A stretch of 32,415 bases of DNA. Source: a virus. The stretch is from IMG/VR virus record IMGVR_UViG_3300030329_004399, positions 1 through 32,415 of that record, one strand, 5' to 3'. A program made the translations under genes and the position numbers. How positions within the stretch are numbered: position 1 is the first letter of the stretch; every line of letters begins with the position of its first letter. Of the stretch, positions 1 to 32,415 are shown in pieces. The notes below the pieces were generated by a model. That model worked only from the letters and a program-made list of their open reading frames with translations. It was not told the origin of the DNA and did no database searches.

Positions 1-17
1 GTGTCCGTGCGGTAACT

Positions 18-50
18 TTTTAGCTATACAAATCTCTATAGGGGCTAAAA
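18..50. other. Hairpin near the left end
   Basis: TTTTAG (18-23) pairs with CTAAAA (45-50) and CTATA (24-28) pairs with TATAG (37-41), leaving a GGG bulge and an 8-nt loop. The stem is visible directly. It could be a terminator for transcription crossing the genome ends or part of the packaging site next to the terminase genes; nothing in the sequence decides between them. No gene was seen in 1-159. Confidence 0.45.
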
Positions 51-119
51 CAATCAACGAGAATCAATCTGAAGCCATTTTCAAAAAAATACCATGACCT
101 TATAAGGAAATGGACACAT

Positions 120-159
120 TGATTAAATAAGCGAAATATGGAAGATTATAAGGAAAAAA
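120..159 (+). promoter_or_regulatory. Putative late promoter of the terminase operon
   Basis: TGATTAAA (120-127), a 19-nt spacer, TATAAG (147-152), then 7 nt to the ATG at 160. The first box matches the TGATCTAT box seen before five other structural genes at 5 of 8 positions, with the same 19-nt spacing, so it is the weakest member of the set. Expected transcript start is near the ATG, giving an almost leaderless mRNA. Confidence 0.5.
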
Positions 160-549
160 ATGCCAACAATTAACGCAATTGTCGATTTTACGGGATTTGA
201 TCGCGGAGGGATTTCAAGACGGGTAAAAAGATTCGAGCTTGAGGCACCCATTTCATGCAAGGATATCTTTGATTTAAAACCTTTAGATCAGAAACAAAAA
301 GATAAATTATCACTCGAACAGGCAAGAACCGATCTTGCCGTGGAGGATACAAGATTAAAAAGATTACAGGCGGAAAAGATAGAGGGACAATTGGCAGATG
401 TCGATCAATTAATGGAGGCTGAGAATCAATTACTTGAGGGGATCTTACAAATCATTAAATCCTCAGACCTTGATCAAGAAAAGAAAGATGACATTTATAC
501 GCAGATTAGGGATCATGGGAAGAAATGGAAGGAGGGATTTAATAAGTGA
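160..549 (+). CDS. Putative terminase small subunit
   Basis: A 129-aa protein that would recognise phage DNA and load the large subunit for packaging. The N-terminus reads like a short DNA-binding region (NAIVDFTGFDRGGISRRVKR), followed by a charged helical stretch (about residues 40-125) similar in character to Nu1-type small terminases (HTH then coiled coil). Its stop overlaps the start of the large terminase by 4 nt, the usual order in lambda-like phages. Start chosen at the first ATG, 7 nt after the promoter TATAAG. Assignment rests on position, size and layout rather than a clear motif. Confidence 0.7.
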   Translation: MPTINAIVDFTGFDRGGISRRVKRFELEAPISCKDIFDLKPLDQKQKDKLSLEQARTDLAVEDTRLKRLQAEKIEGQLADVDQLMEAENQLLEGILQIIKSSDLDQEKKDDIYTQIRDHGKKWKEGFNK

Positions 550-2420
550 CCGGATTTAAAAAATACATTTCTGAAACATCAGATAATATTGAAAAGATCT
601 TTAATAATAATAAAATATTAACTGCCGCGGAATGGGCGGAAAATATCAGACGCATGGATGGGGGCAGGAATTACAGATTTTCTTTTGCCCCATATCAAAA
701 GGAAATGATGATGACCCCTTTTGATAAAAAAATACAAATGACGGTATTTCAATTAGCATCACGATTAGGGAAGACAGAGGTATGTATGAATATTATAGGT
801 CACTCGATTGCGGAAAATCCCAGACGTATATTGACTTTATATCCAACAACCTCACAAGCGGAAAAATGGAGCAAGGAAACTTTGGAAAAAGAACTTTTTG
901 AATCAACCCCGCAATTGCAATGGTTAGTAAGAGGAGGTAGAAGAGATTCAAGCAATACTATATTACACAAATTATTTCCCGGGGGATTGATTAATATTTT
1001 TGGGGGCAATGCTCCCGGGGAGATGAGAAGAGCAAAAGGGAATTTATTATTTGCTGATGAGGTTGACGCATTGATGTCTCAAGTAGGAGATGAAGGAGAT
1101 CAGTTGCAGATTTTTTGGATGAGGGGAAGCGAATACTCTGACGCCATTAGAATTGCGGCAAGTTATCCAAGCATTGAAGGACAAAGTCGTATTGCTCAAT
1201 TAATGGAACAAAGTGATTACCGGAAATGGTATACCCCATGCATCAAATGCAAAGAGCCATTTGTAATGCTAAGAGAACATATCAAATATCCTGAAGGTGA
1301 ACCAGATAAGGCGAGACTTGAATGTCCTCATTGCGGTGAACATCTAACTGATTCTAATAGGAAAAGAATGATGAAAAAAGGTTTCTGGAAAGCGACCAGA
1401 GATTTTACAGGCATCGCGGGATTTTGGGGCAATGGGATGATGAGTCCACATCCGGTTCAAAAAGGATTCAAGTCACATTTACATTGGGTTGCGGCGCAGG
1501 AGCAAGCTATAGAAATTAGTGATAATCCCGACCGAGCAAAACATGTATTCGTAAACACCTTTGATGCGGAATGCTACAGGCCTGAAAGAGTTGAAGCCCC
1601 TGAAGCTTCCGAATTAATGAAACGGCGAGAAAATTACAATCCTAGAATTGAATTGCCTGAAGGGGTATTGATAGTGACTGCAGGGGTTGATGTACAGAAA
1701 AGATATCTTGAATGTGCCGTGTGGGGGTGGGGGGAAAATAAAGAATCTTGGTTACTCGAGCATCATATTATTCCGGGCGCCCCAGATGATCCCGGGACTT
1801 GGCAACATTTGGAAGATTATCTAGCTGGATGTAGATTCCCTCACCCCTATGGGGTAGAATTAGGTTTATTCAGACCGGGGAGTAAGGTAATGGTTGATGC
1901 GGGTCATTGGGATCAACACGTATTGCCTTGGACATTTAAAAAACAGAAACTTGGTGTATTTGCTTCACAGGGAAGTCCTACAGTTAATGCCCCAGTATTA
2001 GGGAAGCCACGTCTTGCCTCTTCTCCTCGAGCAAGGATCTATCCACTGGGGGTGAACCAGTGCAAGGATATTATTTACACCAGATTATCTTTATCAAAAC
2101 CAGACACAAAAGAATATCCGCCGGGATATATACATTTAAATCAAGCGGCTACTACTGTGTTTCTGGATGGACTTACTTGCGAGTATGGAAAAGAAGAAAG
2201 ATTCAGAGGAGAACTCTACACTCGCTATGTGTGCCCAAGTGGCAAACGTAACGAACCCTTGGATACGTATGTGTATGCGATGTGTGCGAAAATATTAATC
2301 AATCCCCGATTTGAAAAGATAAAAGAAAATCTACAAAGCCAAAAAAAGGAGGAAACAAAAACAAGAGTTAAAAGAGCAATCAGGCCACGCAAAAATTTTG
2401 CCGGATCTTTTAGTAAATGA
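546..2420 (+). CDS. Terminase large subunit, GpA family
   Basis: A 624-aa packaging motor and DNA-cleaving enzyme of the lambda gpA (Phage_GPA) family. A Walker A-like loop SRLGKTE lies around residues 72-78 and a Walker B segment LLFADE around 167-172. A CxxC...CxxC cluster (C232, C235, C260, C263) fits a zinc-binding insertion. The C-terminal nuclease region starts with the TAGVDVQ strand (acidic D382) and contains MVDAGHWDQ. GpA-type terminases usually cut at cos sites. Start is GTG at 546, overlapping the upstream stop. It is followed with a 4-nt overlap by a small gene, so the head genes are translationally coupled. Confidence 0.95.
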   Translation: MTGFKKYISETSDNIEKIFNNNKILTAAEWAENIRRMDGGRNYRFSFAPYQKEMMMTPFDKKIQMTVFQLASRLGKTEVCMNIIGHSIAENPRRILTLYPTTSQAEKWSKETLEKELFESTPQLQWLVRGGRRDSSNTILHKLFPGGLINIFGGNAPGEMRRAKGNLLFADEVDALMSQVGDEGDQLQIFWMRGSEYSDAIRIAASYPSIEGQSRIAQLMEQSDYRKWYTPCIKCKEPFVMLREHIKYPEGEPDKARLECPHCGEHLTDSNRKRMMKKGFWKATRDFTGIAGFWGNGMMSPHPVQKGFKSHLHWVAAQEQAIEISDNPDRAKHVFVNTFDAECYRPERVEAPEASELMKRRENYNPRIELPEGVLIVTAGVDVQKRYLECAVWGWGENKESWLLEHHIIPGAPDDPGTWQHLEDYLAGCRFPHPYGVELGLFRPGSKVMVDAGHWDQHVLPWTFKKQKLGVFASQGSPTVNAPVLGKPRLASSPRARIYPLGVNQCKDIIYTRLSLSKPDTKEYPPGYIHLNQAATTVFLDGLTCEYGKEERFRGELYTRYVCPSGKRNEPLDTYVYAMCAKILINPRFEKIKENLQSQKKEETKTRVKRAIRPRKNFAGSFSK

Positions 2421-2797
2421 AAAATGAAGTTGATTGCTTTAAATTAGAAGATGAGCTAGAACCAATACAAAGGGTTCATTTTCATATTTTGATACAAGCA
2501 AGACAGGATTATCTAACTGCATTGAGTTTGGAATATGTGGATGAATTTGGTAATCTTAAAAAGGAAAATTTTAGATACAAAGGAAAAGGAACTAAATTGA
2601 TTGGAGGATTTTCAACGCCCATGACCATTTCATCGCTCTATGATCTTTGCAATTATTGGAAAAGCAATGCCCCGTCAATTAGTTTTGAAATACTGGGAAT
2701 TTATTATTTTGAAACGGGCGACATATTAAAAAAACTAAACAGCGCATTGAAATTCAGAAAATCAAAACCTTCAAAATTACCACTCGATGAATTATGA
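2417..2797 (+). CDS. Hypothetical protein between terminase and gpW-like gene
   Basis: A 126-aa protein I do not recognise. It is soluble, slightly acidic at the N-terminus and lysine-rich at the C-terminus, without signal peptide or membrane segment. The ATG overlaps the terminase stop by 4 nt and its own stop overlaps the next ATG by 4 nt, so it is a true member of the head operon. Location suggests an accessory packaging or regulatory role, but nothing in the sequence shows a function. Confidence 0.75.
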   Translation: MKNEVDCFKLEDELEPIQRVHFHILIQARQDYLTALSLEYVDEFGNLKKENFRYKGKGTKLIGGFSTPMTISSLYDLCNYWKSNAPSISFEILGIYYFETGDILKKLNSALKFRKSKPSKLPLDEL

Positions 2798-3075
2798 AAA
2801 AAGCCACGTTTGATATTGATGTTTGTCGAGTAATTAGAAAATGCCCAGAGGCTACCTCTTCAACCTTGGCCACTTATGCGGCATTAAGAGAAATTGCTAC
2901 TGAAAAAGGGAGTTGTGAATTTGAGTCATCTTTTAATGAGGTTAAAAATAAGGCGCTATTATCTGAATCAGGAGTTAAAAAACATATTGCATTAATGGAG
3001 AGGCGGAGACTATTACAGAAAAAGAATACATCTGAAGGCATTGAATTCCGATTGATCAAGGTTTTCAAGGCCTAG
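2794..3075 (+). CDS. Small winged-helix/HTH-like protein
   Basis: A 93-aa protein whose layout (TLATYAALREIA, then LSESGVKKHIALMERRRLLQ at about residues 63-82) resembles the helix-turn-helix plus wing region of phage and plasmid replication or regulatory proteins (HTH_36-like): helix, recognition helix and a basic beta wing. It overlaps the preceding gene by 4 nt and is followed by a TGATCTAT promoter rather than a coupled gene. A DNA-binding protein inside the head operon, just before a late promoter, could be a regulator of that promoter class; this is inference. Confidence 0.65.
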   Translation: MKKATFDIDVCRVIRKCPEATSSTLATYAALREIATEKGSCEFESSFNEVKNKALLSESGVKKHIALMERRRLLQKKNTSEGIEFRLIKVFKA

Positions 3076-3115
3076 TGATCTATAAAAATAATTAAAATGA
3101 GGTATTTTTTTTAAA
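3076..3115 (+). promoter_or_regulatory. Putative late promoter (TGATCTAT class) before the gpW-like gene
   Basis: TGATCTAT (3076-3083), exactly 19 nt, TATTTT (3103-3108), then 7 nt to the GTG at 3116. No Shine-Dalgarno sequence is present between promoter and start. Confidence 0.7.
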
Positions 3116-3658
3116 GTGGCCGATACTGCACCAAAAAGTAAATTATACTCCGGAGATTCGTCAAGCTGGACGAGTTCATTTTCTGACTATCCAGCAACGA
3201 CATATTCTGCAATCTGTATATTCCAAAAGCATGGGACTGATCCATTAACCTTGACATCAACGGCAAGCGGTAATGATTTTTCCTTTACATTTGAAAGTGA
3301 GAAATCTTCATTACTAGATCCCGGTGAATGGAATTGGGCGATAAGAGTAAAAAATGGAACGGAGATAGTAACCGCATCTACCGGGAAAATAAAAATCCTG
3401 CCGAATCCGGAAAGGGTATATCAACCCACATTTTATGAAAAATGTTTGAATTTAATACAGGCGGCAATTGAAGAAAGATTAACAGATGTGCAGGAATCAA
3501 TAACAATATTAGGGCAGGATATTACAAAAATACCTGCAGGCGAATTACATAGACTGCAACATTATTACCAAGCTCAAGTAAATAAGGAGCGCAAATTTAA
3601 TGAACAATTGATTACTGGCAAACGTACGCGTAGGTCGAGAATATACTTAAAGGACTAA
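3116..3658 (+). CDS. Head-tail joining protein, gpW-like domain with Ig-like N-terminus
   Basis: A 180-aa protein with two parts. Residues about 1-100 look like a beta-rich Ig-type domain (WTSSFSDYPATTYSAICIFQ, EWNWAIRVKNG). Residues about 110-160 (AAIEERLTDVQESITILGQD, then LHRLQHYYQAQVNKE) resemble the small helical gpW head-completion domain. The gene lies between the large terminase and the portal, exactly where lambda W lies between A and B, which supports the role. Starts at GTG, the only in-frame start after the promoter; its stop overlaps the portal ATG by one base. Confidence 0.65.
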   Translation: MADTAPKSKLYSGDSSSWTSSFSDYPATTYSAICIFQKHGTDPLTLTSTASGNDFSFTFESEKSSLLDPGEWNWAIRVKNGTEIVTASTGKIKILPNPERVYQPTFYEKCLNLIQAAIEERLTDVQESITILGQDITKIPAGELHRLQHYYQAQVNKERKFNEQLITGKRTRRSRIYLKD

Positions 3659-5379
3659 TGGCTGGTAAATTTATCTTTAATAAGAAAACAGGGAAATTAA
3701 AATTGAAGACCAATGCAAAAAGGTCTTACGGGGCGGTAATTTCTGATCAATTACAAGAGGGATGGACTGCCGCTTTAAGTAACGCCCACTCGGAATTCAG
3801 GGGTGGCATTGTCAGATTAAGAAATATGACAAGGGATCTGGAGCGATCCAATCCGTACGCAATTAGATTTCTGAACGAGTGGGTGACTAATATAGTCGGA
3901 ACTGGTTTTACTTTTCAATCTTTAGCAACTAATGCCCAAGGCAGAGAGGATGAAAATGCCCGCAATCAAATAGAAGAGGCGTGGCTAGATTGGAAGAAAG
4001 CAAGAAATTGCTGTGCATCTGGTGATATGCCTTACACCGAATTCAAAGGATTAAGTGAAAGAGCATGTGCAAGGGATGGAGGGGTATTGATTCAAAAGCT
4101 TAGAGGATTTGATAATAAGTACGGATTTGCTTTGAATGTATTAGAAATTGACAGACTGGATGTTGATTATAATGAGAAAAAGCTAAAAAATGGGAATCAG
4201 GTCATAATGGGGAAAGAGCTTGATCCTTACGGATGGAATAAACCAATTGCATATCATATACTTGGCGATCATCCCGGGGAAACCTATTCCAGAGCGGGGA
4301 GAACAAGAACAAGAATTCCTGCAGATCAAATCATACACAGATTTTATCGCAAGAGATTAGAATCAGCACATGGGGAACCTCTTATGGTCGGAGCGATTTC
4401 CGGACTGAGACATTTAGAAAAATTTGAAGAGGCGGAGCAAATAGCGGCAAGATTAAGTGCCTGTGCTACCGTTGCCATTGAAAGAGATAGTTCTACGCCT
4501 TACGAGGGAGAGGAATACTTAGATCAAGAATTGACCCCCGGGGGAAAATTTGAACTCGAGCCGGGAGAAAAAGCAACTTTACTAAATCCAACACATCCAA
4601 ATGCTAATTACGAAAGTTTTAGACGAGGAGTTTTACAAGGGGTAGCATCTGGATTGCTAACTAATTATCCTAATTTAGGTCAGGATTATGGAGGGGTTAG
4701 TTATTCTTCATTAAGGGAATCAAAATTAAATATCAAAGCTCTAACAAATGTTTATAGAGCATTAAATATTGAAAATGAGGAGGAGCATATTTTTAGGAGT
4801 TGGTTGGGATATGTATTACGGACAGGACAATTAAAATTACCCGCATCTAATTTTGAGAATTTAGCCAAGGGTAACTTTGTAGGGAAGGGGCATGAATGGG
4901 TAGACCCATTAAAGGATGTTAATGGATTAGAAAAGGAACTTTCAATTGGGGCCACTTCATTATCTAGGGCAGTAAAAGAAAGGTTAGGGGTTTCTTTAGA
5001 TGTAATAATTAAAGAAAGACAGCGAGATATTGAAGCATTTAAAAAGGCTGGGCTGGAAGTGCCGGCAATTTTAAAAGGTTCAGATTCAGATTCAGATTCA
5101 GATTCAGGTTCAGATTCAGAAGAAATTTCCTCATTACTAGGCGATTTAAAAGAGCAAGCCGATACTTATGGTGTAGGAGTAAGGGCGGGAATGGTAACCC
5201 CACAAACTATTGATGAACAGGATTTCAGAGAAAAGGCGGGACTCCCCGAAATGACAAAAGAAGCAAAAGAAGCTTGGAAAGAGGATGGAGGAATTAGGAG
5301 GCCAATAACTCTGCAATCGCAAAATGCCTTTGAATCCACACAGGATGAAATTGCTTCTGATCTATTAAATGAGGAATAA
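3658..5379 (+). CDS. Portal protein, lambda B family
   Basis: A 573-aa protein forming the dodecameric DNA gate at the capsid vertex. It shows the usual lambda-type portal course: basic N-terminus, NPYAIRFLNEWVTNIVGTGF (about residues 62-81), a VLEIDRLDVDYN segment, HRFYRKRLESAHGEPLMVGA, and GVASGLLTNYPNLGQDYGGV with SSLRESK. Length is typical. Near residues 475-495 there is an unusual serine-aspartate tract coded by a tandem hexanucleotide repeat, which ends the portal core and begins a charged C-terminal tail. The C-terminal codons carry the TGATCTAT box of the capsid promoter. Confidence 0.93.
   Translation: MAGKFIFNKKTGKLKLKTNAKRSYGAVISDQLQEGWTAALSNAHSEFRGGIVRLRNMTRDLERSNPYAIRFLNEWVTNIVGTGFTFQSLATNAQGREDENARNQIEEAWLDWKKARNCCASGDMPYTEFKGLSERACARDGGVLIQKLRGFDNKYGFALNVLEIDRLDVDYNEKKLKNGNQVIMGKELDPYGWNKPIAYHILGDHPGETYSRAGRTRTRIPADQIIHRFYRKRLESAHGEPLMVGAISGLRHLEKFEEAEQIAARLSACATVAIERDSSTPYEGEEYLDQELTPGGKFELEPGEKATLLNPTHPNANYESFRRGVLQGVASGLLTNYPNLGQDYGGVSYSSLRESKLNIKALTNVYRALNIENEEEHIFRSWLGYVLRTGQLKLPASNFENLAKGNFVGKGHEWVDPLKDVNGLEKELSIGATSLSRAVKERLGVSLDVIIKERQRDIEAFKKAGLEVPAILKGSDSDSDSDSGSDSEEISSLLGDLKEQADTYGVGVRAGMVTPQTIDEQDFREKAGLPEMTKEAKEAWKEDGGIRRPITLQSQNAFESTQDEIASDLLNEE
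5081..5119 (+). repeat. Tandem GATTCA hexanucleotide repeat in the portal gene
   Basis: About six copies of a 6-bp unit (GATTCA with one GGTTCA variant) encode alternating Ser-Asp. Simple repeats of this kind change copy number by slippage in steps of two residues without breaking frame. Confidence 0.85.
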
Positions 5380-5398
5380 TATATTATAAGTAATAAAT
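5358..5398 (+). promoter_or_regulatory. Putative late promoter (TGATCTAT class) of the capsid gene
   Basis: TGATCTAT (5358-5365) lies inside the last portal codons, followed by 19 nt, TATAAG (5385-5390) and 8 nt to the ATG at 5399. A dedicated promoter for the most abundant virion protein makes sense, and a GC hairpin terminator follows that gene. Confidence 0.7.
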
Positions 5399-7345
5399 AT
5401 GGAAACAGGATACCGTACATTCAAAGTAGATCGTTCTGATAATGGAGAAATACCCAGAGGAATTTTAACATCAGAACAACCCGTTGCTATGTGGGACTGG
5501 AAAAGGGGTGATTACATACCTGAGGTATTATTAATGTCGGGAATGAAGGCAAGAGGGCTGTCCATTAAATTACTCGACACACATAAAACAGATTCAGTAT
5601 CTTCAGTATTAGGATCATTCAGTGATTTAAAAATTAAATCAGCCGGGGAAAGAGAAGTTCCTTTTGATTTTGTCGAGGGAAAAATTGAAGTTTCATCTGT
5701 ACATCCTGAAGTTGAAACTAAATTACAGGAGGGGCATATAAATGAAATGTCAGTGGGATATAAATACACAGAAGATAAAACGATACATGTTCCTGAAGGG
5801 GAAAAATTAGAACATGATGGGAAGGAATACAGTGGCCCAATTAATTTAAGGACTGAATGGCATGCAGAAGAGGCTTCACTTGTGCCAATCGGGGCAGATT
5901 CACAAGCTCAGATTAGAGGGTATAAAGATTTTGAAGAAGCAAAAAAGATTTCACGCCAACCTAATAAAACCAAAAGCGAGCAAAGAGAGGTGACACTTTC
6001 TAATGCTGAAGCCAATGACAAGGTTAATCTGGAGGAAAAACGGGAAGGTGAGAAAACCCAAACTAAAACAACAAATTCAACAGAAAATAAATCCGATATG
6101 GAAGAAGAAAAAAAGGATGAGAATGTTGATGAACAAGTAGAGGTAGCCGTTAAAGCTACCAAGGAAGCATTTGACAAAAGGGCAGATGCAATCCTTGCTC
6201 TTGGTGAAGAAGTTGGAGACAGCAATTGGGCTCTCTCACAACTTCGTTCAGATAAGAGCGTTGAAGAAGTTCAAAGACAAGCCATCACAAAATTAAAAGA
6301 AGATTCTAAAAGTTTAGGATCTACACCTGAGCCACTTGGTCTCAGTAAGAAAGAAAGCAAATCTTACTCAATTGCCAATGCTATGAAAAGCTTGGTTAAT
6401 GGGGGAAGAGTTGAAGGACTGGAAAAAGAAGTTTCTGATGCTATTGCTAAACGCAGTGGAAGAGAAACACATGGATTTTTCCTCGCCTCTCAAAGAGATC
6501 TGAATATCACCGATGATGCCGCCCTTGTTCCAGAAGACACAAGAGGGGGAGACTTCGTTGATGCTCTTCGTCCTAATATGGTAACAATGCAAGCCGGTGT
6601 TCGTATTCTTAACGGACTAAAAGGCGATGTTGTTATTCCTAGAAAGACAGCAACTTCAGAAGCTACTTTTAAAGCTGAAACAACTATTCATACTGAAACA
6701 GAGCCAGTCTTTGATTCAATCAGTTTGACTCCAAGGCATCTTGGTACTTTCACCGATGTTAGTAAGCAACTATTAGCTCAAGGAACTCCAGATGTTGATG
6801 CTCTTATTAGAGACGATCTACAAAAGGCAGTTGCTGTTGGACTTGACAAGGCAGTTATTCAGGGCGCAGGTTCTGGATCAAATGCCCCACAAGGAATTAT
6901 TGGAGCAACAGGAGTTGAGGATATCGCAATTGGCGACAATGATGGGGGGGAGCCAACAACAGCTGAGTTGCATGCTTTCTTAAAACAGCTTGACGATAAT
7001 AATGCTTTAACAAGCAATTGTACATGGATAACAACCCCTCAAATCGCAGCGGCAGCGAAGCAAACTTTGCTAACTAGTGCTGTTTCTGGATACCAGTGGG
7101 ATATGTCCAATAATACAATGCTTGGCTATCCGGCATACAGCACTGCAAATATCCCTGCGGAAAGAACGATATTCGGAGATTTCTCTGAATATATTCTAGG
7201 AATATGGGATGGTGGTATTGAAATCACTTATGATCCATACAGTGGAGCAAAGAACAGATTGGTTACATTTATTCTAAATGTTATGTGTGACGGAAACGTT
7301 AGACAGCCTAAGTCATTTGCTGAATCTGATGATGGTTCCGCTTAA
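5399..7345 (+). CDS. Prohead protease-major capsid protein fusion (HK97 type)
   Basis: A single 648-aa chain. Residues about 1-175 are an S78-type prohead protease: LLDTHK with the catalytic His at 62, GHINEMSVGY with the Ser at 118, and TEWHAEEASLVPIGAD. Residues about 180-300 are a highly charged linker that would act as the delta/scaffold region. Residues about 305-648 are an HK97-fold capsid protein (LVPEDTRGGDFVDALRPNM, RKTATSEATFKAE, RDDLQKAVAVGLDKAVIQG, SNAPQGIIG, YDPYSGAKNRL). After assembly the protease would cut itself off the capsid domain. An internal ATG at about 6098 (SDMEEEKKDENVD) could give free capsid precursor. Own promoter upstream and strong hairpin downstream. Confidence 0.92.
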   Translation: METGYRTFKVDRSDNGEIPRGILTSEQPVAMWDWKRGDYIPEVLLMSGMKARGLSIKLLDTHKTDSVSSVLGSFSDLKIKSAGEREVPFDFVEGKIEVSSVHPEVETKLQEGHINEMSVGYKYTEDKTIHVPEGEKLEHDGKEYSGPINLRTEWHAEEASLVPIGADSQAQIRGYKDFEEAKKISRQPNKTKSEQREVTLSNAEANDKVNLEEKREGEKTQTKTTNSTENKSDMEEEKKDENVDEQVEVAVKATKEAFDKRADAILALGEEVGDSNWALSQLRSDKSVEEVQRQAITKLKEDSKSLGSTPEPLGLSKKESKSYSIANAMKSLVNGGRVEGLEKEVSDAIAKRSGRETHGFFLASQRDLNITDDAALVPEDTRGGDFVDALRPNMVTMQAGVRILNGLKGDVVIPRKTATSEATFKAETTIHTETEPVFDSISLTPRHLGTFTDVSKQLLAQGTPDVDALIRDDLQKAVAVGLDKAVIQGAGSGSNAPQGIIGATGVEDIAIGDNDGGEPTTAELHAFLKQLDDNNALTSNCTWITTPQIAAAAKQTLLTSAVSGYQWDMSNNTMLGYPAYSTANIPAERTIFGDFSEYILGIWDGGIEITYDPYSGAKNRLVTFILNVMCDGNVRQPKSFAESDDGSA

Positions 7346-7357
7346 TTAAATCTAATT

Positions 7358-7383
7358 GGAGGGGGGGTAACCCCCCCCTTTAA
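7358..7383 (+). terminator. GC-homopolymer hairpin after the capsid gene
   Basis: Seven G (7361-7367), a TAA loop and eight C (7371-7378), then TTT and AT-rich sequence. Flanking TAATT/AATTA can extend the stem. The U run is short, so this may be a partial terminator or mRNA 3' stabiliser that keeps capsid mRNA abundant. Confidence 0.7.
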
Positions 7384-7389
7384 TTAATT

Positions 7390-7635
7390 ATGCTTAGTTC
7401 TAATTCTTTCAAAAAAGAAAAAATGAAAAATACTATTAATATTAAAGCCTTGAAAAATGTTGCCTGTAATGGGCAAAGATTAAAAAAAGGGAAAATCTAT
7501 GAAGTCCCTGTTAAAGATGGCAATCTATTAATAAGTTTCAAAGATGCTGAAATTTGCGAATCCAAACCAAAAGCCAAAAAAACTGCCAAGAAAAAAACTG
7601 CCAAATCTGAGCCTGTAATTGATGCCCAGAGATGA
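7390..7635 (+). CDS. Small lysine-rich head-region protein
   Basis: An 81-aa protein. Residues about 15-55 (INIKALKNVACNGQRLKKGK, then a strand-turn pattern) resemble small beta-barrel-like phage proteins often coded right after the capsid gene; the C-terminus is a Lys/Ala tail (KPKAKKTAKKKTAK) like those of capsid-associated DNA-binding proteins. A second possible start, ATG at 7423, fits the folded part better and gives 70 aa. Its stop overlaps the next ATG by 4 nt. Exact function unknown; a head decoration or connector-associated role is inference from position. Confidence 0.65.
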   Translation: MLSSNSFKKEKMKNTINIKALKNVACNGQRLKKGKIYEVPVKDGNLLISFKDAEICESKPKAKKTAKKKTAKSEPVIDAQR

Positions 7636-7937
7636 CATTACAAGAGGCAGTAGAATCTCAATTTGAATTCGTCTTACGAAATGGGGCGGCAAATCTGAAT
7701 ATTTCAGGCAAATCATTAAAAGTTATTTTAATTGATCCTCCTGTGACTGAAGGAAGTCAAAGAAGAGGCAGACAAAAGAGCATTAAAAGAGCAATAGTCG
7801 GGGTACTCAAATCTGATTTGCCAAATATTCCTGTCCCGGGGACTATTGCCACTTTGAATAATTGGAGATGTATTGTGTCAGAGGAGGGTATCGAAGAGGA
7901 AACTTTTGCTTATCGCATCCCGTTACGTAGCCCATAA
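7632..7937 (+). CDS. Putative head-tail connector/stopper protein
   Basis: A 101-aa protein with beta-rich pattern (LKVILIDPP, KRAIVGVLKSDLPNIPVPGT, WRCIVSEEGIEEETFAYRIP). Size and place, between the capsid gene and the tail terminator-like gene, match head-tail stopper proteins, but no diagnostic motif is visible. ATG overlaps the preceding stop by 4 nt; the next gene's ATG is one base after its stop. Confidence 0.6.
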   Translation: MTLQEAVESQFEFVLRNGAANLNISGKSLKVILIDPPVTEGSQRRGRQKSIKRAIVGVLKSDLPNIPVPGTIATLNNWRCIVSEEGIEEETFAYRIPLRSP

Positions 7938-7938
7938 A

Positions 7939-8397
7939 ATGCCCGCAATTACATCACCATCAACTCTTGAGGCATTTTTAGAAAATAGAATAAAGGTTCT
8001 ATTGGAGGCTCAATTAACAAAAATACCAGATGCCAACATTCTGACAGGTCATACTATTGAAGATGATGGGCTAGATCAGGAAGCCCCAGTGGTAATAGTT
8101 ACTGCCACTAGGGAGGAGGAGGATATACCGGGAACAGGATGGTGGATTACTTCAATTGAAGTGGAACTTGATCCCCGTGATTTAGATGATAATTCAATCG
8201 AATCAATTTGTAATAAAATAGAAACTGCCATTGGAGATGGATCAAATGATATTGAAACCCAGTTATCAAATGGCAGGTTGAAATGCATGACCGGGAGCGT
8301 TTTTTATGACCAGAGCTTTGATTATGATCCCTCAGATAGTGAAAGATCCATGTTTTTTAAATTTTCAGGATCTTTTGGTCTTTTAGCCCCATCTTGA
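7939..8397 (+). CDS. Putative tail terminator or tail completion protein
   Basis: A 152-aa protein starting with an alpha helix (TLEAFLENRIKVLLEAQLTK) followed by beta strands (APVVIVTATREEE, WWITSIEVELDP) and a final FKFSGSFGLLAP strand. This helix-then-sheet order and length resemble phage tail terminator proteins, and the gene sits just before the tail tube gene. A longer reading from 7873 would overlap the previous gene by 65 nt; ATG 7939, one base after that stop, is the better start. Its last codons run into the next TGATCTAT promoter. Confidence 0.65.
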   Translation: MPAITSPSTLEAFLENRIKVLLEAQLTKIPDANILTGHTIEDDGLDQEAPVVIVTATREEEDIPGTGWWITSIEVELDPRDLDDNSIESICNKIETAIGDGSNDIETQLSNGRLKCMTGSVFYDQSFDYDPSDSERSMFFKFSGSFGLLAPS

Positions 8398-8432
8398 TCT
8401 ATTCAATAAAATACTTTTAATTATATTATATT
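8395..8432 (+). promoter_or_regulatory. Putative late promoter (TGATCTAT class) of the tail tube gene
   Basis: TGATCTAT (8395-8402), 19 nt, TATATT (8422-8427), 5 nt, ATG 8433. The TGA of this box is also the stop codon of the preceding gene. Confidence 0.72.
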
Positions 8433-8843
8433 ATGCCATCACCAACATATGTAGACGGAGCCACTGGAATGCTAAAAGGGGTTTATGCCGATGAAGGAGG
8501 AATTAAGGTTGAATCAGTAGAATGGTCAATTAATGACCCTAAAGAATACTCGTTTGATAGATATGGAGGTCACGACGGATTTGCGCATGGATTTAATCCA
8601 TCAGTGGAAATAACAATTTCAGGAGAAGTGAGTGATACAACAGGGGCGGTACCCGTTGCTCAATTTGGCACTGCCATTACTTTTAATAATGAAGAAAATG
8701 TTAAACTTGCAGATTCAGCAAGTACTTTTGCAAACGTTGCTAACACCGGCGGATTCTATCCAGAAGAAATTACTTTTAGTGAATCAAGAGACGGATTTAG
8801 AAGCATGACTATTAGAACCATTTCGCATCCAGAAATTACCTAA
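8433..8843 (+). CDS. Putative major tail tube protein
   Basis: A 136-aa beta-rich protein with paired strands (IKVESVEWSINDPKEYSFDR, NPSVEITISGEV, AITFNNEENVKLAD, EEITFSESRDGFRSMTIRTI) typical of small siphovirus tail tube subunits. It has its own late promoter, as expected for a high-copy virion protein, and lies between the terminator-like gene and the tail chaperone genes. Identification is by pattern and position. Confidence 0.65.
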   Translation: MPSPTYVDGATGMLKGVYADEGGIKVESVEWSINDPKEYSFDRYGGHDGFAHGFNPSVEITISGEVSDTTGAVPVAQFGTAITFNNEENVKLADSASTFANVANTGGFYPEEITFSESRDGFRSMTIRTISHPEIT

Positions 8844-8873
8844 TTTAATATTTTTGCCTACGGGCCAGTTTGA

Positions 8874-9386
8874 GTGAATAAATCAGAGCATTTAACGGCT
8901 CTAAAAGCCGGACAATTCATAACATCATCCACTGATCTTGCCGCCTCATTGATGGCAAATGGTTGTAAGCCTTTGAAGTCAGGCCCATGTACTAATACCT
9001 ATAGTGAAGAAAAACCATTCAGGTCGGGAGTTCCCGGGGAGGTATTATTTCATTTAGAAAAAAATAGTTCTACTTTTAAAAAACAGGACGGAACTCATTA
9101 TGCAAGTGAAGAGCTTGCAAAAGGGTTTACTGATAAAGGGGCCAATGAAAAGCTCGATGAATTGATTGATAAAATTGAGGATTCAAATCTACGCAATCAG
9201 ATAAAAGCACAATTGCCATTAGCTATCATGTCGCATCATCGGGCGGCAATGGGCAATAGATCAATAATACGCAAATGGTGGAGGAGTGTAACCCCTTGGG
9301 TCTACATGAAAGATGGAAATAAAACTTTCTTATTACCAAGAACAGCAAAAAAAACAGCAAAAAAATGGGGATTAATAAATGACTGA
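8874..9386 (+). CDS. Hypothetical tail-region protein
   Basis: A 170-aa protein that I do not recognise. It starts at GTG 8874 and ends 8 nt inside the next gene. It is basic, with a Trp-rich segment (IIRKWWRSVTPWVYMKDGNK) near residues 131-150 and a TAKKTAKKWG tail. It lies between the tail tube gene and the G/GT chaperone pair, so a structural or tail assembly role is possible. Confidence 0.65.
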   Translation: MNKSEHLTALKAGQFITSSTDLAASLMANGCKPLKSGPCTNTYSEEKPFRSGVPGEVLFHLEKNSSTFKKQDGTHYASEELAKGFTDKGANEKLDELIDKIEDSNLRNQIKAQLPLAIMSHHRAAMGNRSIIRKWWRSVTPWVYMKDGNKTFLLPRTAKKTAKKWGLIND

Positions 9387-9786
9387 TTATACTGAACTTG
9401 CAGAAGATGCCTTTGAAGATTCGGCACAATATGAATTTGATGGGATTCCTTTATACTTTTCGTATCGACATTATTATGCGCTTTTAGCAATAATGAAAGA
9501 AGCGGAAATGTCCGCAGAGGAACAGGTATTACTAATTTTCTGGGTAGCCACTCATTCCGGTGATAAAGTTAAAGAATTAAGAAAAAAGTGGAGAAATGAC
9601 AAAGATCTAGTTTTTGAAGAATTCGAGAATGCTCCGGAAAAATTTAATTTATCACCCGGATCACCTAAGATGATAGATATAGCATCCATAGCTCATAAAA
9701 TGTGGGAAGATGTGGAAAAAAGTAAAGATGAGGTTGTAGAAAATAAAAAAGAAATAAAGGGAGAGCAAGCATTGCCAAAAAAGTAG
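9379..9786 (+). CDS. Tail assembly chaperone, G-like (zero-frame product)
   Basis: A 135-aa acidic helical protein with the size and place of lambda gpG: after the tail tube and before the tape measure. It ends ...QALPKK-stop, with the slippery heptamer A AAA AAG directly before the TAG. It would coat the tape measure with its longer frameshifted partner during tail assembly. ATG overlaps the preceding gene by 8 nt. Confidence 0.85.
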   Translation: MTDYTELAEDAFEDSAQYEFDGIPLYFSYRHYYALLAIMKEAEMSAEEQVLLIFWVATHSGDKVKELRKKWRNDKDLVFEEFENAPEKFNLSPGSPKMIDIASIAHKMWEDVEKSKDEVVENKKEIKGEQALPKK

Positions 9787-9980
9787 GGCATGCCGCGTAT
9801 TATTTGGCATCCATCAGTCAAATATTGCCCGGCAGAAGCGTTGATTATTATTTAGGAGAATTGCCATATTGCCAAGGATTACAATTACAAGCAATTGAGT
9901 TGGCTAAAAATGGCATTGATTTTGACACCCCTACTAATGAAAAGAGGAAAAATTTCAAAGAAGTGGCAGGATTTTTTTGA
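9379..9980 (+). CDS. Tail assembly chaperone, GT-like -1 frameshift product
   Basis: A -1 shift at 9777-9783 joins the 135-aa G-like part to a 65-residue extension (starting VGHAAYYLASISQILPGRSV) that ends at TGA 9978-9980, about 200 aa in all. The extension has no start codon of its own at the right place and reads as real protein: hydrophobic helix, LPYCQGLQLQAIELAKNG. Its T-domain would bind the tail tube protein. The TGA stop is also the first three bases of the next TGATCTAT promoter box. Confidence 0.88.
9777..9783 (+). other. -1 ribosomal frameshift slippery site A AAA AAG
   Basis: Zero frame reads CCA AAA AAG TAG, so the heptamer A AAA AAG sits immediately upstream of the stop. It is the same slippery heptamer as E. 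coli dnaX. A purine-rich AAAGGGAGAG some 10-15 nt upstream could act as an internal Shine-Dalgarno stimulator. Translation in the -1 frame stays open for 65 codons. Confidence 0.9.
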
Positions 9981-10015
9981 TCTATATAAAAAAAAAATAA
10001 ACTTTATATTCAATA
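9978..10015 (+). promoter_or_regulatory. Putative late promoter (TGATCTAT class) before the tail completion-like gene
   Basis: TGATCTAT (9978-9985), 19 nt that are nearly all A/T, TATATT (10005-10010), 5 nt, ATG 10016. No Shine-Dalgarno sequence. Confidence 0.72.
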
Positions 10016-10609
10016 ATGGTTAAAGTAATGGCGAGAACCAATGCAAAACAATGGCAATCTGCCATGAAAGCTTGGACTAAAGCGACCGGAAAAAGTCGTG
10101 ATGATTGCATTAATAAATTCGGAGCCGAATCTTGTGTCAAAGCAATTAGACACACCCCTAAAGCAAGGGTAGGCAGAATTAATACTTATGATCCAGAAAA
10201 AGGGGGAAGAACAAAAAAGCAAAAATTACTTTTTGCATTAGCCTCTAATCAAGGAATCAGAAAGGGATCAGGGGGCGAACAAATTATGTATCCTTATGTA
10301 AGAAAAGAATTTAATAAGCGAAAAAAATCCATTGGTGCTTTAAAAGCCGGATTCATTAGACCGGCAATCCAATTGGGGGCAAGATTAAAGACAACTCCAT
10401 TTGGTGGAGGGAGCGCATCAAAATCAAAAGGAATAAAATCAAAATCTTTTAAAATGAAAGCCTTTGCTTTTAATGAAGTGGAAGGATCAGGTCTTGTGGC
10501 TTATAAGGCTATGGATAGAGCCATGATTGAAGCCGCCGCACAGGAAAAGGCATGGGCAGTAAGAAGATTACAAAAACAGAATAATAAATTTAGCGCAAAA
10601 CCATTTTAA
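10016..10609 (+). CDS. Hypothetical basic tail protein
   Basis: A 197-aa strongly basic protein (many Lys/Arg; SASKSKGIKSKSFKMKAFAF near residues 128-147) located between the tail chaperones and the tape measure. Size and residues such as CVKAIRHTPKARVGR suggest a tail completion or minor tail protein, perhaps of the HK97 gp10-like kind, but the match is weak. A second in-frame ATG lies at 10028; ATG 10016 keeps the 5-nt distance to the promoter box seen elsewhere. Ends 2 nt before the tape measure ATG. Confidence 0.6.
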   Translation: MVKVMARTNAKQWQSAMKAWTKATGKSRDDCINKFGAESCVKAIRHTPKARVGRINTYDPEKGGRTKKQKLLFALASNQGIRKGSGGEQIMYPYVRKEFNKRKKSIGALKAGFIRPAIQLGARLKTTPFGGGSASKSKGIKSKSFKMKAFAFNEVEGSGLVAYKAMDRAMIEAAAQEKAWAVRRLQKQNNKFSAKPF

Positions 10610-10611
10610 TT

Positions 10612-11688
10612 ATGGCAGTTCGTAAAAGTAGATTAGAAACCCAATTTACAGGGGATGATAAACAATTTCAAAGGGTAGCGGCTCGAGTAAAAGCCGCAGG
10701 GGCAAAAATGACGGCAATGGCGGGGTCAATGAAAGGGGCTTTTGGCGCAGTGGGGGGGACGATGTTAATTAAGGGGACATTAGAAAAATTTGATCGCATA
10801 GGGAAACTTTCAACCAGATTTGGTATAGCTTCTGAATCATTGCAAAGATTAGGACATGTGGCTAATTTAGGGGGGGCTGATTTAGAAACGGTTGCAAAAG
10901 GGTTAAGGACTCTAAATAAAAACGCCCACGAGGCGGCGGTGAATGGCTTAGAAACATACAATAGGGAATTCGAGATTTTAGGAATTGATGCCAAGGAATT
11001 CTTTATGTTAAACCATGAACAAAGATGGTTGGCAATGGGTGACGCTATAAGAGGGGCAACAAATAGGAATGTTGCAATGGCGGCATCACAAAAATTAATG
11101 GGCAGAGCCGGGGCGGAATTATTTGACATAATGGAGCAAGGTAGAGAAGAGCAAGAGGAGCAAATGAAATCAGTCCGCACTATTACTCAAGAGCAAACAA
11201 GACAAATTGAAGACCTCAACGATCATTTCTCTACTTTAACCACTGGAGCTTTGGCAGAATTTGCAGGGATGCTTGTTACAATCTGGGGATGGGTTAAAAA
11301 ATTAGGGGAAGCATTGGCATGGATGGGGATGCATTTACAAGCCGCCTTTGATCCAGATCTGGATTCTAGTGATGTAGAAAGATTTTTTGATGAATATCAA
11401 AAGGAACAGGAGGAGTTAGAAAAGAAAAGAAAGCAAAGAGATGAAGAAAGATTCAATCGTGAAGAGGGAGGACTAGAGGGTGTAGAAAGGAAAGCAAAAC
11501 AAGCCGCGAAAAAAATAGTAACCTCATTTTCTGGGGCATCAATGGGCGGATTTTTTGGGAATGCTGGAAGAAGTAGGGTATCCGCACGCGCTCCTAAATC
11601 ACTAGAACAAAAGCGATTTGAGTTAGAAAAAAGCCGTACTGAACAAATTAAATTTATGGCACAACAAATCAAAAGAGCTACGACGTAA
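10612..11688 (+). CDS. Tape measure protein, short
   Basis: A 358-aa protein with the composition of a tail tape measure: Ala/Gly-rich N-terminal helices (VKAAGAKMTAMAGSMKGAFG), LSTRFGIASESLQRLGHVA (about residues 71-89) and KGLRTLNKNAHEAA, a hydrophobic stretch (ALAEFAGMLVTIWGWVKKLG, about residues 214-233), then a long charged coiled coil (QKEQEELEKKRKQRDEERFN). At roughly 1.5 angstrom per residue this would set a tail of about 50 nm, so the virion would have a short siphovirus-type tail. Overlaps the next ATG by one base. Confidence 0.82.
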   Translation: MAVRKSRLETQFTGDDKQFQRVAARVKAAGAKMTAMAGSMKGAFGAVGGTMLIKGTLEKFDRIGKLSTRFGIASESLQRLGHVANLGGADLETVAKGLRTLNKNAHEAAVNGLETYNREFEILGIDAKEFFMLNHEQRWLAMGDAIRGATNRNVAMAASQKLMGRAGAELFDIMEQGREEQEEQMKSVRTITQEQTRQIEDLNDHFSTLTTGALAEFAGMLVTIWGWVKKLGEALAWMGMHLQAAFDPDLDSSDVERFFDEYQKEQEELEKKRKQRDEERFNREEGGLEGVERKAKQAAKKIVTSFSGASMGGFFGNAGRSRVSARAPKSLEQKRFELEKSRTEQIKFMAQQIKRATT

Positions 11689-12371
11689 TGCCGAAACCAG
11701 AATACAAAGGTAATAGTTCATGGAAGCAACAAAGGGGCACCTCATTTGGAACGGATGAAGAGGGGAAAGACTGGATTGAACTCACTTTCAGAGGCAAAAG
11801 TGATTTAGCTTTATCTTTTAGAGAGCAATACCCAAAGGGGACAGATTGTCCGGAGCCGGGATTTTCACATTGTAAGCTTCTCAGTCCTCCAGACATTGAA
11901 GAGGAAAGTATAGCTTTTTCGTATGCTATATTAAGATTTGAAGGGCCTAGCCCATTAAGCGGAACCTTTGAAGGGACTGATGCTACAATTGAACATTCTA
12001 CTCAAGAGGCGGATTTAATTTTTTCTACAAATATTAATAAAGAATTACTTACCGTAACATATAGATATCATAGAGTAATAGTTACCGCTTCCTATATTAA
12101 ATCCACTCGCCCAACCAGTACCAGATACAATTCCGAATTAGATAAACATGCAGAAGGTAATGGCATTTTGGAACCAATTGCCGATGTTAAAATACCATTA
12201 GGAGCACACCATTTTGAATTTATTAAAAATAACAAAGATAAATATTATGAAGTGGATCAGTGGAGTGTGGTGTCTAACTGGACAGAAACTGCCTCTGGCA
12301 TATATGAGGTAAAAGAAGAACATTCAAAATTTTTAACTCCTAAAGATGCCGACGTTCGGATAAATCAGTAA
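11688..12371 (+). CDS. Hypothetical tail tip-region protein
   Basis: A 227-aa protein, mostly predicted beta strands, with aromatic-rich C-terminal part (YEVDQWSVVSNWTETASGIY). Position directly after the tape measure suggests a distal tail or baseplate-like protein. No family recognised. The next gene starts at the base after its stop. Confidence 0.65.
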   Translation: MPKPEYKGNSSWKQQRGTSFGTDEEGKDWIELTFRGKSDLALSFREQYPKGTDCPEPGFSHCKLLSPPDIEEESIAFSYAILRFEGPSPLSGTFEGTDATIEHSTQEADLIFSTNINKELLTVTYRYHRVIVTASYIKSTRPTSTRYNSELDKHAEGNGILEPIADVKIPLGAHHFEFIKNNKDKYYEVDQWSVVSNWTETASGIYEVKEEHSKFLTPKDADVRINQ

Positions 12372-13238
12372 ATGCATAGACCTCCGGCAAAACTTAAAAA
12401 GGGATGGCGATTACATAGGGATGCTTATAATGATCTATTAGAGTATGTAATTAAAACGAGGCCAATTCCTACACATGGGCATCAGGAAACGAGCAATGGC
12501 ACGATGCCTCCGGTTTTATCTAAACAGAAACCACATCAATTTGAACCAATAATATTACAAGGTTCTTCCCCTATTCTTTTAATACATCCGGGTTATGTAT
12601 TTGCTTCATATAGGGATACAGATCAAGCTTCCACGACAGCCCATTTACCACAAATTCAACAATGGCCTTTTGAACCAACTTATAATTCTGAAAGTGGCGA
12701 TAAATTAAGTGATGAATCTGAATTGCCGGATTCAATTGCTCTTACTAAAAATTCAGTAAATTATATTTATCTGGAATTAAACTGGACAGAACATAAATAT
12801 GATGTTGGGGGATGGGATTATGATACGGGGGTATATGCATTTAAAGCTGAATATAATTTAAAAGATTATCCCAATGGTCATGTAATAGTAGGGGGCGATG
12901 CCTCCGCTCCTCCGCCTTCCGGGGTTTCGGTTAGAATGGATAAAATATTTTACACTCTAAATACCGCTATTTTCAAACAGACTACAACTCAACAGCCTAT
13001 AATTGAGACAGCCACAAAGACCCATATTCAAGCCGGAGTTATTACATTAAATGATGAGGGTAAACTTGCTGATCAATCTACCCCGCAGGCTGATAATTTA
13101 AGATGGTTTTTACAGGGGCCAATATTTGCCAATCGTCCTCCTGTTTATATTTCCGGTCTATCTTCACCAAATAGGGATGAGCCTATTGCCCCTATAGTTT
13201 CAGATGATTACACTTATCCCGGCGCAGAAAGGGTTTAG
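12372..13238 (+). CDS. Hypothetical tail tip-region protein
   Basis: A 288-aa protein starting MHRPPAKLKKGWRLHRDAYN, with a pattern of short strands and loops, YIYLELNWTEHKYDVGGWDY, and a Pro-rich loop. It resembles in style the adaptor proteins between tail tip and fibres. No motif known to me. Immediately adjacent to the upstream gene; followed by a gap that holds a TGATCTAT promoter. Confidence 0.65.
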   Translation: MHRPPAKLKKGWRLHRDAYNDLLEYVIKTRPIPTHGHQETSNGTMPPVLSKQKPHQFEPIILQGSSPILLIHPGYVFASYRDTDQASTTAHLPQIQQWPFEPTYNSESGDKLSDESELPDSIALTKNSVNYIYLELNWTEHKYDVGGWDYDTGVYAFKAEYNLKDYPNGHVIVGGDASAPPPSGVSVRMDKIFYTLNTAIFKQTTTQQPIIETATKTHIQAGVITLNDEGKLADQSTPQADNLRWFLQGPIFANRPPVYISGLSSPNRDEPIAPIVSDDYTYPGAERV

Positions 13239-13245
13239 ATTATTC

Positions 13246-13283
13246 TGATCTATTATCTTATCTAAAAAAGGGTATTTTAATAG
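13246..13283 (+). promoter_or_regulatory. Putative late promoter (TGATCTAT class) of the tail fibre genes
   Basis: TGATCTAT (13246-13253), 19 nt, TATTTT (13273-13278), 5 nt, ATG 13284. It starts 7 nt after the stop of the upstream gene and would drive the two fibre-region genes. Confidence 0.72.
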
Positions 13284-14333
13284 ATGGCAGTCCATACGGT
13301 AAAATTTACAGGTGATAGCTCTTTCAGTGGAACGCATACATCTGGATCAAAAATATATGTGCGCTCTGATAATGCCGCAGATGATGATAATTTAGTTTTA
13401 TACGGCAGGAAATCCAGCGATTCAACCGCTCACTATCAGCAATTGGTAGTTAATACTAATGAGGGTAAAATTGAGCAATTAGGCGGGACTGCATGGAGTC
13501 ATTTATATTTGGCAAAATGGGACACTACTTTACTGGGGACGGCTTCGGTATTCTCCAATGATGGTACCGCCGCCACGGGAAAAGCGACCATTATTACGAA
13601 TCCTTCAAACGGTGAAACTATTGAAATAGGGCTAACAGGATTCACTACGGTCTTTACATTTAAAACTACAGTCTCTGGTAATGGGGATGTAAAAATAGGT
13701 TCAAGTACGGCGGCAACCGCAGATAATCTTGCCTCTGCAATAAATGATTCTCAAACAGGGACTAGCAATCCTACTGATGGAACGGATTGGAATTCAACCG
13801 GGGCGCATGCTTATTTAACAGCTACATCCTCATCTTCAAGTGTAACTTTAACGGATCGAATTAATTGCGCTAGGCAATTAGCTTGGGTTCTTGATCCTTA
13901 CGATGATGGTGATTTTCATATATGCAATATAAGAGGGGGAATTGATGGAACAAAAATAATTGATCTAGCGGCAGGGAATAAATCAGCAAGCACTACAACT
14001 GCGAGTGGAGTTGATTTAGATAGTGAAGATTTATCTACCACAAATGTCAGCGGCTTACTATCCGGTGCCTCTGATTCCGTAGCTACTAGAGGTAGATTTG
14101 TGGTAGATATTTATTGTCAAGATCCAACCGCAACAGTTACCCCCGTCATTCAATTAAGTAATGATAATATAAATTGGAGGAATGCGACTACCACTATTAC
14201 TGATTTAAATACGGATCAAGAACAAAGAATAACTGGGGATGATTTAATGTCTGAATATGTCAGAATCAATTTTACCACATGGAGTGCGACCGCCGCAAAG
14301 GCTTTAAATATTAAAATTATTACACAGAGTTAA
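13284..14333 (+). CDS. Putative tail/fibre-associated structural protein
   Basis: A 349-aa Ser/Thr/Asp-rich beta protein. Segments such as NPSNGETIEIGLTGFTTVFTF, VKIGSSTAATADNLASAIND and VTLTDR resemble repeated modules of phage structural proteins in which fixed numbers of residues per data point form beta layers; the last third (FVVDIYCQDPTATVTPVIQL, NWRNATTTITDL) looks like a jelly-roll type domain. It overlaps the large fibre gene by one base, so the two are likely made together as parts of the adhesion apparatus. Confidence 0.6.
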   Translation: MAVHTVKFTGDSSFSGTHTSGSKIYVRSDNAADDDNLVLYGRKSSDSTAHYQQLVVNTNEGKIEQLGGTAWSHLYLAKWDTTLLGTASVFSNDGTAATGKATIITNPSNGETIEIGLTGFTTVFTFKTTVSGNGDVKIGSSTAATADNLASAINDSQTGTSNPTDGTDWNSTGAHAYLTATSSSSSVTLTDRINCARQLAWVLDPYDDGDFHICNIRGGIDGTKIIDLAAGNKSASTTTASGVDLDSEDLSTTNVSGLLSGASDSVATRGRFVVDIYCQDPTATVTPVIQLSNDNINWRNATTTITDLNTDQEQRITGDDLMSEYVRINFTTWSATAAKALNIKIITQS

Positions 14334-17173
14334 TGGCACATAAATTTATTATTGATGATAGAACGGGGGCTTTATATTCCGATTTTACGGCAAGACGAGT
14401 TACTTCTGCCGCAGAGCTTTTACAGGCTGAAAGAGGATTAACCCCAACATTTGAAATCTATTCCATTAATGTTGCTACTGATACCAGAGCGGTAACAGGG
14501 AAAACATTGACAAATGGCAATCTCTCTGTATCTATTGGACTCGCAGGGAAAGCCCCAGATAAAGGATTAATTAAAGCGGCATGGAGTGGAACTTCATACG
14601 AATCTGCATATCTAAATATTGAAAATCTAACAGCCTCCGCTCTTGCTTCGGCATTTAATAATTCAATAACAACCGTATCTAATGCCGGAGGATTGATGGT
14701 TGATGAACTCGGCGAGGGCAAATGGCTTCTGACAATGAAAAAAGTCGGAGCGATAACAGGATCTCCATCGTTAAATGTCGAAAGCTCAGATCCTCCATCA
14801 GCCGTTGAGGTTAATTCTGTAAGAACAGGAGACTCAGACACAAAGGCTCAATGGATCATCAACCTAATTCAATCCCCGGTCGCTAATATAGCAACAGGAT
14901 CATGGTCAAGCGCAACGAGCGGATCATATAGCGGACTCAGTTCGACCATTAGCCTCAATACAACGGCAATGCTTTCTGCAATTGCTCGAGGTCAGAGAGA
15001 CTTTGAGATTTCAATAGTTCATTCAGGTCAGGTTCTTCACCGATCATCTGTAAGCATTCACGAATCACTCGACCCAACGGCGGCAGGATCGATTGTAGTA
15101 ACCTCACCAACACTTTTCACATTAGGAAGCAACGCAGTTAATCAAGGCGAGACGATTGCCATTAGTGGCGGTCTTACTTATGACGGAACGACCCTAGCCG
15201 CGCCATTTTTGCCCTTGGCAGGTGGGACGATGACGGGGGCGGTTGCAATGGGAAGCCAGAAAATCACAGGCTTGGCAGACGGCACGGCAAGCGGTGACGC
15301 AATTAACAAGGGCCAACTTGACGGCCTTATTGACAATGCGCCAGAGGCTTTGAACACTCTCAATGAACTGGCGGCGGCATTGGGTGATGACGTAAATTTT
15401 AGCACAACAGTGGCGAATAATATCGCGACTAAATTGCCGCTGGCGGGTGGAACGATGACCGGGGCAATATTACACTCTTCGGGCAGTGCAAGCAATCCTT
15501 CAATTTCGTTTTCGAGTGATTCTGATAGCGGATTTTACTCAGACAGTGACGGTTCAATTGGTGTTTCATTTAATGCTAATATGCGATGGCACTGGACAAG
15601 TTCATTTTTCCGCACTGCCGCAACTTTAGGGGCTGAAATTAAATCGAGCGCGGGAACAGCCGCTAGCCCAAATTACAGATTTAGAGATGATAACAATACC
15701 GGAATGTTTCGGGTTGCGGCTGACCAGCTGGGTTTTTCAACTGGTGGAGTCGAGCGATTGCACTTATATGACGACGGATTTGATTTTAATAATTTATCAG
15801 TCAATTTCAAAGATAGCGGAGGAGATGGCCGCGCAACGATGGGGCTTGCATCTCAGCATTTCAATATCAATGTTTACGGAACCAGTGGCTGGATTAATAA
15901 CGCTATTAATATTGACAATGATACGGGGATGGTGGGTCTCTCAACTGCCACACCAACAGCAAACTTAGATATTACAACCAGCTTAAACCAACAACATTTG
16001 TATATTCAAGGCGCCCTTGACTCAGGTTCAACTGCGTTGGCTAGATTAAAAACTATCTCCAACGGGAATGTTTTGCTTTTGGAATCTGGGACAACGTCTG
16101 ATAGTCGAGAAATTTTTGATGTTAAAAATTCAAACGGAACGGTTTTTAAAATTCAAGGCGACGGAGCCTCAGTCTTCAGCGGTGCAGTCACCGTTGGCTC
16201 AGATGGTGCGGGCCATGTTTTAGATGTTCAAACCGGAACATCTGACGAAGGAATAAGGCTAACCTCGACAGGGACAGGGGGGCGAACGGTTTTTCAAGCC
16301 ATTGTGAACAACGTAGCAAATGGAAATGCGAATTTGAATCTTTACCATGCCACTGCGCTCACTACTAGAATCACCTCTGACCCATCAAACCCAACATTCT
16401 TTAATTCCGGGCCGGTCAATTTTGGCGCGGATGGTGACGGAAAAGATGTGACTTTTTACGGCTCAACGAGTGGTTCTTATATGCTATGGGATGAGAGTGC
16501 AGATGACCTAATTCTAGGCGGGGCGGCTCGTTTGGGAATAGGGACTGACAGCCCTGACACCACTCTTACCATTAAAAAAGACAACACGACAGGCCCGACT
16601 ATCAGCCTCGATAACTCAGAAAATAGAACTTATATAAATAATTGGGGCAGTGGGGTGACATCCGGGAGAGCTACTCGGCTTGAGATTAACGCGGCTACTA
16701 CTGATTTCGCAGTTGCCGCAAATAATATTTATTTCCAAATCGGAACTGTTGGCGATTCGCATGAAAAGATGCGCCTCGATTCGTCAGGAAATTTAGGCAT
16801 AGGGAATAGCAATCCAACCCAAAAAGTTTCGATTCAATTTGCTGATACTGACACATCGTTTTCCTCCGGCTCTGGCGGCGCATGGGGTTCTGAAGGCTTA
16901 CTAATTGAAAACACCAGCACAACCACGGACACGATGGCAATGATTCAGTTGCGGAATGGTGACGCGGATATTCATATTGCTGGAATTAGACAAGGCTCAG
17001 ACGATTCAGATTTAGGTTTCTTTTTTGAAGGGACGGAAAAGATGCGCTTTGATAAAGATGGTGATGCTGAAATTAAAACAGATGGCAAAGGATTAATTTT
17101 GTCATCACCTGATGGAACTCGATATAAAATCACCGTTGCAAACGATGGAACTGTTACCTCAACAGCCATGTAA
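14333..17173 (+). CDS. Tail fibre protein
   Basis: A 946-aa host-recognition protein. It carries two phage fibre repeats with the LPLAGGTMTGA signature (near residues 296-306 and 368-378) joined by KITGLADGTASGDAINKGQL, then long stretches of trimer-forming repeats such as MRLDSSGNLGIGNSNPTQKV and RLGIGTDSPDTTLTIKKDN. It ends with SSPDGTRYKITVANDGTV and has no obvious S74 chaperone domain, so trimerisation would not involve C-terminal self-cleavage. From about 14500 to 17150 the DNA is visibly richer in G+C than the flanking genes, a sign of modular exchange. Confidence 0.85.
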   Translation: MAHKFIIDDRTGALYSDFTARRVTSAAELLQAERGLTPTFEIYSINVATDTRAVTGKTLTNGNLSVSIGLAGKAPDKGLIKAAWSGTSYESAYLNIENLTASALASAFNNSITTVSNAGGLMVDELGEGKWLLTMKKVGAITGSPSLNVESSDPPSAVEVNSVRTGDSDTKAQWIINLIQSPVANIATGSWSSATSGSYSGLSSTISLNTTAMLSAIARGQRDFEISIVHSGQVLHRSSVSIHESLDPTAAGSIVVTSPTLFTLGSNAVNQGETIAISGGLTYDGTTLAAPFLPLAGGTMTGAVAMGSQKITGLADGTASGDAINKGQLDGLIDNAPEALNTLNELAAALGDDVNFSTTVANNIATKLPLAGGTMTGAILHSSGSASNPSISFSSDSDSGFYSDSDGSIGVSFNANMRWHWTSSFFRTAATLGAEIKSSAGTAASPNYRFRDDNNTGMFRVAADQLGFSTGGVERLHLYDDGFDFNNLSVNFKDSGGDGRATMGLASQHFNINVYGTSGWINNAINIDNDTGMVGLSTATPTANLDITTSLNQQHLYIQGALDSGSTALARLKTISNGNVLLLESGTTSDSREIFDVKNSNGTVFKIQGDGASVFSGAVTVGSDGAGHVLDVQTGTSDEGIRLTSTGTGGRTVFQAIVNNVANGNANLNLYHATALTTRITSDPSNPTFFNSGPVNFGADGDGKDVTFYGSTSGSYMLWDESADDLILGGAARLGIGTDSPDTTLTIKKDNTTGPTISLDNSENRTYINNWGSGVTSGRATRLEINAATTDFAVAANNIYFQIGTVGDSHEKMRLDSSGNLGIGNSNPTQKVSIQFADTDTSFSSGSGGAWGSEGLLIENTSTTTDTMAMIQLRNGDADIHIAGIRQGSDDSDLGFFFEGTEKMRFDKDGDAEIKTDGKGLILSSPDGTRYKITVANDGTVTSTAM

Positions 17174-17241
17174 GAATTATGATAGACCAACAAAATAAAA
17201 TTGATTGATTTTAATGAGACTTAACTAATCTTAATAAGTAT

Positions 17242-17433
17242 ATGTCAGAAGAAAAAAAATTCACAAAAAACGAGTTCGCTATCATTGCACAGTTAATAGA
17301 TGGGGGAATTCGAGCCGCAGGAATCAATGTCGCCTCCGGGGGCAATGAACTCATCTCAGGACTGCAAAAGTTCTTTGCACTTAAACCAGAAGAGGAATCA
17401 ACCTCAAAACCAGAACCAGAAGATAATGCCTAG
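17242..17433 (+). CDS. Small hypothetical protein opening the lysis region
   Basis: A 63-aa acidic protein (C-terminal EEESTSKPEPED) with an amphipathic N-terminal half (FAIIAQLIDGGIRAAGINVA). It has no membrane segment. It overlaps the holin-like gene by 8 nt (ATGCCTAG). The upstream 68 nt contain an AT-rich stretch with TGATTTTA and AATAAG at nearly, but not exactly, the late promoter layout. Confidence 0.6.
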   Translation: MSEEKKFTKNEFAIIAQLIDGGIRAAGINVASGGNELISGLQKFFALKPEEESTSKPEPEDNA

Positions 17434-17698
17434 GGCTACATTTTTAACTAGACCCGGCAAAAGAGATGGATCAAGAATTTCATTAAAAAACATGATAAGA
17501 AAATTAATTGAAAAACATTTAATTCAAGGATGGGGCAAGAGACAACTTTTAAAACTTGGTCTCGTTATTGCTCCTATTCTTGCCGTTTCGAATGAACAAA
17601 TAGAGGGAACCGTTGCAGTCATTATTGCCGGGGCTTTAATGGTTATTGAAATCATTTTCTCTAAATTAAACGCCAAAAAATTGGCATCAAAAAAATGA
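17426..17698 (+). CDS. Putative holin
   Basis: A 90-aa protein with a basic N-terminus (residues 1-40), two hydrophobic helices (about 41-54, LLKLGLVIAPILAV, and 61-78, GTVAVIIAGALMVIEIIF), and a basic tail KLNAKKLASKK. Size, two membrane spans, charged C-terminus and position just before the endopeptidase fit a small holin. An in-frame reading from 17300 would be longer but its extra part overlaps the upstream gene and has low-complexity sequence, so ATG 17426 is preferred. Overlaps the lipoprotein gene by 4 nt. Confidence 0.7.
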   Translation: MPRATFLTRPGKRDGSRISLKNMIRKLIEKHLIQGWGKRQLLKLGLVIAPILAVSNEQIEGTVAVIIAGALMVIEIIFSKLNAKKLASKK

Positions 17699-17883
17699 AA
17701 AAGAAAACAATAGCATTACTAATATCATTAGGGACAATGATTTCCCTATCATCTTGCAAAATAAGTAACCCATTAATTGGAATTGGCCCTGTAAGCGGGG
17801 AAAGGCCAGTTAGTCTTGGAGTTGAAGGAACCTTAGTTGGTCGCACTGTTGGTGTAGGAGTATGGGTCGAAGGAGATAAATAA
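17695..17883 (+). CDS. Small lipoprotein of the lysis region
   Basis: A 62-aa protein with a clear signal peptide and lipobox: MKKK, a hydrophobic run IALLISLGTMI, then LSLSSC with the lipid-bearing Cys at residue 21. The mature part (about 42 aa) is Gly/Val-rich (GRTVGVGVWVEGDK). In a lysis cassette, a short outer-membrane lipoprotein could be the outer spanin (Rz1 type), with the TM coiled-coil protein at 18445 as inner partner, or a superinfection-exclusion lipoprotein. It is not Pro-rich like lambda Rz1. One base separates its stop from the endopeptidase ATG. Confidence 0.75.
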   Translation: MKKKTIALLISLGTMISLSSCKISNPLIGIGPVSGERPVSLGVEGTLVGRTVGVGVWVEGDK

Positions 17884-17884
17884 A

Positions 17885-18445
17885 ATGTTCAAACGCTTAA
17901 AGCGGTTTTTTAGTCGCTTTAAAAGGCGCTCGAAAATCCCCCAAATCAAATCCAAGCCCAGACTCCGCTTTATACTGGACGCAAGAAGCAAAAAAGCAAT
18001 AGAATCTCTTAATAAAAAGGTTCAACCCGAATTTATTAAGTTGATGCAAATTGCAAAAGCTAGAGGCAAAATTTATGGAGTAGATATAAAAGCTATTTCT
18101 GGGCATCGTTCTTATTTTGAGCAACAGACATTATATGCCAAGGGAAGAACGAGACCCGGCAATATTATAACTTATGCAAAAGCTGGTTATAGCCGTCATA
18201 ATTTTGGTCTAGCCCTAGACCTAGGGGTGTTCAGTTTAGAGGGGGATTATTTAGATTCATCTAATCCCACACTAGTAGGCAAGATATACAAAAGTATCTG
18301 GAATAATTGTGAAGCTGATAAGTTGAATATAGAATGGGGTGGGAATTGGAAAAGATTCAAAGACACCCCTCACTTTGAATATAAAACAGGCTTATCTCTT
18401 GCCCAAATGAGAGAGTACAAAAAAGAGGGGCTCGATATTATTTAA
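17885..18445 (+). CDS. Endolysin, M15 family peptidase (L-alanyl-D-glutamate type)
   Basis: A 186-aa zinc peptidase that cuts the peptide part of peptidoglycan. The VanY/CwlK-type motifs are present: SGHRSYFEQQTLYAKGR (about residues 72-88), SRHNFGLALDLG with zinc ligands H105 and D112, and EWGGNWKRFKDTPHFEY with H163. A very basic N-terminus (RLKRFFSRFKRRSKIPQ, about residues 4-20) precedes the domain; it is not a signal peptide, so release through the holin is expected. Overlaps the next ATG by one base. Confidence 0.92.
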   Translation: MFKRLKRFFSRFKRRSKIPQIKSKPRLRFILDARSKKAIESLNKKVQPEFIKLMQIAKARGKIYGVDIKAISGHRSYFEQQTLYAKGRTRPGNIITYAKAGYSRHNFGLALDLGVFSLEGDYLDSSNPTLVGKIYKSIWNNCEADKLNIEWGGNWKRFKDTPHFEYKTGLSLAQMREYKKEGLDII

Positions 18446-18765
18446 TGAATTTTCCCATCGTTGAGATTATCGGAGGATTACTTGCCGCGATAGCCGCTTA
18501 TTATTCAATTCGCGCCAAAATAGAAGCGGGTCAAGCAAATGATGCGGTGAATCATGCCGATGAAGGCAAACCAAGATTATATGACATTGCTTTATCCAAT
18601 TATGAAGGATTAGCCAGAATTAAAGAAAGGCAAAAATCGATTGAACGCACTATTGATAAATTAGAAGAGAATCAAACTGTTACTCTTTATAAGGTAAAAG
18701 AGCATGATAAAATATTAAAACAGCATTCTAAAGTTTTATCTAAGTTAACCAAAAAGGAGGAATGA
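18445..18765 (+). CDS. One-TM coiled-coil membrane protein
   Basis: A 106-aa protein with an N-terminal membrane segment (about residues 4-22, PIVEIIGGLLAAIAAYYSI), a GKPRLYDIAL linker, and a long coiled coil (about residues 50-100, KSIERTIDKLEENQ). This resembles DUF2746-like phage membrane proteins and also has the topology of an inner-membrane spanin (Rz). Directly after the endopeptidase, so a role in lysis is likely; inference only. Confidence 0.65.
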   Translation: MNFPIVEIIGGLLAAIAAYYSIRAKIEAGQANDAVNHADEGKPRLYDIALSNYEGLARIKERQKSIERTIDKLEENQTVTLYKVKEHDKILKQHSKVLSKLTKKEE

Positions 18766-18768
18766 AGG

Positions 18769-19530
18769 ATGTGGACTACCTGTTTATTCATTACAGATAC
18801 GCATGGCGAATTAATTGACGAAGATTATAAAGGCTATGTATTAGAATGGATTAAACAAAATAAACCAAAGCGCATCTTTCATTTGGGTGATGTATTTGAT
18901 TTTAAAAGCATTCGTAAGGGGGCATCGGCAGAAGAGAGGAGTCATAGTTTAAGCACCGATATAAAAGCCGGGCTGAATTTTATAAGAAAGGTACAAGAGG
19001 CATCCACTAAATCTAATTTGGAAGCTATCACTTGGGGCAATCATGATTATAGACTTTTTGCTTTAGCTAATAGCGATAAAGACGGATTGGAATATGATTA
19101 CGCAAGAATGCTGGTTAAGGAAATCCAAAACACTGTCAAGCAAATCAAATGCAAAGAAAGAGAATACGATGTTGAGCGGGGTTGGTATGAAATCGCCCCC
19201 GGGAGATTAATTGGTCATGGCTACGCTTCAACAATTCAACCAGCAAGGACGGCATGCCAACATTGGGGATCGACAATAACGGGACATGTTCATAGATTTG
19301 ATAGCTTTGTAAATGATGATCTAGGGAGAAATGAAAGTTATGTTATAGGGGCAGGATGCCAGATAGCACAAGATTACAATAGAACTCATAGGAGGCGATT
19401 ATCGCATTCTGTTGGATTTGGATGGGGGGTGGTAAATTCCAGAACCGGGGATTGGTTAATTTGGTTTATTAAACGAAACAAACAAGGAGTATGGCTAGAT
19501 CCGCAAAATCTGAAGAATCTGATAAAATAG
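18769..19530 (+). CDS. Calcineurin-like metallophosphoesterase
   Basis: A 253-aa enzyme with the full set of metal-binding motifs: DTH (D10, H12), HLGDVFD (D41), WGNHDYR (N91, H92), GHGYAS and GHVHRF. Phage members of this family hydrolyse phosphodiester or phosphomonoester bonds in nucleic acids or nucleotides; the substrate cannot be told here. The ATG at 18769 follows an AAGGAGGAATGAAGG stretch, one of few good Shine-Dalgarno candidates in the window, though this stretch also encodes the end of the previous gene. Its last 40 nt overlap the next gene. Confidence 0.9.
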   Translation: MWTTCLFITDTHGELIDEDYKGYVLEWIKQNKPKRIFHLGDVFDFKSIRKGASAEERSHSLSTDIKAGLNFIRKVQEASTKSNLEAITWGNHDYRLFALANSDKDGLEYDYARMLVKEIQNTVKQIKCKEREYDVERGWYEIAPGRLIGHGYASTIQPARTACQHWGSTITGHVHRFDSFVNDDLGRNESYVIGAGCQIAQDYNRTHRRRLSHSVGFGWGVVNSRTGDWLIWFIKRNKQGVWLDPQNLKNLIK

Positions 19531-19736
19531 ATGAGATAGCGGATAAGTTTGCCCTTATTCATGGCGCCCCTCAATCCCGACAAAGACCAAGGGGAAGTAT
19601 AACAGCCGCGGAATACGCAAAGTATGCGGGGATATCCCATAAGACTGCAGGGGACTGGTTACTTAATCTTTGCCGGGAAGGAAAGGCGACGCGTATAAAA
19701 GTTGGCAGAACATATTGTTATTCATTAAATGAGTAA
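19491..19736 (+). CDS. Small winged-helix DNA-binding protein
   Basis: An 81-aa protein with ITAAEYAKYAGISHKTAGDW (about residues 37-56), LLNLCREGKATRIKVGRTYC: a helix-turn-helix with the typical AGIS turn followed by a basic beta wing. It overlaps the metallophosphoesterase by 40 nt and has AAGGAGT just before its ATG. It is a candidate transcription regulator, possibly of the late genes; target unknown. Confidence 0.75.
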   Translation: MARSAKSEESDKIDEIADKFALIHGAPQSRQRPRGSITAAEYAKYAGISHKTAGDWLLNLCREGKATRIKVGRTYCYSLNE

Positions 19737-20040
19737 ATTGCCGACAGATAATGTTCAGGTATTGGGGTATGATTTTAAAATCATCGTATCATCTGAGGTT
19801 TCAGAGGAGGAGTTAGGCAGATGTGATTATGTCCGCCAAGTCATTTATTTGAATGATAAGCAAGGGCCTGACTCAATACGTGATGCCTTGCTACATGAAA
19901 TCATTCATGCAATCACTTATTTGATGGGACTGAAAGATGAAGATTCGGAGGAGGATTTTGTGACTAGAATATCAACGGGATTAAAGTTAACTCTTAGCCA
20001 AAATACAAGTTTGATCGATTGGATCTTTAAAGGGGAATGA
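19729..20040 (+). CDS. Zinc metallopeptidase-like protein (HExxH)
   Basis: A 103-aa protein with LLHEIIHAI (H56, E57, H60), the zinc-binding motif of ImmA/IrrE- or SprT-like small peptidases, and a downstream acidic segment (EDSEEDFVTRIS) that could give the third ligand. YLNDKQGPDSIRDALLHEII is typical of phage members of this class. Such proteins cleave repressors or act on host factors; the substrate is unknown. Overlaps the upstream gene by 8 nt and the next by 4 nt. Confidence 0.8.
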   Translation: MSKLPTDNVQVLGYDFKIIVSSEVSEEELGRCDYVRQVIYLNDKQGPDSIRDALLHEIIHAITYLMGLKDEDSEEDFVTRISTGLKLTLSQNTSLIDWIFKGE

Positions 20041-20405
20041 AATATTTACTATTATTTTGGATTCTTTGCATTAAGGCAAATGCAGATGATCATTGGGGCG
20101 CTCCTCCTCCTATCCCAGAGTTACAGATAGCTCATTTCCCGGCGATGGGAGTAATAGAAATAAGTTGGATAAGTGACAGTACCTTTGATAAACCTATTTG
20201 GTTTTTATTGGAAGTGAAACAGGTTAATCCCGAAAATGGGAAACCTGACCCCAATGAAAAATGGCATAGGCCATTCAATCCACTTCAGGGGACTAATTTC
20301 AATGAGAGGGTTACTCTTAATCTCAGTTATAGAAATGCCGCAGGGAATATACAATCTTGGTTCAATGCGGAGATGATTCGCATTCGTGTAATGTGGGGAG
20401 CTTAA
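20037..20405 (+). CDS. Secreted hypothetical protein
   Basis: A 122-aa protein with a signal peptide (MKYLLLFWILCIKANA, likely cut after ANA at residue 16) and a Trp/Pro-rich mature part (DDHWGAPPPIPELQ; VIEISWISDSTFDKPIWFLL) that looks like a fibronectin/Ig-like strand pattern. It would act in the periplasm or outside the cell. Last gene of the + strand block; its TAA overlaps the stop of the convergent XRE gene in the shared TTAA at 20402-20405. No terminator lies between them. Confidence 0.65.
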   Translation: MKYLLLFWILCIKANADDHWGAPPPIPELQIAHFPAMGVIEISWISDSTFDKPIWFLLEVKQVNPENGKPDPNEKWHRPFNPLQGTNFNERVTLNLSYRNAAGNIQSWFNAEMIRIRVMWGA

Positions 20406-20575
20406 TTATCTTGCAATTCCGTCCTTAATCTTTTGATGGCTAAGAAAGCCTCTTTTGTAATCCTATATGCCCCTGTTTCTCTTTTAGAAATAGTAGCTTT
20501 ATCAACTTCCAATTCTTTTGCCACTTGCGCTTGAGTGCCGATTTCTTTTCTCAATTTAGTGTATTCTTTATTCAT
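20402..20575 (-). CDS. 57-aa XRE/Cro-type HTH protein
   Basis: Reading from ATG 20575-20573 gives MNKEYTKLRKEIGTQAQVAK then ELEVDKATISKRETGAYRIT, the classic lambda-Cro/XRE arrangement: helix 2 (TQAQVAKEL), turn, recognition helix (DKATISKRE) and GAYRI. It is a short Cro-like regulator, too short to be called by length-filtered gene finders. Its ATG overlaps the stop of the upstream (frameshifted) gene as ATGA at 20572-20575. It is the last gene of the - strand block and lies tail-to-tail with the late operon, so it could dimerise and repress early or control late promoters. Family assignment is strong; targets are unknown. Confidence 0.85.
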   Translation of the reverse strand: MNKEYTKLRKEIGTQAQVAKELEVDKATISKRETGAYRITKEAFLAIKRLRTELQDN

Positions 20576-20882
20576 ACCTTTTCTATTAAAATTGAACCAT
20601 CCTTATTCCAAAAAATTTCCGCCTCACTTTTTCCATCCTGAGTGATTCTGTTATACTTATCCAAAGCGATTTGAAATTTTGGATAACTGAATTTTGCCCA
20701 CATTTGAAGATCCTGCAAAAACATCTTATCTCTTTCCTCATCAATCTTAACCGGGGCAGGATCATCTGGGATTTGTGAATAAGGTTGCCGTTAGCGTCTT
20801 CGTACATATCAACGCCAGCGTCACTTCTGGGCTTTATGTCGTTAGCCTCTGCCATTTCTTTAATTTCAATTTCTGTTTTCAT
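20572..20882 (-). pseudogene. Hypothetical gene split by an apparent -1 frameshift
   Basis: From ATG 20882 the first frame reads MKTEIEIKEMAEANDIKPRS, then GVDMYEDANGNL, after which protein-like sequence stops. In the -1 frame, open from 20790 to the TGA at 20574-20572, it continues convincingly: IPDDPAPVKIDEERDKMFLQ, then DLQMWAKFSYPKFQIALDKY and EAEIFWNKDGSILIEKV. The switch must lie between 20790 and about 20770. The zero frame runs on to 20586 with Arg/Cys-rich out-of-frame-looking sequence. No classic slippery heptamer is visible in the window, so an indel (real or sequencing error) is the simplest view. The -1 reading ends in a natural ATGA overlap with the XRE gene. Confidence 0.7.
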
Positions 20883-20900
20883 AGTTAGTTTTTTTATTTG

Positions 20901-20925
20901 TGCCAGGGGTGGAACCTAGCGGGTT
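20901..20925 (-). ncRNA. T-arm-like hairpin element, copy A
   Basis: On the - strand AACCCGCTAGG, loop TTCCACC, CCTGGCA. A 6-bp stem GCTAGG/CCTGGC encloses a 7-nt loop. Copy B at 22092-22116 has the same element with A-U replaced by G-C in the stem, a compensatory change. It starts 2-5 nt after the stop of the 20928 gene and lies about 20 nt before the ATG at 20882. Confidence 0.65.
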
Positions 20926-20927
20926 AA

Positions 20928-21551
20928 TTATTTTTTAAACTTCTTAATAAAAGCTTTTAGTTCTCTTACCTCTTGCTTTGCGTCCGGCTCTTTTTCCTCA
21001 AGCGCCCAGCAGTTAACGTGACCATCTTCGTAATAAGTGGACAGCATATATTCAGCTTCACTAACTGGAAATTCAGCGGGGTAGTCTTTCCAGGTTTCCA
21101 TTCCGTCATCTACGGAAAGTTCCTCTAACTTGCTTTCCAGGCAGTAAGGGATTTGTTCAACAATTTTAGAAGGCATGAGGCTGGGCTTTTTCTCAATGGG
21201 CTGTTCTGATTCTTCAAATTCTTCAAACGCTTCTTCATAAGTTTCAAACTTAACAAGTTTTTCTGAACATCCTTTATTCCAATCAATCAGGCGAACCTCT
21301 TTACCATCTTTGCGAGAAAAAATACCAAGACTTGTTTGCACTTGATAAACTCCAGCAATATAACATCCCTTTCCAAAAACCTTTTGTTCAAGTCCGTATC
21401 TCAAGATTCTCTCTAGCACTTCAAGAGGATTGGTTTTTATTCCATTCAGCAATTCAATTGGCACTTCTAGCCTTGCCTCATAGTTATTAAATGGACGAAC
21501 CTTTTTATAGGCTTTCCAGAAGAAATTAATAATAGTCATTTTTTGTTTCAT
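20928..21551 (-). CDS. Hypothetical protein, early region
   Basis: A 207-aa protein I do not recognise. Residues about 20-105 form a mixed fold with YEARLEVPIELLNGIKTNPL and a GKEVRLIDWNKG strand; the middle (110-130) is very acidic (YEEAFEEFEESEQPIEKK), and the C-terminus is basic. No membrane segment. It has its own promoter with TAATAT six bases before the ATG, so the mRNA is probably leaderless. Other in-frame ATG (residue 5) exists. Confidence 0.7.
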   Translation of the reverse strand: MKQKMTIINFFWKAYKKVRPFNNYEARLEVPIELLNGIKTNPLEVLERILRYGLEQKVFGKGCYIAGVYQVQTSLGIFSRKDGKEVRLIDWNKGCSEKLVKFETYEEAFEEFEESEQPIEKKPSLMPSKIVEQIPYCLESKLEELSVDDGMETWKDYPAEFPVSEAEYMLSTYYEDGHVNCWALEEKEPDAKQEVRELKAFIKKFKK

Positions 21552-21585
21552 GTAGATATATTATCATTTTATTCCTAATAAACAA
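21552..21585 (-). promoter_or_regulatory. Early promoter, leaderless layout (gene at 21551)
   Basis: On the - strand TTGTTT (21585-21580), 16 nt, TAATAT (21563-21558), then ATCTAC and the ATG. The sequence from TGATAATAT through the ATG (TGATAATATATCTACATGAA) is identical to that before the gene at 22997. Confidence 0.7.
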
Positions 21586-21662
21586 TCCTTTTCTTTCATT
21601 ATTTTACTTTTATCAATATAGAATAATCCATTAACTCTTTTAAATTGCCGATATTGCCCCAT
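21564..21662 (-). CDS. Possible 32-aa peptide
   Basis: ATG 21662-21660 to TGA at 21564 encodes MGQYRQFKRVNGLFYIDKSK and 12 more residues with normal phage-like composition. It sits between two small genes of the early region. Length alone gives little support and there is no Shine-Dalgarno; listed because neighbouring micro-ORFs overlap genes in the ATGA style. Confidence 0.35.
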   Translation of the reverse strand: MGQYRQFKRVNGLFYIDKSKIMKEKDCLLGIK

Positions 21663-21682
21663 ATTTGGCCGAGAAAGAGGTT

Positions 21683-21735
21683 AAAGGAGGTTCCCCACTC
21701 CACAATAGGAAACCCCCTACCCCGTTAAATACGAG
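21683..21735 (-). other. GC-rich potentially structured spacer
   Basis: On the - strand GGGGTAGGGGGTTTCC, GGAGTGGGGAACCTCC contain nested complementary segments (GGAG/CTCC; GGTTTCC/GGGAACC). A partly similar stretch (GTGTGGGGAGAACCC) occurs before the 30-aa reading frame at 23110. Could be a translational control structure; weak evidence. Confidence 0.3.
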
Positions 21736-21744
21736 GATTTTACC

Positions 21745-21822
21745 CTACCTTTTCGGTGAACTAACTGCGAAAAATCGCAGAATAAGGATTATAAATAAAA
21801 ACCAAAGGATTAAAAAGATCAT
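21745..21822 (-). CDS. Possible 25-aa membrane peptide
   Basis: ATG 21822-21820 overlaps the stop of the 21819 gene as ATGA. It codes MIFLILWFLFIILILRFFAV followed by SSPKR, an almost ideal single membrane segment. ATGA overlap is the normal coupling in this operon, which supports translation. A perfect 6-bp hairpin (CTGCGA/TCGCAG, 21768-21783) lies inside it. Confidence 0.45.
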   Translation of the reverse strand: MIFLILWFLFIILILRFFAVSSPKR

Positions 21823-22076
21823 TTTGTTTTGATTATTGGATTCCCTTTATCAATAAATACCCATGCCATTTTACTATCAGCAATAATCCCTCCGATTAGT
21901 TCCCCCTCCCAGTCCAATACTTTAAGTAATGAAAGAGAGGCAGAGGCATGATTTTTTTCACCACTCAATCGGTGATCGTATGGGTATGTCTTTTTAAATC
22001 CGCCGGAGGTCTTTGCTATAATTCTTGATCCTCTATGATCAGTAGGCCCAAGGAATGATGTTATAATTGATTGCAT
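21819..22076 (-). CDS. Hypothetical early protein
   Basis: An 85-aa protein (MQSIITSFLGPTDHRGSRII start) with AKTSGGFKKTYPYDHRLSGE and SLLKVLDWEGELIGGIIADS. It reminds of small phage proteins that begin with a translation-like SFLGPTxxRGSRI segment. I recall this type as a common small phage protein of unknown role. Preceded by T-arm-like element B and a run of A before the ATG. Confidence 0.7.
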   Translation of the reverse strand: MQSIITSFLGPTDHRGSRIIAKTSGGFKKTYPYDHRLSGEKNHASASLSLLKVLDWEGELIGGIIADSKMAWVFIDKGNPIIKTK

Positions 22077-22091
22077 TTTTTTAGTAGATTA

Positions 22092-22116
22092 TGCCGGGGA
22101 TCGAACCCAGCGGGTT
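22092..22116 (-). ncRNA. T-arm-like hairpin element, copy B
   Basis: On the - strand AACCCGCTGGG, loop TTCGATC, CCCGGCA: a 6-bp stem closing the 7-nt loop UUCGAUC, which fits the tRNA T-loop consensus (UUCRANN). 21 of 25 bases match copy A, with one compensatory pair change. It starts just after the TAA of the gene at 22119 and lies about 16 nt before ATG 22076. No acceptor or other tRNA arms are present. Confidence 0.7.
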
Positions 22117-22118
22117 GA

Positions 22119-22358
22119 TTAGTATTGGACGTAAATGTCTGCCAGTGCGTTAAGCTCCTTAATTACGTCTGTTTTGTTTTTAAGATTCAAAACAGTAATT
22201 TTATGTTTGATGGGTTGGAAATCGGCATCTTCAGTACCGTTGATTTTAATTCTTTCCTTAACTTTTTTCATACTGGAATGATAAGAAAAAGATAAGTCTT
22301 TAGTATCATTAAATCGGCAATCAGTTACTGAATAGCTGTGTAGTTCGTATATTTTCAT
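22119..22358 (-). CDS. Hypothetical early protein
   Basis: A 79-aa protein, mixed charge, with MKIYELHSYSVTDCRFNDTK at the start and a helical C-terminus (NKTDVIKELNALADIYVQY). Unknown family. Its ATG follows hammerhead ribozyme 1 by about 20 nt with an A-rich stretch and no Shine-Dalgarno. Confidence 0.7.
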   Translation of the reverse strand: MKIYELHSYSVTDCRFNDTKDLSFSYHSSMKKVKERIKINGTEDADFQPIKHKITVLNLKNKTDVIKELNALADIYVQY

Positions 22359-22379
22359 TTTTTTTGTAGGTTTAATTTT

Positions 22380-22438
22380 TGATCTATCTCGTCAGTGCCA
22401 GTAGATCAACTCTGACAGACCCCGAAGGGTTTCGATTA
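22380..22438 (-). ncRNA. Hammerhead ribozyme 1, type II
   Basis: On the - strand all core bases of the hammerhead are present in circular order: C then GAA (G12-A14), stem III A-CCC / loop UUCG / GGG-U, C17 at 22418, stem I UGUCAG / loop AGUUGAUCUA / CUGGCA, CUGACGA (C3-A9), then G of stem II. Stems I and III are closed by loops, so stem II is open (type II). Stem II is short: GAU/AUC, an A-A mismatch, then G-U. Predicted cut between 22418 and 22417. The stem I loop UGAUCUA can pair with UAGAUCA just downstream. The element begins at the stop codon of the 22436 gene. Confidence 0.88.
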
Positions 22439-22672
22439 GTTAATTTTTTTGAATTGTTGAATAATTGGTTGTATTTCAGATTTATCAAACCACCCAATTT
22501 TAACTTGGGCGCAAATAAAAGACGTAAAAGATAGAATAACATCTTCACCTCTTAAATATCCTGTTTCCACTGAATCCACTTCAACCTGTTTCCTAGCTAA
22601 ATACTGGTAATTATAAATAGCATGAACGACATCATGATTAACGGTTTTGAATGTAATTAGTTCTCTGTTCAT
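22436..22672 (-). CDS. Hypothetical early protein
   Basis: A 78-aa protein (MNRELITFKTVNHDVVHAIY, then NYQYLARKQVEVDSVETGYL) of unknown family, between the two hammerhead ribozymes. The TAA stop at 22436 is part of the 5' strand of stem II of hammerhead 1. The ATG follows AACCTACCGAAAAA, similar to the leader of the 22119 gene. Confidence 0.7.
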   Translation of the reverse strand: MNRELITFKTVNHDVVHAIYNYQYLARKQVEVDSVETGYLRGEDVILSFTSFICAQVKIGWFDKSEIQPIIQQFKKIN

Positions 22673-22702
22673 TTTTTCGGTAGGTTATTTTTGTTTTAAT
22701 TC

Positions 22703-22763
22703 TGATCTATCTCGTCAGTGCCGTGGAATCATTCACGACAGACTCCCGAAGGAGTTTCGATTA
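22703..22763 (-). ncRNA. Hammerhead ribozyme 2, type II
   Basis: Same core as copy 1: C-GAA, stem III A-CUCC / UUCG / GGAG-U, C17 at 22741, stem I UGUCGUG / AAUGAUUC / CACGGCA, CUGACGA, G and the conserved GAUAGAUCA tail. Stems I and III differ in sequence from copy 1 but stay fully paired, so they covary. Predicted cut between 22741 and 22740. The stem I loop UGAUU can pair with downstream GAUCA. It begins at the stop codon of the 22761 gene. Confidence 0.9.
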
Positions 22764-22997
22764 ATTGGTAGTGCCGGAAAAATTCACTGGAATATCAATG
22801 TAATTTCCTGTACCGAACACTGTTAAAAAGGCTTCCCCATCTTCATTGAAAGCTACTTCCAAATCTTTGATTTTATATTCTGTTTCCGTGTATCCCCATT
22901 CTCCAGTAAAAGGATTACACTCAGGTTTCTTAATCGTAATAGAGGTTGCGATGATGGGGCTATTCTCGTCAATTTGGGCAATATTTTTTTTCTTCAT
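22761..22997 (-). CDS. Hypothetical early protein
   Basis: A 78-aa protein with MKKKNIAQIDENSPIIATSI, a GEWGYTETEYKIKDLEV segment and a strand-rich end. It looks like a small beta protein. First gene of the ribozyme-separated set; own leaderless-type promoter with TAATAT six bases before the ATG. Function unknown. Confidence 0.7.
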   Translation of the reverse strand: MKKKNIAQIDENSPIIATSITIKKPECNPFTGEWGYTETEYKIKDLEVAFNEDGEAFLTVFGTGNYIDIPVNFSGTTN

Positions 22998-23031
22998 GTA
23001 GATATATTATCAACATATCAGCCAATGACAA
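22998..23031 (-). promoter_or_regulatory. Early promoter, leaderless layout (gene at 22997)
   Basis: On the - strand TTGTCA (23031-23026), 16 nt, TAATAT (23009-23004), ATCTAC, ATG 22997. It would start the transcript that contains both hammerheads. Confidence 0.72.
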
Positions 23032-23110
23032 GAGCAAATGTCAAAATAATGAAAAAAAGCCACAATAGTGTTAAATGGGCAGGAAAAGACCTACCAAAAC
23101 CTGCCGTCAT
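23018..23110 (-). CDS. Possible 30-aa membrane peptide
   Basis: ATG 23110-23108 to TGA 23018 codes MTAGFGRSFPAHLTLLWLFF followed by IILTFALVIG: one membrane segment. GGGGAGAACCC just before the ATG could serve as ribosome binding site. It lies between XapX and the promoter at 22998. Support is modest. Confidence 0.4.
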   Translation of the reverse strand: MTAGFGRSFPAHLTLLWLFFIILTFALVIG

Positions 23111-23150
23111 GGGTTCTCCCCACACTCTATTCTAAAGTGACTAGCTATAA

Positions 23151-23303
23151 TTAGATCATAGAAATCAGCTTAAATCCAATATAAATACCTATTATTCCCA
23201 TGATCCCCGGCAATTCTGGAGGGGCAGGAATTGGCAATTTAAATGAGGCAAAAATAGCCCCAACCGTCATGCCTGTAACTAAAGCTAAAAGAATCATTAT
23301 CAT
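23151..23303 (-). CDS. XapX domain membrane protein (50 aa)
   Basis: ATG 23303-23301 overlaps the queD stop as ATGA. The 50-aa product has two membrane helices (MIMILLALVTGMTVGAIFAS and GIMGIIGIYIGFKLISMI) joined by the signature FKLPIPAPPELPG, matching the small XapX/DUF1427 family in length and motif. It is the last gene of the deazaguanine operon. Function of the family is unknown; its coupling to queD suggests a membrane role linked to precursor supply, which is inference. It is too short for length-filtered gene calling. Confidence 0.85.
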   Translation of the reverse strand: MIMILLALVTGMTVGAIFASFKLPIPAPPELPGIMGIIGIYIGFKLISMI

Positions 23304-23647
23304 TTTCTTTCCCATACAGCCCCACAAGTATCCGTTTCCCTTATTTCTATTCTATAGAGTCCCGGCAATTTAGATTTTAATTCAAGATAAAACCATTCAA
23401 CTATCTTTTCAGATGAGGTCACTTCAATCCAATTATTCAAGTAGGTATGATCAAACTTTTCAATGATTGGATTCACCACTTTTTTAATATCAGCGAAATC
23501 CATAATCATTCCTGTCGCATCATCTGGTTCCCCTTCAATCTCAATTCTTAGATGATAATTATGACCATGAATTTCAGAGCATGGATGCCCCTCAATTAAT
23601 AAATTATGAGCCGCACAAAATTTAAACTCTTTAAATGCTCTTATCAT
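23300..23647 (-). CDS. queD: 6-carboxytetrahydropterin synthase QueD
   Basis: A 115-aa enzyme turning dihydroneopterin triphosphate into 6-carboxytetrahydropterin in preQ0 synthesis. Zinc ligands are visible at H14 (FCAAHNL) and H28/H30 (EIHGHNYHL), with catalytic C23. TSSEKIVEWFY and the C-terminal IEIRETDTCGAVWE with the pterin-binding Glu are in place. Length is typical. ATGA overlap with queC upstream and XapX downstream. Confidence 0.95.
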   Translation of the reverse strand: MIRAFKEFKFCAAHNLLIEGHPCSEIHGHNYHLRIEIEGEPDDATGMIMDFADIKKVVNPIIEKFDHTYLNNWIEVTSSEKIVEWFYLELKSKLPGLYRIEIRETDTCGAVWERK

Positions 23648-24264
23648 TTTTCAATAGTGGCTAAAGCTTCGGCTCTTTCAACACATGATCCACATTTACC
23701 ACAAGGTTCTTCACCCCCTTCATAACATGTCCATGTCATATCAAATGGCACTTTTAGCTCATGCCCCAATCTGGCAATCCATCCTTTATCAAATTCAACA
23801 AAAGGCGTTAATAATTCCAATTGCTTCCAATCACAAAGACTCAAAGCAACTCGCATAGCTTCAACAAATTCAGTTCTGCAATCTGGATAGATAGCATGGT
23901 CACCGGCATGGCATCCATAAGCTAAACAATCCTTGTCTTTAGCAATGGCAATTGATGCCGCATGAGCAATCATTACCATGTTCCTATTAGGAACTACTGT
24001 TTGCTTCATCGATTCCTCCGCATAATGACCATGAGGAACATCACCGCTTCCCGTTAATGCTGATCCAGATAACTGAGGTATCTCAACAATTGAATGCTCA
24101 ACACTCAAAAGAGCGCAAATGTTTTTAGCTGAATCAATCTCCCTTTTATGTCTTTGATTATAATTGAAACTTACAGCTTCAACGTCATGCCCTGAGGCTC
24201 TTAAATGATAGAGAAGGACTGTTGAGTCCAACCCTCCTGAATATATTAGTAATGTCTTTTTCAT
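23644..24264 (-). CDS. queC: 7-cyano-7-deazaguanine (preQ0) synthase QueC
   Basis: A 206-aa ATP-dependent enzyme that converts 7-carboxy-7-deazaguanine to preQ0. The PP-loop SGGLDS lies at residues 9-14; the C-terminal zinc site CYEGGEEPCGKCGSC (C180, C188, C191, C194) is intact. It is plain QueC with no glutaminase/amidotransferase fusion, so the pathway would stop at preQ0 rather than the G+ form. ATGA overlaps with folE and queD. Confidence 0.96.
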   Translation of the reverse strand: MKKTLLIYSGGLDSTVLLYHLRASGHDVEAVSFNYNQRHKREIDSAKNICALLSVEHSIVEIPQLSGSALTGSGDVPHGHYAEESMKQTVVPNRNMVMIAHAASIAIAKDKDCLAYGCHAGDHAIYPDCRTEFVEAMRVALSLCDWKQLELLTPFVEFDKGWIARLGHELKVPFDMTWTCYEGGEEPCGKCGSCVERAEALATIEK

Positions 24265-24812
24265 AAATTCAATAAGTTAAGTATCTCCTGTCTAGGATTA
24301 GTTTGTTTTCTAAATTCACCCCTCATTACGGAGGTTATCATTTCCCCATCTTTTTTAATTCCTCTGCATTTCTGGCAGGTATGAACACCTCTCACTATTA
24401 CAGCAACCCCTAATGGATCAAGAGCATCTTCAATAGCATCAGCAATTTGTGCCGTCATTCTTTCCTGAGTTTGAAATCGCTTGGAATAAACATCAACAGT
24501 TCTAGCCAATTTACTCAATCCCACAATCCCATCCCGTGGAATATAGGCGACATCGGCAGTTCCAAAGAAAGGAAATAAATGATGCTCACAAAGCGAATTA
24601 AATCCAAGTCCCCTTGATATAACTATTTCATCATGAGGGACATCAAAAATAACATCTAGTTCAGGATCTTCATTATATCCCTCTGCCATTTCTTCAATGG
24701 CTCTTTCCCATCGCAATAAAGCGTCTCTAGGGCATTCATCTGGTAATTCTACAGTATGTTCCATAATTTGTGCAATTGGATTGATAGTTTCCATTCTGGG
24801 TTCTGTTTGCAT
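24261..24812 (-). CDS. folE: GTP cyclohydrolase I FolE
   Basis: A 183-aa enzyme, first step from GTP to dihydroneopterin triphosphate. Zinc ligands: C75 in SLCEHHLFPFFG with H77/H78, and C146 in HTCQKCRG; also GLSKLAR and RFQTQERMTAQIA. The ORF start overlaps queE by 64 nt; inner ATGs at 24794 and 24761 are alternatives. The longer form supplies the N-terminal helix expected ahead of the LLRWERAIEEMAEGY segment, so I keep 24812. Confidence 0.94.
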   Translation of the reverse strand: MQTEPRMETINPIAQIMEHTVELPDECPRDALLRWERAIEEMAEGYNEDPELDVIFDVPHDEIVISRGLGFNSLCEHHLFPFFGTADVAYIPRDGIVGLSKLARTVDVYSKRFQTQERMTAQIADAIEDALDPLGVAVIVRGVHTCQKCRGIKKDGEMITSVMRGEFRKQTNPRQEILNLLNL

Positions 24813-25330
24813 AGCTCAATGCAATATTGAACATTCAAATCATTAATATTATTACCGTCACAAATGGGCGATAAATATTTATGTGATGCCTTCGCCCCCG
24901 GTTTGGGAACGGATTTTTTAGTTCTATGCCAAGCATATCTTAGTTCATCCAGACCATCGGGAAAATTGCGAGCCACTACATGCTCTGCAACTTTAGGAGA
25001 ACAAACAACCCAATCCAATTCATCTTGAAATGATACCTTGTGATTGCCATTGGTTTCAATCGACTGTTTAAATCCAGCCTCCTTAAATTTCCTTACTGTT
25101 TCTTCCATTAGTTGCATCATTGGTTCGCCTCCAGTCCACGTTACCCATTCTGCAGGATAATTTGATACCTCTTTTAAAAGGGCATCATCAGTCATTTCTA
25201 GGCCACTCTCAAACTCTGTATCACAGAATCCGCAAGCTAAATCACAACCCGCCAATCTTATAAAAACGGTAGGTTGTCCTGCACGGTATCCCTCCCCTTG
25301 CAAGGAGTAGAATATTTCATTTATTTTCAT
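24749..25330 (-). CDS. queE: 7-carboxy-7-deazaguanine synthase QueE
   Basis: A 193-aa radical SAM enzyme making 7-carboxy-7-deazaguanine. The 4Fe-4S motif CDLACGFC (C29, C33, C36), SLQGEG substrate segment near the N-terminus, WTGGEP (residues 65-70), VVCSPK, and the terminal KLSIQLHKLWNI all match the family. Its start overlaps the dpdA stop by 14 nt. Confidence 0.95.
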   Translation of the reverse strand: MKINEIFYSLQGEGYRAGQPTVFIRLAGCDLACGFCDTEFESGLEMTDDALLKEVSNYPAEWVTWTGGEPMMQLMEETVRKFKEAGFKQSIETNGNHKVSFQDELDWVVCSPKVAEHVVARNFPDGLDELRYAWHRTKKSVPKPGAKASHKYLSPICDGNNINDLNVQYCIELCKQNPEWKLSIQLHKLWNIL

Positions 25331-26288
25331 TATCTTTTTTTAGTTTTTTGTATGTATCTTTTTGGGCTCTCATTTGATGATTTAAATTATGGTAAGCCCT
25401 TCCATATTTTTTCTCTGATCTAAATTTTTCCTCTTCTTTCAAATTTGGATGATATCTCGGATCAATATTATGCTCTCCTAAAATGAGACAAGCGGCACAA
25501 TCGCAAGGAGGGGCTTGGCATTCGCTCTCAACATGAATTAAAAAATCTTCTTTTGGTTCATCCAGAGGTTGTGAACAATCATATTCCTCAAGTCTGCCAT
25601 TTTCATAATAAGTATATACCCCAAATAAAGCCTTTTGTAAATAGGAACTGCCATCCACGGAATCAATTCCAATTCTGCACCATTCCTTATAGTAAGGGAT
25701 TGAAGTAATCCCCAAAACATGAACCCATGTATCAGATGGAACCTCTTTCCTCACCGCCGTAACTAAATCAATTATAAATTTGCTCTCAGTAGATCGCCCC
25801 GCAATCCCTCCCACGGCAAGATGCTTATACCCCAGATCAATCAATTCCTGTGCTTTGGTTACCCTTTCTTCAATGCTCATTCCATGCACTGCCGCCATTG
25901 GTATTAATTCATCTGGACAATCATCAATAAATCTTTGTGCCTGTTCATAATTCCATTTTCGGCGAAAATCAAAATCAACCCCCGGTATTAACATGTGATC
26001 GGGAGCAATAACAAAACTCCCTGCATTGCATTTTTCTTTATAGGTTACAGAAATAGATTTTGAATCAATGGGAGGTATTTCCATTTCCCTATAAGTCCAA
26101 CCTCCGCAATCATATAGTACAAACTGTTCTTCTGGGATTTCCCTATGATAATGTAATGAATTCAACCAACCGTCAACTTCATCAACGAGTTCATGCCATT
26201 GAATGCCAGTCTTTTTAATAGACCCTTTGTCCCAGACATTATGAGCCGTTACTGGAAAAAACTTAGTCCTCTTCATTCCATAATTCAT
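25317..26288 (-). CDS. dpdA: DpdA-type 7-deazaguanine DNA transglycosylase
   Basis: A 323-aa homologue of tRNA-guanine transglycosylase that in phages exchanges guanine in DNA for a 7-deazaguanine. Visible features: APDHML (D97), PMAAVHGMSIEERV and LAVGGIAG (about 130-164), HVLGITSI, GIDSVDGSS (candidate nucleophile D209), zinc site CDCAAC (C262, C264, C267) with H300 in YHNLNHQMR. The neighbouring preQ0 genes and lack of tRNA-specific context support the DNA rather than tRNA role. A second ATG (26276) is possible. The C-terminal 20 residues are very Lys-rich. Confidence 0.92.
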   Translation of the reverse strand: MNYGMKRTKFFPVTAHNVWDKGSIKKTGIQWHELVDEVDGWLNSLHYHREIPEEQFVLYDCGGWTYREMEIPPIDSKSISVTYKEKCNAGSFVIAPDHMLIPGVDFDFRRKWNYEQAQRFIDDCPDELIPMAAVHGMSIEERVTKAQELIDLGYKHLAVGGIAGRSTESKFIIDLVTAVRKEVPSDTWVHVLGITSIPYYKEWCRIGIDSVDGSSYLQKALFGVYTYYENGRLEEYDCSQPLDEPKEDFLIHVESECQAPPCDCAACLILGEHNIDPRYHPNLKEEEKFRSEKKYGRAYHNLNHQMRAQKDTYKKLKKDNENK

Positions 26289-26577
26289 CTACCTGATTCT
26301 CTAATTCATTAAAAATTGACTGCCTTTTATAAATCCAACCAACCGCTATTGTATGACAAAAATCCCGAACCTTTTCCAAAGCAAGAGCGTCATAGTCTTT
26401 TGCTTTTTTATCAAGCACCATCCTATTGGCGGTATGAAACATTTCATTTATGGCAGATCCAAATTCTTTATAAAAACACTCCCTCCTCCTCTTCAATAAT
26501 CTTTTAGGAGCTTCCAGCATGACATAAGCCAAACAGAATGCCGCATCTATATCTTTTTTAAATTGCATCGACTCCAT
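26263..26577 (-). CDS. Hypothetical protein upstream of dpdA
   Basis: A 104-aa helical protein (AFCLAYVMLEAPKRLLKRRR; KVRDFCHTIAVGWIYKRQSI) with acidic C-terminus. It overlaps dpdA and the upstream gene, so it belongs to the same operon; a link to DNA modification is possible but nothing in the sequence shows it. An alternative ATG at 26568 shortens the overlap. Confidence 0.65.
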   Translation of the reverse strand: MESMQFKKDIDAAFCLAYVMLEAPKRLLKRRRECFYKEFGSAINEMFHTANRMVLDKKAKDYDALALEKVRDFCHTIAVGWIYKRQSIFNELENQVDELWNEED

Positions 26578-26863
26578 TGCTCAGATCAATAATATCATTA
26601 ATTTCAGGTTTCATTTTTTTTATTCTATTAATTAATGTCCTCAACATTCGTCCATCCTCTTGTAATCTTGAAAAATCCTTTCCATTTACTTTAACATTAC
26701 AATAAGGGGATTGTATACCGGTTGCTGACATTTCTATTAATCCTATAAAATAATTCTCATCAATATTTGCTTCGCACCAGAACATCCCCGCTTCAATCGT
26801 TGACTTGTTTTTATTTTTCAACCAATCGTGATACTCCCAGTTACTGCAATGATTACTTGGCAT
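26558..26863 (-). CDS. Hypothetical protein
   Basis: A 101-aa protein (MPSNHCSNWEYHDWLKNKNK start) with a CNVKVNGKDFSRLQEDG strand-turn segment and a helical end. ATG 26863-26861 forms a TGATG overlap with the stop of the PD-(D/E)XK-like gene; an upstream TTG would add one residue and is unlikely. Family unknown. Confidence 0.65.
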   Translation of the reverse strand: MPSNHCSNWEYHDWLKNKNKSTIEAGMFWCEANIDENYFIGLIEMSATGIQSPYCNVKVNGKDFSRLQEDGRMLRTLINRIKKMKPEINDIIDLSNGVDAI

Positions 26864-27360
26864 CAAGTAAATAGTTGACCTTGGTCAATCGCATAATAAT
26901 TCCCATTTCCTACATCTTTTATATTTCTTTCCATGAATAATAATTCTTTGCTTATCATTCCTCTGTAATTGAATGCCACTCCATCTCCAGTCATTAGAGC
27001 GTAATTATCCGCAGGATTATATCTTTTCCTGTATTCAACATTCAAACATCCATTCATTGAGGTTGAGGTTTTAATATCAACACCCCCTACCCCATCAATC
27101 CAAGCATCATACGAGCAATTATTTCCTAATTCATCAAGAAAGGAATGTGGGTAAATTTTGAATAATTTACAAAATGCCAACTCCCCCGCGGCTCCATTAA
27201 TATGCAACCATTCATCATCAGCACCGCATTGATTTAAGTTATATAATTTACGACTCTCTGCCGTAGCTTGTCGCCCTTTACCAATCCATGTGGCTAGGGC
27301 AATTTCTTGATTATTCAAAATCACTTTTGTTTTTATCTTTTGGTAGGTATCCATTTTCAT
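26863..27360 (-). CDS. PD-(D/E)XK nuclease-like phage protein
   Basis: A 165-aa protein whose core pattern fits the restriction-endonuclease fold: helix with GAAGELAFCKLF (E60), then YDAWIDG (D85) and GVDIKTS (D95-I-K97), followed by a beta strand that covers YALMTGDGVAFNYRGM. N-terminal ATWIGKGRQATAESRKL is also usual for this phage group. Could cut host DNA or take part in recombination; the host DNA would lack the deazaguanine mark, which makes selective cutting conceivable (inference). ATG at residue 3 is an alternative. Confidence 0.7.
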   Translation of the reverse strand: MKMDTYQKIKTKVILNNQEIALATWIGKGRQATAESRKLYNLNQCGADDEWLHINGAAGELAFCKLFKIYPHSFLDELGNNCSYDAWIDGVGGVDIKTSTSMNGCLNVEYRKRYNPADNYALMTGDGVAFNYRGMISKELLFMERNIKDVGNGNYYAIDQGQLFT

Positions 27361-27571
27361 TCCAGAATCCTTGTCCGGTTTCTATGTTAATAATATCAAA
27401 TTCACCCTCTGCAATTTTCAGAAATAATTCCGTTACTGAAATTTTATTTTTCTGAGGTGCCGGGCCTTTGCAATCAAAGAACTCAGCAATCTTGCGAAAT
27501 ATCCTATTCACTCCATGCTTACGGGTGCTTTGATGCAATACGTATAGTTTTTTTCTTTTTTCAATATCCAT
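27311..27571 (-). CDS. Hypothetical protein following the structured leader
   Basis: An 86-aa basic protein (MDIEKRKKLYVLHQSTRKHG; VNRIFRKIAEFFDCKG) with acidic end. Overlaps the next gene by 50 nt. Its 5' flank is the large inverted-repeat structure at 27587-27648, about 15 nt upstream of the ATG. Family unknown. Confidence 0.6.
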   Translation of the reverse strand: MDIEKRKKLYVLHQSTRKHGVNRIFRKIAEFFDCKGPAPQKNKISVTELFLKIAEGEFDIINIETGQGFWNENGYLPKDKNKSDFE

Positions 27572-27586
27572 TTTAAATTTTAATTA

Positions 27587-27648
27587 CCATCCCCCGTGGT
27601 TAGATCCCTTACAATCTAACCTCACCCCTCACAATGATTAGGGGATGG
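27587..27648 (-). other. Structured 5' leader: nested inverted repeats
   Basis: CCATCCCC (27587-27594) and GGGGATGG (27641-27648) form a perfect 8-bp outer stem; GGTTAGAT (27598-27605) and ATCTAACC (27614-27621) form a perfect 8-bp inner hairpin with an 8-nt loop. A further GGGG inside (on the - strand, within GTGAGGGGTGA) could pair alternatively with the outer CCCC. The structure lies directly before the ATG at 27571. It may be a riboswitch-like or attenuator leader; no known class matched by eye. Confidence 0.6.
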
Positions 27649-27659
27649 TATAAGTAGTA

Positions 27660-27828
27660 TAACTAATGCCCAACTAGGTTAATATTCCCGATTTCATTAG
27701 CACTATTACCAGATCTAGTTTTACCATTCTCTTGCTTACTCTCTTGCTTGCTCGCTTTCATTCTTATTGGCTTATTCTTTGTTCATTTCTCTATTCATTC
27801 AATTTCTGGTTATGCTGGGCATTAGTTA
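27660..27828. repeat. 13-bp inverted repeat enclosing a gene-poor segment
   Basis: TAACTAATGCCCA at 27660-27672 and its exact reverse complement at 27816-27828, 143 nt apart. The enclosed DNA is pyrimidine-rich on the + strand (CTCTTGCTT repeated) and has no convincing gene. It makes up most of the 356-nt gap 27572-27927, the longest gap in the window. It could define a small RNA with basepaired ends or a replication/packaging element. Confidence 0.6.
27663..27761 (-). CDS. Possible 32-aa peptide
   Basis: ATG 27761-27759 to TAG 27663 codes MKASKQESKQENGKTRSGNS then ANEIGNINLVGH. Composition is hydrophilic and low-complexity. It lies inside the 13-bp inverted repeat, so its codons may instead reflect an RNA structure. 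Weak. Confidence 0.22.
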   Translation of the reverse strand: MKASKQESKQENGKTRSGNSANEIGNINLVGH

Positions 27829-27830
27829 AA

Positions 27831-27902
27831 TTAATCATCAGGATGAAGATCATCCCAGAGTTTCAAAACTGCATTACCGGAGTTAATGTGTGCGATGTCA
27901 TT
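27831..27902 (-). pseudogene. Possible remnant of a small gene
   Basis: One - strand frame reads DIAHINSGNAVLKLWDDLHP-DD-stop (TAA 27833-27831), which looks like a real phage protein end, but has no start codon in frame: an ATG at 27901 is one base out of frame. A single lost base next to the ATG would explain this. The in-frame ATG reading stops after 12 codons. Confidence 0.3.
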
Positions 27903-27927
27903 TTATTATTTTATTGGTTAGGTTAGT

Positions 27928-28110
27928 TTATTCTTTAGTAAATCCATCAAACCAGCGTGAAGAGTTTTTTTCATTTCCTCCACTAGTCTCCGGATTACTG
28001 CAATGGGTTTGGGCCTGTTTTCTTGTAAGCCCTTTTTTTATTACTTTATTAGTTCTACTTCTACTTTCGTAAAAACGTATGATTTTGTAAGTTTGCATTT
28101 TATTTTTCAT
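27928..28110 (-). CDS. Conserved small phage protein
   Basis: A 60-aa protein: YKIIRFYESR..., VIKKGLTRKQAQTHCSNPET and SSRWFDGFTKE. I recognise this pattern (II-RFY, V-I-K-x-GLT-x-x-x-A-Q-x-HC-x-x-PET, WFDG) as a small protein common in actinophages and other phages; its function is not known to me. The Cys/His may bind metal. First ATG 28110 overlaps the upstream stop; ATG 28098 is an alternative. Confidence 0.8.
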   Translation of the reverse strand: MKNKMQTYKIIRFYESRSRTNKVIKKGLTRKQAQTHCSNPETSGGNEKNSSRWFDGFTKE

Positions 28111-28237
28111 TATCGCTCATTTTTGCATAAATCTTATTAAACAAAAAATCAATTATCTCCGCACCGTCCATATTTTTATATTCTTGTTCGGCAAGTTCGT
28201 ATCTTTTGTTTTCAATTTCTATTTCTTTATCAGTCAT
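28100..28237 (-). CDS. 45-aa hypothetical protein
   Basis: ATG 28237-28235 to TAA 28100 codes MTDKEIEIENKRYELAEQEY followed by KNMDGAEIIDFLFNKIYAKM and SDNEK: acidic, helical, with normal codon use. It follows the exonuclease gene by 4 nt and overlaps the next gene. Too short for length-filtered gene calling; function unknown. Confidence 0.7.
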   Translation of the reverse strand: MTDKEIEIENKRYELAEQEYKNMDGAEIIDFLFNKIYAKMSDNEK

Positions 28238-28241
28238 TTAA

Positions 28242-29123
28242 TTACAAGGCTTCAAGTTGATCTATGAACCAATTAGGCCAATCAATTAGTGAGGTATGAC
28301 CGGGCCAGTTATTTGTTTTATATCCATCATAAATCCATCCCAACCATTGCCTATATTCTGACCTCCCCAATCGTATCATGGCATCCTCACATCTTAAATA
28401 TGAACAAGGATAAGGAGTTCGCTTATCAATGAAACACCAATAAAATTCATCGCAAGGTTCACCGCAGGCTCTTAAAAGATCCATGTAAAATGCCGCCTGA
28501 ACATATAACTTCATTTTCGGGATATGTCTCGACAAATGGGTAGGCGATGCGCTTATTGTAGTTTTCAGATCTATAATCTTTTTACCGGGCAATAAAGCAT
28601 CAATGCGCCCCTTGCATTGAATCATATTACCCCGATGATCCGGCAATTCCGCAAATATTGAGAGTTCCGTTTCCTTATCCTTTCCCAATAGACATGACTC
28701 TCTAGGTTCTAAACACCTATCAACCGCCTTTCTCATCTTGCCAAGAATATCCATCGTTTCGGTATCGATTATTTCTTTTCCCTGTTCTTTCAATTCATCT
28801 TTCCACTTTTTATAAGTTGATAAAGATTTACTAAAACCTTTTGCTTTAGATCCAGTGGCTAATGCCGAATTAAAAAGATTAGTCTTTTGATGATCATCAA
28901 GTAATGAGTAATCACAAAAGAAATTATCAAATTCGAGTATGAATTTATGACAGGCCCTACCGAAAAACATTGCCGGGGTGTCCTCTGTTTTTTTATTTCG
29001 ATTTGCATACCAAATTGAAGGACAGCCATCTCTCTCAGGGTCTATTAATTGAAAACTTGAAGAGTTAACCCCCTCCATTTCTTGATATTCTGGAAAGCCC
29101 AGATGCTTTTTAATTTCATTCAT
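28242..29123 (-). CDS. PD-(D/E)XK exonuclease, RecE/YqaJ-like
   Basis: A 293-aa protein of the phage exonuclease (PDDEXK_1 / exodeoxyribonuclease VIII-like) group. Motifs: FGRACHKFIL (H59), GRIDALLPGKKIIDLKTT (D175, D185 and K187), and a downstream YVQAAFYMDLL helix (Q209). Cysteines C170, C222 and near the middle do not form a clear iron-sulfur set. It would resect double-stranded ends for single-strand annealing recombination. No RecT/Erf annealase was recognised; one of the neighbours might serve. Starts with an ATGA overlap. Confidence 0.88.
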   Translation of the reverse strand: MNEIKKHLGFPEYQEMEGVNSSSFQLIDPERDGCPSIWYANRNKKTEDTPAMFFGRACHKFILEFDNFFCDYSLLDDHQKTNLFNSALATGSKAKGFSKSLSTYKKWKDELKEQGKEIIDTETMDILGKMRKAVDRCLEPRESCLLGKDKETELSIFAELPDHRGNMIQCKGRIDALLPGKKIIDLKTTISASPTHLSRHIPKMKLYVQAAFYMDLLRACGEPCDEFYWCFIDKRTPYPCSYLRCEDAMIRLGRSEYRQWLGWIYDGYKTNNWPGHTSLIDWPNWFIDQLEAL

Positions 29124-29449
29124 ACTTTTACTCTAATGCATGGGTGTTTTGGATCTTTACCGAATCTGCAAGTAGTAGGGTAAAAGGTTATCTTTTTATC
29201 AAGCCATGTATTAGGATCATAACCCAATACCGATTGTATCTGTTTAAATACGGTCACCCCAGATACATATTCTTTATCCGTTTCTTTAAATAAAAGAACA
29301 ACCCCTTTCATCGGGCGCCCATCATCGCCCGTGTCTTTATTATCACAGTATCGCCAACTTTTAATAGTTAGAGTGCATTCCTTACCATTGAGGTCTGGGC
29401 ATCTTAAATATTTTGACGGATAGGCTTTTGAAAATTGAAAATCAGTCAT
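29120..29449 (-). CDS. Conserved phage protein beside the exonuclease
   Basis: A 109-aa protein from ATG 29449: FSKAYPSKYLRCPDLNGKE then CTLTIKSW, and KKITFYPTTCRFGKDP-type C-terminus. The pattern PSKYLxxxDLNGKExTLTIK...ITLYPT is one I know from many phages, always as unknown protein near recombination or SSB genes; an OB-like beta fold is plausible. A longer start at 29482 overlaps the upstream gene by 41 nt; ATG 29449 gives the usual 8-nt overlap (ATGACTGA). Confidence 0.75.
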   Translation of the reverse strand: MTDFQFSKAYPSKYLRCPDLNGKECTLTIKSWRYCDNKDTGDDGRPMKGVVLLFKETDKEYVSGVTVFKQIQSVLGYDPNTWLDKKITFYPTTCRFGKDPKHPCIRVKV

Positions 29450-29654
29450 TGGTCTTTTTATCTTGAATATTATCCATAGCAATCAGCAATGCGAATTCGC
29501 CAGTTTTCAAAATTGCTTTAGATATATCTTGGTAATGTTTTCCCCAAGGGGAAGCATAATCCTGTAACTCCTCCGGAGTGCTTATTTTTTCGATCTGATC
29601 GAGTCTAACTTTAGCCTCCTCAATCAAAATAAGTAGTGAGTCTTTTAATGTCAT
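29442..29654 (-). CDS. Hypothetical protein
   Basis: A 70-aa helical protein (MTLKDSLLILIEEAKVRLDQ; SKAILKTGEFALLIAMDNIQ). No membrane segment. It lies between the SSB-like and exonuclease-associated genes, overlapping the latter. Function unknown. Confidence 0.65.
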   Translation of the reverse strand: MTLKDSLLILIEEAKVRLDQIEKISTPEELQDYASPWGKHYQDISKAILKTGEFALLIAMDNIQDKKTND

Positions 29655-29670
29655 TGGTCTTATTTACTAA

Positions 29671-29949
29671 TTAAAAGGGAATATCATCATCATTCCCTAT
29701 TGGTTGTGTCTGTGTTTGGGGAGGTGATGATTGATTGCCTCCCTGTTTTTGATAAGGTTTAGGATCGTAAAGATTTCCCCAACCATCCCAATCAGCATGA
29801 ATCGGTATTGAATCAAGTTTAAAGCATTGACTTCCATCCTCTCTTTCAAAGACTGAGCCAATTGTTTGATATCTCTTTTTAATTTCACCATCGTGGGCTT
29901 TATATTCGCCTGTGGTCACCGTTATGTTTTTTATTTTAGTCAATGCCAT
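29671..29949 (-). CDS. Putative single-stranded DNA-binding protein
   Basis: A 92-aa protein with strand pattern KNITVTTGEYKAHDGEIKKR, YQTIGSVFEREDGSQCFKLD, SIPI, then a Gln/Pro-rich linker and the acidic tip DDDIPF. The DDDIPF tip is the hallmark of SSB proteins, which dock partner enzymes through it. It is shorter than bacterial SSB, as is usual in small phages. Overlaps the membrane protein gene by 14 nt and acts with the nearby replication and exonuclease genes. Confidence 0.8.
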   Translation of the reverse strand: MALTKIKNITVTTGEYKAHDGEIKKRYQTIGSVFEREDGSQCFKLDSIPIHADWDGWGNLYDPKPYQKQGGNQSSPPQTQTQPIGNDDDIPF

Positions 29950-30247
29950 GTTTAATTCTATTTATTAAGATAGTTTCTTTTAATTGAATCCTTTTTTTAT
30001 CGCAGGCAATTTGGGAGCTTTCTATTTCCCAATCCATTAATATGATTAATGCTACCAGCAATAAGTTAATCCCCTCAATCCATAAAAGATCCATTGCCTT
30101 TGAGAGATCAACAATTGCAACGATTGTCCATGTTATAATCCCCATTAATGCAATCCATAGCATTATCTTTTTAATTTTGGTAAGCCAATTGATATAATTA
30201 TGTAGCTCCATTTCCTGCGTCCTTAAGCGGTTCATTTTTTGATTCAT
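29936..30247 (-). CDS. Two-TM membrane protein
   Basis: A 103-aa protein with two hydrophobic helices (about residues 28-47, IMLWIALMGIITWTIVAIVD, and 54-69, LWIEGINLLLVALIIL) and basic ends. Early-region membrane protein of unknown role; 11 nt after the upstream gene. Confidence 0.7.
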   Translation of the reverse strand: MNQKMNRLRTQEMELHNYINWLTKIKKIMLWIALMGIITWTIVAIVDLSKAMDLLWIEGINLLLVALIILMDWEIESSQIACDKKRIQLKETILINRIKHGID

Positions 30248-30258
30248 AATATTATTTT

Positions 30259-31038
30259 TTAATATTGAACTTTAAATTTTACAACTCTTCTGGCCCATTC
30301 AGCATCTAGGCGATCATAACATTCTTCATAAGAATAAACAGAATGTTCATCATCCCACGGATCACCATACTTTCTAATATCTTCATCACTAGGATACATC
30401 CAGATCGTAGGCTCACCGGGGCAATCATCCCAAGTCTGTATGTCCAGATCCACGTTCATTTTTTTAGCGAGTCTCTTAACCTTGCCCCTGATGGAATTTA
30501 TTTTTTGAGGACTATTTTTTGCTACAGTAGGTATTTGAATTTCTTTACCTTTTTTCATGTAGATTTTCCACACTTTACGAACTCTGCGTCCTTTCCCTTT
30601 TTTCATCTCATCAAATAAGATTGGATCTTTCACAATATTATCGACAAAGAAATCACCTTGAAGAATTTGATAATGATTTCCGGCACTTACAAGAAAAACA
30701 TCATAGCCTTGTTCTTTAAGGCTAAGATCATTTTTAAACTGTTTCCGCCATTGATTCAGAGTAGGGCGCTTTCTAGTTGGGATATGCTCATACCTATCAA
30801 ATAGATTAGGATTAAGATTACATTCCTCTAAACATTGAAGCATTGTCCGATGGGTCATGTAAGTGCACTTAGTGCTTAATGTAAAAGATCTGGCTAATCG
30901 GCTAGCCTCGTCTGTGCTCATTCCGGTCAGCAAAGAAATTGCTCCCGGGCCACACCATCTATTCTTACCATGAATAGGGTGTAAGGTTTTAAGTTTCACC
31001 GCATAGCGGTTAGGTCTAGGTAGGTCATTAGGTTTCAT
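30259..31038 (-). CDS. Possible papain-fold cysteine peptidase-like protein
   Basis: A 259-aa protein. The N-terminus contains NRWCGPGAISLLTGMSTDEA with Cys at residue 29 in the CGP setting used by C39/transglutaminase-type proteases, followed by a SAGNHYQILQGDFFVDN segment with H121 and D132/N133 at the right order. C-terminal about 100 residues are basic, then Asp/Tyr-rich. The Cys-His-Asp order supports a papain-like fold, but activity and target are unknown. Own promoter just upstream. Confidence 0.6.
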   Translation of the reverse strand: MKPNDLPRPNRYAVKLKTLHPIHGKNRWCGPGAISLLTGMSTDEASRLARSFTLSTKCTYMTHRTMLQCLEECNLNPNLFDRYEHIPTRKRPTLNQWRKQFKNDLSLKEQGYDVFLVSAGNHYQILQGDFFVDNIVKDPILFDEMKKGKGRRVRKVWKIYMKKGKEIQIPTVAKNSPQKINSIRGKVKRLAKKMNVDLDIQTWDDCPGEPTIWMYPSDEDIRKYGDPWDDEHSVYSYEECYDRLDAEWARRVVKFKVQY

Positions 31039-31044
31039 AATAAT

Positions 31045-31075
31045 GGGATTTTATCATATTTTAAGACTTTAGCAA
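31045..31075 (-). promoter_or_regulatory. Early promoter before the papain-like gene
   Basis: On the - strand TTGCTA (31075-31070), 16 nt, TAAAAT (31053-31048), then 9 nt to ATG 31038. Expected leader is only a few nucleotides. Confidence 0.65.
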
Positions 31076-31078
31076 ACC

Positions 31079-31984
31079 TTAAAGTTTCCCTTTTTTAATT
31101 TTTTCCTTCATTTTCTGCATTTCTTTCCGCTGTTCTTCAGTTAAAGGGGTATAATCACTCTGTAATTCCTTCATTGGTTTAGGTGGTTTATACCCCATCC
31201 CTCCAATATTACAGGCAAAAGCTCGCTCAATTAGATCACCAATATTGATCAATGCCCTATTCGCAGTAGTAGCAATGGGATGCTCATCTTTCAAATTCCC
31301 TGCCCTATGTTTCTTTACATAAGTCAATACCCTTTCCTCCTCTTTCTTAGTCATTCCCCTATCCCATACCATGCGCTTTGATTCTGGATTGATCGCGGAT
31401 AATTCTGATCCGTATAACTTAGCTAATCTTTCACAAAATGTATCAACCTTATTTGCCGGGGGTCTATCTTTCTCTATCTCCTTTATATCTTCTCTATATA
31501 TATAATTATCCTTTCCTTTCCTTTCCTTTCCTTTCCTTGGCCCTTCCGAGGGGCTTACAACCCCCTTCGAACCCCCTTCCGAGGGGCTTCTTTGTTTTTC
31601 TTTTATTTCTTTTAATTCAGGATACTTATTAAAGATAGCCTCCTGTAGAGGTTCAGGATAATCAGCTACACATTTAAGAACTGACTTCATCATATTATTC
31701 CTTATCAATCCCCTCCCCGATCCTATTTGTTTAGTTATCCAATTAGAAATGAATACTCTATCACCATATAATTCAAATGATCCACTCGCCAATGCCTCCT
31801 TTAGTATTTCATTTGGATTGGGTATTGAACATTCAAATGAGATTCTCTTTTCTGATATCCTCACTACCCCGGCATTATCTCTACTCGATGAGGTTAATAA
31901 CCAGAAGACTAATAACTTTGCTTCACAGGATAGATTTTCAAAATCGGGGTCGGCCCAGATGGTAGGCCCTAGGATTGCTTTCAT
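31079..31984 (-). CDS. Replication initiation protein (winged-helix type)
   Basis: A 301-aa protein. Residues about 1-75 form the N-terminal winged-helix of phage replication proteins (PTIWADPDFENLSCEAKLLV; RISEKRISFECSI; LYGDRVFISNW). A low-complexity hinge (about 135-165) is coded by the putative origin. The C-terminal part (TFCERLAKLYGSELSAINPE; RVLTYVKKHRAGN) is helical and resembles loader or primosome-contact regions. It would melt the origin and recruit the host replisome, as no phage polymerase is present. First gene of the - strand operon, with a strong leaderless promoter. Confidence 0.82.
   Translation of the reverse strand: MKAILGPTIWADPDFENLSCEAKLLVFWLLTSSSRDNAGVVRISEKRISFECSIPNPNEILKEALASGSFELYGDRVFISNWITKQIGSGRGLIRNNMMKSVLKCVADYPEPLQEAIFNKYPELKEIKEKQRSPSEGGSKGVVSPSEGPRKGKERKGKDNYIYREDIKEIEKDRPPANKVDTFCERLAKLYGSELSAINPESKRMVWDRGMTKKEEERVLTYVKKHRAGNLKDEHPIATTANRALINIGDLIERAFACNIGGMGYKPPKPMKELQSDYTPLTEEQRKEMQKMKEKIKKGKL
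31488..31590. other. Putative replication origin inside the initiator gene
   Basis: In order on the + strand: AT tract (TATCTTCTCTATATATATAA, about 31488-31507), five tandem CCTTT units plus CCTT (31510-31538), and iterons CCCTTCCGAGGGGCTT at 31541-31556 and 31574-31589 with a half-match CCCTTCGA at 31563. This mirrors lambda, where the origin lies inside gene O. Repeats show directly; the origin role is inferred. Confidence 0.65.
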
Positions 31985-32018
31985 GTGGCGATTATAAATG
32001 ATCCTATGAGTTCATCAA
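31985..32018 (-). promoter_or_regulatory. Early promoter of the replication gene, leaderless layout
   Basis: On the - strand TTGATG (32018-32013), 16 nt, perfect TATAAT (31996-31991), CGCCAC, ATG 31984. A start 6-7 nt downstream of TATAAT places the mRNA 5' end at the ATG. Confidence 0.8.
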
Positions 32019-32061
32019 GAACTGATTGATTAATATTCTTTATAAATTAGATTCCAGCGTT

Positions 32062-32352
32062 ATGACTTATCCAGAACGAAAGACCATTTATGTAGATGTC
32101 GATGGGACATTGCTCATTAAAGATAGGATTAATATTAGGTTAGTAGCCTATATTAAAAGAATGAAACAAGAGGGATACGAGGTGAATATATGGAGTATGA
32201 GAGGAAAAAAATATGCTGAGAAGTGGTGTATCAGGGCAGGACTTAAATATTATATAACTCACTGTTTAGGTAAACCGGGAATGATCATTGATGATGAAGG
32301 TTGGGCATGGACTAAAAATTGCAAAGTATCAAAAAGATGCCCCAAATATTAG
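32062..32352 (+). CDS. HAD-superfamily phosphatase-like protein
   Basis: A 96-aa protein with HAD motif I IYVDVDGTLL (D12, D14), motif II-like NIWSMRG (S45), and GKPGMIIDDEG for motifs III/IV (K71, D78, D79). The cap is absent, so the substrate may be a macromolecule or small phosphate such as a nucleotide end. ATG 32062 is preferred to an upstream TTG at 32026, because the extra residues do not belong to the domain. It stands alone on the + strand, diverging from the early operon, and could be co-transcribed with the terminase genes across the genome ends. Confidence 0.82.
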   Translation: MTYPERKTIYVDVDGTLLIKDRINIRLVAYIKRMKQEGYEVNIWSMRGKKYAEKWCIRAGLKYYITHCLGKPGMIIDDEGWAWTKNCKVSKRCPKY

Positions 32353-32380
32353 ACCATCTTCATAACTCGTTGATACTTAG

Positions 32381-32393
32381 GTTCTTTCAGAAC
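32381..32393. other. Small hairpin at the right end
   Basis: GTTCT-TTC-AGAAC forms a 5-bp hairpin 29 nt after the HAD gene. No T run follows. It may be a weak terminator or part of the packaging site. Confidence 0.3.
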
Positions 32394-32415
32394 AGAAAAC
32401 GTCAGTCAGTGTCCG

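Follow-up and report, generated by a model that had tools for sequence, protein, structure and literature searches.

The window, a 32,415-base IMG/VR record classed as virus, carries on its plus strand the late genes usual for a tailed phage (terminase, portal, head, tail measure and tail fibre), and its early region lies on the minus strand. Five plus-strand units of the late region open behind the same arrangement of letters, a box reading TGATCTAT followed at a fixed distance by a hexamer resembling a -10 element. The first site (3076-3108; box 3076-3083, TATTTT 3103-3108) begins where the gene for a 93-residue winged-helix DNA-binding protein, our candidate activator (2794-3075, plus strand), ends; this gene is in turn adjoined by one for a conserved 126-residue protein (2417-2797, plus strand). 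Seven nucleotides beyond the hexamer is the GTG at 3116 of the head-tail joining gene (3116-3658; PHROG 5774, E 5e-26), which shares the first unit with the portal gene (3658-5379). The second site (5358-5390; box 5358-5365, TATAAG 5385-5390) sits inside the end of the portal gene, 8 nt ahead of the ATG at 5399 that opens the second unit with the gene for a major head protein with a protease region (5399-7345; PHROG 617). The remaining three sites, all on the plus strand, each end 5 nt short of a gene: the third (8395-8427; box 8395-8402, TATATT 8422-8427) before a gene whose position fits a tail protein (8433-8843), the fourth (9978-10010; box 9978-9985, TATATT 10005-10010) before a gene at 10016-10609 that is followed by the tape measure gene (10612-11688), and the fifth (13246-13278; box 13246-13253, TATTTT 13273-13278) before a gene at 13284-14333 that is followed by the tail fibre gene (14333-17173).

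The initial annotation had read TGATCTAT-N19-TAT, placed 5-8 nt from the starts of five structural genes, as a late promoter motif, and this description proved exact to the letter. The window holds 10 copies of TGATCTAT against 1.6 expected, and TAT follows at exactly N19 in all five copies that precede structural genes and in none of the five remaining copies; when spacings from 10 to 30 were tried, 19 alone gave TA at all five boxes, the TATAAG of the 5358 site included. The full pattern, present five times in the window, did not occur in any of 300 simulated windows. Two copies of TGATCTAT, at 22380 and 22703, fall within the leaders of minus-strand genes, as part of a repeat of 54 nt.

When IMG/VR was searched with four proteins as queries (large terminase, head protein, portal and winged helix), about 30 contigs emerged that form one clade with the window (terminase identity about 64-91%), together with many remoter contigs. 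This clade of uncultured phages, met here only as metagenomic contigs, keeps the same gene order throughout, and the set of relatives includes near-duplicate contigs and fragments. Two scans of genome contigs for a host found no bacterial genome that carries a relative, and neither the window nor the longer relatives scanned contain a tRNA.

In nearly every contig of the clade the same five genes are preceded by the box with TAnnnT 19 or 20 nt beyond it; the fourth-unit copy in genome G022 is doubtful, and the major head promoters of G008-like genomes have a poor -10, GAATTT. A weight matrix built on 47 sites from relatives, with the window and its nearest kin left out, ranked exactly the five expected sites first to fifth in G008, G018, G024 and G025, the score in G008 dropping from 18.1 to 8.6 after these five. 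In the window the five sites took ranks 1-4 and 6, with the site at 8395 scoring highest and the site at 5358 ranking sixth; because the score of the latter (13.6) is barely above the average of the best scores in shuffled windows (13.2), the 5358 site rests mainly on conservation. In contigs kept out of training (L113, L120, L127, L128 and L129), the predicted sites lay before the expected genes. At a score of at least 14 the matrix gave 67 matches in 355 kb of clade sequence, of which 64 precede a start codon, compared with a single match in 836 kb of outgroups, and the box was not present in the group with 46% TerL identity or in the other outgroups examined. The motif search in related genomes that the initial annotation had proposed thus reveals an enrichment of the element before late genes, which is the opposite of the outcome it had named as speaking against the motif. 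This conservation strongly supports the view that the element almost certainly defines a phage-specific class of putative late promoters that extends across the clade. A search of the literature for phage promoters with TGATCTAT yielded, among the papers listed, unrelated ones only.

The terminase operon had been credited with a variant of the motif at the same spacing. The letters, TGATTAAA-N19-TATAAG, do stand before terS (120-152, plus strand), but we count neither this site as a sixth member nor the terminase operon as part of the regulon, as the site is not conserved in relatives and falls outside the best 16 matrix sites.

Comparison of 87 sites across the clade delimited the element further. 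The box is asymmetric and about 12 bp long, comprising TGATCTAT, in which a CTAT core is almost invariant, and about four lineage-specific bases, and the consensus -10 of the relatives, as given by the matrix, is TATTTT. The distance from box to -10 is 19 in 67 of the 87 sites and 20 in a further 15, and that from the -10 to the start codon, although 5-10 nt in 75 of the 87, ranges up to 31 nt. Since the -10 of the third unit lies 25 nt from the start codon in G005 and 31 nt in G018 with the spacing from box to -10 unchanged, the box keeps its distance from the -10 rather than from the start codon, as in a promoter. The same constancy, along with the concerted box changes described below, makes it scarcely credible that the element is instead an RNA processing or translation signal, a reading that would otherwise suit its place just before the starts of genes that lack translational coupling.

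Transcription usually begins 5-8 nt after a -10 element, and on this assumption the box would occupy about -38 to -31, its variable extension reaching to about -27. No TTGACA-like hexamer was found 16-18 nt upstream of the -10 (mean 1.7-2.1 matches of 6), where the commonest hexamers are CTATCG, TCTATC and TATCCA, and the TG of an extended -10 is present in 8 of the 87 sites. As read from these alignments, the box appears to stand in for the -35 element of a promoter whose -10 looks ordinary and host-type. Four minus-strand early genes, by comparison, have TTGnnn-N16-TAnnnT; the difference between the 19-nt and 16-nt spacings had been taken as a hint of a separate activator or sigma factor, and while the early spacing is indeed 16, the difference is not in itself evidence, because the box covers the -35 position rather than being a displaced -35 hexamer.

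A Shine-Dalgarno-like motif precedes only 1 of 57 boxed genes in the stretch scanned. Given how near the -10 lies to the start codon, the mRNAs should be leaderless; we consider it likely, from the 5-10 nt distance and the scarcity of Shine-Dalgarno motifs, that the late mRNAs are essentially so. Such motifs are sparse all through the phage of the window.

The bases that extend the box change in concert within genomes. Over the four bases after TGATCTAT (+1 to +4), promoters within a genome are 63% identical, whereas orthologous promoters are 38% identical (permutation p <0.0005; 0.0005 without the AT-rich genomes): TGACCTATTCCC is found at four of the five promoters of G025, TGACCTATCGCC in G009, G013, G019 and G021, and TGATCTATCC in the G008 group. 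Concerted change within genomes is not seen in the remainder of the spacer, and the upstream flank shows a weak effect (p 0.02) that is not significant once the AT-rich genomes are left out. Because the extension varies from genome to genome but alike at all five promoters, it points to one trans-acting binding protein that would read all five sites. Together with the lack of a -35 hexamer, this concerted change supports dependence on a separate factor, as the initial annotation had suggested; the sigma factor that it had offered as one identity for it did not emerge, since the window proteins scanned, which include part of the late genes' products, gave no sigma or RNA polymerase match in Pfam or PHROGs, a search that diverged factors can escape.

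The separate factor might belong to the host, a regulator or alternative sigma factor that reads the box and makes the promoters answer to cell state and not to a phage protein. The almost invariant CTAT core would be in keeping with such a factor; the concerted changes of the extension between lineages, however, fit a fast-evolving phage protein, even if differing hosts could also cause them, and TTGnnn-N16-TAnnnT is what this phage has before its early genes. We regard a host factor as quite improbable.

Three helix-turn-helix proteins encoded in the window had been named as candidates, and just one of them, the winged-helix protein at 2794-3075, is distributed as the activator should be. 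Within the clade, the XRE-like 57-residue protein is restricted to the window and G005, and the 81-residue helix-turn-helix protein to these two and G025; both were dropped because each is missing from other box-bearing genomes. The winged-helix protein occurs in 23 contigs and, even at identities as low as 40%, measures exactly 93 residues in each; in IMG/VR it was found in this clade alone, it is absent from the outgroup contigs examined, and it is the sole recognisable DNA-binding regulator common to all four of the longest genomes. Its AlphaFold model (pLDDT 84) has the helix-helix-strand-helix-helix-strand-strand order of a winged helix and resembles the winged helices of CRP, Fur and TFE (Z about 9-10) as well as that of MarR; in Pfam, MarR_2 is matched by 10 of 19 family members (best E 4.8e-6), while the window's own protein scores 12.9 bits against the MarR gathering cut-off of 27. 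In G009, G013, G019 and G021 this gene keeps its place but is turned round, so that it and the first late gene diverge from a gap of about 80 bp containing the box, and in G009 the inverted gene has, as read by eye, its own sigma70-like promoter, TTGAAA-N17-TATATT. A divergent layout of this kind is typical of a regulator beside its own site. Taken together, distribution, modelled fold and gene position favour, on balance, the winged-helix protein as the best candidate activator; a literature search found no paper that matched a winged-helix late activator on every term.

The same protein could in principle act in the opposite sense, as a repressor that sits on the box and holds the late genes off until its relief starts late transcription. 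Proteins with MarR-like folds are for the most part repressors, the position of a -35 is overlapped by the box, and the divergent arrangement in G009 and its kin would suit autoregulation. Promoters that have no -35 hexamer and, in all but 8 of 87 cases, no extended -10 should nonetheless be weak alone, and so in need of help rather than repression, which leaves repression with a slim chance.

Two box-bearing genomes, G002 and G016, do not have the winged-helix gene at its usual locus. Both are fragments (6 and 11 kb), so the gene may lie elsewhere, and trees of portal and head place both within the subclade of the window. At their sites the CTAT is retained, but the TGA part of the box is kept at 1 of 6, compared with 15 of 15 in their nearest kin, and their 126-residue gene has lost its tail; either the winged-helix gene has moved or this lineage is losing the system. 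The 126-residue gene (2417-2797), by contrast, is present wherever a box-bearing contig spans the locus, G002 and G016 included, and so co-occurs with the box more fully than the winged-helix gene does. This makes its product a rival candidate as regulator or partner, if a weaker one, as the protein gave no fold match and no match to a DNA-binding fold. The box might thus be bound by another phage protein such as this one, or serve as -35 element for a sigma-like factor that is encoded by the phage or has strongly diverged, with the winged-helix protein doing something else. A phage sigma factor of the kind found in phage 7-11 is the main competitor: phage sigma factors that read bipartite promoters of fixed spacing exist (7-11, GTAAtg-16-aCTA; PMC8948821) and may be too diverged to recognise, but the protein scans above gave no sigma or RNA polymerase match, and the -10 is a normal TAnnnT, as in the early promoters. 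We judge it unlikely that the box is read by a sigma-like factor or another phage protein.

We favour, somewhat more than we doubt it, a model in which the winged-helix protein is the activator. Each late promoter would consist of an ordinary host-type -10 (TAnnnT), no -35 hexamer and a box over the -35 position. A phage-made DNA-binding protein, most likely the 93-residue winged helix, would be expressed as part of the left (terminase) operon, or through a sigma70-like promoter of its own in one lineage, would bind the box and would bring host RNA polymerase to the -10. The five structural modules would thereby be switched on together, presumably late in infection, and initiation on the start codon, or a few bases from it, would yield essentially leaderless mRNAs. 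A bolder version, in which a single-domain winged helix of 93 residues replaces the contact of sigma region 4 with the -35 without a phage co-factor, directs host RNA polymerase to leaderless late mRNAs and co-evolves with the box in each lineage, is rather doubtful; in the present data, co-variation of protein and box is inseparable from shared descent. The five promoters, one box and one candidate activator would make up a complete, testable late-gene circuit for an uncultured phage clade, the lineage-specific boxes with their matched winged-helix proteins offer a natural set for the study of DNA recognition by small activators and of -35 replacement, and the matrix marks the starts of late units in metagenomic contigs of this kind.

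Known phage systems offer several points of comparison. At T4 middle promoters a MotA box is combined with a host -10, through sigma appropriation by AsiA and MotA (PMC2988021, PMC6755090), and the likeness lies in an asymmetric phage box that replaces the -35, a host -10 that is kept, and several promoters that are switched together. The MotA box, however, is wwwTGCTTtA, centred at -30 and 12 +/- 1 bp from the -10 (PMC2988021), whereas the box here, TGATCTATCCAA, is centred at about -33 and lies 15 bp (extended box) or 19 bp (TGATCTAT) from the -10; MotA has two domains and binds DNA through a double wing, in contrast to the single 93-residue winged helix proposed here, and no MotA homologue or AsiA counterpart was matched in Pfam or PHROGs among the proteins scanned. 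The late promoters of Mu (lys, I, P and mom), activated by protein C (PMC4461284), are likewise several, have a non-consensus -35 and depend on one phage activator, here a predicted one, and host RNA polymerase; unlike our candidate, C acts as a dimer at a site upstream of or overlapping the -35, there are four such promoters and not five, and box sequence and protein are, as far as seen, unrelated to those described here. Phage 7-11, of the same sigma-factor type as phiEco32, has eight bipartite late promoters that are read by a phage sigma factor and stand, as here, at conserved positions before late genes, with starts 6-9 bp from the element (PMC8948821); there, however, the phage sigma factor reads both elements, whereas here the -10 is host-like and no sigma factor was found among the proteins scanned. 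Among the middle and late promoters of Thermus phage P23-45 (via PMC7403470), the late ones also dispense with a -35 element, a phage protein acting on sigma region 4, but the phage relies on extended -10 promoters and Gp39, where the promoters described here have a sequence-specific box instead of an extended -10. By analogy, then, the element would work like the T4 middle or Mu late promoters while being a member of neither, as its box sequence, spacing and protein differ, and it seems to join a design that resembles known phage late-gene switches to a DNA sequence and a candidate protein that are new.

The tail assembly chaperone gene pair (9379-9786 and 9804-9980) is likely joined by a -1 frameshift at 9773-9786, where CCAAAAAAG in the window, or CGGGAAAG in most relatives, lies directly before the stop and the -1 frame stays open for 64-71 codons in 13 contigs. 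The TTG start called at 9804 is probably not a real start. Directly 3' of the major head gene (5399-7345), folding revealed a very stable, terminator-like hairpin at 7353-7386 (-24.8 kcal/mol, z -3.5), which also folds in the related contig G001 and is discernible in further relatives.

On the minus strand, four early promoters of the TTGnnn-N16-TAnnnT class serve the gene starts at 21551, 22997, 31038 and 31984. Since their -10 elements sit just 6-9 nt from the ATG, early transcripts may be leaderless as well as late ones. Two small genes on the minus strand share a 54-nt repeat in their leaders, and its copies (22370-22423 and 22693-22746) are 74% identical and contain hairpins; two copies of the box motif TGATCTAT that lie outside promoters are explained by their position within this repeat. 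Directly before the minus-strand gene 21819-22076, a stem resembling a tRNA T-arm (GCTGGGTTCGATCCCCGGC, 22080-22125) is kept upstream of the same gene in the related contig G005, and a tRNA scan of the window found no tRNA gene at this stem. The minus strand also carries a 7-deazaguanine DNA modification cassette at 23300-26288, encoding QueD, QueC, GTP cyclohydrolase, a QueE-like radical SAM protein and a TGT/DpdA-like transferase.

Part of the clade may be temperate, because a minus-strand protein of the related contig L029 (G008), at 28680-29798, reads from its sequence like a tyrosine integrase. The window both begins (1-55) and ends (32405-32415) with GTGTCCG, and several related contigs begin at the same point as the window, with a conserved motif, TAGCTATAC...TATAGGGGCT. 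This common start and motif suggest fixed genome ends, such as those of a cos site.

Follow-up and report, generated by a model that had tools for sequence, protein, structure and literature searches.

Intergenic hammerhead ribozymes are already known in phages. In 2011, clustered type II hammerheads in prophages were proposed to process phage transcripts into single-gene mRNAs, and cleavage of such clusters was demonstrated both in vitro and in E. coli (PMC3088659). A pseudoknot of at least four pairs between loop I and the 3′ tail is found in the majority of type II hammerheads, and the main text of that study makes no mention of stop codons or of their pairing in stem II (PMC3088659). A self-cleaving ribozyme in a gene leader is also the basis of RiboJ-type insulators, in which RiboJ gives transcripts a uniform 5′ end and increases expression, in E. 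coli by two- to tenfold for protein and about twofold for transcript (PMC6206723). Another related structure is the T-arm of tRNA, or the TruB (TRUB1, Pus4) hairpin GUUCNANNC, in which a G-UUCNANNC-C loop is carried on a GC-rich stem.

The stretch of DNA analysed in this study (the window) is a 32,415-base record of an uncultured virus. Its early region shares with the type II hammerheads of PMC3088659 the ribozyme core, the open stem II, the loop I–tail pseudoknot and the presence of copies between successive phage genes. Different from that system, the ribozymes alternate with apparently non-catalytic hairpins resembling a tRNA T-arm, on a leader without Shine–Dalgarno (SD) sequence. Compared with RiboJ, these modules are natural, lie between cistrons and in part give way to a hairpin that is not known to be cleaved, whereas compared with a tRNA T-arm the phage hairpin has no tRNA body, often has C after C56 and is located in an mRNA spacer past a stop codon. 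The T-arm-like hairpin is apparently undescribed: Rfam searches returned no family for it and no published description was found in the open-access literature, and both the hairpin and its exchange with ribozymes look new. One region in which putatively self-cleaving and apparently non-cleaving modules stand in equivalent positions on a common leader offers a testable comparison, which bears on the old puzzle of why phages keep hammerheads between genes.

Gene order and promoter-like repeats

The small early genes A to G are encoded on the minus strand from 22997 down to 20402. Genes A (22761–22997, 78 aa), B (22436–22672, 78 aa), C (22119–22358, 79 aa), E (20928–21551, 207 aa) and F (20586–20882, 98 aa) have no family match. 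Gene D (21819–22076, 85 aa) matches phrog_3199, the function of which is not known, and gene G (20402–20575, 57 aa) encodes a helix-turn-helix protein (HTH_3) and is syntenic in the viral contigs L003 and L005. A preliminary description of this region had assigned one compact RNA element to each of four spacers, and such elements are indeed present at four of the five junctions among the six consecutive genes A to F. At these four junctions, the element lies directly past the stop codon and ahead of an A-rich, SD-less start, which gives the order A-hammerhead-B-hammerhead-C-hairpin-D and, following a new promoter-like repeat, E-hairpin-F-G.

The fifth junction, between genes D and E (21552–21818), has no compact element and ends in the second of two exact copies of a 20-base promoter-like start, TGATAATATATCTACATGAA, located on the minus strand at 22993–23012 (first unit) and at 21547–21566 (ahead of gene E). 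The window contains two copies against 0.01 expected, with up to three mismatches allowed. A weak sigma-70-like match (23031–23004) lies by the first copy, and the first unit is probably leaderless or nearly so. Given the second exact repeat before gene E, the A–G region more likely consists of two transcription units than of one, which disagrees with the single promoter (22998) initially proposed. The 267-base D–E spacer (minus strand) also contains several GC-rich inverted stretches, at about 21640–21780, before the second repeat; these may include a terminator or other structured RNA. Directly upstream of the early operon (23300–24812, minus strand), we identified genes of the preQ0 pathway (GTP cyclohydrolase, QueC and QueD-like), which may be involved in 7-deazaguanine modification of phage DNA or may have an effect on host tRNA.

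The A-rich, SD-less starts are present at the four spacers as first described, but they are not special to this operon, as no more than 7 of the window's 46 gene starts have an SD-like sequence. Given this scarcity, the phage probably initiates translation as a rule from unstructured A-rich leaders, as in Bacteroidetes, in which A-rich SD-less starts are efficient (PMC6847099).

Type II hammerheads and stop codons

The presence of two hammerheads, previously suggested from the sequence, is borne out: both are of type II and have intact cores. HHR1 (22701–22762, minus strand), between genes A and B, matches RF02276 with 46.5 bits, above the Rfam gathering score of 37 (E 1e-7 in a local scan). 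HHR2 (22378–22437, minus strand), between genes B and C, reaches 35 bits, 2 below the gathering score (E 1e-4 in the local scan and 2.8e-7 in another result). The CUGACGA/GAAA/GUC core is complete in the alignment of both, which show the type II features of CUGANGA, GAAA and an NUH triplet, with stems I and III closed and stem II open. The pseudoknot between loop I and the 3′ tail comprises 4 bp in HHR1 (TGAT/ATCA) and 8 bp in HHR2 (TTGATCTA/TAGATCAA); the minimum-energy fold of HHR2 differs from the ribozyme fold, as calculated by a program that cannot draw pseudoknots. Cuts are predicted between 22741 and 22740 in HHR1 and between 22418 and 22417 in HHR2. The hammerhead spacers before the unrelated genes B and C are alike in 68 of 90 aligned columns.

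Stem II of HHR1 takes in the end of the gene A stop codon. Type II hammerheads that adjoin a stop codon are frequent in phages, judging from a pattern search of viral contigs that matched at least 120 stretches. In 80 of the matching loci together with the window, there are 97 hammerhead sites. For 83 of the 97, the stop codon of an open reading frame (ORF) spanning 50 codons or more is no further than 15 nt away, and for 70 of the 83 an ATG-initiated ORF follows within 80 nt as well. With a search pattern that fixed TC before GAAAC and thus covered only ribozymes with this stem II sequence, the stop codon directly adjoins TCGAAAC in 47 of 91 distinct ribozymes, and its partner in stem II co-varies with it in 46 of the 47 (TAG with C in 36, TAA with T in 10, one exception). 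The last base of the stop codon is thus a paired base of stem II in many phage hammerheads. Outside the window, 37 of 89 ribozymes directly abut the stop of an ORF with 50 codons or more, whereas across these loci as a whole 0.46% of positions do. The loop I–tail pseudoknot has a mean run of 4.78 bp, versus 3.19 bp with shuffled tails.

A recurrent T-arm-like hairpin and its leader

The two other elements had been described simply as hairpins. Both are real, each with a 6-bp stem and a T-loop, but they are not generic and instead represent one recurrent, covarying element. T1 (GCUGGG UUCGAUC CCCGGC; 22093–22111, minus strand) and T2 (GCUAGG UUCCACC CCUGGC; 20902–20920, minus strand) lie 7 nt past the stop codons of genes C and E, respectively, and share a tRNA-like T-loop of the form GG-UUCNAYC-CC; the stem of T2 has A-U where T1 has G-C. 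T1 alone folds at −10.0 kcal/mol (92% of the ensemble) and T2 alone at −8.4 kcal/mol, with more than 90% of the ensemble in one structure. The motif GGTTCNANCCC occurs in the window only at T1 and T2 (2 found, 0.15 expected). Matches of the family model R1 in the window are likewise limited to these two sites, with E-values of 4.7e-10 (T1) and 6.5e-9 (T2) for sequences that both belong to the R1 training set.

Pattern searches, which found copies first in L003–L005 and then by looser patterns in further contigs, identified the hairpin in 13 other viral contigs, several of them near-identical, so that this apparently undescribed covarying RNA element is known from 14 contigs including the window. 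Across 19 aligned copies, 94.1% of cells are paired, and four of the six stem pairs change on both sides, with none of 500 shuffles as high. The stem starts about 6–10 nt past the stop codon in nearly all copies, and an A/C-rich leader joins it to the next ATG, usually about 20–35 nt further on. Neither the stem covariation nor the place after stop codons was demanded by the first search patterns. All 19 copies fit GUUCNANNC in the stem-loop, although the patterns held most of this motif and the invariance of the T-loop is therefore partly selected. The folds, the covariation, the position, the leader shared with the hammerheads and the recurrence are direct observations.

Several known elements were tried as identities for the hairpin and rejected. 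A tRNA or tRNA remnant does not fit, as there is no cloverleaf, ARAGORN finds no genes in the window or in L003–L005, and no Rfam tRNA match is present in the window. This phage carries preQ0-pathway genes, but a likeness to the PreQ1-I riboswitch (RF00522) does not go beyond a weak alignment of T2 with the A-rich tail behind it, which at 15.5 bits (E 9.1) stays below the gathering score of 39. For an intrinsic terminator, no T run or terminator-like site is found on the transcribed strand, and for a stop-codon readthrough element the frames from stop to ATG are not kept, with T1 and T2 meeting in-frame stops. One copy, at 4950–4988 in L003, is preceded by GAATCGAAACGCC, which resembles the 5′ part of a hammerhead, and lacks the 3′ half of the ribozyme; this hairpin (4954) begins CGAAACGCC after GAAT, as in a hammerhead, and gives no hammerhead match at E values up to 10. 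It is possibly a link between the two elements.

Three of the four element-bearing spacers end in closely similar leaders on the minus strand: AACCTACCGAAAAAATG after HHR1 (22670–22686, start codon included), AACCTACAAAAAAAATG after HHR2 (22356–22372) and AATCTACTAAAAAAATG after T1 (22074–22090). The window has three copies of their common sequence AAYCTACNNAAAAAATG (0 expected), one at each of these spacers; the leader after T2 is A-rich but lacks it. The leader after HHR2 is identical to one that follows a T-arm-like hairpin in L003 (8028–8044), and close forms of the AAYCTACNNAAAAAATG leader follow such hairpins in L003 and L004. Since hammerhead and hairpin spacers carry one leader, the two elements look like interchangeable modules. 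No hammerheads were found in the 13 viral records with the hairpin and no T-arm-like hairpins in the 80 hammerhead loci, many of both being fragments, and the mixture is thus seen only in the window contig.

When viral contigs were searched for AACCTACNAAAAAAATG irrespective of the element upstream, 53 stretches were returned, many of which are plainly chance occurrences within genes. Among the others, L203 has the stop-hairpin-leader arrangement with the loop GACGCA. In L209 and contigs related to it, GC-rich hairpins with different short loops follow stop codons in some places and promoter-like repeats in others. These other loops suggest that the wider rule is a hairpin plus an A/C-rich leader, of which the T-loop would be the version in the window's group and the hammerhead another version. 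L209 (a 61.6-kb contig) contains a small-gene array at 1500–6600, in which several genes have a promoter-like module TATGACACAACTTCCTGAGAAAAATACTTTTCTT, a hairpin and a AACCTACCAAAAAAATG-type leader.

L003 is syntenic with the window. Its gene D homologue is 38% identical and also lies behind a T-arm-like hairpin, and its helix-turn-helix gene is about half identical to gene G. Judged by local alignment scores against shuffles, the spacers before gene D in the two contigs are clearly alike (36 of 42 bases, ungapped; score 30 versus a shuffle maximum of 13.5). The regular layout pointed out in the preliminary description is real and extends to this relative: a T-arm-like hairpin or a hammerhead occupies all four promoterless spacers of the window, and in L003 each of the six promoterless spacers inside the early region has a T-arm-like hairpin, with a repeated promoter-like leader in its other early-gene spacers. 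A gene D protein search and a helix-turn-helix alignment gave no further relatives among viral contigs, a nucleotide search of cultured phages gave no match to the window, and a pattern scan and terminase search found no cellular relatives in GTDB contigs. Phages with a gene D homologue, those of Roseobacter among them, have early genes that mostly overlap or nearly do so, as judged by annotation. In two pairs of contigs, near-identical upstream genes are followed by different sequences: L009 (7411) and L019 (1052) are 96.5% identical for some 370 bases as far as the hairpin spacer and differ beyond it, and L027 (3566) and L029 (3336) likewise share 93% identity up to the hairpin and have different downstream genes. 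Breakpoints at the hairpin spacer suggest cassette shuffling.

Possible roles of the spacer elements

On balance, we consider it probable that the early genes are joined by modular cassettes in which hammerheads cut and T-arm-like hairpins insulate without cutting. Each cassette would comprise a stop codon, a compact RNA fold and an A/C-rich, SD-less leader ending in ATG, with the fold slot in the window taken by a type II hammerhead twice and by a T-arm-like hairpin twice. The hammerheads would most likely self-cleave during transcription at the predicted sites, leaving an upstream mRNA that ends in the stem III hairpin with a 2′,3′-cyclic phosphate and a next mRNA that starts in stem I with a 5′-OH; the predicted products are one mRNA for gene A, one for gene B and a C–D transcript with stem I and a 5′-OH end. 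The T-arm-like hairpin would most likely separate the unstructured leader from the upstream coding sequence and would block exonucleases or protect ends, while C–D and E–F stay on shared transcripts. Of the separate mRNAs suggested at the outset, those of the first two genes are predicted by the intact hammerheads; as no evidence of cutting at the T-arm-like hairpins was found, single-gene mRNAs are expected for these two only. The best reading of the elements is as 5′-UTR insulator modules, some of them putatively self-cleaving, that would work much as RiboJ does; cleavage, insulation, protection and any effect on expression are inferred.

Counting against this reading are the score of HHR2 below the Rfam cut-off and its different minimum-energy fold, as well as the confinement of the mixed elements to one contig; conservation of the T-loop in the window's group also exceeds what a plain insulating hairpin needs. 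The hairpin might instead be a tRNA mimic for host enzymes, receiving pseudouridine from TruB at U55 of GUUCNANNC or a methyl group from TrmA at U54, or being cut alongside by a tRNA-processing nuclease. All copies match GUUCNANNC on a stem, which is the TRUB1/Pus4 mRNA motif (PMC5713356), the base after C56 varies as this motif permits, GU-Ψ-C in loops is a prevalent context of pseudouridine in bacterial mRNA (PMC13236023), and the hairpins occupy hammerhead positions. A nuclease cut beside the hairpin would be the protein-dependent counterpart of hammerhead cleavage, the hairpin doing at junctions via host proteins what the hammerhead does alone. However, the search pattern included the loop, so that its invariance is partly selected, and the same-leader relatives L203 and L209 have other loops. 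The T-arm stem is also too short for an ordinary substrate of RNase P or RNase Z. We regard such mimicry as unlikely, and it seems quite unlikely that the hairpin is a new phage element that lends mRNAs to host tRNA-maturation enzymes and is exchanged with the hammerhead on one leader.

A function in translation, whereby a hairpin at a fixed distance past the stop codon holds or re-routes the ribosome for reinitiation at the next ATG in place of an SD sequence, is consistent with the near-constant 6–10 nt from stop to stem, with a start codon usually about 20–35 nt further, and with the scarcity of SD-like starts (7 of 46) together with the efficiency of A-rich SD-less starts in Bacteroidetes (PMC6847099). 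Promoter-proximal genes of L003, L019, L020, L027 and L209, which have no upstream stop, nevertheless carry a hairpin before the leader, and a hammerhead cut at the junction would break the path of the ribosome, which makes this function rather unlikely. We consider it very unlikely that the elements are conserved islands serving mainly as recombination joints or selfish repeats for the swapping of early-gene cassettes. The identity that ends at the element in L009/L019 (96.5%) and L027/L029 (93%), the likeness of the hammerhead spacers (68 of 90 columns) between unrelated genes and an exonuclease VIII-like gene in the window would agree with it, but compensatory changes indicate selection on RNA pairing, which joints do not need, and shuffling is a possible by-product of any conserved spacer. 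Equally improbable is that both hammerheads are decayed and inert and that the hairpins are merely 3′-end stabilisers of the upstream gene: HHR2 falls under the curated threshold and the hairpins lie directly past stop codons, yet catalytic core bases and pseudoknot are intact in both ribozymes, and the hairpins also precede the first genes of relatives and have no T run after them.

If the hammerheads act as cutting modules, stem II and some of the core would be hidden beneath a ribosome terminating at the stop codon, so that cutting may wait until the ribosome leaves. In many phages the upstream stop codon is part of the ribozyme, an arrangement by which cutting would be linked to the terminating ribosome moving past. 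The stop codons abutting type II hammerheads in the sampled loci (L061–L140) are TAG in 37 cases, TAA in 10 and TGA in none; TGA could form the last-base pair of TAA equally well and, among ORFs of at least 50 codons in these loci, is used more often than either other stop. It may be that the codon's middle A takes part in a contact.

Follow-up and report, generated by a model that had tools for sequence, protein, structure and literature searches.

On an uncultured tailed-phage contig (the window, meaning the whole 32,415-nt stretch of DNA analysed), two consecutive minus-strand spacers of a gene cluster (22435-22359 and 22760-22673) each contain one complete type II hammerhead ribozyme, and other gene boundaries of the same cluster carry a T-loop hairpin. 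The best explanation, which we consider probable, is that these are two kinds of mRNA-boundary element, with the hammerheads cutting a shared mRNA and the T-loop hairpins marking mRNA ends without catalysis. Both ribozymes add to an established class and are arranged in a way already described, while the new part is the conserved T-loop hairpin mixed with hammerheads at equivalent positions; we found no earlier report of T-loop or tRNA-mimic hairpins in phage mRNAs in the open literature, outside which most subscription journals lie. The positions of the features are collected in Table 1.

Table 1. RNA elements, genes and likely transcription starts in the gene cluster.
Feature	Positions	Strand	Remarks
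Likely start of unit 1	22985..23031	-	promoter-like TTGTCA-16-TAATAT (23031-23004) overlapping 28-nt repeat (23012-22985)
Gene A	22761..22997	-	78 aa
Hammerhead 1 (type II)	22701..22763	-	after gene A; takes in UAA stop 22763-22761; found by RF02276, pattern and structure
Hammerhead 1, stems	22761-22759/22711-22709 (II); 22755-22751/22746-22742 (III); 22740-22734/22725-22719 (I)	-
Hammerhead 1, other parts	22718-22712 (core); 22741 (C17); 22731-22727/22707-22703 (pseudoknot)	-	predicted cut between 22741 and 22740
Gene B	22436..22672	-	78 aa; between the two ribozymes
Hammerhead 2 (type II)	22378..22438	-	after gene B; takes in UAA stop 22438-22436; found by RF02276, pattern and structure
Hammerhead 2, stems	22436-22434/22388-22386 (II); 22430-22427/22422-22419 (III); 22417-22412/22401-22396 (I)	-
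Hammerhead 2, other parts	22395-22389 (core); 22418 (C17); 22409-22403/22385-22379 (pseudoknot)	-	predicted cut between 22418 and 22417
Gene C	22119..22358	-	79 aa
T-loop hairpin T1	22093..22121	-	after gene C (stop UAA 22121-22119); stem 22111-22106/22098-22093; loop UUCGAUC 22105-22099
Gene D	21819..22076	-	85 aa, phrog_3199; a T-loop hairpin precedes this gene and the L125 homologue
Likely start of unit 2	21539..21566	-	second copy of 28-nt repeat (93% identical), at start of gene E
Gene E	20928..21551	-	207 aa
T-loop hairpin T2	20902..20930	-	after gene E (stop UAA 20930-20928); stem 20920-20915/20907-20902; loop UUCCACC 20914-20908
Gene F	20586..20882	-	98 aa
Gene G	20402..20575	-	57 aa; weak match to helix-turn-helix repressor families

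Two type II hammerhead ribozymes and their relatives

An initial annotation of this DNA had placed two type II hammerheads in consecutive minus-strand spacers, and its positions and strand, the core (C-GAA, A15.1/U16.1, C17, CUGACGA), the sequences of the stems and the predicted cut sites all agree with those found here. A cmscan search of Rfam matched the Hammerhead_II family (RF02276) at 22762-22701 with 46.5 bits (E 1.2e-6), which exceeds the curated gathering cut-off of 37 bits, whereas the match at 22437-22378 scored 35.0 bits (E 1.2e-3) and thus falls 2 bits under it. The pattern CGAAAC-N-GTC-N-CTGANGA was matched twice in the window, compared with 0/100 dinucleotide-preserving shuffles. 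The invariant core (C3-U4-G5-A6-N7-G8-A9, G12-A13-A14, A15.1/U16.1 and H17) is present in both copies, loops close stems I and III, and stem II is open. The two ribozymes lie 323 nt apart on the coding strand of the phage gene cluster, where they flank single genes.

Stem III reads ACUCC/GGAGU in hammerhead 1 and ACCC/GGGU in hammerhead 2, with a UUCG loop capping both, and stem I reads UGUCGUG/CACGGCA and UGUCAG/CUGGCA, respectively; both stems vary between the copies, in length as well as sequence, with their pairing kept, so that the covariation claimed initially holds. Stem II has only 3 bp (AUC/GAU), and its first A doubles as the final base of the UAA that ends the upstream gene; stems II of as few as 2 bp have been reported as common, and a pseudoknot between loop I and the 3' tail has been described for the majority of type II hammerheads (PMC3088659). 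The initial description, sound for the ribozymes themselves, had missed this pseudoknot, which is possible by sequence in both copies (UGAUU/GAUCA, 5 bp, in hammerhead 1 and UUGAUCU/AGAUCAA, 7 bp, in hammerhead 2). In hammerhead 2, a pseudoknot-blind fold favours a competing nested hairpin between the pseudoknot strands (-15.5 kcal/mol, versus -10.4 kcal/mol for stems I and III), and thus activity probably depends on the pseudoknot, the loop I/tail duplex of which amounts to about -7.4 kcal/mol; given this hairpin, hammerhead 2 may be slow or conditional. Taken as predictions, the covariance model match, the compensatory differences and the pseudoknot support the type II identity of both copies.

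A strict type II pattern was matched in at least 120 IMG/VR stretches. Among the matches listed there were 118 strict hammerheads in 67 loci, with more than one in 25 of the 67 and a maximum of seven per locus; single phage loci with five to seven type II hammerheads include L055, L007 and L112. Again among the matches listed, the start of the hammerhead was no more than 8 nt from a stop codon ending an ORF of 40 aa or longer in 83/118 cases, compared with 127/2360 random positions, and location of the stop codon within or next to stem II therefore appears to be general among these phage ribozymes.

T-loop hairpins at other boundaries of the gene cluster

The initial account of the cluster, correct for the hammerheads, was incomplete, because other gene boundaries carry the T-loop hairpin, which is not a hammerhead. 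The spacer after gene C contains AACCCGCUGGGUUCGAUCCCCGGCA (T1) and the spacer after gene E contains AACCCGCUAGGUUCCACCCCUGGCA (T2). Both hairpins have a 6-bp stem, which begins 7 nt 3' of the stop codon, and a loop of 7 nt (UUCNAYC); the stems differ in one pair, which is G-C in one hairpin and A-U in the other. Two other readings were considered and rejected: a tRNA gene or fragment, as in ARAGORN searches the T arm was enclosed by neither a cloverleaf nor an acceptor stem and there was no Rfam tRNA match, and an intrinsic terminator, as no more than four T follow the stem within 10 nt in 41/42 of the copies collected. Elsewhere in the window, a very strong hairpin (GGAGGGGGGGUAACCCCCCCCUUU, plus strand 7346-7389, spacer fold -24.8 kcal/mol) follows a 648-aa gene (5399-7345), and is probably a terminator or mRNA barrier.

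The small minus-strand genes likely form two transcription units, A-hammerhead-B-hammerhead-C-T-loop-D and E-T-loop-F-G. The 28-nt repeat is common to the starts of genes A and E, and promoter-like matches as a class were no commoner in the window than in shuffles. Within these units, every gene boundary longer than about 40 nt holds an RNA element whose start coincides with, or closely follows, the stop codon of the gene upstream, and an A-rich leader, by sequence devoid of a Shine-Dalgarno motif, is left between that element and the next ATG. Genes A, B and C have no convincing protein family match, gene B and the DpdA-like gene have no close relatives among viral contigs, and no DNA similar to 20200-24900 was found in cultured phages. 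On the minus strand at 23300-26288, QueD-, QueC-, FolE- and QueE-like genes lie beside the TGT/DpdA-like gene, a set by which the phage likely modifies its own DNA with 7-deazaguanine.

The T-loop pattern was present in 53 viral stretches in a scan of IMG/VR and in 0/863 bacterial genomes from three phyla. The T-loop hairpin has no Rfam match, relatives scanned with Rfam gave no matches at gathering score, and short-query BLAST with two T-loop elements produced nothing convincing among cultured phages; a similar lone hairpin in a Streptomyces phage is weak by the hairpin model (25.1 bits). Altogether 42 distinct copies were collected, with uncultured phages as the source of almost all; their stems are 5-13 bp long and made of varied pairs. 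These copies were selected for both pairing and nearness to a stop codon, and their figures for pairing and position are consequently not independent evidence; likewise, the covariation count of the alignment is strongly positive for copies that had been pre-selected for stems of 5 bp or more. The position of the element is better judged from 40 distinct exact-pattern matches chosen without regard to position, 30 of which lie no more than 14 nt after a stop codon, versus 8.4% of random positions. Of five matches in which the two free positions of the pattern are unpaired, four are away from a stop codon, and pairing of these positions goes with stop proximity (Fisher p 0.01). Position 57 of the loop is not limited to purines (C 24, T 3, G 8 and A 7 among the 42 copies), with the share of C and T inflated because one search pattern demanded either of these; T2 of the window and the copy at L125:7504 were found without this demand, and T1 has a G at this position.

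The contig L125 is a syntenic relative of the window (phosphoesterase 56% identical, several other genes homologous), and has six intergenic T-loop hairpins and no hammerhead. Three of its spacers without a T-loop hairpin carry a 142-nt promoter-like repeat (4545-4686, 6119-6260 and 6617-6758), two copies of which hold GGGAGC(A/G)AUCCC, a possible small hairpin, followed by an A-rich leader and ATG. Another relative, L130, has a different repeated spacer hairpin (GGGGUG-UUAAC-CACC, at 11609-11651, 11949-11989 and 16993-17048), so the same role may fall to other loop families as well. Among 20 hammerhead or control phage records, a strong T-loop model match was found only in a 94-kb contig (L188/G017), in which the hairpin (26783-26813) lies about 62 kb from a weak type II hammerhead match (89125-89182, 25.2 bits). 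Both elements in one gene cluster were seen in the window only, and hence the argument for a shared role is one of position.

Possible roles of the boundary elements

The initial annotation also proposed that the ribozymes cut a polycistronic early mRNA, which suits the layout of the cluster and is not new in kind, as Perreault et al. 2011 (PMC3088659) had already proposed that clustered phage hammerheads split transcripts into mRNAs of one gene each; the word 'early' remains presumptive. By analogy, the hammerheads probably cut the shared mRNA of neighbouring small genes into single-gene pieces. Judging from the class, a hammerhead with no ribosome on the stop codon would fold with its loop I/tail pseudoknot and cut after C17, leaving the upstream mRNA with a 3'-terminal hairpin that has a UUCG cap and a 2',3'-cyclic phosphate, and the downstream mRNA with a 5'-OH ahead of the stem I hairpin. 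Both capped ends may act in mRNA stability, and the decay and dosage of each small gene would be uncoupled. The stop codons in or beside stem II suggest that a terminating ribosome may block cleavage, which would then be gated by translation termination. At the equivalent position, the T-loop hairpin would mark an mRNA end as a barrier or as a site for a host or phage factor, not as a ribozyme. More specifically, we tentatively suggest, with some doubt, that these hairpins represent a previously undescribed type of element at phage mRNA boundaries. They would follow closely on stop codons within polycistronic operons, be recognised by a factor for RNA processing or decay, of host or phage origin, and serve with no catalysis the purpose that hammerheads serve in other phages; the window phage would then be one with both kinds in one gene cluster.

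The foremost alternative is that the T-loop hairpins are unrelated to the hammerheads and are binding sites for phage or host proteins, or processing sites for tRNA enzymes (RNase P, RNase Z), that are clustered with them by chance. While the resemblance to a T loop, with C56 and A58 conserved, fits such sites, most stems, at 6-8 bp, fall short of the 12 bp in the acceptor/T-arm stack of a tRNA and there is no conserved CCA-like 3' end; and although most phages with one kind of element are without the other, both kinds in the window occupy the same place relative to stop codons within the same cluster. We consider this alternative unlikely, though it has more in its favour than those that follow.

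A further possibility is that the hammerheads are real and that their main effect is on translation or the timing of expression, with structure after the stop codon halting run-on ribosomes and the bare A-rich leader letting new ones start, and with the T-loop hairpin acting likewise without cutting. Only 5/43 window genes have an upstream Shine-Dalgarno motif, many T-loop hairpins end 15-17 nt upstream of the next ATG, and their surroundings are A/C-rich with 6% G, all of which would suit a function in translation, and for the T-loop hairpin a role in translation of the downstream gene is the main rival reading. However, neither a conserved catalytic core nor a pseudoknot would be required of a mere structure, cleavage is on record for published arrays of this kind (PMC3088659), and the tight spacing could stem from short spacers alone; we consider this explanation of the cluster as a whole improbable. 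That one or both hammerheads are decayed, inactive relics is very improbable: the score of hammerhead 2 and its competing hairpin would be in keeping with decay, but neither copy has lost any base of the core, and relics would not keep the compensatory stem differences.

If hammerheads and T-loop hairpins are indeed two kinds of mRNA-boundary element, the mixed cluster provides a natural comparison for the role of phage ribozyme arrays, which we did not find settled since the 2011 report: should ribozyme and T-loop boundaries yield identical RNA ends, or an identical pattern of stability, the job of the ribozymes would be to define mRNA units. The T-loop hairpin is in itself a defined and testable RNA element outside Rfam.

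Comparison with known RNA elements

The T-loop hairpin shares with the T arm of tRNA a UUCNAYC loop of 7 nt and the G-C pairs that close its stem, whereas it differs in having no tRNA around it, in a position 57 that goes beyond purines, in the range of its stem lengths and in its intergenic location. Stable UUCG hairpins occur in the intercistronic regions of phage T4; these and the T-loop hairpins are both stable hairpins between phage genes, with different loop families.

Type II hammerheads are common in bacteria (Perreault et al. 2011, PMC3088659). The window copies resemble the RF02276 class in the core, the closed stems I and III, the open stem II, the possible pseudoknot and C17 as the predicted cleavage site, and nothing essential differs, the departures being the one score just below threshold and the short stem II. 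Published clusters are found in prophages of Agrobacterium tumefaciens (ardA), Azorhizobium caulinodans and Clostridium scindens, and the arrays flank single phage genes, with three cleaved in vitro and one in E. coli (PMC3088659). The overlap of stop codon and stem II was measured here, the term 'stop codon' being absent from Perreault et al. 2011 (PMC3088659). Both the published arrays and the window have several ribozymes in neighbouring spacers of a phage operon, while T-loop hairpins at the other boundaries of the same cluster are the window's own feature.
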